NCBI GenBank assembly: GCA_016858145.1
Contig: JAEHOE010000104.1
Span: forward strand, 186,001 to 250,000
DNA length: 64,000 nucleotides
Origin: Edaphochlamys debaryana
Taxonomy: Eukaryota > Chlorophyta > Chlorophyceae > Chlamydomonadales
Direction of reading: 5' to 3'
Below are positions 1 to 64,000 of the stretch, piece by piece. The position numbers and the translations under genes were made by a program. Within the stretch, counting starts at the first letter, position 1, and each line of letters starts with the position of its first letter. A model generated the notes under the pieces. That model was not told where the DNA came from, ran no database searches, and saw only the letters and a program-made list of their open reading frames with translations.

Positions 1-136
1 CTGGGTGGCGGGGGACAGGAGGGGGGATAAGGGGAGGAAGGGGCAAGGGCTGTCGTGACGACATGAACCTTCCTTGCTTCTGATCCTTCTTTCGTCCCCT
101 CTCCCCTCACCCCCCCAAACCCCGCCTCCCCCGCAG

Positions 137-3100
137 GCCGAGGCCAGCGGCATCCGCCTGGTCCTGGCGCTGGGTAACCTGTGGCCACAGATCCTGGGGC
201 CCGAGATCTTCCTCCGCGCCGCAAGCACCGAGAGCCTGGGTGAGCTGCCTGGGTGGGGGGAATCCGGGGGTGAGGGAGTTAGGTGGGTGAGGATTTCGGA
301 AGGGAGATTTCGGAAGGGAGATCCCTCTGACGCGTGCCGGGTTGAGGGGGGAAGCGGCGCTTACCGCGGGAAGCTTGGCGCTGCCCTCACCGCTCCCTGG
401 CTATTTGTACTGCAGAGGGCAAGACCGTGTACGACTTCTACGCCAGTGCTGGCGCACGGCAGCAGTACAAGTCCCACATCGCCGCGGTCACCGGCCGAGT
501 CAACACCCTTACCGGCAAGAAGTACAGGTGCGTACGGCAGTGTACGGCATGGGGGATTATTGCAGAAACGAACCCTGGCTGAAACGAACGGGTGAAACAG
601 CCCACCGGAGGCTGTCCGATTCGCGGGTTTGAGACTGGGCCTCAGACCTGCCCTCCCCCTTGGTCCCCCATCTCCACCACAATGAGACCTCCGCCCTCCT
701 GACTTGGACCTTCCCGCAGTGAGAATCCTGCGCGCCACGTTTTTGGCTTGGGCCATTTTCAGTTTCACTGATACGACCTCGCCCCCTTACCCCACCCCCT
801 TGGCCCCCCGCAGTGACACCCCCGCCATCATGGGTTGGGACGTCATGAACGAGCCCCGCTGCCCGGGTGAGGGGGAGGAGGCAAAGGAAGCAGAGACGGA
901 CGGACGTTCAGAACGGACTGGAGCATGGCCCCTTTCTGCTGCTCCGTGTTCTCGAACAACGCCCCTCACCCGCGACCCAGTGCTCGTATCTCGCTCCTCC
1001 CTGACGCTCGTCACCGACTCTGGACCCACCGTCGTGACCACTGACTGCTCTTATTCCTACCCCCAACCCCCAACCCCCCAGGCTGCGACAGTGCCGAGCA
1101 GCGCGCCACCTACCGGGGCTGGCAGCAGGAGCTGGCGGCCTACACGCGGCAGCAGGCTCCGCAGCAGGTGTGTGTGGGTCCTCGGTGGGGTGCTTGGCAT
1201 GACGCCACTGGAGTGTGCCCTCAGGTCCCCATCCCAACCCCAACTTCCCTTCCACTTCGCTCTCTCCCTCCCGCACAGCTCGTTGCCATGGGCACGGAGG
1301 GCTTCTTCGGCGCTGGAGAGTACGAGATGCACAACCCGGGTGAGCTGATCCCTCGCCTCGGTTCGCCGAAGGCCCCGGACCAGGGCATGCCGAGAGGCCT
1401 GGGGCAGTCGGCAACCTAGCCGTTGCCATCTAACCTTGTTCTGCCCGGCGCTTCAGCCTCCCGATAGCAGATCCCTGTGCCCTGCCCGTCGGTGCCCTCA
1501 CGCGCCCTGCCTACCTGCCCCCGTCCCCACCTCCCCCAGGCGCCGGCGCCTCCTGCGAGGGCGAGGACTGGGTGGAGACCACTGCCCTGGCCGAGCTGGA
1601 CGTGGGTATCCTGCACACCTACTGGCGGCAGACGGAGGTGGGAGGGAGGAGGGTTAGAAAGGGGGTGGAGGGTAGCGGGGGCCTGGCGCACGGGAAAGGG
1701 GATGCGTCCAGCCCAAACTTTGTAGGGGAGGGCAGGGACAGCTGGGTCCTGGCGGACGGGAAAGGGAGAAACGCTCAGGGTCGTGCTCTGCCTTGCCTGC
1801 GTGCCACAACACCGCTCGCTTTGGTCAGTCCGAGCCTTTGTACCTCATACCTCAGCTTTACCCCCTCCCCTCCCCTCCCCTCCCCTTCCCTCCACCCCAC
1901 CCCTCCAGGGCGTTCCCTCGTCCGGCTGGGCGCGCATGACCTTCGAGCAGTACCTGCCGTACTACCTGTCGTACACCGCACTGCACGTGGACATCGCGTC
2001 GGTCATGGGAAAGCCTCTGCTGCAGGAGGAGTTCAACATCATCGAGGGGTGAGCGGGCGGTGGGGTGCATCGCGCAACGGCAGCTTTGAGCCAGTCCCTT
2101 TGGCTTTGGTGCTCGAACGCAGTCCCTGAGCTCTCTTGCTGGGTCCCACAGCATCGAGCCGTGTCCCTCGTACTCCTACCCCGTCCCAACCCTCCCCCAT
2201 GCGTCCTCTTACTGACCCCTTACCCCCGCCGCTCCGCTGCAGGCGCTTCACCCAGGCCCAGCGGCGGCAGCTCTTCGCCGCCGCCCTGGCGCAGGTGGTG
2301 ACGGTGGCGGAGGCGGGGGGGCCGCTGATGGGCGGCATGTGGTGGAGCGGGGCCATGCAGGTGGGTGGGTGGCGGGTGGGGTGCGTGGGGACTCCCCTCA
2401 GGGGAGGGGAGGGGATGAGGAAGAGGACAGTGCTGTGAAAGAGAGGAGGGGAGGGGTGTGTGGGGTACCGGACTGTGTTGATGGAGAGAGGAGGGTGGGT
2501 TTGAACCTGGGGTGGGGGGTTGATCTGCGGGCTTGGACAGAGTTGGGGACCAGAGAAGCCGCTACTACGGAGCGCAGGGTTCCTGTGCTTCCCTTGTCAT
2601 TCCCCGGGGGGCATGCCACCATCCAGCCTTCCACGGCTCCAGCCCACCTTTCAACGTAGAAGCCCTTTTACTATCCCAATGTACCCCAGCCCGCCTCTGT
2701 ATGAAGGCCGTTCCCCCTACCTTGTCCTGGTCCCACCCCAGGGCGTGAACAACGATGGTTACAACGTCTTCTTCGACCAGCCCTTCACCCCCCTGCCCGC
2801 ACTGGGACGCTCCACGCTCGCCTCCGGCCCCGTGCCCGGCATCGCCCCGCTCCTGCCCTTCGCGGGCCTTCCGCCCAACGCAACCGCCACAACCGACACC
2901 ATCGCCACGTCAGCTGGAGCCACTGTCGTACCCGCGGTGACGTCAGCGCCTCCGTCAGCGCCGCCGCCGCCGGTGGCAGCGTTCCAGCAGCTGGCGGACC
3001 ACAGCGGCGATTCCAGCAGCGGATCTGGATCTGGATCTGGATCTGGATCTGGATCTGGATCTGGATCTGGTAGCGGATCGGGTTCGGAGTCGTCGAAGCG

Positions 3101-3615
3101 TCGCAGCCTGCTCGCCGTGGGCCGCAAGGGGCTGCGGGCCAGCGGCGACGCCATGCCTGTGACGACGTCGGCGGCAACGGCGGCGGCAGCTGAGGCGGCG
3201 GCGGTTCGCAGCGGACGCGGGCTCAAGCAGATTGAGGTACTGGACCCCTTTCGCAGGTGAGGCTTTCCGGGGCCTTACGTGGCACTGATAGCTCCCCCTC
3301 GCCTGCCCGTCGGCTTGGCCACATCAGCTCCCCGTGCGGCCTGCCTCCCGCCCCTCCTCGCGAGGATCCCTTCACAGTTCCCCCCACCCCACCCCGCTCC
3401 CGCCCCGCCTCAGGTTCGCGGCTCGCGCCGCCTGCGCCGAGGCCGCTGCCGCCCGCTGGACGCCCGTCACCCCCCACCCCCTGGGCCACCCCGCCACCTA
3501 CCTCCCCTCCGACCTGGGCTCCCGCCTCGATGCCGCGGCCAAAGATGACGCATCCATCCTCGCAATCATCCAGCAGGCCGCGGCCCGGCTCAACCAGATC
3601 AACGACGGGCTGTAA
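137..3615 (+). CDS. GH5-type endo-beta-1,4-mannanase, 5' truncated
   Basis: Predicted secreted glycoside hydrolase of clan GH-A, GH5_7-like, cleaving beta-1,4-mannan. Ten exons lie in the window and give 495 residues plus stop: 137-239, 416-527, 814-866, 1082-1167, 1279-1339, 1540-1637, 1909-2048, 2243-2360, 2742-3256, 3414-3615. All phases agree. The start lies upstream of the window. IMGWDVMNEPRC (exon 3) carries the Asn-Glu-Pro signature; its Glu (851-853) is the expected acid/base. LLQEEFN (exon 7) supplies the expected nucleophile, the Glu before Phe (2029-2031). Supporting signatures are VAMGTEGFF, ILHTYW and MWWSGAM. After the barrel comes about 170 residues of low complexity, including a (Gly-Ser)n stretch, and then a short helical tail. 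The family and catalytic residues are well supported; substrate preference is inferred from the family. The stop codon itself overlaps a TGTAA. Confidence 0.85.
3021..3070 (+). repeat. GGATCT hexamer tandem repeat in coding sequence
   Basis: About eight copies of GGATCT inside the ninth listed mannanase exon encode an alternating Gly-Ser linker. Since the unit is six bases, copy-number change keeps the frame. Confidence 0.9.
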
Positions 3616-5555
3616 GCAGAGCAGCCGCACATCAAACAGGAGGAAAGTAGTTCCGTTGCACGCACTTGGCTGGTGAGCCGGGGCTAGCTTGAGCCCCTAC
3701 GGGCAAGGCGATGCCTGCCAGCCTGGAATGCGGTGATGATGGGTATTCTTTTGGGGTTGGAGGGGCGCGTGTGATGAGGGATTTGTAACCTGGCGCTGGA
3801 GATACGCACTGCAGGTGCGGGGGCAGTGGGGTCCGTCGCGTCTTAACGGTATGAGATGTCCTGTGGGGCGGGCGCCAGAGGGCTGCATTGCGTGCGATGT
3901 GTGGCTGGTGGGTCGTGCGCCTCCGTACGTACGGCGTGCTGCATGACATGTCAATGCTGCATGCACGTTGGGCAGGGGATCTGAGATCTGACGAGATGCA
4001 TGCGAGCAAAGAATGCATGCGAGCTTGCCGACAATAAATGTGAGCGCAGGTTGCAGGCTGTGAGGTATTACGTTTGTTCGTGAGTGTGGATTGTAGAGTA
4101 TGGTCAGATTTGGTCATGTCTCTGCTCGAAGACTGTGTCACTAGGCGCGTGGCGCATACAGGTATGAAGTGTGTCGGGGCAGCGGTGTAGCTGTAGTTCA
4201 GTTGTAGATCATCAGCGGGATGCTCCGGTTCGCAATGTATATGGGTTGAAGCAGAGAGGTGCGGCTGCTGGGTACTGATTAGCCGTCGCTTTGCAGGGTT
4301 TCGTACGGCGTTGACTGCTGCCCTCAACGGGCAGGTTGGATACATGTTACCACATTGTAAGATTTTCGTCGTGACTGTATCTTTCAATCTCCCGCAGTCC
4401 AGTTTCCACGGCATCAGTCTGCCACCACCCCGCACTTCAGTCCTGTATCCCGGCGCCACGCCAAGCAAAGGGCACTGCGCCCGCTGTGCCAAGGCATCAT
4501 GGCGAGGGTGTACCAGCCACACCCTTCACCAGTGCCGGAATGCATGACATCCAATGCGGCAAGCCGCACGGCTCCCGGGTCCCGGCATGCGCGGTGTCGG
4601 CCACGCCAGCTAGCTCCAAGGGGAAGCGTACCACGCCATGTGGTGTGACACCACCCAGCAGCCGCCCGCCGCCACGGCCGCCAGTCCCATGCATGACGCC
4701 ATCTGCCGCTCCGCCCCGCTCCACCACCTACCTCGGCGGTTCTCTTGCCTCACTGACACGGCCGGAGAGTGTGTGGTCCTGTCTGGTGTTGCGAACCCAC
4801 CAGGCGGGCTGTGCCCCATCCAGGCTGTCGGTCGCCCCGGGGCCCGGTCCCCGACCCCCAGCTACCCGCCTGCACGGCGGTCCATCGACAGCAGGGAGCA
4901 CTTCAAGACGAAATCGTGCTAACAGAGCGGCGGTAAGGTTTATCCAGACAACCGGAAGCCACCAGCGGCAGCTCAAGACTGAGCACCAGCCAGGATGGTG
5001 CCATGGTGGTCATGCCGACCGCGTCCGTTGCAGCGGCACGCGTTGTTTTACAGGACGATGGGGGAGAACGCGGGCAATGGGCGAGACACAGCGGAACCGT
5101 TCGCGGGCGCAGAGCCGTGGCCATCGAGTATTGCTAGGCGATGGGACACGCTTGCACGCACAGTGTAGAGGGGAAGGAGGCCTGGCCTTGCGCTCCGCGG
5201 AGGTGCGGGGGGCGGAGGATGGTCTGGGGGCGAAACACAGGTCCACGCCACAGGTCCAGGTCCTTGCGACAAAGTATTGCAACTACTGCTGTTCTTACTG
5301 ATCTGGCTGCATAGACATAGGTTACAATAGTCGAGTCGCTTCATAGGCCTGACCTTGCGAGTTTGGACAAAAAGGCGCGCAACAAGCGACCTCGCTGAAA
5401 CTTGACGGACTTGGCTCGTCTTCATCGTATCAGACATATAGATGCATGTAGGTGAACAAATGCATCCACCCTCGGGCTCGGGGCGGAACTTGGTGCCATC
5501 GCGGGAATTCCACATCGGGAGCACTTGCTGTCAGGGAACCTTCGACATGGTGAGT
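3616..5555. other. mannanase 3' UTR and intergenic sequence
   Basis: No exon with a recognisable product or a consistent splice chain was found. Base composition drops relative to the coding DNA around 3700-4300, where short T/G-rich stretches and repeated GCATG motifs occur. Long open frames here (for example 3632-4522 on the minus strand) have no conserved motif and look fortuitous. Confidence 0.5.
3784..3788 (+). promoter_or_regulatory. candidate polyadenylation signal TGTAA
   Basis: TGTAA is the usual poly(A) signal of chlamydomonadalean algae. This copy lies about 170 bp after the mannanase stop. Another copy lies at 4356-4360, so the exact 3' end is uncertain. Confidence 0.3.
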
Positions 5556-5855
5556 GGGGCTCGGGGCTCGGGGCTCGGGCTCGGGGCTCGGGGCTCGGGG
5601 CTCGGGGCTCGGGGCTCGGGGCTCGGGGCTCGGGGCTCGGGGCTCGGGGCTCGGGGCTCGGGGCTCGGGGCTCGGGGCTCGGGGCTCGGGGCTCGGGGCT
5701 CGGGGCTCGGGGCTCGGGGCTCGGGGCTCGGGGCTCGGGGCTCGGGGCTCGGGGCTCGGGGCTCGGGGCTCGGGGCTCGGGGCTCGGGGCTCGGGGCTCG
5801 GGGCTCGGGGCTCGGGGCTCGGGGCTCGGGGCTCGGGGCTCGGGGCTCGGGGCTC
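5556..5855. repeat. 7-bp tandem repeat (GGGGCTC), about 43 copies
   Basis: An almost perfect array of GGGGCTC runs for about 300 bp, with one copy lacking a G near 5576 and a final GGGGCTCGAGG edge. Since seven is not a multiple of three, each frame reads the same heptapeptide, GLGARGS on the plus strand and RAPSPEP on the minus. The open frames over the array are therefore a by-product. Runs of four G separated by three bases are classic G-quadruplex-forming sequence, with a C-rich partner strand. Single similar units (GGGCTCGGGG) occur just upstream near 5472. Confidence 0.97.
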
Positions 5856-8000
5856 GAGGCCTTTTGTCCTGGGGGCTGGAGCTGTCTTCCCTAGGGCCCA
5901 TGCACCCCTGGGAAGCTGTGTACGTCCTGTGTGCCGGGGAACTCAGCTGACTCAGAGGGCTCCACCGGAGTCCTTCTGCATCCCAGGGGGTCGGGGGTGT
6001 AGGGTCAGTCCGTCCGCCCCTCCCTCGCCTCGCCTCCCCGAAACGGCCTCTCGCTGCCGTACTAGTACGGCATGCGGCGCAGGGGACCGGCCGGGCAGCC
6101 GGGGGCCGGCGGAGGGGGTGGGGTGGGGTGCTCCCCTGGGTGTGTAGTTAGGTCCGGCACACAGCGGCTACAACAGTGAAATCGCTTTGGCTCCGCGCTC
6201 GGCGCTATGCGCTGCTTACATTATAGCGATGGATGAAGCTCATGCTGCTTAGCTAGCCCAGGGCTCGTGCGGGCCGGGGGCGGAGCGCTGGAGAACAAAG
6301 CGCACCGAGGCCCTGCCTGCGCACCGTCCGGGGGCGAGGCAGCTACCGGTATGCACGCACACGCTGCGAGGGCCAGGAAGCCAGGGGCGGAGGGCTGGAG
6401 AACAAGTTGCAACAACCTGCACTAGCCTATGGTGAACGGGGGAGCGCGTTAGCTCGGTGATAAGGCGGCTGCATGGGCTGCCGTACACTGCCGGACAGCT
6501 AGGAGGCCGACGACAGTTACCTGTCGGTGGTAAAGATGAGGGGGTACTGAGCGCTGAACACCCCAACCGGCTGGCCGTCCTCACAAGTGTGCCTCCTGCG
6601 AGCCTGGGTGCGTGTCCCCCGACAGCACATCGAGAGGCCGGTGGGCCTTAGCTAGGCATGCAGGGCTAGGCTTAAATCTTTAGGGAGGGAACTGCCAACT
6701 AGGACGGGAAGTGTCCCCGTGCAACGGCCAAGCTTGGCAACCACCCACAGACCATGGCCCCGGGCTGACAGATAGATGACCGCGCCGCATCCAGCTGTCC
6801 CTCTATCTTGACAAACCCCAGAACAGGATCCAGCAAGTCTTAAACCCCTGGGTACGTACGGAGCCCCGCATGCGAAGACCGCCGGCTGCCGCTCCGTCCC
6901 GAGGGCAGAGGGTTAGAGCGCCACCACCACCCCGCTTGCCTCCCCAACCTCCTTAGCCCCAGGTAGGAACGCGTCCGCTGCGCACGTACGCACGTACGCA
7001 CTCGCACGTCTTTCCACCCCCCCTGTCTTCAACCCCCCTCGGCCTTCCAGCACCGCTAGATGGACTGACCGAGGCCCCGGCGACCTCGCGCGACCAATCG
7101 TAGCCTTTTGGCCAGGGGTGCTTTTGGCCACCTGGTCCATGGGGTGTTCTGCGCGATCAGCTCGGTGATTCGCTCCACACGGGCGAAGGGTCAAATTGCC
7201 GCCGACGTCGTCGTAGAGCGAGGGCGAGAGCTGACGAGCGAGGGTCGACGCCTGGCGAGTGTGCCGAGCGACGGGGGCCGACGAGGCCGACAACTCGCAC
7301 GGTTATAGTCGCAATTACGGACCGGAAGACCTCCTTTTCCTGTATTTCAGTCGTGCTCAACTGTGTGGCGCGTACGTAGCGACGAAAAAAGACCACGGGG
7401 CCCCTGGCCGGGCGTCGACACCAATTGAAGTGACTCACACTTCAGCGCCGACCACCCTAGGCCGCAAGATATGCCTCAAGCGCTGCGATGCGAGCACGCC
7501 TGTGTCGCGGACATGCAGGGAACGGGACCCGGTCCTAACTGACGGGGACGTGCGAGTCGTCCCCAATGCATGTATGCATCGTTTAATGTCTGAAGAGCGC
7601 TGAGTTTAACGGGGAGCACAAGCAAGACCGTGACGGTGTTCACGCACGGAGTCCTGCATTGGCAGTCGGCCCCGTCCTGAGAATTTGCAGTACACGGGTT
7701 TCAGTGTAACTGTCCCAGCCGCAGGCTGCAAGCTCCCTCACATCTACGGAAAGACTCAAGAGGGGTATCACCTCCTTCACCTTACTTAGGACGGGCAACG
7801 GGCACGGATTTGGGTTTCATTTCATCGGCTTCGGCCTCGGCAGTCCGCAGTTCAAATACCTGCCTCTGCACTCTTCTGCGCGCTGTTCATAAGCGACTGC
7901 CCACATAAAGTTGGCAACAGCCTTGCTACTCACACGCGTCAGCAGTGGAGGCATGGCGAGGCTTCACACCCCGCCAACGTCATCGCTGGCTGCGGTAACC
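5856..8000. other. intergenic region upstream of the metalloproteinase gene
   Basis: No supported gene. A roughly 105-bp-spaced imperfect direct repeat (GGAGAACAA core) occurs at 6276-6299 and 6381-6405. CGCACGTACGCACGTACG near 6981 is a small tandem repeat. The stretch nearest 8000 should contain the promoter and 5' UTR of the next gene, but I cannot point to a TATA box or other site. Confidence 0.4.
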
Positions 8001-11000
8001 ATGTTCCGGCTTGCCCTTCTAGCTGCAGCATTGATTTCTCTGATATTCCTGGCAACTGGAGGTAGGGGCGCCCTAGTGTTTACTGGCCGTTCGGCCCATC
8101 TGTCGGGGCGGCGCATGACCGACTGATGCTCCCGCGTGCGCCGGTGTTGCGAGAGCATAGCAAGTTCTCTCGTGATCCATACGCCAAAGACAGCGTGGTG
8201 GCGGTGGTCAGCATTATCGCGCCTATTGGCCAGTCTCGCGGCGATCTTTCATTACTGGATGGGCGCACAGTTACAAGGGCGCGTTACCTTGACGGGACGT
8301 GGCTCATATGCCGCCCGCAGCCCGAAGGCTTCACGTCATGCTTGGGAGCCGACGTCGCGGGCCCTGCCCCTAACCCTCATGCGACCCTTGGCCCCCTTCC
8401 TTCCCCCGACCGCTCTTCGTGGTTGCAGGCGATGCCGCGGGTCCGTCCCCACCTTCTCCGTCGAACGGCCTGTCCAGCCTGTCCAAGCCACCCTCCCCTC
8501 GCCCTCGCCCGCCTGGCCCCCCCACGCCGCCCTCGCCTCGCCCTAAACCGCCCACGCCGCCCTCTCCCAGTCCCCGGCCTCCGAGCCCCCCCAAACCGCC
8601 CTCCCCCCGCCCTAGCCCGCCCACACCGCCCTCCCCCCGGCCCCGGCCTCCCAGCCCTCCCAAACCGCCTTCTCCCCGCCCAGCCCGCCCACACCGCCTC
8701 CCCCCCGGCCCCGGCCTCCCAGCCCTCCCAAACCGCCCTCCCCCCGCCCTAGCCCGCCCACACCGCCCTCCCCCGGCCCCGGCCTCCCACGCCGCCTTCC
8801 CCCCGCCCTCGGCCTCCCACGCCGCCTTCCCCCCCGCCCTCGGCCTCCCACGCCGCCTTCCCCCCGCCCTCGGCCCCCCACGCCGCCTTCCCCCCGCCCT
8901 CGGCCCCCCACGCCGCCGTCTCCCCGGCCTCCCAGCCCACCCAAGCCACCTGCGCCCCCCGAAACCACCCTCCCCACGCCCTCCCCCCTACCGGACGCCC
9001 TCCCCCAGCAGCCCGTCCGTCATCATCACGGTACGTGTATGGCGTTCCGCTCCAGACTCCATGCATGTGCCCGTCTATCCTATTCATAGCCGACTGACGC
9101 CGAGCCAATGCGTTTTTACCGGCGGTTACCAATGCCTTGTCCACCCGATGGCCGCTGGCCGTACGTAACCCACCGATGCTGGGTTACATATCACTAAGGC
9201 CTTGCGTCCTCTGTTTTCCAATGGCAACACCCGTTCAGGGGAACCTTATCCGCCGCGCTGAGACCTCGGCGAACGCCACGTACCTTATCCAGCGCCTGTC
9301 AGACAGGCGCATGTACCTTCTCCTGTCGGGTGCACCCGTTGACGCGTCTGGCGTGCCGTACAAGGTTGGCACAACCCTGGAGCTGGTGAGTACATACCGG
9401 TACTGATGAAGTCCAACGAATCTTGCTTTACCTGGCCTCACGCACTTGATGACTAACTTGACTGCCCTACACACAACTAAGCGGCTTATTGCTCCCCTCG
9501 CTGTCCTTTCCTTGCAGACTTGCTTCCTCTCGCAAAGCGTTCCGTTTGCATGCACCTTGACGACCAACATCCGAATTCCGTGAGTCGCGTGCTAGGTTGC
9601 ATGCGCAGTCCGCACTGGACGTGGCCGGTATGTACGTGATTAGCTTGAGCTTGGGTGGTAGGGGTAGGGGTTTTGCATGTCACGGCGGGCCCTGCTGTTT
9701 GGCGTGTCACGGTGCGCCCCTGCATGCTGCTTGCGCCGCAGGTTCCTGGCGGCTCCGGCTCCCTCGCAAAACCTCAAGATGAAGGCCACTGTGTTCCTCC
9801 TCAGCCTGGGTGGATCCTGCACCTCTGGGACGGTTTCTTCCGACTATGTTCTCAACGCGTTCTGGGGTACCAACGGCTACGCCTCTCAGATGAATAAGTG
9901 TGAGTAACAACGACGCACAAGCACGGAGGGTCCTACGAATGCAGATCACGTGGGCTAGGGCAGATAGAGGGACAAGACTGCACCGTGGCTGATCAGCCAG
10001 TGCCTAGACACGCTTGCACTGCAGACGGGGACGTGCTCTCTTTCTGTTCGTTGGGCCTAACCAACCCCCTGCGTGCCAAACACCCGCTGGCATCTGCAGG
10101 CAGCTACGGCTCAGTCGTGTACGACAGAGCATCATTCAAGGTGGGTCCGACGGGGCGGCAGAGGATGGCTGAGGGGTCAAACAGCATGGATCAAAGCTTG
10201 AGGGAGCACTACTGGAACGGTCTCAGCTCACTGTTGGATGGGAGGCAGATAGGAGGTCATCAGGGCATCATCAGGCAGCGGCCGGCAGTCTGTTCCTATC
10301 TAGCCGGCGCGCCATGACTCCCTTCTGGCAAGGGAATGGGGCACGGGGCACGGGGCAAGGAAACTCACCTACACATCCCTCCCTCCCGCGCTCCCCCATG
10401 CTCATTTACTAGGTCGTGCCTATAACACTTCCCTGCTCGGCGAGCTATGTGGGCAACTGCAGCTTGAGGGAGATTGCCAACACCGCGATGACCATCGCAA
10501 GCGCGCAAGGTACGGTACCCGCCACCCGCGCGTCGTCCCCTGCGTGCTGATGATGCTGATGCTGTTGCTTGAAGCAGACTCGCATTGTTCATTCGCGTTC
10601 ACCGGTTTTCAGTCATCACTCTTTGCCATGCGCTGCCATCAACTTCACAGGCGTCTCCACCACCGCGGACATCTTCCAGCTTTATGTCATGCCACATCTC
10701 ATGAACGACCGTCGCTGCGGCAATTGGGTTGGCTTGGCTTACCTAACTGCCAAAGATACGTACTACATGCCTGATGACTCTGTGAGTTGGGAGCTTATTT
10801 ATTTATCTCTCTAGCTAATACTCTCTCTAGCTTTTGCTGCCGGGGACGTCTCACGCGCGCGCATGACACATGCACGCGCAGGGCATTGGCTCAACCGGCA
10901 CCGTGATGCAGGAAGTTATCCACAGTAAGTAGTCAGCGCCACGCACTGCTTGCTTGATGGTCTAGACCATTTTTTGCTCGTTCAACATGCCTGCTGCCTG

Positions 11001-14000
11001 CCGCCCGCACAGACTTCGGCCTGTACCACGGCTGGAGTAGTACCGGTGCGTGGGATGGATGTGCCTTGTTTCATCTACCTGCTGTATGTGTGTATATCAA
11101 CACGAGCACAAGGCGGGCGAGCTGGTGGCTGCAGCTGAGGCTGCAGATAAACCTGCTGCACACGCACATGCACAAGATGAAGGCCGCAGTAGTGCTAGGC
11201 CAGCTGGCAAGGGACGGAACACGCGCCGGGTTATTAATAGTACTGAGTCACCGTCCATTGATGATACATCACTTGTCCTCCCTCAATCTAAACATACTCA
11301 ATCTAGCTTTCACCTGCCAAACCTCCCTTCTGGCTTACCCAACTCCTGCCTGCCCGACCACAGGAGCTGAGTACGGTGACGAGTCCACCTCGGTACGTAC
11401 GTACGGTCTTTGGGGTCACAAAGAATGCAGCCGCGCAGGCGGGGAAGCATGTGCTTGGTATTATTGGTGACGAAGTCTACGTACCCTGTGTCCTGCTGCA
11501 GATGGGCCGGGGCGACAACTGCCCTTCCGCACCAGAGCTTTGGCGGCTGGGCTGGGCGACACCTATCGACACGCTCAGCTCGGCTAACTTCCCAGAGAAC
11601 CGGTACAGAAAATACCTACTTCCTTACACGTGGGTAACCTTGAAAGGATCTGCTGGTGCCCGTGCCATGCTTGCATACCTGCTTCTCGCTCCGGTCGCGC
11701 TCGATCTTTTGCCGGACATCACCCAGCCATGCAAACCCTTGCGCTTAACCCCATGCAGATACGCGGGACCATCCGGCGCCTACCTGAAGATCTTGGCTGA
11801 CTGGGTTCAGTACGACAAGTGAGAGCGTGGGGCGTTAGCATGAAGAAAGTTGTAGAATTTGTATGGGGTTCGCAGATAGATCAGCAGCCGGGTTCACTAC
11901 ATACCCTCATTCTGCAGGAATGTGTACCTGGCATTGCGCGGAAGGGGCGGGGGCGACTGGAGCATTCAAGACGGGTTCGTCAACAGAATCTCGGTGCATG
12001 TGGGTAAGTACATTGGAGCAGTATATTTTTGCAGTGACGATTGGACGGCTGCATGTGCAGCACGTGGTCATCAGACTTGCCAAGCCTCAATCTGCTCATG
12101 TGATGACACGCGCGGTGGTACGCACGCATGCATGCGCGCGCTGCAGGCAATGCTACTGTGGACAACAATTTCGATGATTACGATGATCCTCGTTACACAA
12201 TCCTGGGCACAATTGGCTCCAATGGCTTCTACGACATGACTGCTCGCCGGCTCGCCATCAAGACCCAAGGTACGTACGTAGATACATAGATGGCGGCGCT
12301 CAGCCAGCTGCATGTAGCTCTTATCTGCGGGTTGATAACTATATACCCATATACCGGGCTTAGACCAATCCCACACGCCTCCTGACGACCCGGCTAACCC
12401 GGCATGACTGTCATGGTTGTGCGGCGCGGGATACGTGCATGCAGCGCTTTCCGGTGGCAAGATGGAGGTGTGGGTCTGCCGCTACAGCTCCTCGGCCTCC
12501 CAATGCGTCTCGCCCAACCAAGGCACCGTGTAAGCTATGATTACTATGATGTGGGGTGCACGCGCCGCGGGAGTAGTTTGTGTGTCCGTCTGCCGATGAC
12601 TACAACTAAGCACGGACTCTGGCCATATGCGCAGGTGCAATCCGTACTCGGGCTACTCCGTGCAAGCGGACGTGGACCACGTGAGGCTTGCACCAACGCA
12701 TATCGGCGATGGGGTTTCGATAAATGCATCCGTTGTTCTAACAGTAGAATCCATCCGTCCTGCTGCTTGCCCTCAGGCCGGCGATGACATCGCAGTTACG
12801 GGCAACGCAACAAATGCGCTTGCCGCCTGTAACGCTGACCCGTCCTGCAAGGGGTTCAGCTTGCCCAATGGCGTCACGAAGAAGGCTGTGTCTCCTGTCG
12901 TCGCCAGTGCCGGCAGGTGCCTGTATATCAAGATCGAGACCATGTAAGTGGGGCGCGCGTCACTGGCCCAAGGACGACCCGCATGCACCCTCTAATAACT
13001 CTGCTGAACCCCTCGCGCCTTCCCCTCCCTGACAGTTGTGCGGCCTTCTCCGGTTACACAGTGCAGATCAACATGGACCACGTAAGCCTTCAAGCGCGCG
13101 TGCTGAATTACCAAGGGAGAACTTCTAGTAGTTCCTTGCAAACTGTGTGCGCGTTATATGATGCCTGTGTGAATTCACGCCAGTCTTGGGTCACCATACC
13201 TTATCACAGCCTCATGCTAACACCCCCATTTTTTTAACGTCCCTTACGCAGACGGGCGATGACCTTCAGCAGACAACCTCAGTCACTGTCGCGGCGACGG
13301 CATGCACTGCCAATGCAGCCTGCCGCGGCTTCAACTCAAATGGCGTGTTGAAGACGACCGTTTCACCCGCTAGCGCCACCTATGGCACGTGCCTGTGAGT
13401 GCTCAAGACCGATCCAATAGCAGGCGCGCAAAGTGCTCGTTGTTAGGGTAAAATTGTTGAGGTCATCCGCTACATACTCGGGCGGCGCGGGGGGGGGGCG
13501 GGGAGGTAATCCACAATCCATCAACCGCCGCACACCCCCCGCCCCCCATCGGCCGCCCGTCTGGACTCCACAGGTACACCAAGGTGCCCGCTGCGTAAGT
13601 ACTTGGCTGGGGTGCGCACACAAACAAGGTCTTGGTTACTTAATTGCTTGAGTCGGTTGATATGCTAGCATCCCACGCTTATTCATCCTGCAAACTCCCT
13701 TTACTTTAATCCCCAGGTGCAAGGACTTTCCTGGGTATACCAAGCAGGCTGATGTGGACCACGTGAGATTTGGTGTTTTGCTAGCTAGCAGCAGTGGTGC
13801 GATGCTGCTCGCCCTCAAACTAACTCCCCGGACTCTCTCCCACCCCTATGAACCTTCCGCTGTCCTCTTACCACAGACTGGCGACAACATCGTGTGGAAG
13901 TTTACGCTGTCGGACGCCTTCGAAGTCTGCAACCTTGACCCTACTTGCCGCGGCTTCAACTCTCTGGGCTACGTCAAGTCAGATGCGATCGCTAACACCG

Positions 14001-17000
14001 CCTCTAGCGGCATGTGCCTGTGAGTAGTGCACGCAGTCTAGCGCCCTAAGCTGCGCTGCTGTCATCACCTGCCGCCGCTGCTGGTTTTGGCGTCCGCCGC
14101 CCTAGCCATGCATCTGGATGGACCGTGAAAGCCTGCATCATCTGCCATGAGCGAGTGTCATCAGCTCACCAACAACGCCCAACCTGTGCGCCATCTCCGT
14201 CCCCTGCCGCCACAGGTACACCAAGCTGACCAACACGGTTCTGGACCAGGCCTGGTGCGGCTCCGTTCAGGAGAAGTTCAGCCTCCTCCCCAGGTTCAGC
14301 TGGGGCAACACACCGTCAGCGTACCAGGACCTTTGGTCGCAGGCCGGCTGCGAGCCGGAAAAGATCTGCAGGTGAGCTTACTTCTGGATCGGCCTACAAG
14401 CGACGGCGGTGCAGTCGCTTCCTGCCCTGGCGCAAGTTCCTTAGAACTGAAGGCCGCCGAGGGGGAGTGCTGCTTGGGATGGACGGGATGTGTGCTACAG
14501 CCCGAGATGTAGTTCCAAGAAGGCTTGGATGAACTTGGCGCCGCCTGTGCTGAGGCGTTTGTTTGCCGGGCTATTCAGCGTGTTTTACATACTGGGACCG
14601 GGTCACCCGCCCTTGCTCACCGGAGGATTATGAAAAGCTAATGCCAACCCGCCGCCGGCCTCGCGTCGCCCGCAGATACTGGTACTCTACCCGGGGCGCG
14701 ATTGTTTGTGGCTTCAACCTGCCGGCCACCCTGCGGCCATCGTGGAGGGCGCTCAACTGCGATCGGATCTTGTGAGAGACGGGGCGGCGGACGGATTGGG
14801 GTTGGGGGCCTGTTAGCTATCTAGCCTGTGTACCTATACATTCCTTCGCAACTGCGCATGCGAGCGGAGCTGACGCTTAGCTTGGTGGCAATCTGCCCCG
14901 TGCATGTGCCCTGCTGCAGGAACCTCACTCAAGATCCCAATTTCACGCAATGCCCGTCAATCGTTGGCTACAACATTAAAGGCAATTCTGACTTTGTGAG
15001 TTGAGGGCTTATGCATGTTAGTTGCCGCTGGCCGGCGGGCGGAGGCAGAACGGGGTGTGCAGAATTACGTCACGCCCTTGGGGGCTGCACATGTGTTCGG
15101 GGAATCGAGCTTTTGGTTGGAAGGGTGGCTGGGCAGGTGGTCAAACTGCATGTAGCAGCTGGTAGATAGATAGGCGCTCGCACGCCCGCCCACTTTGTGC
15201 ACGCACCAAGCAATGGTGGGTATTCAACTAATCAAACGCACTCGCGCTCTTACTTGCAGGTCGGCAATGACATTGGCCGGAAAGACTCTCTCGAGGAAGC
15301 GCTCAAGGCCTGCAATGAGGACCTGACTTGCAAGGGGTGGGTAGGGCGGGCTCGTTCATGTCGGGCAAGCGCAAGAGTGCTGCCCGGCGGCGCGTACCCA
15401 GCCGCTGCTCCTGAATGAAATGTCTGGGCATCCCCAATCCAAAGTGCTTGCTGCTGAACTCACCTCTTAATGTATGGCCCAGGTTCAACTCGGACGGCTA
15501 CTACAAGACGGTCGTGTTTCCCCGCGTATCAGCTCCATGCGTTTGCGTGTAAGTGTGCAGCAGGGTTAGCAATCAAGCAATCTTGTGACACCCATCAACC
15601 CTACCTATCAACGGGCGTCGTGCTCAACCTCGACGACGCAGGTACACCAAAGTTAACCCCGTCACAGTTCTGGACCAGGACGACTGTGGCGCCGTGCAGG
15701 AGAAGTTTGGTATCATCCCTCGCACCACCTGGGGCGAAGCTACGCCGGCGTACCAGGACCTCTGGAAGGCGAGCGCCTGCGAGCCAGAGAAGATCTGCAG
15801 GTGGGAGCGTGCCTGGCGTGGATGCGCACCTGTGGAAACATATAAGTGTGAAGGGGGCACCCGCACGCCACTGCTGCTTGGGGGTACGCTGCCGCCTTAC
15901 TTGCCCGGTGGGCCGTGTGGGGGCATGCCGTTATTATGGATGGACAGGATGCATGCTGATGGCTCCGGGCCCGCTTCTAATGCTTTGCAGGTACTGGTAT
16001 AAGCGCTGGGGTGTGAAGCCATGTGTTGATTATGGCAGCATGCCGGACAACCTGCAACCCGCGTGGCAAGCGCTCAACTGCGACTTTTACTGGTGAGAGC
16101 AAGCCAGAGGGCCCGACTGGAGCCAGGGCTATCTACTTGGGCTAGCTTGCTATTCATGACACCGATGTGCACGTGCTAGCGCTCATTAAACACTGTGCTC
16201 GCTCACGACCCAGAGGAAGCAGAAGCACGGCACACATGCAGTCCTGGTGCACGCAGCTATGGGGGGGTTCAATGTATGTTCCCTGCTCTCCAGGAATGAT
16301 TTCTGCCCGACGATCGACCTCTACACGGTGGCGGCAAATGTAGACCACGAATACGTGAGCTGGGAGGGATTCTAATATATCTATATAAATATGTTTTAAA
16401 TACCGGTAGCCGGCCATATCTGGCCGGCTTGCAAATTGTCTGTCAAGATTGGTGCGAAGTCTCCACCCGGAGACCTGCATGCCGCGCTGCCATCCTCTGC
16501 TCGCACCCATGCCCATTTTGCCCTCTTGTAGACCGGCGACAACCTGCCCATTAAGGCGCCCTCCGCTGTAGAAGCGGCCAGAGCCTGCACTGCTGACCTG
16601 ACGTGCAGGGGGTGGGTAGATGGGCAGGGGGACACGTTTTGCGCTGCTGGGCTGCCGGGCCGGGGTGCCAAGGTGGCTTGGCCCGCCTAATTTGCTTGCC
16701 AAGCCCGTTCCGCTCGTTCGGGTTCACCTACCGATTCCCGCATGCCAACCTCCCTCCCCCGCCCGTCCGCCGACGATGGCCAGGTTTAACTCGGATGGCT
16801 GGACCAAAAGGATCCTGACGCCCACGGCGCCCTCTAAGTGCAAGTGCCTGTGAGTGCATGTTCTGCGGGCGTTCAGTAGTCAGTGGCAGCGCAGGGATGG
16901 AAGCAAGGCGTTCATGATACTAAACACCGCTTTGCCCTATCTCTTCAAGGTACACAAAGATAAACTTTACTACAACTCTGGACTCCGATGGGTGTGGCTA

Positions 17001-20000
17001 CGTTCAGGAGCAATTCGGAATCATCCCGAAGTCCACCTGGGGCAACGCTACGCAAGCGTACCAGAGCCTCTGGACGGCCAACGCCTGCGAGCCGGAGAAG
17101 ATCTGCAGGTGTGTAGGAGCGCGTGTAGATGTGCCTCTTCTTAGACATACGCCAGTGCGGAGAGCTCCATCCGCAAGCCCGGCGTGTCCGCGTACGCTCC
17201 GAGCTCCGGAACCTAAGCTGAGCTAAGTCATAAATTGGGTTTACTAATACGTACGGGTGGCCGGCACAGCGTTAGGCGCAGCTGCGTTAGGCGTGACGCG
17301 GGCATTGACGTAAAACAGACGTGTACGGCCTTCCCAGGCAGGAGGGGTCTTCTTGGCTGAGGGGATGCGCCTGGCGGCGGAACGAGGCGCGGAGCGAGAT
17401 CTTTGCAAGCGGAGTTCGGGTTGTGCCGGGCTCATGCCAACCCACACCAGCCGCATCCCATGCACGCAGGTATTGGTACAAGCGCTGGGGCGTGCAGCCT
17501 TGTGGAGGGTTTGGAAGCATGCCGGCCAACCTGCAAGCCTCGTGGAACGCGCTCCAGTGTGCCCGGTACTGGTGAGACGAGAGAACGCCGGGGACGTGGC
17601 TGGTACACATATTGTTTCAGGAGGGCCTACCCTGGACGGGGTCGTCGCAGCAGTTCAACGCAGTCCGTCCTCTTGCCTGCTTGCTCACAGTTTTCCTGTG
17701 CGTGCGTGCCGTTCAGGACCCACTGCCCGGCCTTTAGCGGCTACTCGGTTGCAAACCATGCTGACCACGTGAGCTGGGATGAGCAATGATGCCATGTCCT
17801 CCGGGTACTGCTTCTGGATGGGCCTTGGGTGGCTGGCATGTGGCTAATAAATAATGGGGGAATAGCTTCAAGGTTGGCTGGCTGGCTGGCTGGCTGGCGT
17901 TATATACGTACCACGCTGCATGCATACCGGTACATGCATGCTCGCTTTACTCTCCACCTCGCACGTTTGCAGGTGAGCGATGACATTGGCAGAAGAAGCA
18001 CCCCTGCAGCTGCCGCTTCCGCCTGTGACATCGATGTCACGTGCAAGGGGTGCGTGGGTGGTGCGGGTTAAAAGGAGGTCCTTGAGCTGAGCGACGTGTA
18101 AGGCAGCGCTGGCCGGCAGCACATGCAGCTCATCTCGTATCTCGTTCGCTTGCTGTAGCGCATCGACGTAGCTAGCTTAACTTGCCGCCGGCGGTGCCCC
18201 CTTCATGGTGCAGGTTCAACTCCGACGGCTACTTCAAGACGGTCGTGGCGCCCGCGTCGTTTGCTCTTTGCAAGTGCCTGTGAGTGTAGGGGATGGAGCG
18301 CATGCAGCCCGTGCCAGCAGTGGAGTGAAGCCGGGTTGAGGCCTTTGCGTGCTTGCTAGGCGGGCGCACAGCTGCCGGTCACATAGCTACCTGGTTGCTT
18401 CAGAGCGAGGGACTCAGTCAATCCACTCGCTCTCAGCCCCAGTAGCCCCAGCCAATGAACGGGCGTCGCCCTCCACCTCCCGCATCCATCCGCAGGTACA
18501 CCAAGCAGAATGTCATCACTGTTCTGGATGATTACCGGTGTGGCATGGTCCAGGAGCAGTTTGGCATCCTCCCCAAGGTCAGCTGGGGCAACGCTACGGA
18601 CGCGACCCGACAGATTTGGACGTCGAGCTTCTGCGAGCCAGACAAGATCTGCAGGTAGGAGCGCGGCCGCCTTACTTGGGTGCCGCCCCCGCCCTTGACA
18701 CACGCACATGGGTGTTGGCTTGCTTGCCCAAGCACTGGGGCCTTCATGTGCGTGCGGCTGCGGGTGTGGCTGAGTTGGCTCGCTGCCGCGGGGGGACGGG
18801 CAGGTGGGGGTAGTGTCGTCGTCGTGATCCGGCACGGTTGCTGTGCTCCGGGACATCGCGTGCGTACACCTCTGGGATGCCAACATGTCTGTCCTTATAG
18901 CAACACCGGTAAGGTCAGGATAGGAATGACTCAAGGGGCCTGCCGCATGCCACCCCGCCCTGCCCCGTGTCGCTCGCAGGTACTGGTATTCACGCTGGGG
19001 TGTGCAGCCTTGTGTTGGTTACGGCAGCATGCCATCCAACCTATACCGCTCGTGGGACATCCTCAACTGCAACCGGTTCTGGTGAGGACTTCCCGAAGGG
19101 GTTGGTGACGTCGAGGGGGGATTCTTATAACTCAGGACGCGTTGATTCACCCTCATAATTGGCGTCTCAACAAACCAAAACTCCTTTTGCCACTCAGGAA
19201 CTACTGCTCGGACGTCAGTGGCTACTCGGTTGCAGGCAATGTTGACCACGTGAGCTGGGAGATGGCCCGAGGGGTGTGGCACCCATGCATACAGTCGCAC
19301 GCCTTCTGGCAAAAGCCACCCGTGCCAGGAGGTCCGGCATGGTGGACACACATATTTGTTCCTGCCGGCAGGGATTCGACCCTAGCAGTAGTAGTGCCGT
19401 GTCCTGCGTGCTTCAAGATTCTCCTAGGACTGCCGGTCCGTCCTAGTGGGGGTGCAGGGAGGTGCGGCAGAGCGCAGCTGGCTGGCGTCCGTCGTCCGCG
19501 GTAGTAAATTTGCCGTTTCCTGCTTCCAGTTGATCCTAGGACTACTGCTAGTGGGGGCGCAGGCCGGTGCGGCTGCCATTGTGTAGAGCGCAGCGGGCTG
19601 GCGTCCGTCCATCCTGCCGTACATACTTTGCTGTTGGGGGCGGGGCTATGGATGACCACGTCGCATGCATGGTGCGTGAAGCATGCCCACACTTCATAAC
19701 CTTGCAGGAGGGTGATGACATTCCTGGCTCACCAAGAAACGGCATCACGGCGACGGCTGACGCCTGCAATGCGGATCCGACGTGCAAGGGGTGGGTGGGT
19801 GGATAGATGGGGTCGGCGGCACGGCGGCACAGCCAAGCTAGCTAGCGGATCTTACCTTGTACCCACTCGACCGCTACTCAACCAGCCGCCGGTGACTCGC
19901 TCCTGACTGGCCACCCGAACCTGCCGCTGGTAACATGACCCCTTGGGCGCAGGTTCAACTCAGCCGGCTACTTCAAGACAGTGGTGGCGCCCACAGCGCC

Positions 20001-23000
20001 CGCCCAATGCATGTGCCTGTGAGTGGCGAGTGGATGCATGCGGGGGGTCAGAGCCCGTGCGTCCTCGCATGACAGCCGCACATGGAGCGCCCGGACCAGA
20101 ATGCAAAGGGTATCGAGCGATTTATTTCTACCTCAGTCCCAAAAACGCTCGTCGCCTCCTAGTGTCAAGGGGCTTGATACATGAGTGGCGTCCTTGCTCA
20201 ACCCTCACATCGCCCTCCACCTCCACGCATCCGAAGGTACACCAAGAAAAATTTCATCACGGTTTTGGACCAAGACGGATGTGGCTATGTACAGGAGAAG
20301 TTCGGTATTATCCCTTTCACCACCTGGGGCAACGCTACGGGCGCGACCCAGCAACTTTGGGCGGCGAGCGCCTGTGACCCGGAGAAGATCTGCAGGTGCG
20401 GGCTGATGATCGGATGCGGTGGAGACCTGGTCATGTGCTTTTAATTTGGCGGCCGGGCACTGGGTGGCCGCCTGGTGCAGCTCCAGGTTTGGGTAGGGTC
20501 TGCTAGGAATGCTAGGATGACTTTTGAGAATGAGTGCCGCGTCCCTCGCGTCCCTCGCGGTAGGGATTAATGCCATCCCAACCCCGTGCGTGCGTATCGC
20601 TCGCAGGTACTGGTACTCGCGCTGGGGCGTGTCACCTTGCGCGAGCTACGGCAGCATGCCGGACAACCTGCGGGGCGCGTGGGACCGGTTCAACTGCAAC
20701 CAGTACTGGTGAGGAATGTCCGGAGGGGATGGTGTGGCCGTGGCCGGGATGCCTATACACTGCCGCAGGGTGCCGCAGGGTGCCGCAGGGTGCCGAATGA
20801 AGGAGGGCGGGGGTGGCCAGGGCGCGCCGTCAATCCTAGATTGTCAAAATGGTTGCTGCGCCATGCAGGAACTTCTGCCCGTACTTCAGCGGCTACACGG
20901 TTCAAGGCAATGCTGACCACGTAAGACGCGAGGGGGCGCGTTGGATGCAGCTGGCAGGATGACCATTTCCTGCTTCCGCTTGGTGCTAGGCCTTGGGGTG
21001 TGCGGCTGTCTGTTCAGTGAGCGCACGGCTGGCGCTGACGTCCATGCACCCACCCTGTTTTTATGCTTTGCTACTGCTGGGGGCTACTGATGGTGATGCA
21101 GAATGTTGCATGGAGCATGACCACTCTCAAACCACTTGCAGGAGGGTGATGACATCCAAAGAAGAGGCACCACAGTGGACGCTGCCATCGCTTGCTCCGC
21201 GGACCTGACGTGCAAGGGGTGGGTGGGGTGGGTGATGAGCGAGGCCTGCAAGGAGGCACTGTCCAGCTAGCGACGGACGCGTGCCAAGTCTCCGGCTCAT
21301 GACATGGGCATCGTCGCATATGTCAGTACCACGTGCCCTGTTTTGACTGCCGTGCGCACCCTGCTCGCTGACCTGCCGCCGGTGACCCCTGAATATTGGC
21401 GCAGATTCAACTCGGACGGCTTCTACAAGACGGCCGTGGCGCCCGCAGGGTTCGCTCAGTGCAAGTGTTTGTAAGTGTAGTGGGAGAAAGCGCAGTGACA
21501 GCGGTGAAGTATTTACGTTGCTTGCATGACGGTGGCCGCTCTGCTGCCGGTCACGGGGTTGAGAGGAGAGGAACTCAAGCAATGGCAGCGTAGTCAGCGT
21601 CCTGACCCAATCCCTCCTCCCTCCACGAATCTATCCGTAGGTACACCAAGCAGAACGCGCTTCTGGACCAAGCCGGCTGTGGCTACGTCCAGGAGCAGTA
21701 CGGTATCATCCCTTTCAACACCTGGGGCACTGCAACACAAGCGTACCAGGACCTTTGGACGGCGAGCGCTTGTGAGCCTGAGAAGATCTGCAGGTGCGTG
21801 ATGTACTGTGATATAGAGCAGACGCTCAGGGGGGGGATGCCGGGGTGGGGGGCGTCTCGTCATCGTGTGATGGTTTGGATAATTGCTGAGTTCTGGGTGC
21901 ATCGTACAGCTTCGGGTTTGCAAAATGTCCGTCTATCCGCCCGTTAAATGCGTGGCTGCGTGCAGCAGCAGGTTTGCAAACCGAGGTTACTGCAAAGGGG
22001 CTGAGCAAATCATGACACCTTGCCGCACGCCACCTCGCACGCAGGTACTGGTACACGCGCTGGGGTGTGTCACCTTGTACGAGCTACGGCAGCATGCCGG
22101 ACAACCTGCGGGGCGCGTGGGACCGGCTCAACTGCAACCAGTACTGGTGAGGAATGTCCGGAGGGGATGGAAAGGATGGTGCGGCCGAGGGATGGTGTGG
22201 TGGCTGTCGAGGTGTCTTCCGTCTTCCTAGCGCACATGAATATCTTGGCAGGGCAGTCGATCGGGTCTGGAATGAAGATTGGGTGAAGCAGCCGGGGGAC
22301 AGACCGTGAGAGTGCCACGAACTAACACTGACCTTGATGAACTTTCACCGCATCCACCACGCAGGAACGATTACTGCCCGGCCTTCAGTGGCTACACGGC
22401 CGCAGGCAGTGTTGACCACGTGAGCTCGGATGGGGGTGGTCTCAAGGGTGCAGCAGGAGTGTATGTCGTCACGCCCGGTACTGCCATCCACGCTCGTGGA
22501 TGGGCCTTGGGGTGAAAGCCGGGAGGCATACAGCGAAGCGGGGGGCTGCAAGGCTGGATTGCGGCGTCCGCATTCCCACCTGCAAGCCTTTGCTGACTAC
22601 GCAGCACGAACGCACGCATGCTCGCTCGCTTAGCTCGCCACTTCGCACCTTTGCAGGAAGGCAATGATATCGACCCAAGAAGGGACAGTCCGGCTGCCGC
22701 CGCTGCCGCCTGCGATGCGGACCTGACGTGCAAGGGGTGGGTAGCTGGGCGGGTTATGAGGTGCCGGGCGGCGCTGCCCGGCAGCGCATGCAGTCCCTCT
22801 CGTGTCTACACCCAATGCATGCCTTGCTTATTAGTGTGCTTGCCTTACGCACCGAGACAGCTAGCTAAGTTGCCTGTGCCGCTCAATGGCGTACGCAGGT
22901 TCAACTCCGACGGCTGGACTAAGACGGTCGTGGCGCCTACAGCTCGCTCCAGCCCTTTGTGCAAGTGCCTGTGAGTCACGCAAGATGCAAGATGGATCCT

Positions 23001-23980
23001 TGCTAGACACGCGCGAGTGTGACTACCTGGGGTTGTACTTGAACTTGCCAGACATGCGCATGGCATGCCCTGGCATTATTGCTTGACCGTGAGCCAAGCA
23101 CACATTTACTGCTTGAAGTCGCCGGTGATACTACCCTCTGCCTTTGTTAACTTTGCCTACAGGTACATCAAGCAGAACCCCGTCACGGTCTTGGACAATA
23201 ACGGGTGTGGCGCCGTACAGGAGCAGTACGGCATCATCCCTTTGAGCAGCTGGGGCACTGCGCCGCAACGGTACCAGGACCTCTGGACGTCAAGCGGATG
23301 TGAGCCCTACAAAATCTGCGTGTGAGTTCGCATCAGAGCTGGCGCTAACCGCGTGGTTGATTGCTGGCGTTGGGAAGCTTCGGCCTTCACAGCTGAGGGG
23401 ATGCGCTAGCTGAGGGGAAGGAGGGCCGGGGGAAGGGGTGATGGAGGGCATCTCGGCATAGATAGATGGATGACGGGCTACAGCCACAGGTCCTGCATTC
23501 GTATAGTGACAGCGAGCGTCTCATGCCTCAGCAGCAAGCGCAGGTCTTGGCGGCGCATGGGGTGGACCAGGGATGGGGCATGCATGCATGTGGCCCCAGG
23601 GCAGATGACCGGGTCAGGGGAATGGGCAGTGTTCATGCCACCCCGCCACCACGTTGTCGCCCGCAGGTACTGGAATTACCGCTGGAATGTGCAGCCTTGC
23701 GTGAGCTACGGCAGCTTGCCGAGCAACCTGTACCGCTCGTGGGACGCTCTCCGATGCAACGGGTACTGGTGAGAGGGGTGGCGGGTGGAGTGCGGTGGGG
23801 TTCACGGGTCAGGATCATGCAAACCTTCATTAGCCACCGCCGTTCGGTCCAGCAGATGGCCCATTGCAGAGTAACAGGAGGGTCTTTGCAGCAGACGGGT
23901 GTGGTGTGTGCCGTCAGGCATTCTAATCTCTGCTAACCCGTGTGCTATGCAGGGCCTACTGCCCCAACTGGAGCGGCTGA
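8001..23980 (+). CDS. gametolysin/VMP-type (M11) matrix metalloproteinase with tandem Cys-rich modules
   Basis: Predicted extracellular peptidase of family M11, which in Chlamydomonas and Volvox degrades or remodels the hydroxyproline-rich wall or matrix. Joining 56 exons with matching phases gives 5,535 bp, 1,844 residues plus stop. Exon 1 (8001-8061) encodes a signal peptide with h-region LALLAAALISLIFL. The ATG at 8001 is chosen over the in-frame ATG at 7953 because it puts the hydrophobic core at the N-terminus. Next come a proline-rich segment (exon 2), the catalytic domain (about residues 207-620, QEVIHNFGLYH at 443-453) and nine PAN/Apple-like modules, seven paired with a second Cys/Trp module (residues about 621-1840). 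Known gametolysins are roughly a third of this length, so the C-terminal expansion is unusual. The model rests on splice and phase logic; cDNA could alter small exons. Confidence 0.85.
8429..9030 (+). other. hydroxyproline-rich-type segment of the metalloproteinase (exon 2)
   Basis: About 200 residues of PPSPRP/PPTPPSP-type repeats, typical of volvocine matrix proteins where Pro becomes hydroxylated and glycosylated. In the frame required by both flanking exons the motif is clean at the start and end. Between about 8680 and 8950 the clean motif sits in other frames, because T or C residues are gained or lost in the repeats. All three frames stay open. Confidence 0.8.
9239..12529 (+). other. 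M11 catalytic domain exons
   Basis: Exons 3-16: 9239-9385, 9518-9579, 9742-9899, 10100-10140, 10413-10509, 10651-10781, 10882-10924, 11013-11045, 11364-11392, 11502-11602, 11759-11818, 11918-12003, 12147-12269, 12445-12529. The conserved entry is LAAPAPSQNLKMKATVFLLS. The metal site QEVIH/NFGLYHGWSS is split by a phase-1 intron. It has Gln in place of the first His, the form reported for Volvox VMPs (QExxHxxGxxH). EYGDESTSMGRGDNCPSAPE follows, with Met469 the likely Met-turn residue of a metzincin. LWRLGWATP and the DWVQYD region also fit the family. Confidence 0.88.
12635..13594 (+). repeat. PAN-like modules 1 and 2 of the metalloproteinase
   Basis: Module 1: exons 12635-12680 and 12777-12943. 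Module 2: exons 13036-13081, 13252-13394 and a 21-bp exon 13574-13594. Each has the pattern C..(F/Y)SGY.VQ.(N/D).DH, GDD, AC.A...C(K/R)GF, then CLY.K. They lack the second module found from unit 3 onward, and the two central exons of later units are here one exon. Confidence 0.8.
13717..14771 (+). repeat. repeat unit 3 (PAN-like plus second Cys/Trp module)
   Basis: Exons 13717-13762, 13877-14019, 14216-14371, 14676-14771. First unit with the second module, marked by VQEKF, SWGN, CEPEKICR, YWYS and LNCD. The PAN-like part still has its fused central exon, so it is structurally intermediate between units 1-2 and 4-9. Confidence 0.8.
14920..16092 (+). repeat. repeat unit 4, five exons
   Basis: Exons 14920-14995, 15260-15336, 15483-15548, 15642-15800, 15991-16092. 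The first exon is longer than in later units and less similar (NLTQDPNFTQCPSIVGYN). GFNSDGYYK and CEPEKIC are conserved. Confidence 0.8.
16294..17571 (+). repeat. repeat unit 5, five exons
   Basis: Exons 16294-16354, 16532-16611, 16784-16849, 16950-17108, 17470-17571. The fourth exon uses an AAG rather than CAG acceptor (before 16950). CKCLYTK and YGSMP-like GFGSMPANLQ are present. Confidence 0.8.
17717..19081 (+). repeat. repeat unit 6, five exons
   Basis: Exons 17717-17768, 17973-18049, 18214-18279, 18496-18654, 18980-19081. Typical unit: CPAFSGYSV, SDDIG, GFNSDGYFK, CKCLYTK, CEPDKICR-like, YGSMPSNLYRSW, LNCNRFW. A TGGC microsatellite lies in its first intron. Confidence 0.82.
17875..17898. 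repeat. GGCT microsatellite in intron
   Basis: Six copies of a GGCT tetranucleotide inside an intron of repeat unit 6. Confidence 0.9.
19198..20708 (+). repeat. repeat unit 7, five exons
   Basis: Exons 19198-19249, 19708-19790, 19953-20018, 20237-20395, 20607-20708. The fourth exon again uses an AAG acceptor. The first intron (about 460 bp) contains an internal duplication of a CTAGGACTGC...GTGGGGG...GGTGCGG segment (about 19425-19475 and 19537-19580). Confidence 0.82.
20761..20795. repeat. TGCCGCAGGG decamer, three and a half copies
   Basis: Perfect 10-bp tandem repeat in the intron after repeat unit 7. Each copy carries a potential CAG acceptor. Confidence 0.9.
20869..22146 (+). repeat. 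repeat unit 8, five exons
   Basis: Exons 20869-20920, 21142-21218, 21405-21470, 21641-21793, 22045-22146. The fourth exon is 6 bp shorter than in its neighbours (two residues missing before LLDQAGCGY). The fifth exon is nearly identical to that of unit 7, pointing to recent duplication or conversion. Confidence 0.82.
22365..23768 (+). repeat. repeat unit 9, five exons
   Basis: Exons 22365-22419, 22657-22736, 22899-22970, 23163-23321, 23667-23768. The fourth exon ends TGCGT before its GTGAGT donor instead of TGCAG, turning the junction Arg found in other units into Val. The second module otherwise matches (YGSLPSNLYRSW). Confidence 0.82.
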
Positions 23981-24780
23981 TCGTTCGCAGGCAGCCAATA
24001 ACCACGAGAGCTGGATGGTCTCAAACGTAGCAGGACCGTCCCCTGCTTCCGCTGCTGGGACGTGGAGTGAGAGTACCGGCAGTAGTCTGGCAGTTGGATA
24101 GGTGCCTATCTGTGATATCCCGCCGTCAGCGTTAGGACCGCTATAAGCTCAGTCCGGGTTAAACCTAATCTACATACTCCGCACCATCGAACCCTTCCCC
24201 CTCCTAGTACGTCAGGGCCTACATCAGGGCCCTACGCCAGCGGCTGATTGGTCGCACGCAATGTTCACCATGAGAGCTGGGTGGCAAGAGTCTGGCTTCC
24301 GTTCACTTGCAGGCTTCTTTCCCTGAGACGTGGGGTGGCAAGAGTGTGGAGATTGGCGAGGCTGGGGATGTGCCTTCGGTACACCCTATGTGCTGGGTGT
24401 TTCGAACTGGCATTTGTACCTGATGTCCTGATGTTTTCCCTCCTTAATTTAGGACCACCGTAAGCTCAATCCTTCTCATTATCACTATTAGCACGATCGA
24501 GCACCTTCCGCCCCCTATTACGGCAGGGCCTTTGTATGGCCTTTGCATGGCCTTTATTCTCCCTATTGTGGGGTGGGGTTTGAAGTGCGTGAGCGCGGAG
24601 CCCTCCGCAAAGACACCCTGTGACTCCCGGCGGAGTGGTGTTTTGAGAAGCTGGATGGTTTCAGTGGCGCAGCAGGACCCGCATGCATGCATGCATGCCT
24701 CCCCTTCTTCCATTCGCTGCTGGGACGTGGGGAGGCACGCTGTCGAATTGGCTGTGGGTGTGGCTCGCAGTAGCACTCCT
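23953..24780 (+). pseudogene. decayed tail copies of the module's first exon and intron
   Basis: The last coding exon (23953-23980) matches the first exon of a repeat unit up to AGCGGCT, where the usual TAC (Tyr) reads TGA and ends the protein. The following bases still resemble the old exon and its donor (CAACCACGAGAGCTGG, about 23996). A second remnant lies near 24216-24280 (CAGCGGCTGATTGGTCGCA, then ATGTTCACCATGAGAGCTGGG). A third, weaker one near 24530-24740 keeps GCTGGATGGTTTCAGTGGC. Flanks such as AGGACC..TAAGCTCA.TCC recur at about 24133 and 24452, consistent with tandem copies about 300 bp apart. None carries a usable continuation of the reading frame. Confidence 0.7.
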
Positions 24781-26348
24781 TTTCACAAATTTGCGGGGGG
24801 AAAGGCTGGGATAGAGGCCGGGTGGTGTCGTGCATTCTGCTTTACCGCTTTGCCGTTTATCTAGATAGCACGTTTCTCCAGAGGGTACGACAGGCCCGCG
24901 GCATACAGTATGTTTCTATTGTCTCCAGAGTGCTATGGGGCCGGTGGTTGACATGGGGGCCGCCGGTGTGTTTGAGCAGCTATGTCCAGTCGTACTAAAT
25001 GGCAGGCAGGCTTGTTACGGCGCCTCCAGCTTCGAAACAAAAATATTGTGGAAGTTGCTGTACTGCATGTACGTACGGTAAATAACGGAACATGCTGTGT
25101 ACCAAGCGCTGTTGAGCATGCTCAAGCACCGCGCCACAGACATTCCAGTTGGGAGCTACGTCTTTTCACGCTGCAACTAAACGCTGACACTGCCCGGCAC
25201 AAACTAGAGCTCGCATACAAAGAGACGCAGCAGGCTGGAGCACATGAGGCAGGCCCCTGCAGCAGACCGGACGGACGGGTGGTCATGATGGTTACCGGGC
25301 GGCTAGACGTCGTCATATCACAGCTCCACACTTACTGCCCCAGGACACGGCAGCGTGCCACTAGACAGAGTCCAGACAACAACAGCACACCGCATCACAA
25401 GCGCCAGGAAACAGAGGAATCACAAGTGAAGCCTTTGAAGAGCCGAAGGGCACACACACCTACCGTCGTCGTGGCTCAAGGCAGCAACATCCTGCTGGGC
25501 ATAGCAACTCAACTCCATCCCCTCACACATTCATGCGGCGTACCACCTGCAACGTCGAAAAACACGTGCTACCCGCTTGCGTTCAAGCAATCTGCATGTC
25601 ATCACGAGGCAAGCCCTTCTGTCTCATTTACTTAGCTAGCCGTGCTGCCCGCAAAACGTATTCCCATGCTCAACATTCTTTCAGCCCAGGTCATGCATGG
25701 CTACACACGAGCCCGCGAAGCCCTCTCCTCGCCTCTTCATACTGCTGGATAAAGCCCTTGCTGATCTGCCCTTAGGAGCAGGCCTGTCATTCACAAACTC
25801 TTTCCTCATTGCGTGCACGGACCTTGGTAGGTACGGACACGTCACAGGTACGTAAATTCGACCGGATCACGTGGACAAGGTAGACAAGGGTGTGTGTCCA
25901 GATCTAGTATGTCCCCCTCATTAACGGGAGTGCGGGATCTCGTGAAAGCACCAAGGCACTCTTTCATCCTCCCAAAAGGTAATCAACCGCGACACATGGC
26001 CTTGAGGCTGGCACAAAAATTGCCTGAATAGCCACTCGCCGGAGGGCAGGGCCCAGTACCCCTAGGCCCCATGCATGCATGCTCCCCGGCTAGCTCCTGA
26101 CAGGTGGAGATGCGGAGATCAAAATAACACTTGCTTGGTCGCATGTCATGATGATGACGCAGTTGGCGAAGCGCAGCCCTGATGCCGTACTAGATTGTGA
26201 TCACGCAGGCCCCGGGGTGCTTTGTGCTTTGCTCTTTGGGCTCCGCTCTAGCTAGCCATTGCCCTTCATGGCCCTTTCATCCTAGCTAGGATGAGGCTTC
26301 ATATGAAGCCCCACCTGTGCGTACAAGGTTACCGCCCCCTGCGTCTTC
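24781..26348. other. intergenic region between converging genes
   Basis: Less GC-rich than its surroundings. It must hold the 3' UTRs of the metalloproteinase and of the giant minus-strand gene. No TGTAA signal in the right orientation was found for either. An ATG-started frame of 217 codons (24982-25635, plus strand) has no motif or membrane segment I recognise, and I do not call it a gene. Confidence 0.4.
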
Positions 26349-29300
26349 TCAAACCTCTCGGACAGCGTGTACGACCACGCCCACCTCCCCTGCTTCAGCG
26401 GCCTGCTGGTCTTGAACGCCCCCTCCCCCAGCAGCCGCCAGTTTACCGCCATCTACTGCATCCCGAGGGCTCTGCGGTGCTCCCGTCGTCTGCCCATCTG
26501 GAAAGTGGGGCTGCTGCTGTGCCGTCCCGGCCTCGACGACGGAGTGGCCGTTTAGGTCTACCCCCGGCAGCTTGCTTTCACCTGCGCCTTCCCGAGGGCT
26601 CCGCGGTGCTCCCGTCAGGTCCGGAGAGTGAGGCTGGGACTGTCCGGCCTTAACGGGGTGGCCGTCGAGGCCCGCCGTCCCCGGCAGCTGGTGGTCGCCT
26701 GCGCTGCTGTCCTCGCCTCCTCTGCCTTCCTGATGAGATCCCACGGCGCGGACCCTCCAGAGGCACCAGCCGCCGCCCTCCGCCCCCTTCCCTGTGCCCC
26801 CTTTCACGCCCTCCCCGCCCTCTTCCTTCCTCCGCCACGTCAGCCGCTCGCGCCACGCGCCGCCGGCCAGCCATGCCGCCGCCGCCTTGATGCCCGCGCA
26901 GGCCGCGGCCCAGGCACCGCAAAGGTGCGGTGCCGCTATGAGCCACACGAACCCAGCAACCAGCCCCAGGTTCAGCACCAGGATGATCACTCCCACCGCG
27001 TCCTCGGCGGCCTGGGGGTCAGGGGAGGGGGCAGGGCAGGCGACGGCCAAGTTTAGTGCAGTGGCAGGCCCTTCACAGGCAGACACCCAATAATGGGCGG
27101 GGCTTCCCAAGACCCCCTCCCCCTCAAACCTCCTGCTGCTCACAGGGTTGTCGAGCTCTGACTCTGGGCTGCCTGTGTCCACGAAGTAGAGCCCCAGCGT
27201 GAGAGTCAGGGACAGGACCTAAAGGAGGGACGGGAAGGGAGGGATGCGGGAGGGGGAGCGTAAGGAGGGTCGCGCGCTGCCCAGAACCGTGCTGGCCCCC
27301 TTTCCGGGGCCGGGGCGATCTCACGATGGATCCAGATGGAGATTGCGCGGTTGGACCCCAACATCCTGGATCCTGGATTCTACATCCTGAATGCTGGATC
27401 CTGGATCCTGGATCCCGTGTGCCTACCATGAGGGACACGTACTCCATGAGGGCCAGGCGCCGGGCGCGGAAGGGGCCGCAGCCCATATTGACCTGGGGGG
27501 GGGGGGGGGGTCACAGCACCGCACCGGGTTGGCTCAGGGGACCCGAAAGCCTACGCTCCCCGCCCTCCTCCGACCCCTGCCCCACCAGCGCTATCAGCGT
27601 GAGGACGCTCAGAAGCAGCAGAGCCTGCGGGAGGGGTGTTGAATGAGGCGGCGGTGGGCGTCATGGGCGGAGTCAGAAGCAGGAGATGGCAAAAGCAGAC
27701 GCATGGCATTTATTTGCGGAGTGAGGGGGTAGGCAAGGCTCTTGCCCTCCCCGCCTCCTTGCCCCCCCTCCCTTCCCATCCCCACCCCTCCTTGCCTGCT
27801 GGTATGCGTGCATGGCCCTTGCGAACACGTCCACCACCACCAGACCCAGCGTCTGCAGCAGCACCACAGCCTCCCAGTAAAAGTAGCGGGGCCTGGGGAG
27901 GGAGGTGGGATGAGCCGAGAGAGGGGGCGAGTTTGAGAAGAGAGGGCGTTGCGCGGCAGGAGGAGTGTGAGGTTTTACTAGCTAGACGGGGCGAACAGCC
28001 CCTAGCAGCAGGACGACGGTGACACAACTAGGACGGGTAAGGCCCCAAGCAAGACCACGGTGTAAGCAGCAGCGTTGCTCGCATCCGTACGGCTACACAC
28101 GTAACCGGCTCTCCGCCCACCCACCTGTACCGCTTGTACAGGTAGCCGTAGCACTGCTGCGTGCGCACCTCCCCCAGCTGGGCCCGCCGCCGCCACATGA
28201 GGGCGAACGAGGCGGCGGGGGGCGCCAGGCAGAAGAGGACGACACAAACGATGCCCAGGGGCAGGAAGACGCTGGCGTGCACGCCGGAGTAGCACTCCTG
28301 CGGGGGGAGGTCGGCGGGTAAGTGAGCCGCGTGGGGGGAGCCGAGAGTGTCAGAAACGTGCCTCGGCGCTTTGCGGTTTGCGTGCTAGGCGGATGGCGAG
28401 GGACCCATGCGGTGGGGCCAAGGCCGTCAAGGACCTTACTTGGTTAGGCTCAGGACTCGGGATGAGCGTGAAGTAAGATCGGGGTGCAACTGTACGACTA
28501 GTACGGCAAGTGGGCCCCGACGACCCTACGTATATCTCGCTCGCGCACGCGCGCACCTGGTTCATGTCTCGCAGCCAGTAGCCGTACCGCCACGCGGCCT
28601 GCTGCAGGGCCGCGTACGGCCCCGTACCGCTGTCCAGCGTACGGCAGGCAAAGAGTGACAGCGACACCTGTTTGTTTGCCCCAGGGGAAGAGCGGGGACA
28701 AGAAGGCAAAGTACGGTGGTGGGAGGCGGGGGGTTCGGGCGCCTGAACCGGCGCTCTTCCCCAACCGTTCTGTGCCGCTAGCACCACATAAAAGGAATCG
28801 CTTTCACACCAAGACCCCACCTGCGCCAGTGACGGGTAGAGCACGAACACGGCCACCAGCAGTACCAGCAGCAGCTGCTGGGGCAGGCCCACGGCCTGAG
28901 GGGGAGGTGGGGGGTAGCGGTAGTGGAAGGGATAATAGTGGAGGGATGTACGGGGGGAAGGAGCGAGGGGTCCGAAGAGCATTCGGGGCGGCGGGCGGCA
29001 GGGCAAACCATCAAGGGGCACTGTTTGCGGAGGGCAGGCCAAAGCTAGGATCCCGGTTTCTACATTAGATCTAATCAACTAGAACTGCTCTGGCCCGCGC
29101 ACGGCCCCATCCACCCCCACCTGGTCCATGTGGACGATGGAGGACTGCGCGCTCGAGGGGGGCACTGCCCCCAGCAGCACCGCACGACTGCGCAGCATGC
29201 GCAGCACGGCGCTGCTACGGCTGTTGCGGCTGTTACGCGAGGATTGGCGGTTGTACGACTCGCGCGTGTCGGTTGGCGGTTGATCCCCATCCTCGGTTTT

Positions 29301-30991
29301 CATGTGCACCTCGTCGTCCTTTCCTTCATGGGCCTGACCGCTGACGTTGTCCTGGCTTTGCTTGATTGCGTCTTGGCGGCTCAGCGGAATGCCGTACGCA
29401 ACATTGGTTTGCGTGTTCCCATTCGCAGGATCTGCCATGTCGTACGGTTCTTGTGCCGCCTCCGCTACGGGACCTGGCGTTGCTTTCCCTTGAGGCTTCC
29501 TCGCAGCCTGGGAATCCGGCATGGATCCAGCGGGCTCCGTCAGGGATACAGCAGGATCCAGAATCCGCACCGTCACCATCTCGCCTGACGGCAGGGGCTG
29601 CCACGACGACACTCCATCTTCGGAGGGCAGGGGCTGCAGGGGTGGCGGCGGTTCGTCCACGTCCGCAGGGAAGCTGGTGGGAAGCTGGGCGCTGTCGGGT
29701 CGGTGCCGGCGGGGGGACACGCGGCGGAGCAGGGCCTGACCGAGGCGCCAGTACCTGGGGGGACGGGTCGAGTGGCGTATCAGTATGACAGTGCACAGGT
29801 GCCGAAACCACAGCAGGACAGCTGCGCAACCCTGAGAGACGCACGGGCTCTACTCTAGGTAAGGTTTCGGGCTACTTGTCACGGTCCCCACATCCCTCAC
29901 CTCACGCTCCACGGCGCCAGCACTAGTGAGCAAAGCCAGCTTTACGAATCCTCCTTAGGAAACACTAGAAAACACGGGAGGGAGACGCGATCGTTCCGCC
30001 TTCCTATGGCTCACTACCCACCTCACGCTCCAAAGGATGAGCACCGTGGCCGCTGCGGCCAGGGGGGTGACGAGCGCCGCCGACCACTGCACGGCCGCCT
30101 GCCCCCCTGAGCCTAGGCCCCCCCACAGGCAGGCCAGGGAGTGGGTCAGCAGCGTGGAGGCGCCCGTGAGCGCCGCCAGGGCCGACTGCAGGCGGGTGAT
30201 GACGTCCGGCCAGCCCAGGGTGAGGCGGGTGATGATGATCTGAGGGGGTGGATGAAGGGCGAGCGGGAGGGGTTGAGCGCAAGAAAACCTGCAAGGATTG
30301 CTCACAAGAACTAGGTGGTAGCACCGGGGGCCGCCCGCGGGAAAGGCTGGTGAACTTGACCCCCCACGCAAAACGCGCGAGATGGGCGGGCCTCAGGGGA
30401 AAGGCGAAGCTCAGGGGAGAGAGGGTAGGAACTGCTAGGCAGGGCAGCCCCCAGACGGCCCACTCACCAGATACTGAGGTGACGGGGGGTAGGGATCAGC
30501 AGCGTTCGGGGCGGACGCAGAAGAGGGCACCCGGGTCAGCTCAAGGAAGGGGCACGCCTGTGCAGACGCAGCGTGCGGCCCGGCCCGACCCCATCTCCGG
30601 CTCCTCCGTTACCTGCATGTGCCGAATGAGGATCTGCACGCATGTACGGCACACGTACGACACAGCGTACAGGCGTCAGTACACGCCGTGCAGCCCAGCG
30701 GCTCCCTCTCCATCCCGCTGTCCTTTCAACCCCTCGGTTCATTCCAACACCACTCACTCCACTTGCTTCCCCTACTTCCCCACCCCCTCACCCTCAGCTT
30801 GTCCGTCGCCGACGCCTCGGCGCCGCTCGCGTTCACGTAGTCCTCCCCGAACGTGCTCCAGGCCGTGTACCCCACCAGCCCCACCGCCGCCAGGTACCCC
30901 GCAAGGGACAGCACCAACGTGCTCCCGGCGCCCGCGCACGCCTCGCAGCCAAACTCGGCGGTCAGGAAGCGGCCGGGGCGGCACGTGGAGC
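26349..30991 (-). other. multi-pass C-terminal tail of the giant protein
   Basis: Exons after the Cys-rich part: 30613-30633, 30022-30239, 29121-29754, 28821-28895, 28557-28667, 28125-28297, 27796-27892, 27586-27624, 27427-27492, 27144-27218, 26349-27011. Eight or nine hydrophobic spans are visible, among them LLLVLLVAVFVLY, LPLGIVCVVLFCLA, VVLLQTLGLVVVDVF, ALLLLSVLTLIAL and VGVIILVLNLGLVAGFVWL. A loop of about 210 polar residues (29121-29754) separates the early spans from the rest. ECYSGVH, YGYLYKRYR and YFYWEAVVL match a tail I recall from other algal and protist beta-helix proteins. The last about 140 residues are soluble and contain two near-copies of a GAPRSPRE/GAPQSPRD segment. A 16-base C run (27495-27510) forms the acceptor tract before 27492. 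Confidence 0.8.
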
Positions 30992-33900
30992 AGAGGCGGC
31001 CGGCGTAGCCCTCGGCGCACTGGCGCTGGGAAGGGTAATCAGGTAGGGCGGAGGGAGAAGGGGGAAGACGTGCGGGCGGTTTGAATAGTTTGAAGGCAAG
31101 GCGAGAGGGTTGTCACGCCCGAAACTAAGCCCTGGGCAAAACCCTTCGTGTACGGCACCGGGGGCACCCCTGTACGGTACGGCACTGACCTCGACGTACG
31201 AAGCGGCGGGGTCGTCCGCCGGCGCGCCCCAGAGCAGGCAGGCGCTGTCCACACCGGCCCCGACGCTGCTCGCAGCGCTGCCGTTGGCGCGTGCCTGCCG
31301 TTGCGCGTCGTAGGTCGTCAGCACCGCCGCCCCCGGTGGCTGGGAGGCGTACCAAGCTGACTGACACGTCACTAGCGCGGAGGTCCCGGCAGTGCTGCTG
31401 CTGTTGCTGGGTTCAGCCGCCGCTGGTGCCCTGGAGTCCGAGCTGGCTTCGAGCGCGGAGGCGGTGGGGGCGGCTTCTGGCGAGCAGGCGTCATCTCTGA
31501 AGCAGCGGTGGACCTGTGTGCTGTTGGCGGCCGACTGCCAGTAGCCGGGGCGTGGGGCCACCACCGCCCCGCCGGTGCACACGGCGTTGCGAGGGCAGAC
31601 CGCGCAGACGCCGGAGCCCGCGAGGGCCTCGGCCCGGAGGGTTTCGTTGCTGTACGACACACGTGCGTTGACCGCCGCGCTCCGGGGGGCCACCCAGAGG
31701 GCGAACTGCCCCGGTCGGCAGCGGAGGCAGGAGGTGAGGGCGGGGCTGAGGGAGCCGGGCCCAGCTGCCAGCAGCTCCTCCCCCAGGCGGCAGGGGCTCA
31801 GCGCCACGGGCTGGGCCAGGGGCGGCACCTGAAGGGGACATGCGAGTGAGGGTGGGGCACGGCAAGGGGAGGGACCGCTAGAAACAGGAGACAATGGCAA
31901 TCCGCCCATCCCTCCGCCCCGCACCCATTCCGGCTCAGTGCTTACCGTAGGGGCAGCAGCTCCGTCTCCGGCCCGGCTCGCCGCCTCGGCGCCGGTTGCG
32001 TATGCGGACGTGACGTTGAGGGCGTACCCCGCCCCCGCCCACCCCACCGCCTGCAGCCCCTCCCACGTGGCCAGACCCGCCACGAAGGCCGCCGTGGGCT
32101 GACTCAGCAGCAGGGACCCGAGGTCGGCGGGGGCCAGGAGCAGGGAGGCGGTGAGGGGGCCGTGCTCTGCAGAGGGAGCGGCAGCGTTCGAGGGAGTCGA
32201 ATTGACCATGTGTGGGCACGAAACAGACAAAGGCATAGCCAACATAAACCGCGCACGGCACGTGGCTTACGACCCATGAAAACCCTAAAACCCTAAAACC
32301 GTACCGGTGATGCGCCGCCCCGCCTCGTCCACCAGCTCCGCCTGCAGCCGCGTCGCCTCGCCCGGGTGGAGGCTCAGCACCTCGCCGGGGCCCAGAGGCG
32401 TGGAGCCGTCGGCCCTCAGCAGCCGCAGCCCCGCGGGCGGCAGCGCGAGCAGTTGGCCCAGCAGCGCCGCCGCCAGCGCAGATGCGGTGGTGCGGTTAGC
32501 GCCTTTGGTGCCGGGGTCTGCTGCGGGCCCCGCAAGCTGCTGGCACTCGGCGACCGCCGCCCACAGACGCGTGATGGAGGCCGGCGGCTGGCCAGAACGA
32601 AAGGAGCTCGACGCATTATTAGTAGCGGCGGAACTGCTTTCGGCGGCGGCGGCTTGGACCGCCGCTCGCACGAGTTCCGAGGTTGGCAGGTCTTCATCAA
32701 TATCGGCGTTAGCGTCAGAAACTGAGCCGTTGACAACCCGGTCTTCATCAATTGCCGAGCAGCCCAGCCAGAGTGATGATGCTGACGTGTCCGCAGTCCA
32801 CAGCAGCCTGTCCGCCCGCCGAGCATCGTCGCCAGCAGGGCCTGCTGGTGCTGTGACCCCGCCTGATTGAGAGCCTCCGGCGCCGTTGCTGCTGTCGCCA
32901 CGCCGCAAGGGCACCAGCGGCGCGACGTCCCGCATCGCCAGAACCCAACAGCCCTCGGACGCCGCCGCGCGCAGCGCCGCCAGAGTCTCCTGCCAGGTGC
33001 TGACGTAGCTCGGCGCCAGAGCACCGCTGTTTCCTGCTGTCAATGCCGCGGTGTTGACTTGAGCCGGAGCACCGCCTCGGCAGTCGGCTGTGTGCTGTGT
33101 CGTGGCGATGCCTGCACCCGCAACGGCCGCTGTGTTGCCACCGCCCAGGTCGGTCCCGGCCGTCAGCGCTGCCGCGACGCCCTCCGAAAGGAACAGTGCC
33201 CCGCCGTAACCCCCTGCGTACTGCTGATACTCAGGGCCGCTGCTGCCCGCTGCCGCCAGCGATGACTGCCCACCGGCGGCGTTGCCAGTGAAGGAGCTAC
33301 GGGCGACCAACAGCGCCGAGCCCGCATCTACGGGGGCTGCAGCCGAGGTGCCTGCTGCAGGAGCTACAGCCGCGATGCCTCCGCCCGAGGACGCCGTGTT
33401 GTTGACAATCTCGACTGCGTCGATCACCGCTTGGCCCACGCCCTCCAGGTAGAGCCCTCCGCCCAGCTGCGTGGCAGAGCAGCCGATTACGGCGCTCGTG
33501 AAGACAGCCAGGCTGGAGGCTCCCCGAGCGCACACGCCGCCGCCCGAGCCCGCCGCGCTGTTAGCCTCCAGCCGACAGCCTTCCACGCGGACCCCCGTGT
33601 CAGCCCCGGCGAGGAACAGGCCCCCGCCGCACTCGGCCGCCTCTCCCTGGGGCACCCAGTTGCCGACCAGGGTGCTGCCCTGGAGCAGCAGGGTCGTGTC
33701 CGCCCCTGGCTGTTGCTGCTCCTGCTGGGGTCCCGAGCTGCTGTTACCCCAGCAGCTACTGCTTCCGACCACCGACAGTGCTCCGCCTGCCTGGCCAGCC
33801 CAGCCGCCAGACAGGACGGACGACGCCACGACAGCCCTGGGCCCGCTGAGCCCAACCTTCGCCGCCGGCGCGCCTTCTGATGACGTGGGCCCCGCCGCAA

Positions 33901-36900
33901 CCGCAGCGGACGCGTTGAGGTGGATTGCGCCTCCTAAGCGGCCGGCCGAGTTGCGCTCAAAGCCGCAGCCGCACATCTCCACCATTGCCGCCGCCGCATC
34001 CGGAGGGAAGCCGCCAGCGCAGGCCGCGGCTAAGGCGGCGGGACTCAAGCCTGAGAACAAGGCAGCTTGGGCCAGGGGCGCTGCGCCGGCGGACGACAGC
34101 AGCAGCCGGCGGCGCTGGGAGCTGGCGGGGGCTGTCGCCGTCGCCTGCAAGGAGCGCCGTGCCGGTAGGTCTGCGTAGATGGCGCCGCCGTGTAACCCGG
34201 CGGCGTTATCCCGAAACGCGACGCCACGGGCCCGGAGGGTGGCGCGGGCGTCACCCGCCGCCGCCGGGAGCCCCGGCTGGCGCAAGGCCACGGCCCCGCC
34301 CAGGCCGCCACAGGAGTTGGCCTCGAAGCGGCAGCCCTCCAAGTTCAACAAGACTTGCCCGCCGCTGCCTGAACGGTCCGCAGAGGCGCCCGAAGCAGCA
34401 GCTGCAGCGGCGGCCTCCAGCGAAATGGCGCCCCCGTCCGCTCCAGCACGGCTGCAGGGTGGGTTGGATGGGGAGTGTACGTAACGAAGGGAGCTGGCAT
34501 GGCACTGCGTACACGTTAGGGGCGCATTCCGCATTGCCCTTCTTACTTGGACAGAAACAAGGCGCCGGCGGCCAGGTGAACGGTCTGATTCGACCCTGAG
34601 CGTGCCTGCGGGGAGGTGCGAGAGGCAGGTGGCGGGGTGGACCCTTGGTCATTGAATCAGCACGTGTCCAGAGCTCGGACCTATCTAGGCATCTTCCGGC
34701 TAGAAGCCAGGACCCTGCCCCGATGGACCCATGGACACACCTGGACCGCAATTGCTCCGCCACTGCCTCGCACAGCCGTGTTGTTGGCAAAGGCCGTGGC
34801 GTCCCCACTGACCTCCAGGTACCCCCCGTGCCCGCACCAGGTGGCACCTCCGCTTCCTCCAGCGCTGTTTCCAGCAACGCGGCTTCCGTTCCTGAAGCGC
34901 GCATCGCCCAACACGGCTGCCGCCACGGCACCACCGTCTGCACCGGCTTGGTTACGCTCTATCGAGCCGCCGCCGCCGCCACCGCCACCGCCGATGCTCA
35001 GGGCTGCGAGGCGGCCACCCACGAACACGCCGCCGCCGCTGCCCACGAGGGCCCTGTTCTCGCGCAAGGCCCCGCCGGCGTCGATCCGCACCTCGCCGAC
35101 CACATCCCCCGCCACGTGCACCGCGCCGCCCTCTCCCCGTGCCACGTTGCCGTGTACGGCAGCACCGTACGACAGCTCCATGCCGCCGAGCCATGCCGCC
35201 GCCACGCCGCCGCCGTTGGTCGCGGAGCAGGCGTCGATCCGGCTGCCATCGCCAGCGACTAGTAGTCTTCCCAGGCCGCTGGGGGCGTAGAGCGCGCCGC
35301 CGGAAGAGGCTGCTGAGCACGCCTCAATGGCGCTGCCTGAGCGGACCGACACCTCTGCAGCGAACCCCAACACAGCGAGTCCGCCACCGGAACCCGTGCG
35401 GGCGGCGTTGCCGGAGACCCTGCTGCCGTCCTCGAGGGCCCAGAGGGTGAGGTTCCTCGCCACCCAAGCCAAGCCACCATCGCTGAAGGCCGTGTCGTTT
35501 GCGGCGACAGAGCCGCCGGTCAGCGTCAGTGCGCCGAGGCTGCCGCCCACCCACAGCCCTCCACCTGCGTTGGAGGCGGCCCGGTTGCCGCTCACTTCGC
35601 TCTTGCTGCGTAGCTCGACAGACTCAACGTCGCCTTCGCAAGACAGCGCGCCCCCCATTCTCGCCGTGTTGTTGCTCAGCGTGCTGCCCCCTTCCAGCAG
35701 CAACCGCTCTACCCGCTCCTGCGCAGCTACTGCTCCGCCAGAGCGCGCCGCTGTGTTGGCCGAGACGCGGCTCCTGTCGCGGACCTCCAGTGCGTTCAGC
35801 GTCCCGCCGACGTAGAGCGCCCCGCCGCTGCGGCCTGCGCTGCAGCCCTCCACGCCCGAACCGTCGCTCAGGGTCAGGCTGGCGTTGCCCCCAGCGTAGA
35901 AGCCGCCGCCGTCGAGGCCGGCGGCTAGGGCAGAAGCGGACGAGCCTGACTGCAGCTTGACGGCCAAAGCGCCGCCAGCAAAGGCGCCGCCGCCACTGCC
36001 ACCGACGGCTCGGCTGGAAGTGAGGCGAGAGCTGGAAGTCAGCAGGAGGCTCAGGGCTTGCCCGGCGTACAAGGCGCCGCCGTCGTGGCTCGCCTTGCAC
36101 TCAGAAATGCTGCTGCCGGTGCTGAGCTCTACGCGAGGCAGGGAGGCCGGCGTGTGGATGCAGCCGCCCCGGACCGCCTTGCAGCCCAAGAGGGTCGAGT
36201 TGAGCGCGATCGAGACCAGCTCCAGGCCCTCTTCCGCATGCACACAGCCGCCGTCTCCAAGCGGCGTGGAGCTGTTGCCAATCCAGCTGCCGTTGACGAG
36301 CCTCACGGAACCCGAGGAGGTGAGGTGTACGGCACCTCCAGATCCGTTTCTGGCGATGCTGCCCTCCATGCAGCTGCCATGGCTCAGCTCCAGTACGGCA
36401 GATCCGGTCACGTGGATTGCGCCGCCGCTGCCCCTGGCCGTGTTTCGGCGGAGGCAGCTCCCGCCGTCCAGCACGAATCGGGCCTGGCCGCTCGCTGCCA
36501 CGGCGCCGCCATCTCCGTCCAGGGCCTCACAGTCTGACATGGCGCTCCGGTCTGACAGGGTCAGCTGCCGTACCCGGTCCGTCACGTGAAGGGCGCCGCC
36601 GCTGAGCGCCGCCCAGCAGCCCTCCACTCGGCTGCCGCCCGAGAGCGTTACGGAGTCAATGGGCAGGGAGGAGGCCAACAGGCCGCCGAAGCCCCAGGTC
36701 GCACTGCGTGCGGTGAAAGGGCCGGGTGGATAGGAAGTACGTAAGGTTGACCGGAGCTACGAGGAGCTTCAGCTACGAGGGTTGCAGATAGCGCCCGACT
36801 GGAGAGGGAGAGCAACAGCCCATGCCGCGTTTCAGGCAGCAGCAGCCTAAACAGCCCACCTGTTGTTCACGGCCGTACTGCCGGCACTCAGGCTGACGCT

Positions 36901-39900
36901 GTCCACCAGCCCAACAGCTCCATCAACCATGAAGGCGCCGCCAGACATGTTGGCAGTGTTGTACGACAGCTCCGCTCCTGCCAGACGGATAGAAGCCACG
37001 TGGCCCGCTGACAGTACGGCACCGTTCTGGGCGGTGTTGCCCAACAGACGGCAGTCGCTGGCTTCCAGAGCGCCCAAGGCGCCAGCCACCTTGAAAGCGC
37101 CGCCGCTATGGTTCCACCGATAGAAATCGTTGATAATATCCAGGTGATAATGCCTCCAATTGAACAGGCTTGGCTTGGGGAGGTCGAAGGTTGGTCGGGG
37201 GCCGTTGCCCTCGATCAGGGTTCCGGCCTCGAGCTGGATCGACCCCAGGGAGCCGTTTGCTGCCACTACGGCTCCGCCCAGCCACGCCCGGTTGCTCCGG
37301 GCCGTGACGTTGCGGAGGGTCACGTGCGTTGAGTCTGCGCCCATCAGCACAAGGGAGGCACCAAAGCTGCCTTCGTTGGACTCGAGCACTGAGTCTGCCA
37401 ACGAGACGGTCCGGGGCATCTGGCGGGCATGGGGACGGGCGGACGTCTGGTAAGGAGGGCGCGCGAGACAAGGATACAGCACAATGGAGCCGCCGACCCC
37501 CTATCCAGGAACCGCCCAGATAGCAGACAGGTAAGATAGATTGCCCCAATTAAGCTCCGAGCCGATGGCAAAAAGATACCCACCTTAGGGTCGGCGGACA
37601 TGTCCAGGATGACAGCGCCGTAGCCCTCGAGCGACCCAGCGCGGTCCCAAGGCGCGTCGTACATGAAGGGCCACAGCGTGCCGTACGCGCCGCCCCAGGT
37701 GACTGATGTACGGCGTACAGTCACTCCCGCAAACCGTACGGCACCGGGCTGCCCTTCGCCAAACCGGAGCAGTGCGCAGGACCAGCCGTGGGCGTTCACG
37801 ACGTCAAGGCACCGTAGCTCTTCCAGGCTGGCCGAAACAACGTTGGTCGCGTGGAGGGGCCCGAAGACGAGCACCGGTGGCTTGGCGTCTCTGTCCTCCA
37901 GGGTTGCGTTGGGGCTGCGTGGATCCGTTGTCAGTACGGCAGTCAAGGCGTCCTCCACGGCTGGGACGTCCCGGGGCCGCCCGGTCAGGTTGGCAAAGGT
38001 CACGTTGGAGAGGGTGAGGTAGGGACAGTGGAGGCACTGGAAGAGGGGGCCTCCGGTCGGCAGGGGCAGGCCCTCCACAATCGAGTCCACCAGCCGCAGG
38101 TGCTGCACGCCCCGCAGTGTGACGCCCTCGTCGGCGCCCGCATTGCTCACGAGCCCGGACAGGTTGCTGAAGCGGTACCGCGTGTACGGCGGTACGGCGG
38201 CACGGCGCTTCACGCTAGCGGTTGGAATGCCCTCCAGCGTGATGTTGCCGTACGTCGTACTCCCCAGCTCCAGGGTGGGCGGTTGCGTGGTGTTGGCGAG
38301 GGGCACGGTCCAGGGGGCCGAGGGGTTGGCCGCTTCGGCGGGGGGGTCCCAGCACTGGAGGCGCCGGGACCGGGGCGTGAGCTCCAGGCGACAGCTGAGG
38401 GTCCAGGGCGGGAGCGGCGTCGTGGAGGCATCTTCATCATGCGCCTCTGATGGCGCAGGAGGCTGGGGCGACGGCCGGGCTGGCATGGCCGGGGCGGGCA
38501 GTAGGGGCCCTGTACCTGCAAGCACACGGCATGCGACCGATGCAGGGTCAGCCCTTGTCGAAGAAAAGGAACTGCGGCGGCAGTAGTGCGCAATTCGTAT
38601 GCTCACCACGGTCGCACGTAGACGTCCCGCCCGGCCGCATGCACTCACCCAGCCGCACCGCCTCCAATCCGTCCCCCATGTCTGCCGGGGACCGCCCGCG
38701 CCGGCGGAGGTCTCCCAGCCCCAGCTGTCCCACGGCGTTGTCGCCCCAACACTTGAGCTGCCCGGTCCCCCGCAGCACCGCGCAGCTCCGGTTGCCGCCA
38801 GCCGCCACGGCAGCCGCCAGCAGCGGGAGCCCGGACAGACTGGAGCCCAGGTTCACGGCCGCCAGGTCGGACATGCTGCCGGGTCGGTCGCCGCGGTTGG
38901 TGCGGTCCCCGAGTCCAAGCTGCCCGTACTCGTTCAGCCTGCCGAGGTCGAGGGATCGAAAGAAGCATGACTTGCGCGTCAGAAAGGGCTGCCACACCCT
39001 ACCTGCATGGTAAATGCCTAGGCCTGCTGTGCTGCTGTGACCCTCAGGACGCATGCAACTCCGGTGGCCGCTGTACGGCACGCACCCGAAGCACTTGAGC
39101 TCCCTGCCCTCGAGCAGGGCGCACACGTGGTGCTCCCCGCAGGCGATGTGGGCCGCTGCCGCCCCCTCCCCCAGGTCCACGGGCCTCAGCGCAACGCCCA
39201 TGGCGGAGGGGGTGGCCCCACGGTCCGTGTCGTCATCGGCACCCAGCTGGCCAAACCAGTTCCTATGAGGGTGGGCAAAGAGGAGGAGGCCTAGACTCGG
39301 GAAAGAGAGGCCCCGAGGTTGTTCGCAGGGGGTGAAGGAGAGGAGGAGGCTGGGAAGGAGAGGCCCCGAGGTTGCCCCCCGAGTCCCCCAGCGCCGCCCC
39401 GGGTCCATCCCACCTGCCCCAGCACTTGACGCGTCCGCCGACCAGGAGCGCGCACACGTGGCCCTGCGTAGAAAGGTAGGCATGGGAGGTATAATCAGGA
39501 GGATCACAGAGGCTAGGCGCGATCACCGTCCCACAGCTGACCTGCCCCACCCTGGCCCATGCCGCCGTGTCGTACCCGCGCCTGGCTACTGCGTACCCGC
39601 CAACAGCCGGACCAGAAACCACACACAGCGCAGCCAACCGCCAACCGCCAACAGCCAACCGCCAACAGCCGGACCAGAAACCACACACAGCGCAACCCAC
39701 CGAAGCGCAGCGAGCCAGACCCGGCCCGGCCCCTCCCTCACCTGGCCGCTGCAGAGCCGTGCGGCCCGCGCCCCCGGCCCCAGGTCGATGGGGCGGACCC
39801 CGGCCGTGCGGGCGCTGGTGTCCGCGGCATAGCCGTACAGCCCCTCGATGCCTAGCTGCTCGAAGAACCCGTCCCTGCAGTACGTACGGCAGCGGAGGGC

Positions 39901-42900
39901 TTCGGTTTAGGAGATGCATACCGCTTCCCCGCCAGTGACTGCCCTGTGCACGCCCGCGTCTCGCTCACCCCCAGCACGTGACCACCCCCCCGGGCTGCAG
40001 CACGGCGCACGCCGTCTTCTCCCCCGCCGCCAGGGCCGTCGCCCTCCAGCCCCCCGGTCCAAAGTCCACCACCCCGGCCGAGGCGTCGGGGCGGGAGGCG
40101 TCGTTCGGGCGGCCCAGCTGGCCAGAGCCGTTATCACTGGAGGGTGACAGGAGGGCAAGAAAGGGCGTAGGTAGGGGGCCAAGTTCATGTGAGTCGTCAC
40201 ATGATCCTCATCACACGATATCAAGCGAGCCCATGCCGTTGTACCCCAGCTCACCCCCAGCACGCCACCACGCCCCCGGGCTGCATAAGCGCGCAGCAGA
40301 AGTAGGCCCCGCACGCGAGGGCCGAGGCCGCCAGACCCTCCGCGCGGGTGCCCCCGAAGTCCACGGGGCGCAGGGCGGCCGGCAGCTCGCCCGGCTCGTC
40401 GCCCAGGGTCACCAGAGGGTCAAGCCCCCGCACGCCCAGCTGGCCAATGCGGTTGGACCTGGGACGGCAGCAGGTGCGGTTGAAGGATGTTATGGGGCAG
40501 TGCGCAGATGGGGCGGTAGGTACGAGCGGGCACGGGTGCCACTCGGTGACGCCGGGACCGCGGATGCAGAGTGGCGAATAAACCACTGGATGGCCAATGA
40601 CACAGCAGCACCCAGCCTGCCTTTGCTCTCGGCATCGCAACGAATCGCTACCACAGCCCCCGACCTACCCCCAGCACACCACCTCCCCCGTTGCCAGAGC
40701 TGCGCAGCTGTGCCCCCACCCCGCCGCCACCGCCACCGCCACGCTGCCGCCCAGGTCCACCTGCCGAGGAGAGGAGCGAGGCGGGGCGCAAGGATTTCAT
40801 AGGACGCGTGCCCCGCAAAAGTGGAGTGGGGTTGAGCAAGGTGCATCCGGGGCCATCGAGGCAACACCAAGCCCACACCTCTGCGGACCCTCGCTCACCG
40901 CAGGCAGGTCGTCGCCCATGCCCTGCGGCCCCCCGCCCCTGCCCCTCGTGTCTCCGATGCCGAGCTGACCGTCCTCGTTGGCGCCCTGCAGGGATGCGGG
41001 AGGTGAGGTGTGGAGTTATGCCGGTCACGCGTTTGGGGCGGGCCTTTGTAGAGCGAGAGGGATTCTCGCGTCACGGCCATGGAGTTCATGGAGTGGGTGG
41101 TGGTGGGGCGACGGTTAGAACCTGCCCTGCCCCCTAAACGAACCCCTTAGCTCCCGCCCTTGCATACGGCACGCACCCAGCACTTGACCCTGCCCCGCTC
41201 GAGTAGGGCGCACGAGTGGTCGGCGCCCATGGCCACGTCCAGCACCCGCAGAGGCGGGCCTGGAGGAGGGAACAGGGAGAGGCGGTTGGTTAAACAGGCG
41301 CGAGCCGGAGTGGGGGTTCGAAGCGGAGTCTGGGCCTCTCTGCCACTTCTTGCAACTGCAACTGCACACACCTCCTGTTTGCCACGGCGCCATTTCGGGG
41401 GGCGGTCTGGGAGGCGGTGCCGGCTCGGGAAGCTCGCCTGGAGGAGGTGAGCATGCACCCAGGTGCGCAAGTTGCACATAAGTTGGGCAGACCGGCAGCC
41501 AACGAAACCACCACCACCACACGCCCGCCACCCACCGGGCTGAATTGGGTTGCTGCACCTCAGCCCCACGTCTTGCTGGTGACCGCACGTGTTGGCGCCC
41601 CAGCCGGAAAAGGAGCACTCGTGCAGCGCCCGCGGCGGGGCTTGGGGCGGGGAAGCGCCGCAGTCCACTCGGGACTGCGTGGGGTTGGAGCGGGGTTGAG
41701 AGGCAGGGCGCGACGTGTACAGTATGCAACCAGGTCAAAGTCAGGTCTTTCCGTCACGGCCGGGCATTGAGAGCGGCGCGGATTTGCAAGGGCGCTCAGG
41801 GCCAAGGGTCTGGGCCGAAGGCCCGCGCTGCTTTAATCAAGTACGTTCAGCTGTGCCATGAGGAGTGGAGGAGGCGCGCAAGGGGCTTCGCCGCGCTCCA
41901 GGGTGCCACATCAGCCGGCTGTATGTGCAACGCAACGGTCTCGCTCTTGCTTGGCAACAGCGCTAGGATTTATTACGTACGTACCATGTGAATGGGGTAG
42001 TCAGGCGCATAGAAGCCCAGCGGTTGCGTGTAGGCCGTACCCGACCGATACCTGCGGGGCAGAAGGGGTGGGGCGGGGCACCGGCACCCTTCACGTCAGC
42101 ATCTGCGTCCCCCATGCCCCACAAGAAGCCGGCGGCAAACATCAACCACACAAGCGACGGCTGCGCACCCTAGCTGCCGGCACGCCACCGCCGTACTCGA
42201 GGCTTTCCAGCCGTCATTGCTGCAGGGAGGGGAGGGAGGCAAACGTAGACAGGCGTTGTGAGGAGCGAGAGTGCGTGGGGGCGAGCGCGACTCAGTTGCT
42301 TGACTCGAACTCCCACCCACCAAACACTGCCCCAGGTGCGGTTGTGGAAGATCTCGAGCCGCCCGGTGCCCGGAGGTGAGGAGCCCGAGCCAAGCAGTCG
42401 GATGCTGTTCTCAGGCACTGCGGGGAGGGCGGGGAGGGAGGAGAGCAATAACTCATGAGCGAGGAGGACGCCACAACAGATCTGCAGTGTGCATTGTTGG
42501 CTGCCTCCTGACCTATTAAGCTGAAACATAGCAAGTAAACCTCGAGGTGTCAAGCTGAGATCCCCTCCCTTACGCCGTACGATTCGGTACGAACGCACCA
42601 TGACAAATCACGGCCACCAGCTCCGTACAGTTTCCCGCTCGGTCTACCACGCCGCTGCACTCGGACCAGGCCCTGGCCCCGGGGGGGCAGGACACGTGCG
42701 TTATGCTGGGCACTGCCGCACCGAAGCTCAGCTGCAGAGGGGTGCCCTCGGTCTTGACGGCGCGGCCGCCGCCCGCAAAGCCCGCGGCCAAGCACGCCGT
42801 GTTGGACTCCACGTCCGTCCAGTGCGGCTTGCAGACGTAGTAGCCTGTGCCGGTCAGCTCGATCGCCGCGACGTACAGCACCTGTACGGGTCGCACGCGC

Positions 42901-45900
42901 GCATAGTGAGCCATACATGTGTACGGCACAATGTTGCCGTACACGTGCGTTCCGCCTGGTGGCAGGATTCATTTGCAAAACAGTATCCCTGTCATTCACC
43001 TGGTCTGCGGCGATGTTGAGGCTAATAGACTTGTTGCTGGCGATGAGCTGGAACAGGAAGAAGCTCCACGCGTTCAGCGGGCGACCCACTGCCAGAGCAT
43101 CAAGCATAAGTGTCCGAGGGGGCATGCATAAGGGGCATGAGTAAGGGCCTGGCATGTGGATTGCATGAGTGTCAGTTGGTGGTTGGGACAGACGCACCGA
43201 CAGGTGGCGGCGGCGGGGGTAGCGGCGGCGGGCGGGGCGGGCGAGGCGACTCGGGAGAAGCGGGCAGCGGCCCTGCGGGAAGGGCCACGGGGTAGGGACA
43301 GGTGATCCTCACGTTTGCAGCCGGCTCAGCCCTCGGAGACCTCGTTCTCGCCCATCCAGGAGCGGGCTAGGTGCTGCGCAGCCCTCGCCTGAAGAACCGG
43401 GGGCGCTCGCAGCCCGCCCGGGCACACCCCGCCGCGCCCCGCCCGGACTCAGCGGCCGCCCGCGGGGGACAGGTCACCCCCTCCCTTCACCTCACACAAC
43501 CCCCACCCCCTCCCTTCACCTCTCGCTCTCCCACCTTCGCACCCCACAAAGATGTCCTCCGTGTGATCACAGTCGCCCCCACCCGGGCCCGGCCCCAGGA
43601 AGCGGCACTCGGCCAGGCCGGCCGCACCGGGGGGGCACGCCAGCTCGTCCTGGGGGGCGTGGGAAGGGAAGGGCGTAGAAAACGGGGCATGGCACGGTCA
43701 GCACTACTGCACAGCACGGGTCAGCACAGCAAAGCCTCGCTCTGCTGTTCAAAGCATGGCTGGCTTGGCTGCCTGCCTTATTCCCGCCCGAACCAGCGGC
43801 GGACGCATTCCCCTGCCCTACCCTTCCTTCTCCCCTCGCCGCTTGCCTCCCCAGCACCCACCCACGTGTACGGCAACAGCGTGGCACAGCATCTCCTGTA
43901 TCACCTGTCGAGGATTCCTCATAACTTGCTTCCCCCTTCGCCCCTACCTCAGCTCTCCAACCCCCAACCCACCATCAGCACGGGCCCGCTGCTCCCCGCC
44001 AGGCCCTGCCGCAGCTCCTGTGCCAGGGCCTGCGCCTGCCAGCCGCTGCGGTTGAAGCCCAGCTGCCGACACACCGCCGCTGCGTTGGCTAGGCCGTGGT
44101 ACTGCCAGCCGTCGTCACTGCGGGGGACGAAGTGGGGAAGGGGGCGAATTTGGCGGAAGTACAGGGTGGGAAGGGGAGAGTGCTTGTGGTCCTGAGCGCG
44201 GGGGGGCGGATCCCGTCCCCAGGACAAGTAGCAAAGCTCGTCGCTGGGCGGGACGACTGAGCAGTGGAGAAGCCCGGGGCCAGCCAGTAGTGTTGGGCTG
44301 AGGCGGCCTTGCAGCTGAACCCTTCGCCGATCGGACTCACCACACGGTGCCCCATGTGCCATTCCTGCGCGGGCGTCGGCGGCATGTCGGGGCGAGCGGG
44401 CGGGGTTCAAAGGGGTGGGGTTGGGGCTACGAGGGCTCAAGGCCTGCTGCTAGCACCCAGCCACCCGTCACTCCAGCGCCGGGTCGCACAGCCGCCCAGC
44501 CGCCCACAGCCAGCCCCGCTCACACCAAGCTTGCGTTGAATACCTCCAACCTCCCCACCGCTCCCTGCGCGCTCGGACCGCGCGAGAAGGTGAGCGCGTT
44601 CACCAAGCGCACGGGGATCTCGTCCGCTGCACGGTATATAACGGGGCGGGGTACGCCGTCGCAAACACAACAGGCATAGGGCCACGGGGTGGGGCAGGGA
44701 AGCAAGCAACGAGGCGTCACCGCCAGAAGGGGGCAGGCCCGTCGGGAGGCGCTAAGGGGAGCATTGAACCAGAGGTCATGGTTAAGCATGCATGGAATGG
44801 CCTCCAGCGCCTCACCCGAGCACGTGACGCCCACGTCTCTGTCGTGAGTGCCGTACGCACTGCCCCAGCCCCCCTCGAAATCGCACGCCGAGAGGGCGGC
44901 GTCGCGGCTGGCGTTACAGGTCACGGATTCCTGAGGAGGGAAGGAGAGGGGAGGGGGTGCAGAAGCCCGCAGGCGCGGAGGGTGACTCGCAGAGCCGCCG
45001 CCGCAATAACGTACCTAAGGCTCTGTGCTTTGCTTTGTGTTTTGCAAGCCAATCAGCTGTTGGGCATGCCATTGGCATTGGAATTGTAATTGGCATTGTG
45101 TTTGTCCTAACCTGCTGAGGCGGAGGTGCACAGGGGGGCAGAGGGGCGCACGTGCGCTTGCCCAGGCTGCAGGTAGTGCTCTCATGTCCCCCTCAATTTC
45201 CGCCGCATGCACTCCCATGCACCCCGCCACCCACCAGGTGGATGGGCCCCGTGCCGCCCCCCGCGCGCCAGGCCGTGCCTCCCCGGTGGCCCAGCTGCCG
45301 GCACACCACCACCGCATTGTCGTCTCTCCCCTGCCAGGATAGGCCGCCGCTGGAGGCACGTGGAGTGGTTCCGGATTAGTGCCAAGCAAATCCATATTCG
45401 CAAGCGTGTCGTGTCAAGCGTGCGTGGAAGCAAGGGATTCGGGCACTGCTGCCGTACTATAGGATCAGCTGATGAGGCCTATGCTGCAGGTCCTATGGTA
45501 CGGTACGTTGGGTACGTCTGACTCACTCGACGGTGCCCCACGTCCCGTTGAAGAACACCTGCCGGGACGGAAGACGCAAGAGACGGTATGCATGAGAGAA
45601 GGGGGGAGTTGGGTAGCATGAGTGCAAGGGAGAACAAGCGCACCAAATGTACAAAAGCCGATCAGTTTGTTCGTTAGGCAGGGCCCTCCTGTCGTTCGCT
45701 TCCCACCTCGAGGCGACCCGACAGCGGTGATGACCCGTCGACGAGGCGAAGGGGCGCGGCTGCACGGGCGGGGACATGTAAGGGGGACCGCGGGGCAGGT
45801 CTGGCGCACGGGCGCAGGGGGGCGCACGGGGCAGGTGTGGTGGATGGGCAGCTCCCGCCTCCACAACGCAGCACGCATAGCAGCACGCATAGTCGTACAT

Positions 45901-48458
45901 CCATCCTCACCCTCGCCACCACCATCACCACCGCCACTGACCGGCATGGTCTGGCGAGCCTGGGCCGGTCCACTTGACAAGCCGGCATCCTAACCCCACT
46001 CCCCATCCACCCATTGCTCGCCCCCGCGGCTTGAGCTGCACCCACCGTCACACACGACCGCCGCCACCTCGCTGCACTCCTGCCCCCAACCCGGCGCCCC
46101 AAGCTCCGCCAAGCACTCATCCCAGGAGGCCGCCCCGGGTGGACACCTGGGCGGATGGCGGGGCGGGTGGGAGGGGAGGGTGGGGAGGGTGGGGCTGAGG
46201 CAGGTCCCAGTTGCTGTCCCTGTCCGTGCCGGTAAAAGCGATACAGATCTCCCGGCCCTTTCTGTGTCGTGTTGTACGGCAAGAACGGCTCACCTGACGT
46301 TAGTGACAAAGGGGTACCCCCTCGTGACGTACACGCGGGGCGCGGGCGCGGGCGGCACGCGCCCGCCCGTCAGACCCGCCCTTAGGCAGGCCAGGCGCGC
46401 CGCGTGCTCGTCCCAGCCGGTACTGCAGACCATGTGATCGTCCTCACTCCCGTACGACGAGTACGAGCTGCCGTACGGCGCATCGCGAGGCGGTACCGTC
46501 GTCACGTACACGACCGTACCGCCCTTGCTGGCGGCGTAGAAGCCTCCAGCCTTCTCGGACTTGTACAGCATCGTGACGCCCCAGCCCACCAGCGGCACAC
46601 GCTCTGCATAGGTGCGCAAGATGAGAGTTAGAGCAATAGGTGGCCCTCGGTTGGTTGGATCTAGGCTGAGGTGCATGCGGGGTGATCCGAAAACGGGGAA
46701 TAATCTCACCGAGGGGCGCCAGCGGCGGGCGTGGGGGTGGCGTGGGCGGCGCAGGCGGTTGTGGCGGGCGCGGTGGCGGCAGTGAGCCTGCGGTGGGTTC
46801 GTTCAGCGCTTAGCCGATGTGGTGCCCAACCCAAGCTTCTGCTGCTCATGCCACTCTCAGCCAAGAACGCGTGGCCAAGGTGCGTGGTCTCGTGCCGTGC
46901 GCAGGCACGCGGACTTCCATCCCTCCGCACTCACCCGAGCAGCGCAGCCCCACCACCTCCTCGCGGCTGCAGCCTCTGCGGCTGACGTTGCCCCAGCCCG
47001 CGAAGCTGCAGGCAGCCAGGCTGGCGTGCAGGAAGGCGGAGCACACGACTCGGTCCTGCGGGCGGCAGGCGGGCAGGTCGCAAGGGCATGGGAGCTGAGC
47101 GCACGCGTCTGACATTGGAGGTCTGGTTGATGGGGGCCGGAGGCTTCAAGGCTAGCTCCGCCCTCACCGTTCCTGCCTTGATCTGCCCCCGTACCTCCGT
47201 CCGCGCCTTCGTCCATCAGTTCCCCACCCACAAACCCACCATGTGTATGGGGCCTGTCCCCCCCGACGCCACATAGGCGTAGCCCCCTCCGAAGCCCAGC
47301 TGGCAGCAAGCCACCTCCGCATTGCCCTCGTGCTCGCCCCAGCCAGTTACGCTGCAAATTTGCAAAGAAAGGAACGAGGACAGGGGCAGGGGCGTGGCGC
47401 GGCATCAAGCAGAAAGCATGGTTCGCCCACGTCCCCCTGCACACCGCCAACACGAGATTACTAAACCCGTGTCAAACTCCGTAACCGCGTAGCTGCTCAC
47501 CATACGGTCCCCCACGTTCCGTTCCAGAGGACCCTGCAGGGCGGGTCCGTGGGGCAATAAGTGCACCCTAGGTTGGCGGTTGCATGCACACGTCAAGCCA
47601 GCAACTGACCTGGTGCCGCGAGCCCAGCATTTCTATCTACGCTCCCCGGTTGCAGAAACTTTCTGCCCCCTTCCCCCACGACTGAGCAGCTAGCCCTGGC
47701 GCCCCCGCCCCGCTTGGCCTCACTCCAGGCGGCCAGCAGGGGGTAAACACGCAGCTGCGGCGAGCGGCTGGCTTGGGTCGGCGTCCTCGGGCACGAGGCG
47801 GAGGGGGTGGGCGTCCCGGTCTGCTGGCGGTAGGAGGGGGTTACGGCAGTGGGAGTGAGTGGCTGGGAGGCCGGGTGGACGGATCACGGAGGCGCCTGCC
47901 GCAGGCGCGCATCTCATCCCTCGCAGCAAGTGCACATACCCGTGAGAAAATCGTATACATGGTCGAAGGGTGGGGGGAAGCCTGTGGCAGGGGCATCTGG
48001 GCCGTGGTCAGGGAGTTGGTGGGTTCCGGCGAGCGCGCGAGCGCTGAGCGAGCCGATCGGAGCAACTGCGCGCCTCAACAAGCGCCCCCGTCATGAAAAC
48101 TTGCAACCCCCCCACCTTCTGCTGGTCGAGACTCCCCGAGCACCGCTCCTACTGGAAGCACTTCAGGGCGGGGAGAAGCGGGGGAGGGGGGGGAGGGGGC
48201 GACGTTGTCGCGAGTGACTCCCCCGGCTGCCAGTGACTGGCAAGTGCATCCGCAGCAAGAAATCACATCGGTGCCTCTTGCTTAGCGCAAGCGCAGGGCC
48301 CAGTCCGGTGGTGCGTGCGAGTCGCCGACCCTCATCGCACGCGCTCGGTTCTTCAACTCGCCTCCAGGGCCTTCAAGTATGACGCAAAGTGCAATCACGG
48401 CGTATGCCAGATAGCTGAGGGCCGCGCGCGCTGGCCGCGGTGGTCGGCAAGGGGACAT
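26349..48458 (-). CDS. giant SRCR-RCC1-Pmp-like beta-helix multi-pass membrane protein
   Basis: Fifty-two exons join with agreeing phases into 12,750 bp, 4,249 residues plus stop. Domain order: signal peptide (h-region LSYLAYAVIALCVIL), SRCR domains 1-6 (about residues 40-825) with two internal Pro-rich linkers, RCC1-type repeats (847-1274), Pmp-like GG(A/G)(I/L/V) beta-helix region (about 1275-3160), Cys-rich EGF/TNFR-like part (3236-3480), and a multi-pass tail with a hydrophilic loop and soluble C-terminus. Topology suggests a very large ectodomain facing the lumen or outside. A receptor or adhesion role is inferred only from SRCR and beta-helix families. The first exon (48341-48458) is the weakest part: it is chosen because it encodes a signal peptide and its GTGCGA donor fits phase 1 of exon 2. 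Two adjacent genes cannot be fully excluded, but no stop or new start lies at any domain boundary. Confidence 0.75.
30792..32166 (-). other. Cys-rich EGF/TNFR-like segment before the membrane tail
   Basis: Exons 31946-32166, 31190-31828, 30792-31025. The middle exon has CLRCRPGQFALW, CAVCPRNAVCTGGAVV and PRPGYWQS, a pattern common just outside the membrane in algal and protist Pmp-like proteins. RQCAEGYAGRLCSTCRPGRF is EGF-like and is followed directly by the first hydrophobic span, LVLSLAGYLAAVGLVGY. Confidence 0.85.
32279..32300 (-). repeat. short interstitial telomere-like repeat
   Basis: Two and three-quarter copies of TTTTAGGG (read on the minus strand) start a few bases inside the intron after exon 32305-34451. 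This is the Chlamydomonas-type telomere unit. Confidence 0.85.
32305..38515 (-). other. Pmp-like beta-helix region of the giant protein
   Basis: Exons 37584-38515, 36860-37419, 34741-36703, 34547-34605, 32305-34451. After a Pro-rich linker the sequence becomes a long series of 20-30-residue rungs. Each has an SGGA(L/I/V) or GGG(L/V) turn and an N.A or NTA ladder (for example RNTARGSGGAIHV, NSAGGSGGATWCG). This is the pattern of chlamydial polymorphic outer-membrane proteins and related eukaryotic beta-helices. Some rungs are Ala-rich and irregular between about 32400 and 33100. The two largest exons are near 2 kb, far longer than other exons here. Confidence 0.85.
38649..41437 (-). other. RCC1-type repeats of the giant protein
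   Basis: Linker exon 41372-41437, then 41177-41259, 40899-40985, 40669-40760, 40255-40458, 39969-40136, 39742-39874, 39414-39463, 39086-39262, 38649-38938. Repeats carry the RCC1 signature: G.(N/D)..GQLG.(G/R)D, then a V(D/N)LG or VDFG strand, A.G..(H/T).CA(L/V)L, and KCWG or ACWG. Seven GQLG or related EQLG starts are visible, consistent with one blade propeller or a regulator-like RLD domain. RCC1 folds bind chromatin or small GTPases in many proteins. Here the position after SRCR domains suggests a secreted propeller instead, which is inference. Confidence 0.9.
41536..47820 (-). other. six SRCR domains of the giant protein
   Basis: SRCR domains bind ligands in metazoan receptors and are also known in Chlamydomonas and Volvox. 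Exons: SRCR1 47724-47820, 47501-47533, 47240-47351, 46935-47055; Pro linker 46710-46787; SRCR2 46294-46603, 46046-46146; SRCR3 45707-45759, 45527-45558, 45235-45349, 44816-44930; SRCR4 44524-44626, 44341-44364, 43973-44117, 43535-43649; Pro linker 43198-43272; SRCR5 43000-43088, 42599-42881; SRCR6 42321-42417, 42169-42219, 41985-42051, 41536-41674. Hallmarks are GRLEV..NGTWGTV(W/C), (V/A)CRQLG, and terminal C.F.GWG / LRCS. SRCR2 and SRCR5 are divergent and lack NGTWG. The four-exon plan is shared by domains 1, 3, 4 and 6, so they arose by tandem duplication. Confidence 0.9.
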
Positions 48459-49002
48459 CTGTAGGCGCGAGGCGCGAGCGAGGCTAGGGCCCACGCGCGT
48501 ACATGGTAAGTGAGTACAACTCCCATATGCAGAGAAAACGCGTCCACTCAAGAGGTGCGCGCCTGGACGGAACAAGTCATGGTACGAAAGTGTTTGGTGG
48601 CGCGTGGGTTCTAGGGCGAGGCTGCTCGGGGGAGTCCCGCAATTTCTAGGTGCAAGGACGCTGTGTGCCTGTGTACATAGCATGAATGTTTGGTGCGGTA
48701 GATCGGTTTCCCGCCCCTTTCCGTGCCCGCCAAACCCAACCGCGTGGTCCCGGCGGCCGCGGAGAGGCCAGCAGTCCCTGGGCTGCGCCCCTCGGCTGCG
48801 CCCGCATCGGCAGGACCGTCCTGGACGTGACGTTCTGGAAGCCTCAGTGCGTGAGGACCTGGAGTAGGCAACAACGACTGCTGCTACATGTCGCCTGATT
48901 ATGTGGGGCCCAGGTGGGGCCTGATGGGGTCCCTCATTGTAACCATCGAGGACTGGTAGGGGCCGCAATACCAGGGAGGCGGGGTGACAGCAGGAGCGCT
49001 CC
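48459..49002. other. region upstream of the giant gene
   Basis: Probable promoter and 5' UTR of the giant minus-strand gene. No core promoter element could be identified. The minus frame that contains the proposed signal peptide is open back to 49124. Confidence 0.35.
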
Positions 49003-49537
49003 TGCACCCCGCCCCGCACAGGCCCCGCACGCGCCATCCCCGCCATGGCGCGCACCACGAAGACCGCCCGCCGCTCCACCGGATCCTCGTTCTTCGCCAT
49101 CTTGGGGTTCACAGATGGCATCAACTTGCTCAGCGGCTCGCTTGCGAGGGCCCAGGCACAAGGTGGTGAGGCCCGGTTCGTCCATGCAGAGCCTTTCCGG
49201 AACCCACCGGTGTAGGCCTCGTCTTCGTCCTCTAGCGCCTGCTCCAGCTTGGTGTTGTACAGTTGCCGCGACTTGGGATCCGATAGCGTTTGGTACGCCT
49301 ACAGCAAAGGCGCGAGTGCGCGGTAAACCCTTCGTGTCGGCCATGCACACGCCGACACCCCTCACTCGCACGGCCGCCCACGGCCTCAAGCTCGTTTAAC
49401 GCACCTCGTTCAGCAGGATGCAGATGTTGTGGCCGCGCTCTCCCAAGTAGTCCGGGTGGCACTCCTTTGCAAGAGCCCGATACGACTTCTTGATTTCGTC
49501 GACGGGGGCGTCATCGTCAACGCTGCATACAAGCCGG
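49003..49537 (-). pseudogene. partial, decayed copy of J-domain exons 3-5
   Basis: About 535 bp, introns included, are nearly identical to 52468-53009 in the J-domain gene. Copies of exon 3 (49405-49522, HPDY motif intact), exon 4 (49208-49298) and exon 5 (about 49059-49141) are recognisable. Exons 1-2 and the ferredoxin exons are absent. The acceptor before exon 5 has lost its AG: base 49142 is T where the parent has C at 52610, giving AA on the minus strand. Coding changes include Ala to Ser, Glu to Lys (DPES to DPKS), Trp to Leu and Ala to Val. It is best read as a recent partial duplication, no longer functional on its own. Confidence 0.88.
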
Positions 49538-49592
49538 GGCCAGTGCTAACAGCCGCAGGAGCTTCGGGAGGCAGGGCTCGAGTACGGCTCGG

Positions 49593-49597
49593 TTACA
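49593..49597 (-). promoter_or_regulatory. candidate polyadenylation signal (TGTAA) of the J-domain gene
   Basis: TTACA on the plus strand reads TGTAA on the minus strand. It is the first such signal I find after the stop at 50697, implying a 3' UTR of about 1.1 kb that ends next to the partial duplicate. Confidence 0.4.
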
Positions 49598-50696
49598 CGA
49601 CACCACTACTTTATTGGGCCTTGTCATTTCGCTCGAGCTTGCTTGATGCTGCAACCCAACATCATCAACTGTAAGCCTTGAGTGCGCGAATCGCTTTGTG
49701 CTTCAACGGCCAAGTTGTTTGGCAAAACCGTCAGAGGGAAGGCGCGGGCGCCAAAAGGCACCGCGCGCCGCCCTGCCTCGCCCCCGCGCCCCTCACGTGG
49801 AGCAGCACGGCGCAAGCGAGCGGCGTATTCCTAGTATGAAGAGCCGGAAGACTTCAATGATGGCCAAAGACAACAGGGGGAGCCAGGACATCCCGGCTAC
49901 GCTACGCCTAACCACGAAATTATCGCACTCAGTGGGAAGAGCCCCCATAAAACAACACGATGTTTAGGGCTTCGATAGACACACCAAAAGCTGGGAAACG
50001 AACATGAAAGGTCGCGCCGAAAGTATGTCCCAAACCCCCCACACAACGCGACTGCCCTGGTTCACCCAGAGCTTTCAGGTGGGGGCATGGGGACAACACG
50101 CAATGCGCGCTCTCTCAACCGCGGCCTACGCAGCGCGTAGCCACCCAGACACGAGACCACGACGCATGCACCAAAGGGGGCATGCACGCACTCCTCGAAA
50201 GAAGGAAGAAGAAGCGAACTCTTTGCGGATCAGCTCGAACTCGATCAGACACCGCTCAGACCTCTCCTGCTCTTACTCCGTTCACGATGCACCGAAGCGC
50301 ATTCTTCGCTCCCACCACCTGCCAGTCCAACACGTCTCGCAGCTTCCAATAATAGGTCGCCGGCCTCAAAGCGAGGGCACACTCTTACCCTTGGGCACGG
50401 CACGTGGCCCCCGGGGACAATCCCAACCGGGGGCAGTGTATGGGTGCAGTGGCGCGTGCGTTCAGCGGACACACACGTATATATGTACACGGGGCGGGGC
50501 GCCGCGCCACGCCCTCAGCGCGCTTCCGGAGCTGCAGCAACCCCGCCGCAGCCGCCTTCGTACAAGCCAGACGCCGCTAGCTGGCCCCCTCCCCCGCACA
50601 CGGAGGCCCCGGCGGAGCCCTCCACGGCGCCGCCTGGATCCTGGATCCCAGATCTCCCCATCTCCGCCTGGATCAAGGATCCTGGATCCGAGATCC
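49598..50696 (-). other. probable 3' UTR of the J-domain gene
   Basis: No supported exon. Two BamHI-like CTGGATCCTGGATC repeats occur near 50634-50695, and the same ATCCTGGATCC motif appears at 27364-27412 in an intron of the giant gene. A minus-strand stretch at 50256-50383 reads like protein but has no clear gene context. Confidence 0.45.
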
Positions 50697-53340
50697 TCAC
50701 ATCTGGCCCATGCGGGACTCGGCGTACACGGCGATGGGCACCAGCGCCCGCTCCCGCGGCACCATGCCGCTGGCGCCGGAGCGCTGCCGCTGCAGGAAGT
50801 CCCAGCGAGAGCGGGCGGCGCGCTTGCGGCGGCCCACCTGCGGTGCGGGAGGGCGGAAGGCGGGGCTGAGGTTAACGTGCCCTTGTAGGAGAGCGCAGAG
50901 GCGTGGCTCGAGTCTCATCTCGACTCTGGGAGCCCCCGCCACCTATGCAACGAGCCCCGCCGACCGAGGCCACCGCTGCAGCGTGCAACGCTTTCCCCTC
51001 CCACCCCGCCCGCCCTCCCACTCCCTCCTACTGCCCGCACCTGCTTGCGGAATTCCGAGTCCTGCCCTCTCCCTGCACCTCCTCGTCTCGCCTGTCCTCC
51101 CCTGTGCTCAGTCCCTCCTCCTTCCACCCCCTTCCCCCTCTCGCTCCTACCTGCTTGAGCGACTCCGAGTCCTGGCCGTTGGCCACCGAGTTGACGGCCC
51201 CCATGAAGGCCGTCTCGAAGGCAGCGCTCATCTGCTCAAAGATGTTGCCGCGGGCGTTCTGGAGGGCCAGCTCCTCGGCCGCGCGCCTGAAAGGGGTGAG
51301 AAGAAGGTAACGCGATATGTGATGCACGGGCACGGATGCATTGGAGAGCAGGAGCACACCGGCATCGCATGCGGTGCAGCAACCCTGAAGCCACACGGAG
51401 CGCCCTGACGGGGCCCCGCGCCAAGCCTGATGCCCTTCCGTGACCTAAAGCGCATTGCAGTAACCTGCTCATGGCCCCGGGTCATCCCCGCCGGCGCCTG
51501 CCCCCCCACGCACCTGCGCGCCGCCTCCTGGGCCGGGCTGTAGGTCTTGGCGCGCAGCCGCGCCTCCTCCTTCCGCTTCCGCTCCTTGATGAACTGGACG
51601 GTGGAGGAGAACACGTCGCGCTGCAGGGGGGCGGGGGCGGTCGTGCGTGAGTGGGTCAAGCAGCGGAGGCAGGTGCAGTCACGCAGCCACAGGCACGCAA
51701 CCGTACGGGCAGAACAGATCTCATCCTACCCACTGTATGATGGCAGCGGGCGTTGCGCGTGTTTTCCAGCCCGCTCTGCCCCTGCCCTTCCCCACCCCCT
51801 TGATCAGTCCCAGTCCACACCCCTCCCCGGTTCCCCCGCCCTGCCGCCCCCCCACCTGCGCGCCCTGCCCCGCCATCATGACGCCCACGTTGACGCGCTC
51901 CTGCATCTTGTGCTGCATCACGTACTCGAGCGCGGGCAGCTCGTCCTTGTCAACCCAGTGGATGCATGACACAGGGCAGCAGTCTGCAGGGCGGGGGGGC
52001 ACGTGCGTGCAGTTCTTAGTGAAACTGCAGGACAGAAAATTCCAAAATGCAGCTGAACAGAACCATTAAGGCGGAAAGATCCGGGGAAAGTCACGGTATA
52101 AAGGGAAACGGTAAGGGCAGAGCGAGGCAGAGGGCCAGCTGGGCCACGGCTGACGCGCTGGTGCAACCCCCACCCACCAATGGACTGCTGGATCTTGTCC
52201 TCCGTGTCGAGCCACTGCGCAAACACGCGGCTGCGGCCGTGCTCGTTCTCCATGCGGAAGGTGGCCGAGGCGCACCACACGCACTGCTTGCAGCCGATGC
52301 ACGTGAACTCGTCCTGCGGGGGCAAGAGTCCGCACAGAGGGGCGGGCAGGGAAGGTCAGTCCATGGGCCAAGCCCAGACCAGCGGCAAAGCGCACGGCAG
52401 AGATCAGGCTCATATGATGAAGCGCCCGTACACTCTTCCTTTAGTTGCCCGCTTGCGAGGGGCACGGTCCTGCACCCCGCCCCGCACAGGCCCCGCACGC
52501 GCCATCCCCGCCATGGCACGCACCACGAAGACCGCCCGCCGCTCCGCCGGATCCTCGTTCTTCGCCATCTTGGGGTTCACAGATGGCATCCACTTGCTTA
52601 GCGGCTCGCCTGCGAGGGCCCAGGCAGAAAGTGGTGAGGCCCGGTTCGTCCATGCAGAGCCTTTCCGGAACCCACCGGTGTAGGCCTCGTCCTCGTCCTC
52701 TAGCGCCTGCTCCAGCTTGGTGTTGTACAGTTGCCGCGACTCGGGATCCGATAGCGTTTGGTACGCCTACAGCAAAGGCGCGAGTGCGCGGTAAACCCTT
52801 CGTGTCGGCCATGCACACGCCGACACCCCTCACACTCGCACGGCCGCCCACGGCTTCAATCTCGTTGAACGCACCTCGTTCAGCAGGATGCAGATGTTGT
52901 GGCCGCGCTCTCCCAAGTAGTCCGGGTGGCACTCCTTTGCAAGAGCCCGATACGCCTTCTTGATTTCGTCGACGGGGGCGTCATCATCAACGCTGCAGAC
53001 AAGCCGGGAAGGGGCGGGTGAGCTCCACTCGCCAGCGCGGGGCCGACACGAGCGTTGGAGACATCAGGCCTGCCATGCGACTCACCCGAGGACCTCGTAG
53101 TAGTCCACGATCCCCGTGCTGAGAATGTAGTTGTTGCGCTCAGTGTCGGCAGCGGCTGCGCAGGCCACGTGCGGGCGACCAACGCGCCCGGGAACTGCGA
53201 GGGCGCGCGGGAGCGTGACTGGGGTTCCTACATGCCTCGCTGCCCACCGCTGGCTCACCTGGGGCTCGTCGCGACACGGGAGCCGGCGCCACGCGCGAGC
53301 AGGACGCCGCGGGCGCCGAACGGAGAAGCGCGGAGTTCAT
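50697..53340 (-). CDS. chloroplast J-domain protein with bacterial-type ferredoxin domain (CDJ3-5 type)
   Basis: DnaJ-like co-chaperone expected to recruit chloroplast HSP70B, with an Fe-S domain as in Chlamydomonas CDJ3-CDJ5. Ten exons give 1,095 bp, 364 residues: 53259-53340, 53086-53155, 52875-52992, 52676-52766, 52524-52609, 52178-52313, 51856-51983, 51514-51620, 51151-51286, 50697-50837. All phases agree. Residues 1-40 are rich in Ala, Ser and Arg with no acids early, as in algal transit peptides. The J-domain runs from DYYEVLG to about residue 108, with HPD at 73-75. Then DEFTCIGCKQCVW and DCCPVSCIHW give the Cys ligands (C154, C157, C160, and C197 or neighbours) for a 4Fe-4S cluster. 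The C-terminal third is charged and helical. Stromal location is inferred. It is divergent from MED28, with 230 bp between the starts. Confidence 0.93.
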
Positions 53341-53570
53341 CGTTGCTTCGCTCTTTGTCGGCGCGAGGGTCTAACAAAGGGCGAGTGGCGTATGCCTATC
53401 CCTCCCTGTCGCGAGTGAGTATAGCCACTTCAAAGCGTTGCGGCACGAGTCACAGCGAGTCATGATGCAGAGTCGCTTGCATCGGCGACTCACCACGTCA
53501 CCGAGGCACGCTCCCGCGTAGTAGTCTGCTGATTCACCTTTGCTTAGATCTTACATATCCACGCTTAGAC
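53341..53570. promoter_or_regulatory. divergent promoter region between the J-domain gene and MED28
   Basis: Only 230 bp separate the two start codons, so the promoters and both 5' UTRs must share this space. No TATA box or defined element is obvious. Confidence 0.5.
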
Positions 53571-54672
53571 ATGGCCGGCGCGGCGCCCGTCTCTGCCGCG
53601 GCGCTTCCGCGACAGGAGGACGTGCTGGGCCTGCTTGACACAATCGATCAGTCGGTTGCAAACATGCTACCTCAGCCCAACGAGACAAGCGCGGAGGGAC
53701 GGGTGCAGGGTGAGCAGCATCGGGAGCGCGCCATCTGGCCTCTTGACGCCGCCCCGGCGTGCTTCCCTTAGATCTATTCCTTCTTTGCAATCCTGCAGAC
53801 GCTTCTCGCTCGTTTGCGGGCGCGGTCAAGCAGCTCGAGAGCTTCCTGCTGCAACTGCAGCAAGTCAGGCCCGCCCCTCACGGGCCCCTGGCCGCCCAGG
53901 TGGGACTCGAGCGACCGGCCCCTGTTTACGGTCCAGGAGCTAGGGTGGCCTGGTTTCAGGGATGGACGGGGGGGTGACAAGGGGCGGGGGCGGGGGAGCA
54001 GGCACCTGGCCTTGGACATGGGGGTTTCGGAGCAGGCGCCTTCGAAGCAGGCCGGGGTTGGGGCGGCGGTATGTGCACGCCTCCGCCAGTGCACTGCCCG
54101 AGTGGGCTGCAGGGCCGGCCTGCACTCATAGCAGCTGACCCAGGGCTGTCAGGGGACTGGGGCCAAAGCGGGCGGCTGGAGAAGGCGCGGGCAAAAGCGC
54201 GGCTGTCGGCGGCTGACTTTGCGTCCAACCCCGCAGGAGCAGGAGGTGGCTGACCTACAGTCCGAGCTGGAGGAGAAGGTGAGGCCAGCATGCATGCCCT
54301 CATTATCACTTTCTTCGCTCGACCGCGCACTGCCAGGACCCTAGCGTACCGTTACATTTGCGTCCCTTCGAATTCCGGGCGCAAGTTATCGTCTCCTGCG
54401 CAAGCCTCCTTCCTGCAGCCTCCCCACTTAAGCGCCCCACCAGCGCCACAGCATGGGAAATCATGTTAGCCACCCCGCCGCCTCCTCAGCCCTGAGTGCC
54501 ACCATGCCCTTTTGACTTGACCCGGCCTTCCCTCGTCCACCTTTCCCCACCATTTCCTCTCCAGGAGCGGCTGATCGCGCACGCCCGCGCCCAGATCTCG
54601 CACTGGCAGGACACCATTGGCCAGCAGGAGCAGCTTCAGGAGAACACCCTCTTCGCGGGGCTGGGCAGCTGA
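53571..54672 (+). CDS. MED28: Mediator complex subunit 28
   Basis: Head-module-associated subunit of Mediator, which links transcription factors to RNA polymerase II in the nucleus. Four exons give 390 bp, 129 residues: 53571-53709, 53799-53899, 54237-54278, 54565-54672. The family signature is the C-terminal helix: VADLQSELEEKERLI followed by ISHWQDTI, which parallels the D-L-x-x-E-L...L-x-x-H-L...HWQ pattern of animal and plant MED28. The preceding FAGAVKQLESFLLQLQ fits the helix before it. The protein is a little shorter than animal MED28. It is short and helical, so another small coiled-coil protein is possible, but the HWQ placement argues for MED28. Confidence 0.75.
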
Positions 54673-54958
54673 GCGCGCACCCGCCGCCGCCTCCTACACG
54701 GCCAGCGGCGTTGCATGGGCCTCACGCCTAGCGCGAAGCGCCGACCTTCGTCACAGGCGGACCCTAGCCGAGCAGGCCGAGGGCTGGCGCTCCGCTCCGT
54801 CGTCTTTCAATGGCGGCATCCTTCTGGTTTCCGTTGATTGACGGGCTAGCGCCCGGGCTCTAAGCCGACCCACATCGCCACCAGCTCAATCCCCCTCGGG
54901 CCGGCGCGTCCCAGGCGGGCGCTGGGCGCTGTGGGTCCCCTGCTGCAGCAACAGCCCA
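54673..54958. other. space between converging MED28 and KIAA0930-like genes
   Basis: Holds both 3' UTRs. No TGTAA was found for MED28. The nearest minus-strand TGTAA for the other gene is at 54352-54356, inside a MED28 intron, so the transcripts may overlap. Confidence 0.4.
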
Positions 54959-57900
54959 TCACGTGAGCCCCTCGCAAGCGAATCTGAGGACCGCGTGTGC
55001 CAGCGCATGAGCCGGCAGGCTCATCCACATGAGCGACATCTGCAGCGGAGGCACGCCGGCGGCGCCCGACCCCGGCGCGCCGCCAGCGCCCGCCGCCGGC
55101 TCCTGGGCCGACAGCGCCGCCGCCGCCACCTCGGCCCGGCCCACGCCGCCCGGGCCGTTCATCACCACCCGCTCGCGCCGCGTCCCACCGGAGCCGGAGC
55201 CCGGGTTGCCGCTGCCCGGCCGGGCTCGCCCCGACCCGAAGAAGCGCTGGAGCAGGCTGGGCTGAGGCGCGGCGGCGGCTCGCGCGGCGAGGTACTCTGC
55301 CACCTGCTCGCGCGTCACGTAAGCCGAGAAGAGCGAGGCGCGGCGCTCGTGATGGGATCCAGATCCAGCTGCGGAGCCGGATCCAAGTCCGGATTTGGGG
55401 CTGGGACCACCGCCGTGCGGGTCGACGTGTGGTGATGCCGCTGATGCTGCCGGGGGCCCGGCGCTTCTGCTGGCGGTTGGTCGGGATGCTGACCCCGTGG
55501 GGCCGCTGGCGGCCGCGTGCACGTGAAGCATGACGCAGTAGCAGTCTCCCGGGCGGGATAGGACCTGGGGATGGCGCGGTGGAGGGAGGTTCTTGAAGTG
55601 GTTGAGGGCATACTTGGCGCAAATGGGGGGATTCAAAGCGCTCGGCCCCGCTCGGCATGCGGGCATGCTTGGGGGCAGATGTATGCATGAAGGGCCGTGA
55701 CGCAATGGCTTATGTCTTGAGAGCTCGGCCACGCAAGGCCGTGAGTAATGCTCCAGTCCGTCGCCTGTCCATGTGTCGCGCAGAGCCGTGCCAGCAGCCG
55801 GGGTTGGTGCTATTCCCGCAGACAGACGCTCAGAGCGGGACGCCAGCTAAGCCAGTGTTGCCGAGCTCAGCCGGGTTCAAGCAGCGCTATTCCTGGCCAT
55901 CCGCGCAGCCCTGTGATAAGTATGTGAACTCAATGCCTATGAGCTCCCGTCCCTGGAAAGCTCCCTCTCAAGACTCTTTCAGCCCGACCCACCATCATCC
56001 CATGCCCACCCACCCACATTGTCATGGAAGCCGCACTCCCCGGTTTTGTGCATCTCGCCCCGCATGCCTCCCCTCCTGTTCTTACCCGTTCTATGCGCCG
56101 GCCTCAGCCCTCTCGTTCACATCCGTTTTTGCCCTGCCCCCGCCTCGCCCGCCTCCTCCCTTCACCTAAACAGATCCTGGAAGCTGCCTTTCCAGTTCAT
56201 TCTATGCTTTCCCTCCCCAAGCCCCTGACCCCGCCCCCACCCATGCCCCACCCCTCCCCATGACCCCTCCCAAAGATCCTGCCTCCCTGCCAACCCCCAC
56301 CACCCCCCACCACCCCACCCCAACCCCCCCAACCCCCCACCAGGTCCTGGAAGCCGTCCTTCCCTCACCCCATGCTCCCTCCCAGCCCCAGCCCCTCAAC
56401 CCCAACCTCCTCTCTCACCCCTTCCCCCAACCTTCCACCCCCACCCCCCCACCCCAACCCCCGACCCCACCCCCCATCCCACCAGGTCCTGGAAGCCGTC
56501 CTCGAAGTTGTCCACTGCAAAGCACACGTCCGGGTAGCAGGGCGCCGGGGGCTGCCCGGCCTTGGCGTCGTCCAGGTTCACCTGCGCGGCCGCACATGCC
56601 ACCGGCGTTAAATCGGAGGCCCCCAGCGGAGATCGAGGTGCGGTCTGGTCAAAGCTGATGGGTAACAATACTTGGCGTGTATCAAGCCCGGATTCGGCGG
56701 CTGCCAGTATACAAACGCGGGGACCAGCACCCAGAGGCGGGTTCTTGAAAGCTTGCCCTCCTTGCTCTCCTCTGCGAGCCCCGTCCCCGACCCCTCCTTG
56801 CTGTCCTCTGCCAGCACCCAGGCCCCAGCCCCCAGCCCCCAGCCCCCAGCCCCCAGCCCCCAGCCCCCAGCCCCCAGGCCCCAGCCCCCAGCCCCCAGCC
56901 CCCAGGCCCCAGCCCCCAGCCCCACCTGGGCCGCCATGGGGGAGGCGTAGACGCTCCGCTGCGACACCACCACCCCCGCCGAGGGGGGCTGGGAGCCCGA
57001 GCCCACGTGCCCCTGCGCCACCAGGGACAGGCGGTCCTGCCTGCGGGGGGGCGGAGAGGCCAAGAGGGGGAGGGCACTGTTGTTAACATGTCCATTTGAG
57101 CAGGGGCATTCACTTCTGCCGAGAGCCTCTCTTGGGCGATCAAGCCCAGGCCCGGGCCAGTACAGCAGTCGAGAACAAGGAAGCCGGCTTTCTTGAGCCT
57201 TGCCACGGGTGCTCCCCGCACCAATGGCCCTCACCCCTGCAGTGCACCACGGTCAGCCCTGTGCTCTTCAGCCCTGCCCCGGACGTGAACGTACCCCACA
57301 GAGCCAACTGCATCACACCGCTAACCGACAGCCTCGCCCCCTCCCCCGCCCCCCACCTGCACTGCACCACGTTCAGCCCTGCCCTCCTGAGCCCTGCCCC
57401 AGACGTGCCCCGCTCCGCACGCCCACCTGCAGTGCACCAACCCCAGACCCCCTTCCCCCCCATCCCCGACCTGCACTGCACAACCCCCCTCCCCCACACC
57501 TGCACTGCACAACCCCCCTCCTCCCCCACATCTGCACTGCACCCCCCCCTCCCCTCCCCCCACCTGCACTGCACCACGGTCAGCTGGTAGCGCGCCTGCA
57601 CCACCAGGTTGAGCTGCACGCTGGAGGCCCTGCGGTCGTGGGCGGAGATAATTAGGAGAGGGGCGATGGCGGCTTCAGGGGCCCGCAGGGTTGGGCGGCC
57701 GGTGTGGGCCTCGTCTAACGGTTTCCCCATTCCACGCTGCGCCATGCGACCCTCCTCGATGCGAAGCTTCCTCATTGCCTCGTATCAGACCCTACCCCCC
57801 AGCTCCCCGCTACCCATTGCTCCCAAGCAACCCTCCCATGCGCACCAATCGATAGTTGAGAAGGCGCTGCCCCCGGGGTGCAGCTCCGGCGGCAGCGCGG

Positions 57901-58382
57901 CGGTGGTGTTGCGGCGCAGCGTGACGGTGGGCGAGTCCGGCCCCAGCGCCGATTTTGACGTCACGAACCACAGCATGTCATCCTGGTGCTCAAGCACCGC
58001 GTGGCGGCAGCCAGGGGCGGCCAGGAACTGCGAAGTGAAGAAGGGTATGGAACTGTGGGTGGTTGTGGCGGGCGCTATGCATGGCTTTGCGGCGGGGGGG
58101 GGGGGGGGTTGACGAGGTTGTGAGGCGCTGGGGGCCTGGAAGGGGAAGCGTGGGGGTGGGAATGCTGCCTTGCTTCCTTACCCATCACGTGCCGGGACCG
58201 TCCCGGCCCCCACACAGGCATGTGCAAGGACGCGTGCCCGATTTGGCGCTCCCGCATACCAGGAAGCAGAACGCCTCGCACCACTGCTCCGGGGTCCAGG
58301 CGGGGTCCGTGTCCGTGGGGCGCCGCAGCGCCTGGCGAAAGACCTCCGCTAGGATCCCCGCGCTGCCCCCTGAATCCTCCAT
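54959..58382 (-). CDS. KIAA0930 (DUF2045) family protein
   Basis: Conserved eukaryotic protein of unknown biochemical role. Six exons give 1,191 bp, 396 residues, close to the animal length of about 400: 58260-58382, 57846-58027, 57564-57629, 56926-57040, 56483-56581, 54959-55564. Matches to the animal family run in order: HQDDMLWFV, IDW followed by SVQLNLVVQ, SVYASP, CYPDVCFAVDNFEDGF, CYCVMLHV, VMNGPGGVGRAEVA, and a final WMSLPAHALAHAVL that parallels the LTYVTLPLHRIL end. A Ser/Gly/Pro-rich insert of about 60 residues interrupts the last exon (around 55350-55510) and replaces the variable region of animal proteins. The long introns contain low-complexity repeats. Phases agree throughout and the start is the first ATG of the open first exon. 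Confidence 0.88.
56171..56503 (-). repeat. exon-end copies within an intron
   Basis: The end of exon 5 with its donor (plus-strand ACCAGGTCCTGGAAGCC, 56481-56503) recurs at 56339-56363 almost unchanged and at 56171-56193 with several changes. C-rich spacers of about 140-170 bp separate them, suggesting a decaying tandem duplication that starts in the exon end. Confidence 0.75.
56818..56923. repeat. CCCCCAG heptamer tandem repeat in intron
   Basis: About 15 copies of CCCCCAG with a few CCAGG variants lie directly after the donor of exon 4 of the KIAA0930-like gene. On the transcribed-RNA sense this reads (CTGGGGG)n, rich in five-G runs. Confidence 0.95.
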
Positions 58383-58782
58383 AGAACCAGAGGCAGTTAC
58401 GCTGCAACCGTGATCGCGGCCTTGGTGCTCGTGCGAAGCCTACATTCTCCGAAGTATGCTCGCGAGCGTGCCCATATCAGGCAGTGGTATTTTGAGCACG
58501 GAGCTAGTCTGAAGCAATACCTGTATGCACGCGTCGTTGCGGGAGGGAAAGCTCGAGCGCAATCCAAGCTTCATGAACCGACAGCCCGCTGTTTCTCGGC
58601 CCTCTCGCATCCTGTGTCGCCTCTTGCCCTTGCACATCCCGTTTAACGTGGGACTGATCTTATATACAACATTACGAACCTGAGACCCGTGTGTCTAGGC
58701 GCGATTTCGCCTCCATGGCCGCGCTGGACAGCGATGAAGAGACACCAGGCACGTAGCTCCCACGCGTTAAGTAGAGCGCAAG
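58383..58782. promoter_or_regulatory. divergent promoter region with a short uORF
   Basis: Four hundred bases separate the KIAA0930-like start (minus) from the Sfi1/kelch start (plus). A 13-codon upstream ORF with stop (58715-58756, MAALDSDEETPGT) ends 26 bp before the main plus-strand ATG and could reduce its translation. No core element is evident. Confidence 0.45.
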
Positions 58783-61700
58783 ATGGCGTCGGCAAGACAG
58801 CGGCTGGAAGAGCTCGACTCTCAGCTTCGGGCGCTTGAGTCGCGGTTCATCGGCGCGGGCGTGAGCCAGGGCCAAGCGGCCCCGGTTCTTCCGCCCCTGC
58901 CCGACATCCCATCGACTAGAGGGCCGGCGACATCGGACGCAGGAGCGTGGCAGGATGTGCCCCCTGCGGTGCCCGCGGCACCCCCGTCATTCATGGGCGT
59001 GTCTGCCGGAGGGCTCCCGCCCCGGCCCCCCGCCCCACAACCTCCACACCCGCCGGCAGCAGCCGCCCACGCTTCTTCGCGGACTGATGCGCCCGCGGCG
59101 CCCCCACGGCCGCCTCTTGCGACAGCGGCGCAGCCAGCTGCGAGGGCCGCAGCGCAGGGGCCGACCAAGTTCGTGGGTGAGGCTCACCGGGTCCGGGCTG
59201 CCTGCCTGCCAGTATGGTCCAAACCTTTGCCCGTGCAACCATGAGGGCCGGCAAATGCTTAGCCCTTCTCAAGCGCAGAGGAAGTGGACCCTGGGTAGAC
59301 CAGCTGGAACCGCTGGCCGCCATCTATCAGCCGCTTTGCTAGCTGTCCTGGCCCACCAAGGCAATGCACCGTTTGCTCAAGCGTTCTCTCAGAGCATCCC
59401 CTCCAACCCATTCCTCGCCCCACCCACCCACCCGCCAGAGGTGCCCCTGCGCCTGTATCGCGAGGGGTTGCCTCACCGCGACCTGGGCCCTCCCAAGAGC
59501 GTATGGGAGGCCGACAAGAACGCGGCCGTGGTCGCTCTGGCAGACCGGGTCCAGCAGTTGGAGTCAGAGCTGGAGACGCAGACCGCCATCGCACAACAGG
59601 CCCAGCACGGGCCCGAGCCGGGCCCAGGCCCAGGCCCTGCTGGCCTCATGCCCCCGCCGTCCGTCGACCTGCTGCCCGTGCCCCGGAACGTCCTGGGCGG
59701 TACGGCACACAAGCACGTGGCGTCGTACGACGGCATCCACGCGGGTGGGCCCGAGGCGGGCCCTGTGAAGTACTACCCGCCACCGCCGCCAGAGGTGGGC
59801 CTTTCGCCGGAGCAGGTCCTCGCCCGAGTGCCCGCGGCCCAGGGCCCCAAGGGCCAGGCCCGTGCCTTCGCCGCCTCCGTCACCAACGCCGCAGCCACGG
59901 TGCCCTCCGTCATGGCGCGGCGGCGGCGCAACGCCGAGAACGCCCAGCCGCCCGACGGCGGCGACGACGGCAACGGCGACGACGATGATCACACCCCTGG
60001 CGGCGCCGGCCCCGGCCCCGGAGGCGTGAGCAGCGTCGGCGTCTCCGCACCCGTCGGGCACGCCAGCGTCAAGGCCAGTGCGGCGGCGTCGGTGCACATG
60101 GCCGCGCTGCGGGAGGCGGCGCCGCTGCAGCCGGCGGGGCCCTACCCCATGGTGGCGGCCGCGCTGGCGCAGGGCACCCCCGGCACGGGGGGTAGCACGT
60201 GGGAGCAGTCCAAGATGCGGGCGCTCATGTCGCTGGAGCAGCAGCGGGACATACTGCGGGCGCAGGTGCGGGAGATGGGGGGTCCAAGGGGGCAAGGGGC
60301 GGGGTTGGGGTCGGGGTGGGGTTAGGGTCGGAATTGCGGGTTACTCCATCACAGCTCCAGGCTCTGGGTACTGTCGCTGGGGCAGCAGCGGGCGGGACAT
60401 ACTCAGGGCGCAGGTGCGAGATGGGAGAGGTTGAAGAGAGGAGGAAACGGAAAGAGCGGGGCTGGTTGGGGCGAAGTTGAGCAGAAGCGGCGGCGTCATG
60501 TATCCTGCCGCAGCTCCAGCCCCTGGCCCGTTGACCGCTTGTGGCCCGGGCTGAGGCGACTAAAACCCCAACGTGTTCTTCCCTGTTTCTCCGCCCTGAC
60601 CTCCCTCGCTCCCAGCTGGAGGCATACAAGGACATCGAGGACCGGCACCGGCGGCAGATGGTGCAGCTGAACGAGCAGCACCGCAAGCAGCTGCTGGAGG
60701 CGGCGGTGAGGGGGAGGGGGAAAGAGGAGGCAATGCGGCACGAGAATGCAGACGGAAGGGTTCCGGCCTTAGGGGTGGGGCTGGGAGGTTGCGAACGCAG
60801 CTGGGGCCACACCGCATGACCTCTCTTTAACGGCACGAGCAAAGGCGCAGGCTTTCGATCTGGGTCTCGGTCCAGACAACCCATCAGCCCATGCCGCCGC
60901 CCCCACACCCCGTCCCTTCCCTCCCCAGGGCCTTGCCGGTGACAAGCTAAAGCGCCTCATGGGCTCCGCGGGGCACGTTTTCGCCCGGCGGCTGCTGGTG
61001 CTGCGGCTCAGCCGCGCGCTGCAGGCCTGGCGCCGCATCGCGCTGCGCAACCGGCGCCTGCTGTGGGCGACCAGCGTGTGGCGGCGCAAGGAGCTGGAGG
61101 TCGTGTTCGTGGAGTGGCAGTCGCTGGCGTTCGCACACAGGTGAGGCGGCGATTCCCGCTTGCGAGCTTTGTGTCATATGGTGACTTCGCATGGAAAGGC
61201 ACCGCACAGGTGGGTACCGTTAGCCGCGGATAGGACCAGTGGGGTCTGGAAGGGCACCAGGTCCGGGGGCTTACAAGAGCGGCTGGAAACCCACGACCGT
61301 GTGGCCCTCCTTTCGCAGGCAAGCCCGGCAGGCCCGACGGCGCGCCACGGCGCGCTACCAGCGCACCCTACTGCTGGCCTGGGCGGGCGCGGCCGGGGCC
61401 CGGCGCACCAAGCGACAGCTGGAGCAGCGGGGGGCGCAGGCGCGGCTGCGGCGGCTCTGGGCCGCGTGGCGGCAGCGCGTGCCTCAGCTGCTGTCCAAGC
61501 GACTGAGGCTGCGGGCGGCGGAGGAGGTCCGCAAGGGGCGGCTGCTCCGCTGCGGCTGGCGGGGGCTGGCGGGGGAGGTGGAGCGCAGCCGGGAGGCGGA
61601 GGCGGCGCTGCGGTCGCGAATCGACCGGGCCTGGATACGGGCGGCCTTCAAGGTAAGCCTTGGGATGGGCGGCTTTCTGACAATGAGAAAGAGGGCATCG

Positions 61701-64000
61701 GCCGTGTTCAGCAGCTGTGGCGTCGACATGGGACGCGCATGCGGAACGCTTCGACCGAATCGTTCATTCGAGGTTGACAAACGGAAGCGGAATGACGTGC
61801 TGCTGCTGCCCTGTAGACGTGGCTTGCCAACACGCGCCTGGGCCGTAAGCTGGACGCCATGCACCGCCGTGCCGTGCTGCGCTGCGTGCTGCGCGCCTGG
61901 CTGGCGCGCGCGACGCGCGTCAGCGTGCTGCGCCGCAAGGCGGGGGCGCTGGCGGCCGTGTGGCGGCGGCGGCGGCGGGGCCTCCTGCTGGCGGCCTGGG
62001 CGGCGGCGGCGCGGCGGCAGGCCAAGCTTGCGGCGGCGGAGCGAGCGCTGAGCCAAGCGCTACGGTGGGTTTGCGTGGCACAGGCCAAAGGGATCGTTTG
62101 ATGAACTGTCGAACGGAGAAGCGGCAGCAGGTTAGGGCTTAGTGTTCTACGCACCCTGCGGCTTTGGGCACAGGCACTGAGTCGCCGCCCTTGACGTCTG
62201 CCCCCGCCTCCCAGGCTCGACCTGCTGGCCTTCGCTCTGCACTGCCTCCGCATAGCGCCCCGGGAGCGACGGTGGGCGCGCCGCCGCGGCGCGGTGTGGC
62301 TGCGCGCCTGGCGGGCGGTGGCGGCGCGCGCCGCACGCAACCGCCGGCTGGTGGCGGCGCGGCGGGCCGCCAAGAACTTTGCCTCCCTGGCCGCCATGTT
62401 CGATGCGTGGCGCGTGCTGGCCAAGGCCCGGTCCGTGCAGCTGCATCTGCGGGAGATCCACCGCTTGCAGGTGAGGGCACGGGCACAGCCCTGGCGGTAG
62501 GAATTGTGACTTTGGGTGCGCGTATCTGGGTGTGCCCCCAGCGATGGGTTTAGCTTTGGGTGTGGGTTTGGGTGCGCGTGTCTTGGTGGGGCCGCAGGGA
62601 TGACACCTGTGGGTGGCCGGATCGCAGGAGAGTTTAGAGGCCCTATCAGGCACTCACTCCTTCCGGCACCCCAGGAGCTGGAGCCCATGTACGAGCACCA
62701 GATGGAGCTGGTACGGCAGGACCGCTCCGCCGTACAGAACCACCTGCGCGCGCTGATGGCGGAGTGCAACCTGCTGCGCGCCGAGGTCGTCCGGGGCCTA
62801 GTCATGGGCGCCGAGGGGGGCCTGCTTGGCCGGCCGCTCCGCTGGCGCTCGCTCCCGCCCGACCCCGGGCAGTGGCAGCCGCAGCCCCGCAGCCGCCACT
62901 CGGCCCTGTGCCTCCGGGCCCTGCAGCTGCCGCCCGCGCCGCCGCCCTCCGTGGCCGGCGCGCCGCCGCTGTCCCCCCTGCCCCTGCACACCACCATGCG
63001 CTCTTCGATGGCCTCCCTAGCCAGCGGCGCGGGCGAGGCGCTGGGGGGCACGTACGGCGGCTACCACCTGGGCACCATCGACCCCCTGACCGGTGCGTGA
63101 AGTGGTTTGAGCGGGGGCTAGAGGTGGCACCCCATGCAGAACGCCATGAGCAGCACCACCACCGCCACCACCACCACCACCACCACCACCACCACCACCA
63201 CCCCACTGTTGTTTGTGGGCCTGGGCGTGTCCCTGATCCTTGCCCATGTCGCCAACCTTGCCCAAATTGTCATCTCGTCCGTCTGGGGCATGTTGTCAGC
63301 ATCGTACGCATGCTCCATCGGTTCTGCTACCACGCACCCTGTCACAGCCAGCTGGCGCGTGACGCCTCCCACCCCTTTATGTGGCTGTGCCCCGTCTCCC
63401 CCGCAGGCACCGCCACGCGCACTCGGCACGTGCACCATGGTGGCGAGGTGGCGCCGGTGGTGCCGGGGGTGGCGGGCGTGCTGGTGGTGTTCGGGGGCGT
63501 GGGGGACGAGCTGTGGTTCCGGGACCTGCACGTGCTGGAGGTCGTGTACACGGGTGAGGGGGGCTCGGGGTAGGCGAGGGCAAAGACGGGGAGGAAGAGG
63601 GTGACAAGGCACGTGCCCGCAGCCGCGCACCCTTCGCGCGGACACTGCTTGCGCCTCACCTCCAGACCAGACCTCCGCACCTCGCCATTTCCACTGCAAA
63701 CCTCACCACTTGACGCCGTGCCGCACATGGACTCTTCCCTCTCCTCCCCGCGCCGCAGAGGGCGGCTCCACCTCGTTCCACTGGCACGGCGTGGAGATCG
63801 ACCTTCTGGAGGAGGACGCACCCTCGGACCCAGCCGGGCTCGCCGAGGCCTCCGGCCGCCCCCCGGGGCCGACCCCCGCCGATCCGCCCTCCCCGGGCGC
63901 CCCCGGCGGCCTGGACCCTGACCCTGACTCCAACCCCAGCCTCGAACCAAGCTACACCCGCCGCGGTCGCACCCAGACACGCGGTCGCAGCACGTCGGCG
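58783..64000 (+). CDS. Sfi1-like Trp-repeat, coiled-coil and kelch protein, 3' truncated
   Basis: Ten exons give 1,056 codons before the window ends: 58783-59176, 59439-60265, 60616-60705, 60929-61140, 61319-61652, 61817-62064, 62215-62470, 62675-63092, 63407-63553, 63759-64000. An N-terminal coiled coil (LEELDSQLRALESRF) is followed by a Pro/Ala/Gly-rich region and a second coiled coil (LEAYKDIEDRHRRQMVQLNE). From about residue 437 to 790 Arg-rich helices carry regularly spaced Trp: LQAWRRIAL, VEWQSLAF, LLAWAGAA, LWAAWRQR, FKTWLANT, LRAWLARA, LAAWAAAA, LRAWRAVA, FDAWRVLA. This resembles centrin-binding Sfi1 repeats. A further coiled coil (MYEHQMELVRQDRSAV) precedes GVLVVFGGVGDELWFRDLHVLEV, a kelch blade. 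A cytoskeletal, basal-body or flagellar role is plausible but inferred. An acceptor before 59439 other than the one chosen is possible. Confidence 0.75.
60358..60434 (+). pseudogene. decayed duplicate of an exon end
   Basis: GTCGCTGGGGCAGCAGCGGG through GGCGCAGGTGCGAGATGGG repeats, with a few changes and a 3-bp insertion, the last about 45 bp of exon 59439-60265 and its donor (60223-60280). The donor GT is intact, but the frame is not compatible with the next exon, so it looks like a pseudo-exon. Confidence 0.75.
63153..63202. repeat. ACC trinucleotide microsatellite in intron
   Basis: About 16 copies of a CAC/ACC trinucleotide with one CGC interruption, in the intron before the kelch exon. 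Confidence 0.95.

Follow-up and report, generated by a model that had tools for sequence, protein, structure and literature searches.

The minus strand of the window (the whole 64,000-nucleotide stretch of Edaphochlamys debaryana DNA analysed here) carries, from position 48458 to 26349, a single spliced frame without an internal stop that joins six SRCR domains, an RCC1 propeller, a predicted beta-helix rod and a multi-pass membrane base. The best overall explanation, to which we assign a probability of about 0.7, is that this frame is one gene, HYH03_014422, that it encodes a receptor or adhesin, and that its family arose through the exchange of head cassettes bounded by phase-1 introns. More interesting than the single protein is that a unicellular alga has such a family, with phase-1 modularity.

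Gene model and public annotation

The frame was rebuilt from the raw strand by way of splice sites and domain motifs; an earlier sequence-only reading supplied the end points and two junctions, and the exon list was built anew. The model has 54 exons and 53 introns, with an ATG at 48458 and a TGA at 26349, and its coding sum of 12,882 nt is a multiple of three, giving 4,293 aa. Donors are GT at 52 introns and GC at one, acceptors are CAG at 51 and TAG at two, intron lengths range from 93 to 323 nt (median 156), and the window contains no N. The end points and the junction coordinates of the sequence-only reading (41259/41674 and 38515/38938) are equal in our model, while its counts of 51 junctions and about 4,250 residues were slightly low. 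Its remark that the phases agree throughout and that the sum divides by three proves little, since splice sites were picked so as to keep the frame. As phase agreement alone is weak evidence, independent support was sought in the public gene model, in a paralogue on contig C3 and in an open frame on contig C178. All three, together with the rebuilt frame, bear out a single-frame gene with the order SRCR, RCC1, beta-helix, membrane base.

The features of the window gene, with the evidence for each in brackets, are:

48341..48458, minus strand: exon 1, with the start codon and, at residues 10-28, a hydrophobic segment resembling a signal peptide (hydropathy only; not in HYH03_014422)
46935..47820, minus strand: SRCR1, exons 3-6, with a phase-1 intron at its end (gene model, Pfam, phases)
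46710..46787, minus strand: exon 7, a Pro-rich linker between phase-1 introns (gene model; not in the public model)
46046..46603, minus strand: SRCR2, divergent type, exons 8-9 (gene model, Pfam)
44816..45759, minus strand: SRCR3, exons 10-13, with just 4 cysteines (gene model, Pfam, cysteine count)
43535..44626, minus strand: SRCR4, exons 14-17 (gene model, Pfam)
43198..43272, minus strand: exon 18, a Pro-rich linker between phase-1 introns (gene model, phases)
42599..43088, minus strand: SRCR5, divergent type, exons 19-20 (gene model, Pfam)
41536..42417, minus strand: SRCR6, exons 21-24 (gene model, Pfam)
41372..41437, minus strand: exon 25, a Pro-rich linker between phase-1 introns that connects SRCR6 to RCC1 (the public model has the identical exon)
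38649..41259, minus strand: RCC1 propeller of seven repeats, exons 26-34, flanked at either end by a phase-1 intron (gene model, Pfam, phases)
37584..38515, minus strand: exon 35, Pro-rich linker and conserved beta-helix lead-in, 'bh0' (gene model, sequence comparison)
32305..37419, minus strand: exons 36-39, beta-helix rod, then low-complexity spacer (Pfam; AlphaFold for exon 37 only)
34741..36703, minus strand: exon 37, right-handed beta-helix that continues without a break over 654 residues (AlphaFold2 model, PDB neighbours)
31190..32166, minus strand: exons 40-41, spacer and Cys-rich neck (gene model, sequence comparison)
30022..31025, minus strand: exons 42-45, with an EGF-like CxxC segment and the earliest of the membrane helices (gene model, paralogue alignment)
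29121..29754, minus strand: exon 46, long loop, probably cytosolic and disordered (gene model, AlphaFold of the base)
27144..28895, minus strand: exons 47-53, more membrane helices and the TRP-profile match, GC donor at exon 50 (gene model, Pfam)
26349..27011, minus strand: exon 54, with the final membrane helix, a charged tail and the stop codon (gene model, hydropathy)

The public record of the gene, HYH03_014422, is a hypothetical protein of 4,073 aa with SRCR and RCC1 domains annotated, and it unites the same modules. According to PMC8226300, the gene models of this species were made with BRAKER and stranded RNA-seq. By comparison of nine-residue strings, 39 of our 53 junctions also occur in HYH03_014422, the SRCR6-linker-RCC1 joins included; the other 14 are absent and include junctions 1 to 7 as well as the precise splice from RCC1 to the rod. 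The public protein begins within SRCR1 and has no signal peptide. Exons 7, 15, 43 and 44 are missing from it, exon 50 is shorter, the frame runs on into intron 34, and the RCC1-rod junction is spliced differently. At several of these places the rebuilt model has backing: the very short exons 43 (21 nt) and 44 (6 nt, encoding YL) from an HMQYLIIITRL-type motif in paralogues, exon 50 from VF...QQALLLL in paralogues, and the RCC1-rod junction from the C3 paralogue, which joins RLTG to a Pro-containing exon in much the same way. Exon 15 (24 nt, within SRCR4) encodes an NGTWGTV motif that is also found in SRCR1 and SRCR3. We found no published description of this protein or architecture in the literature searched. 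The architecture is already deposited as a hypothetical protein, and the sequence-only reading had hoped for something more singular than this one protein proves to be.

The 14 junctions absent from an RNA-seq-aided model could be taken to mean that the locus is a decaying or unexpressed copy. We give this very little weight, as the 12.9 kb frame has 53 clean splice sites and no stop, and in an alignment of 12 membrane-base segments from Edaphochlamys to Raphidocelis (its own row counted among the 12) the gene retains every one of the 30 invariant columns.

Extracellular modules

A Pfam search of the joined protein placed six SRCR domains and the RCC1 repeats above the curated cut-offs, and Beta_helix and TRP below them. 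The SRCR profile (PF00530) matches in six stretches with 260.5 bits against a cut-off of 26.1 (E 9.7e-79). Cysteines number 8, 6, 4, 6, 6 and 6 in SRCR1 to SRCR6, so that five of the six domains have six or eight and SRCR3 is short. Two SRCR exon types exist, a divergent one with a long exon (SRCR2 and SRCR5) and a typical split one, and both the window gene and its C3 paralogue (residues 499-636 and 763-920) place a divergent long-exon SRCR and then a typical split SRCR ahead of RCC1. The RCC1-like domain is matched at E 1.8e-63, with RCC1_2 in seven stretches and WD40_RLD at 215.5 bits against 150.

The rod spans residues from about 1628 to 2990, limits that were set by eye, and its Beta_helix matches (8.9e-4 and 1.9e-3) lie below the cut-off. 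An AlphaFold2 model of exon 37, built on an alignment of five paralogous segments, predicts with high scores (pLDDT 95.4, pTM 0.92) a solenoid of three-strand coils of about 29 residues each, that is, a right-handed parallel beta-helix. Plain Foldseek with this model gave no match with E < 0.12; in a second-look search its PDB neighbours were mainly beta-helices, for example SRRP, Vag8, UpaB, pertactin and pectate lyases. The earlier description of the rod as Pmp-like thus fits its fold and its repeated GG motifs but does not extend to membership of the chlamydial Pmp family, for which the Chlam_PMP match (E 0.025, best 15.3 bits against 20.6) is below the cut-off. A chlamydial autotransporter was likewise rejected: the C-terminal outer-membrane barrel is absent, and the C-terminus of the window protein is helical and multi-pass. 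The beta-helix may equally be a stalk rather than a ligand binder, and three stacked ligand-binding architectures, as the sequence-only reading had it, can only be inferred.

Membrane base: channel or anchor

After the Cys-rich neck the window protein has about nine membrane helices and then a tail. An AlphaFold model of the C3 base (mean pLDDT 67, pTM 0.64) shows about nine long helices and a disordered loop, and as a model it would suit a topology with the N-terminus outside and the C-terminus inside. The window protein matches the TRP profile (PF06011) at 8.5e-4, with 18.7 bits against a curated cut-off of 28.5, and a relative from Chlamydomonas incerta scores exactly 28.5 bits; the match is partial, covering profile positions from about 271 to 399 of 426. 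Neither Pfam scans of the window protein nor those of the base segments gave a PKD_channel match.

These data leave two uses for the base. It might act as a channel, which we consider rather unlikely, or it might be a mere anchor or a receptor of another kind, with the protein serving as an adhesin or matrix tether, a reading that we put somewhat short of even odds. The partial, below-cut-off TRP match fits the anchor, as do the adhesins among the PDB neighbours of the beta-helix and the outcome of fold searches with the membrane base, in which no solved structure, those of TRP and PKD included, was a convincing relative. On the other side, the TRP profile matches seven of the 12 base segments at E<=0.01 (best 3e-8), and a many-helix core with 30 invariant columns from Edaphochlamys to Raphidocelis exceeds the needs of an anchor.

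A family with exchangeable heads

The sequence-only reading knew of no other protein with this order of modules. The order is not unique: in HYH03_001318 on contig C3 (4,260 aa), matches to SRCR, RCC1, beta-helix and TRP follow one another as they do in the window gene. The two proteins are collinear, with 32% and 37% identity in the two longest stretches, the former running from SRCR5 through RCC1 into the rod, and 45% in the membrane core. The exons of HYH03_001318 from residue 499 onward could be placed over 18 kb and, as in the window gene, RCC1 has phase-1 introns on both flanks; the exon map gives four SRCR-like units (Pfam takes two as single stretches) against six in the window gene. 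Residues 1-480 of HYH03_001318 look like an unrelated gene fused by prediction, across a 2.5-kb gap.

Both junctions of the window gene recur elsewhere as well, in partial combinations. On C178 (HYH03_017740), a single open frame of 1,796 aa runs from RCC1 repeats through a Pro-rich linker and bh0 into the rod, and loci on C13 (HYH03_004429) and C27 have RCC1, bh0, neck and membrane base; all three loci share RCC1, bh0, rod, Cys-rich neck and base with the window gene. With an HMM of the window's six domains, no SRCR was found at E<1e-3 in the 17-19 kb upstream of these three genes. Loci on C2 and C40 carry SRCR, rod lead-in, neck and base without RCC1. Finally, HYH03_004221 on C12 (1,100 aa) has SRCR, a Pro linker and RCC1, with no base match within 30 kb; its SRCR assignment rests on the UniRef name and an HMM match (E 9.6e-6), since the precomputed Pfam list gives RCC1 only.

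In a wider census, 110 base-exon matches were grouped into about 48 loci. Among the matches listed, which do not include the window's SRCR exons or the RCC1 of C3, SRCR lies within 30 kb upstream on the same strand at no fewer than 11 of the 48 loci (at least 11) and on the opposite strand at 4, and within 30 kb downstream on the same strand at none; RCC1 lies within 30 kb upstream on the same strand at at least 4, and downstream or on the opposite strand within that distance at none. Five groups of membrane-base matches in both orientations lie at 103-162 kb and 408-411 kb of contig C103, likely a site of recent duplication, and SRCR and membrane-base matches form inverted gene pairs on C2 (3426-3460 kb) and C14 (733-774 kb).

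Homologues split at the two junctions had been named as evidence against a single gene. Such forms do exist (RCC1-base, SRCR-base and SRCR-RCC1), and C3 keeps both junctions intact; this mixture speaks for a modular family rather than a mis-joined gene model. Judged by sequence comparison, the window gene is a member of a family whose heads are exchangeable: SRCR, RCC1, both or neither.

A mis-joined model would mean that two or three adjacent genes on the same strand (SRCR; RCC1 and/or rod-membrane) were fused by prediction, in the sequence-only reading and in BRAKER alike. The SRCR-RCC1 join does span introns in all three loci where it was observed, the first exons are missing from the public model, which also differs in its RCC1-rod splice, and some family members are without SRCR or RCC1. 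Yet a paralogue of about 35% identity, HYH03_001318, keeps the same order, RCC1 and rod share one open frame at C178, the linker introns of the window gene are short (98, 112 and 133 nt), and an RCC1 protein started at the exon 25 ATG would have no signal peptide. The Chlamydomonas poly(A) signal, TGTAA, occurs once on the gene strand, inside exon 13, and at neither junction, a weak argument because the 1.3 kb after the stop codon has no TGTAA either. We consider such a fusion very improbable, and the window locus is with high confidence one real gene.

Relatives in other algae

A search with the base returned 16 proteins, the query included: 8 from E. debaryana, 2 from Chlamydomonas incerta, 1 from Gonium, 4 from Volvox africanus (two of which carry one name) and 1 from Raphidocelis. 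By the precomputed Pfam list, SRCR or RCC1 occurs in four of the eight E. debaryana proteins and in no member from another species. A search for the same order in Chlamydomonas, Volvox and Gonium had been proposed; the annotated relatives found in C. incerta, Volvox africanus and Gonium show the base only. GPECTOR_55g270 (Gonium), Vafri_15845 (Volvox africanus) and HXX76_005133 (C. incerta) combine rod-type repeats with a TRP-like base that is 45-49% identical, but as annotated they have neither SRCR nor RCC1, unlike the window protein. Three base relatives (P0125, P0129 and P0130) have a signal-peptide-like start shortly ahead of the rod region. Raphidocelis Rsub_01970 resembles the window protein in having beta-propeller-type repeats before a beta-helix and a TRP-like base, but the repeats are Kelch instead of RCC1, and SRCR is absent.

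In a base tree of 18 rows, all five RCC1 carriers fall within a clade of nine E. debaryana rows (97/99), outside which lie two further E. debaryana rows, one of them C40; the two SRCR-plus-RCC1 genes (window and C3) do not group together. Given this tree and the limitation of SRCR and RCC1 to E. debaryana members, the base is older and the heads are probably additions, with loss in the other species as the alternative. The most expanded E. debaryana orthogroup reported in PMC8226300 consists of SRCR/C-type-lectin genes, 16 against at most 1 in five other species.

Intron phases at module boundaries

Phase-1 introns make up 13 of the 53 in the window gene. With boundaries delimited by the analyst as SRCR ends, linkers and both sides of RCC1, all ten boundary introns are phase 1, against 3 of the 43 others (hypergeometric P 1.5e-8); two of these three flank the exon before SRCR1. 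The same holds at the paralogous loci: 5 of 5 boundary introns at C3 (11 of 37 introns overall being phase 1; the intron before the first SRCR was left out), 4 of 4 at C2 (one of which opens a short exon with an upstream neighbour that was not located), 1 of 1 at each of C13 and C27, and 2 of 2 at C12. Altogether, 23 of 23 scored boundaries at six loci (window, C3, C2, C13, C27 and C12) are phase 1; C40 and other SRCR loci were left out of the scoring, and C178 is intronless at its RCC1-rod junction. At C2, each of two SRCR domains occupies one symmetrical exon (387 and 366 nt).

Exon shuffling is, according to Patthy, practically restricted to animals, and the domain types used are class 1-1 (PMC8001218). 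The phase-1 boundaries suggest class 1-1 shuffling outside animals, and sister genes seem to have exchanged modules in the form of entire exon blocks, a way of building proteins that is generally attributed to animals. In its full form, which we put forward tentatively, this would mean that a unicellular green alga independently evolved animal-style class 1-1 shuffling of extracellular SRCR, RCC1 and Pro-rich linker cassettes onto a conserved rod-plus-TRP-like base, yielding a lineage-specific set of dozens of giant receptor-channels. If true, it would contradict the published view.

The phases may have another source. Patthy names a bias of intron insertion towards AG|G sites, in linkers rich in Gly, as a possible origin of phase 1 at animal linkers (PMC8001218). 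In the window gene the intron follows an initial G in all ten boundary codons, read by hand (five Gly, two Ala, two Val and one Glu), which keeps this account live. In such a reading the boundaries reflect insertion at G|gt in Gly/Ala/Val linker codons, and the architectures arose by duplication and loss, not shuffling. We regard it as a serious contender of well below even probability. Insertion bias leaves the exchange of heads between paralogues unexplained, while duplication and loss must accommodate four SRCR/RCC1 combinations, with and without the base, from a large ancestral protein through repeated losses, and the annotated relatives found in other species are without SRCR or RCC1. Because head cassettes, with phase-1 flanks at every boundary scored, occur in four combinations, the question can be tested by comparing introns and species in a small sequenced clade.

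Surroundings of the gene

Directly upstream of the gene, on the minus strand at 49298-48282, lies a frame starting AYQTLSDPKSRQLYNTKLEQALEDEDEAYTG, which we take to resemble the end of a DnaJ J-domain; Pfam gave no match to the whole frame, and a separate gene probably ends here. A GGGGCTC heptamer array of 43.7 copies (98% matches) occupies 5556-5860. At 8491-8931, on the plus strand, tandem C-rich repeats with units of 30-69 nt lie inside open frames (8066-9168) that possibly encode a Pro-rich wall protein. From 10001 to 26000 the G+C content is 0.55-0.61, against 0.63-0.71 in the gene region; our guess is that this is another class of DNA, such as mobile elements.

Proposed function and comparison with known systems

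The window protein is probably a cell-surface receptor or adhesin, a location we infer from its modules. The protein of about 4,290 residues would enter the secretory pathway and be held by its nine or so membrane helices. Outside, from the tip inward, would stand six SRCR domains, the RCC1 propeller and the beta-helix rod, several of these modules being separated by Pro-rich linkers. The two kinds of head, SRCR and RCC1, might bind ligands such as glycans, matrix or other cells, with the rod spacing them from the membrane; the base would anchor them and may relay a signal as a TRP-like channel, and the charged exon 46 loop and tail would point to the cytosol. The family itself would arise by swapping phase-1-bounded head cassettes onto the conserved beta-helix/membrane base. 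Such proteins are candidates for the means by which these algae perceive or hold on to surfaces, bacteria or one another.

Giant modular SRCR receptors are best known from animals. The alga would follow the same logic with a different base, and its RCC1 propeller would probably serve as an extracellular head. RCC1 repeats in a Pro-rich, presumably secreted protein are also found in C. reinhardtii CHLRE_01g006900v5, a peptidase M11 of the gametolysin type; unlike the window protein, it has a protease domain and, in the Pfam list, neither rod nor membrane base. Closer in plan are C. reinhardtii MST3 and seven predicted SIP-binding proteins, which are described as combining a multi-pass, channel-like base with very large extracellular regions that contain poly-Pro and, in one member or another, SRCR, LRR or lectin domains (PMC11015965). 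Their bases are described there as PKD2-like and completed by SIP, whereas the window protein and the base segments gave no PKD_channel match in the Pfam scans, and the parts of that account available to us name no beta-helix or RCC1, unlike the window protein (PMC11015965). By analogy, the MST3/SIP-binder group is the nearest functional counterpart, and the window protein perhaps works alike.
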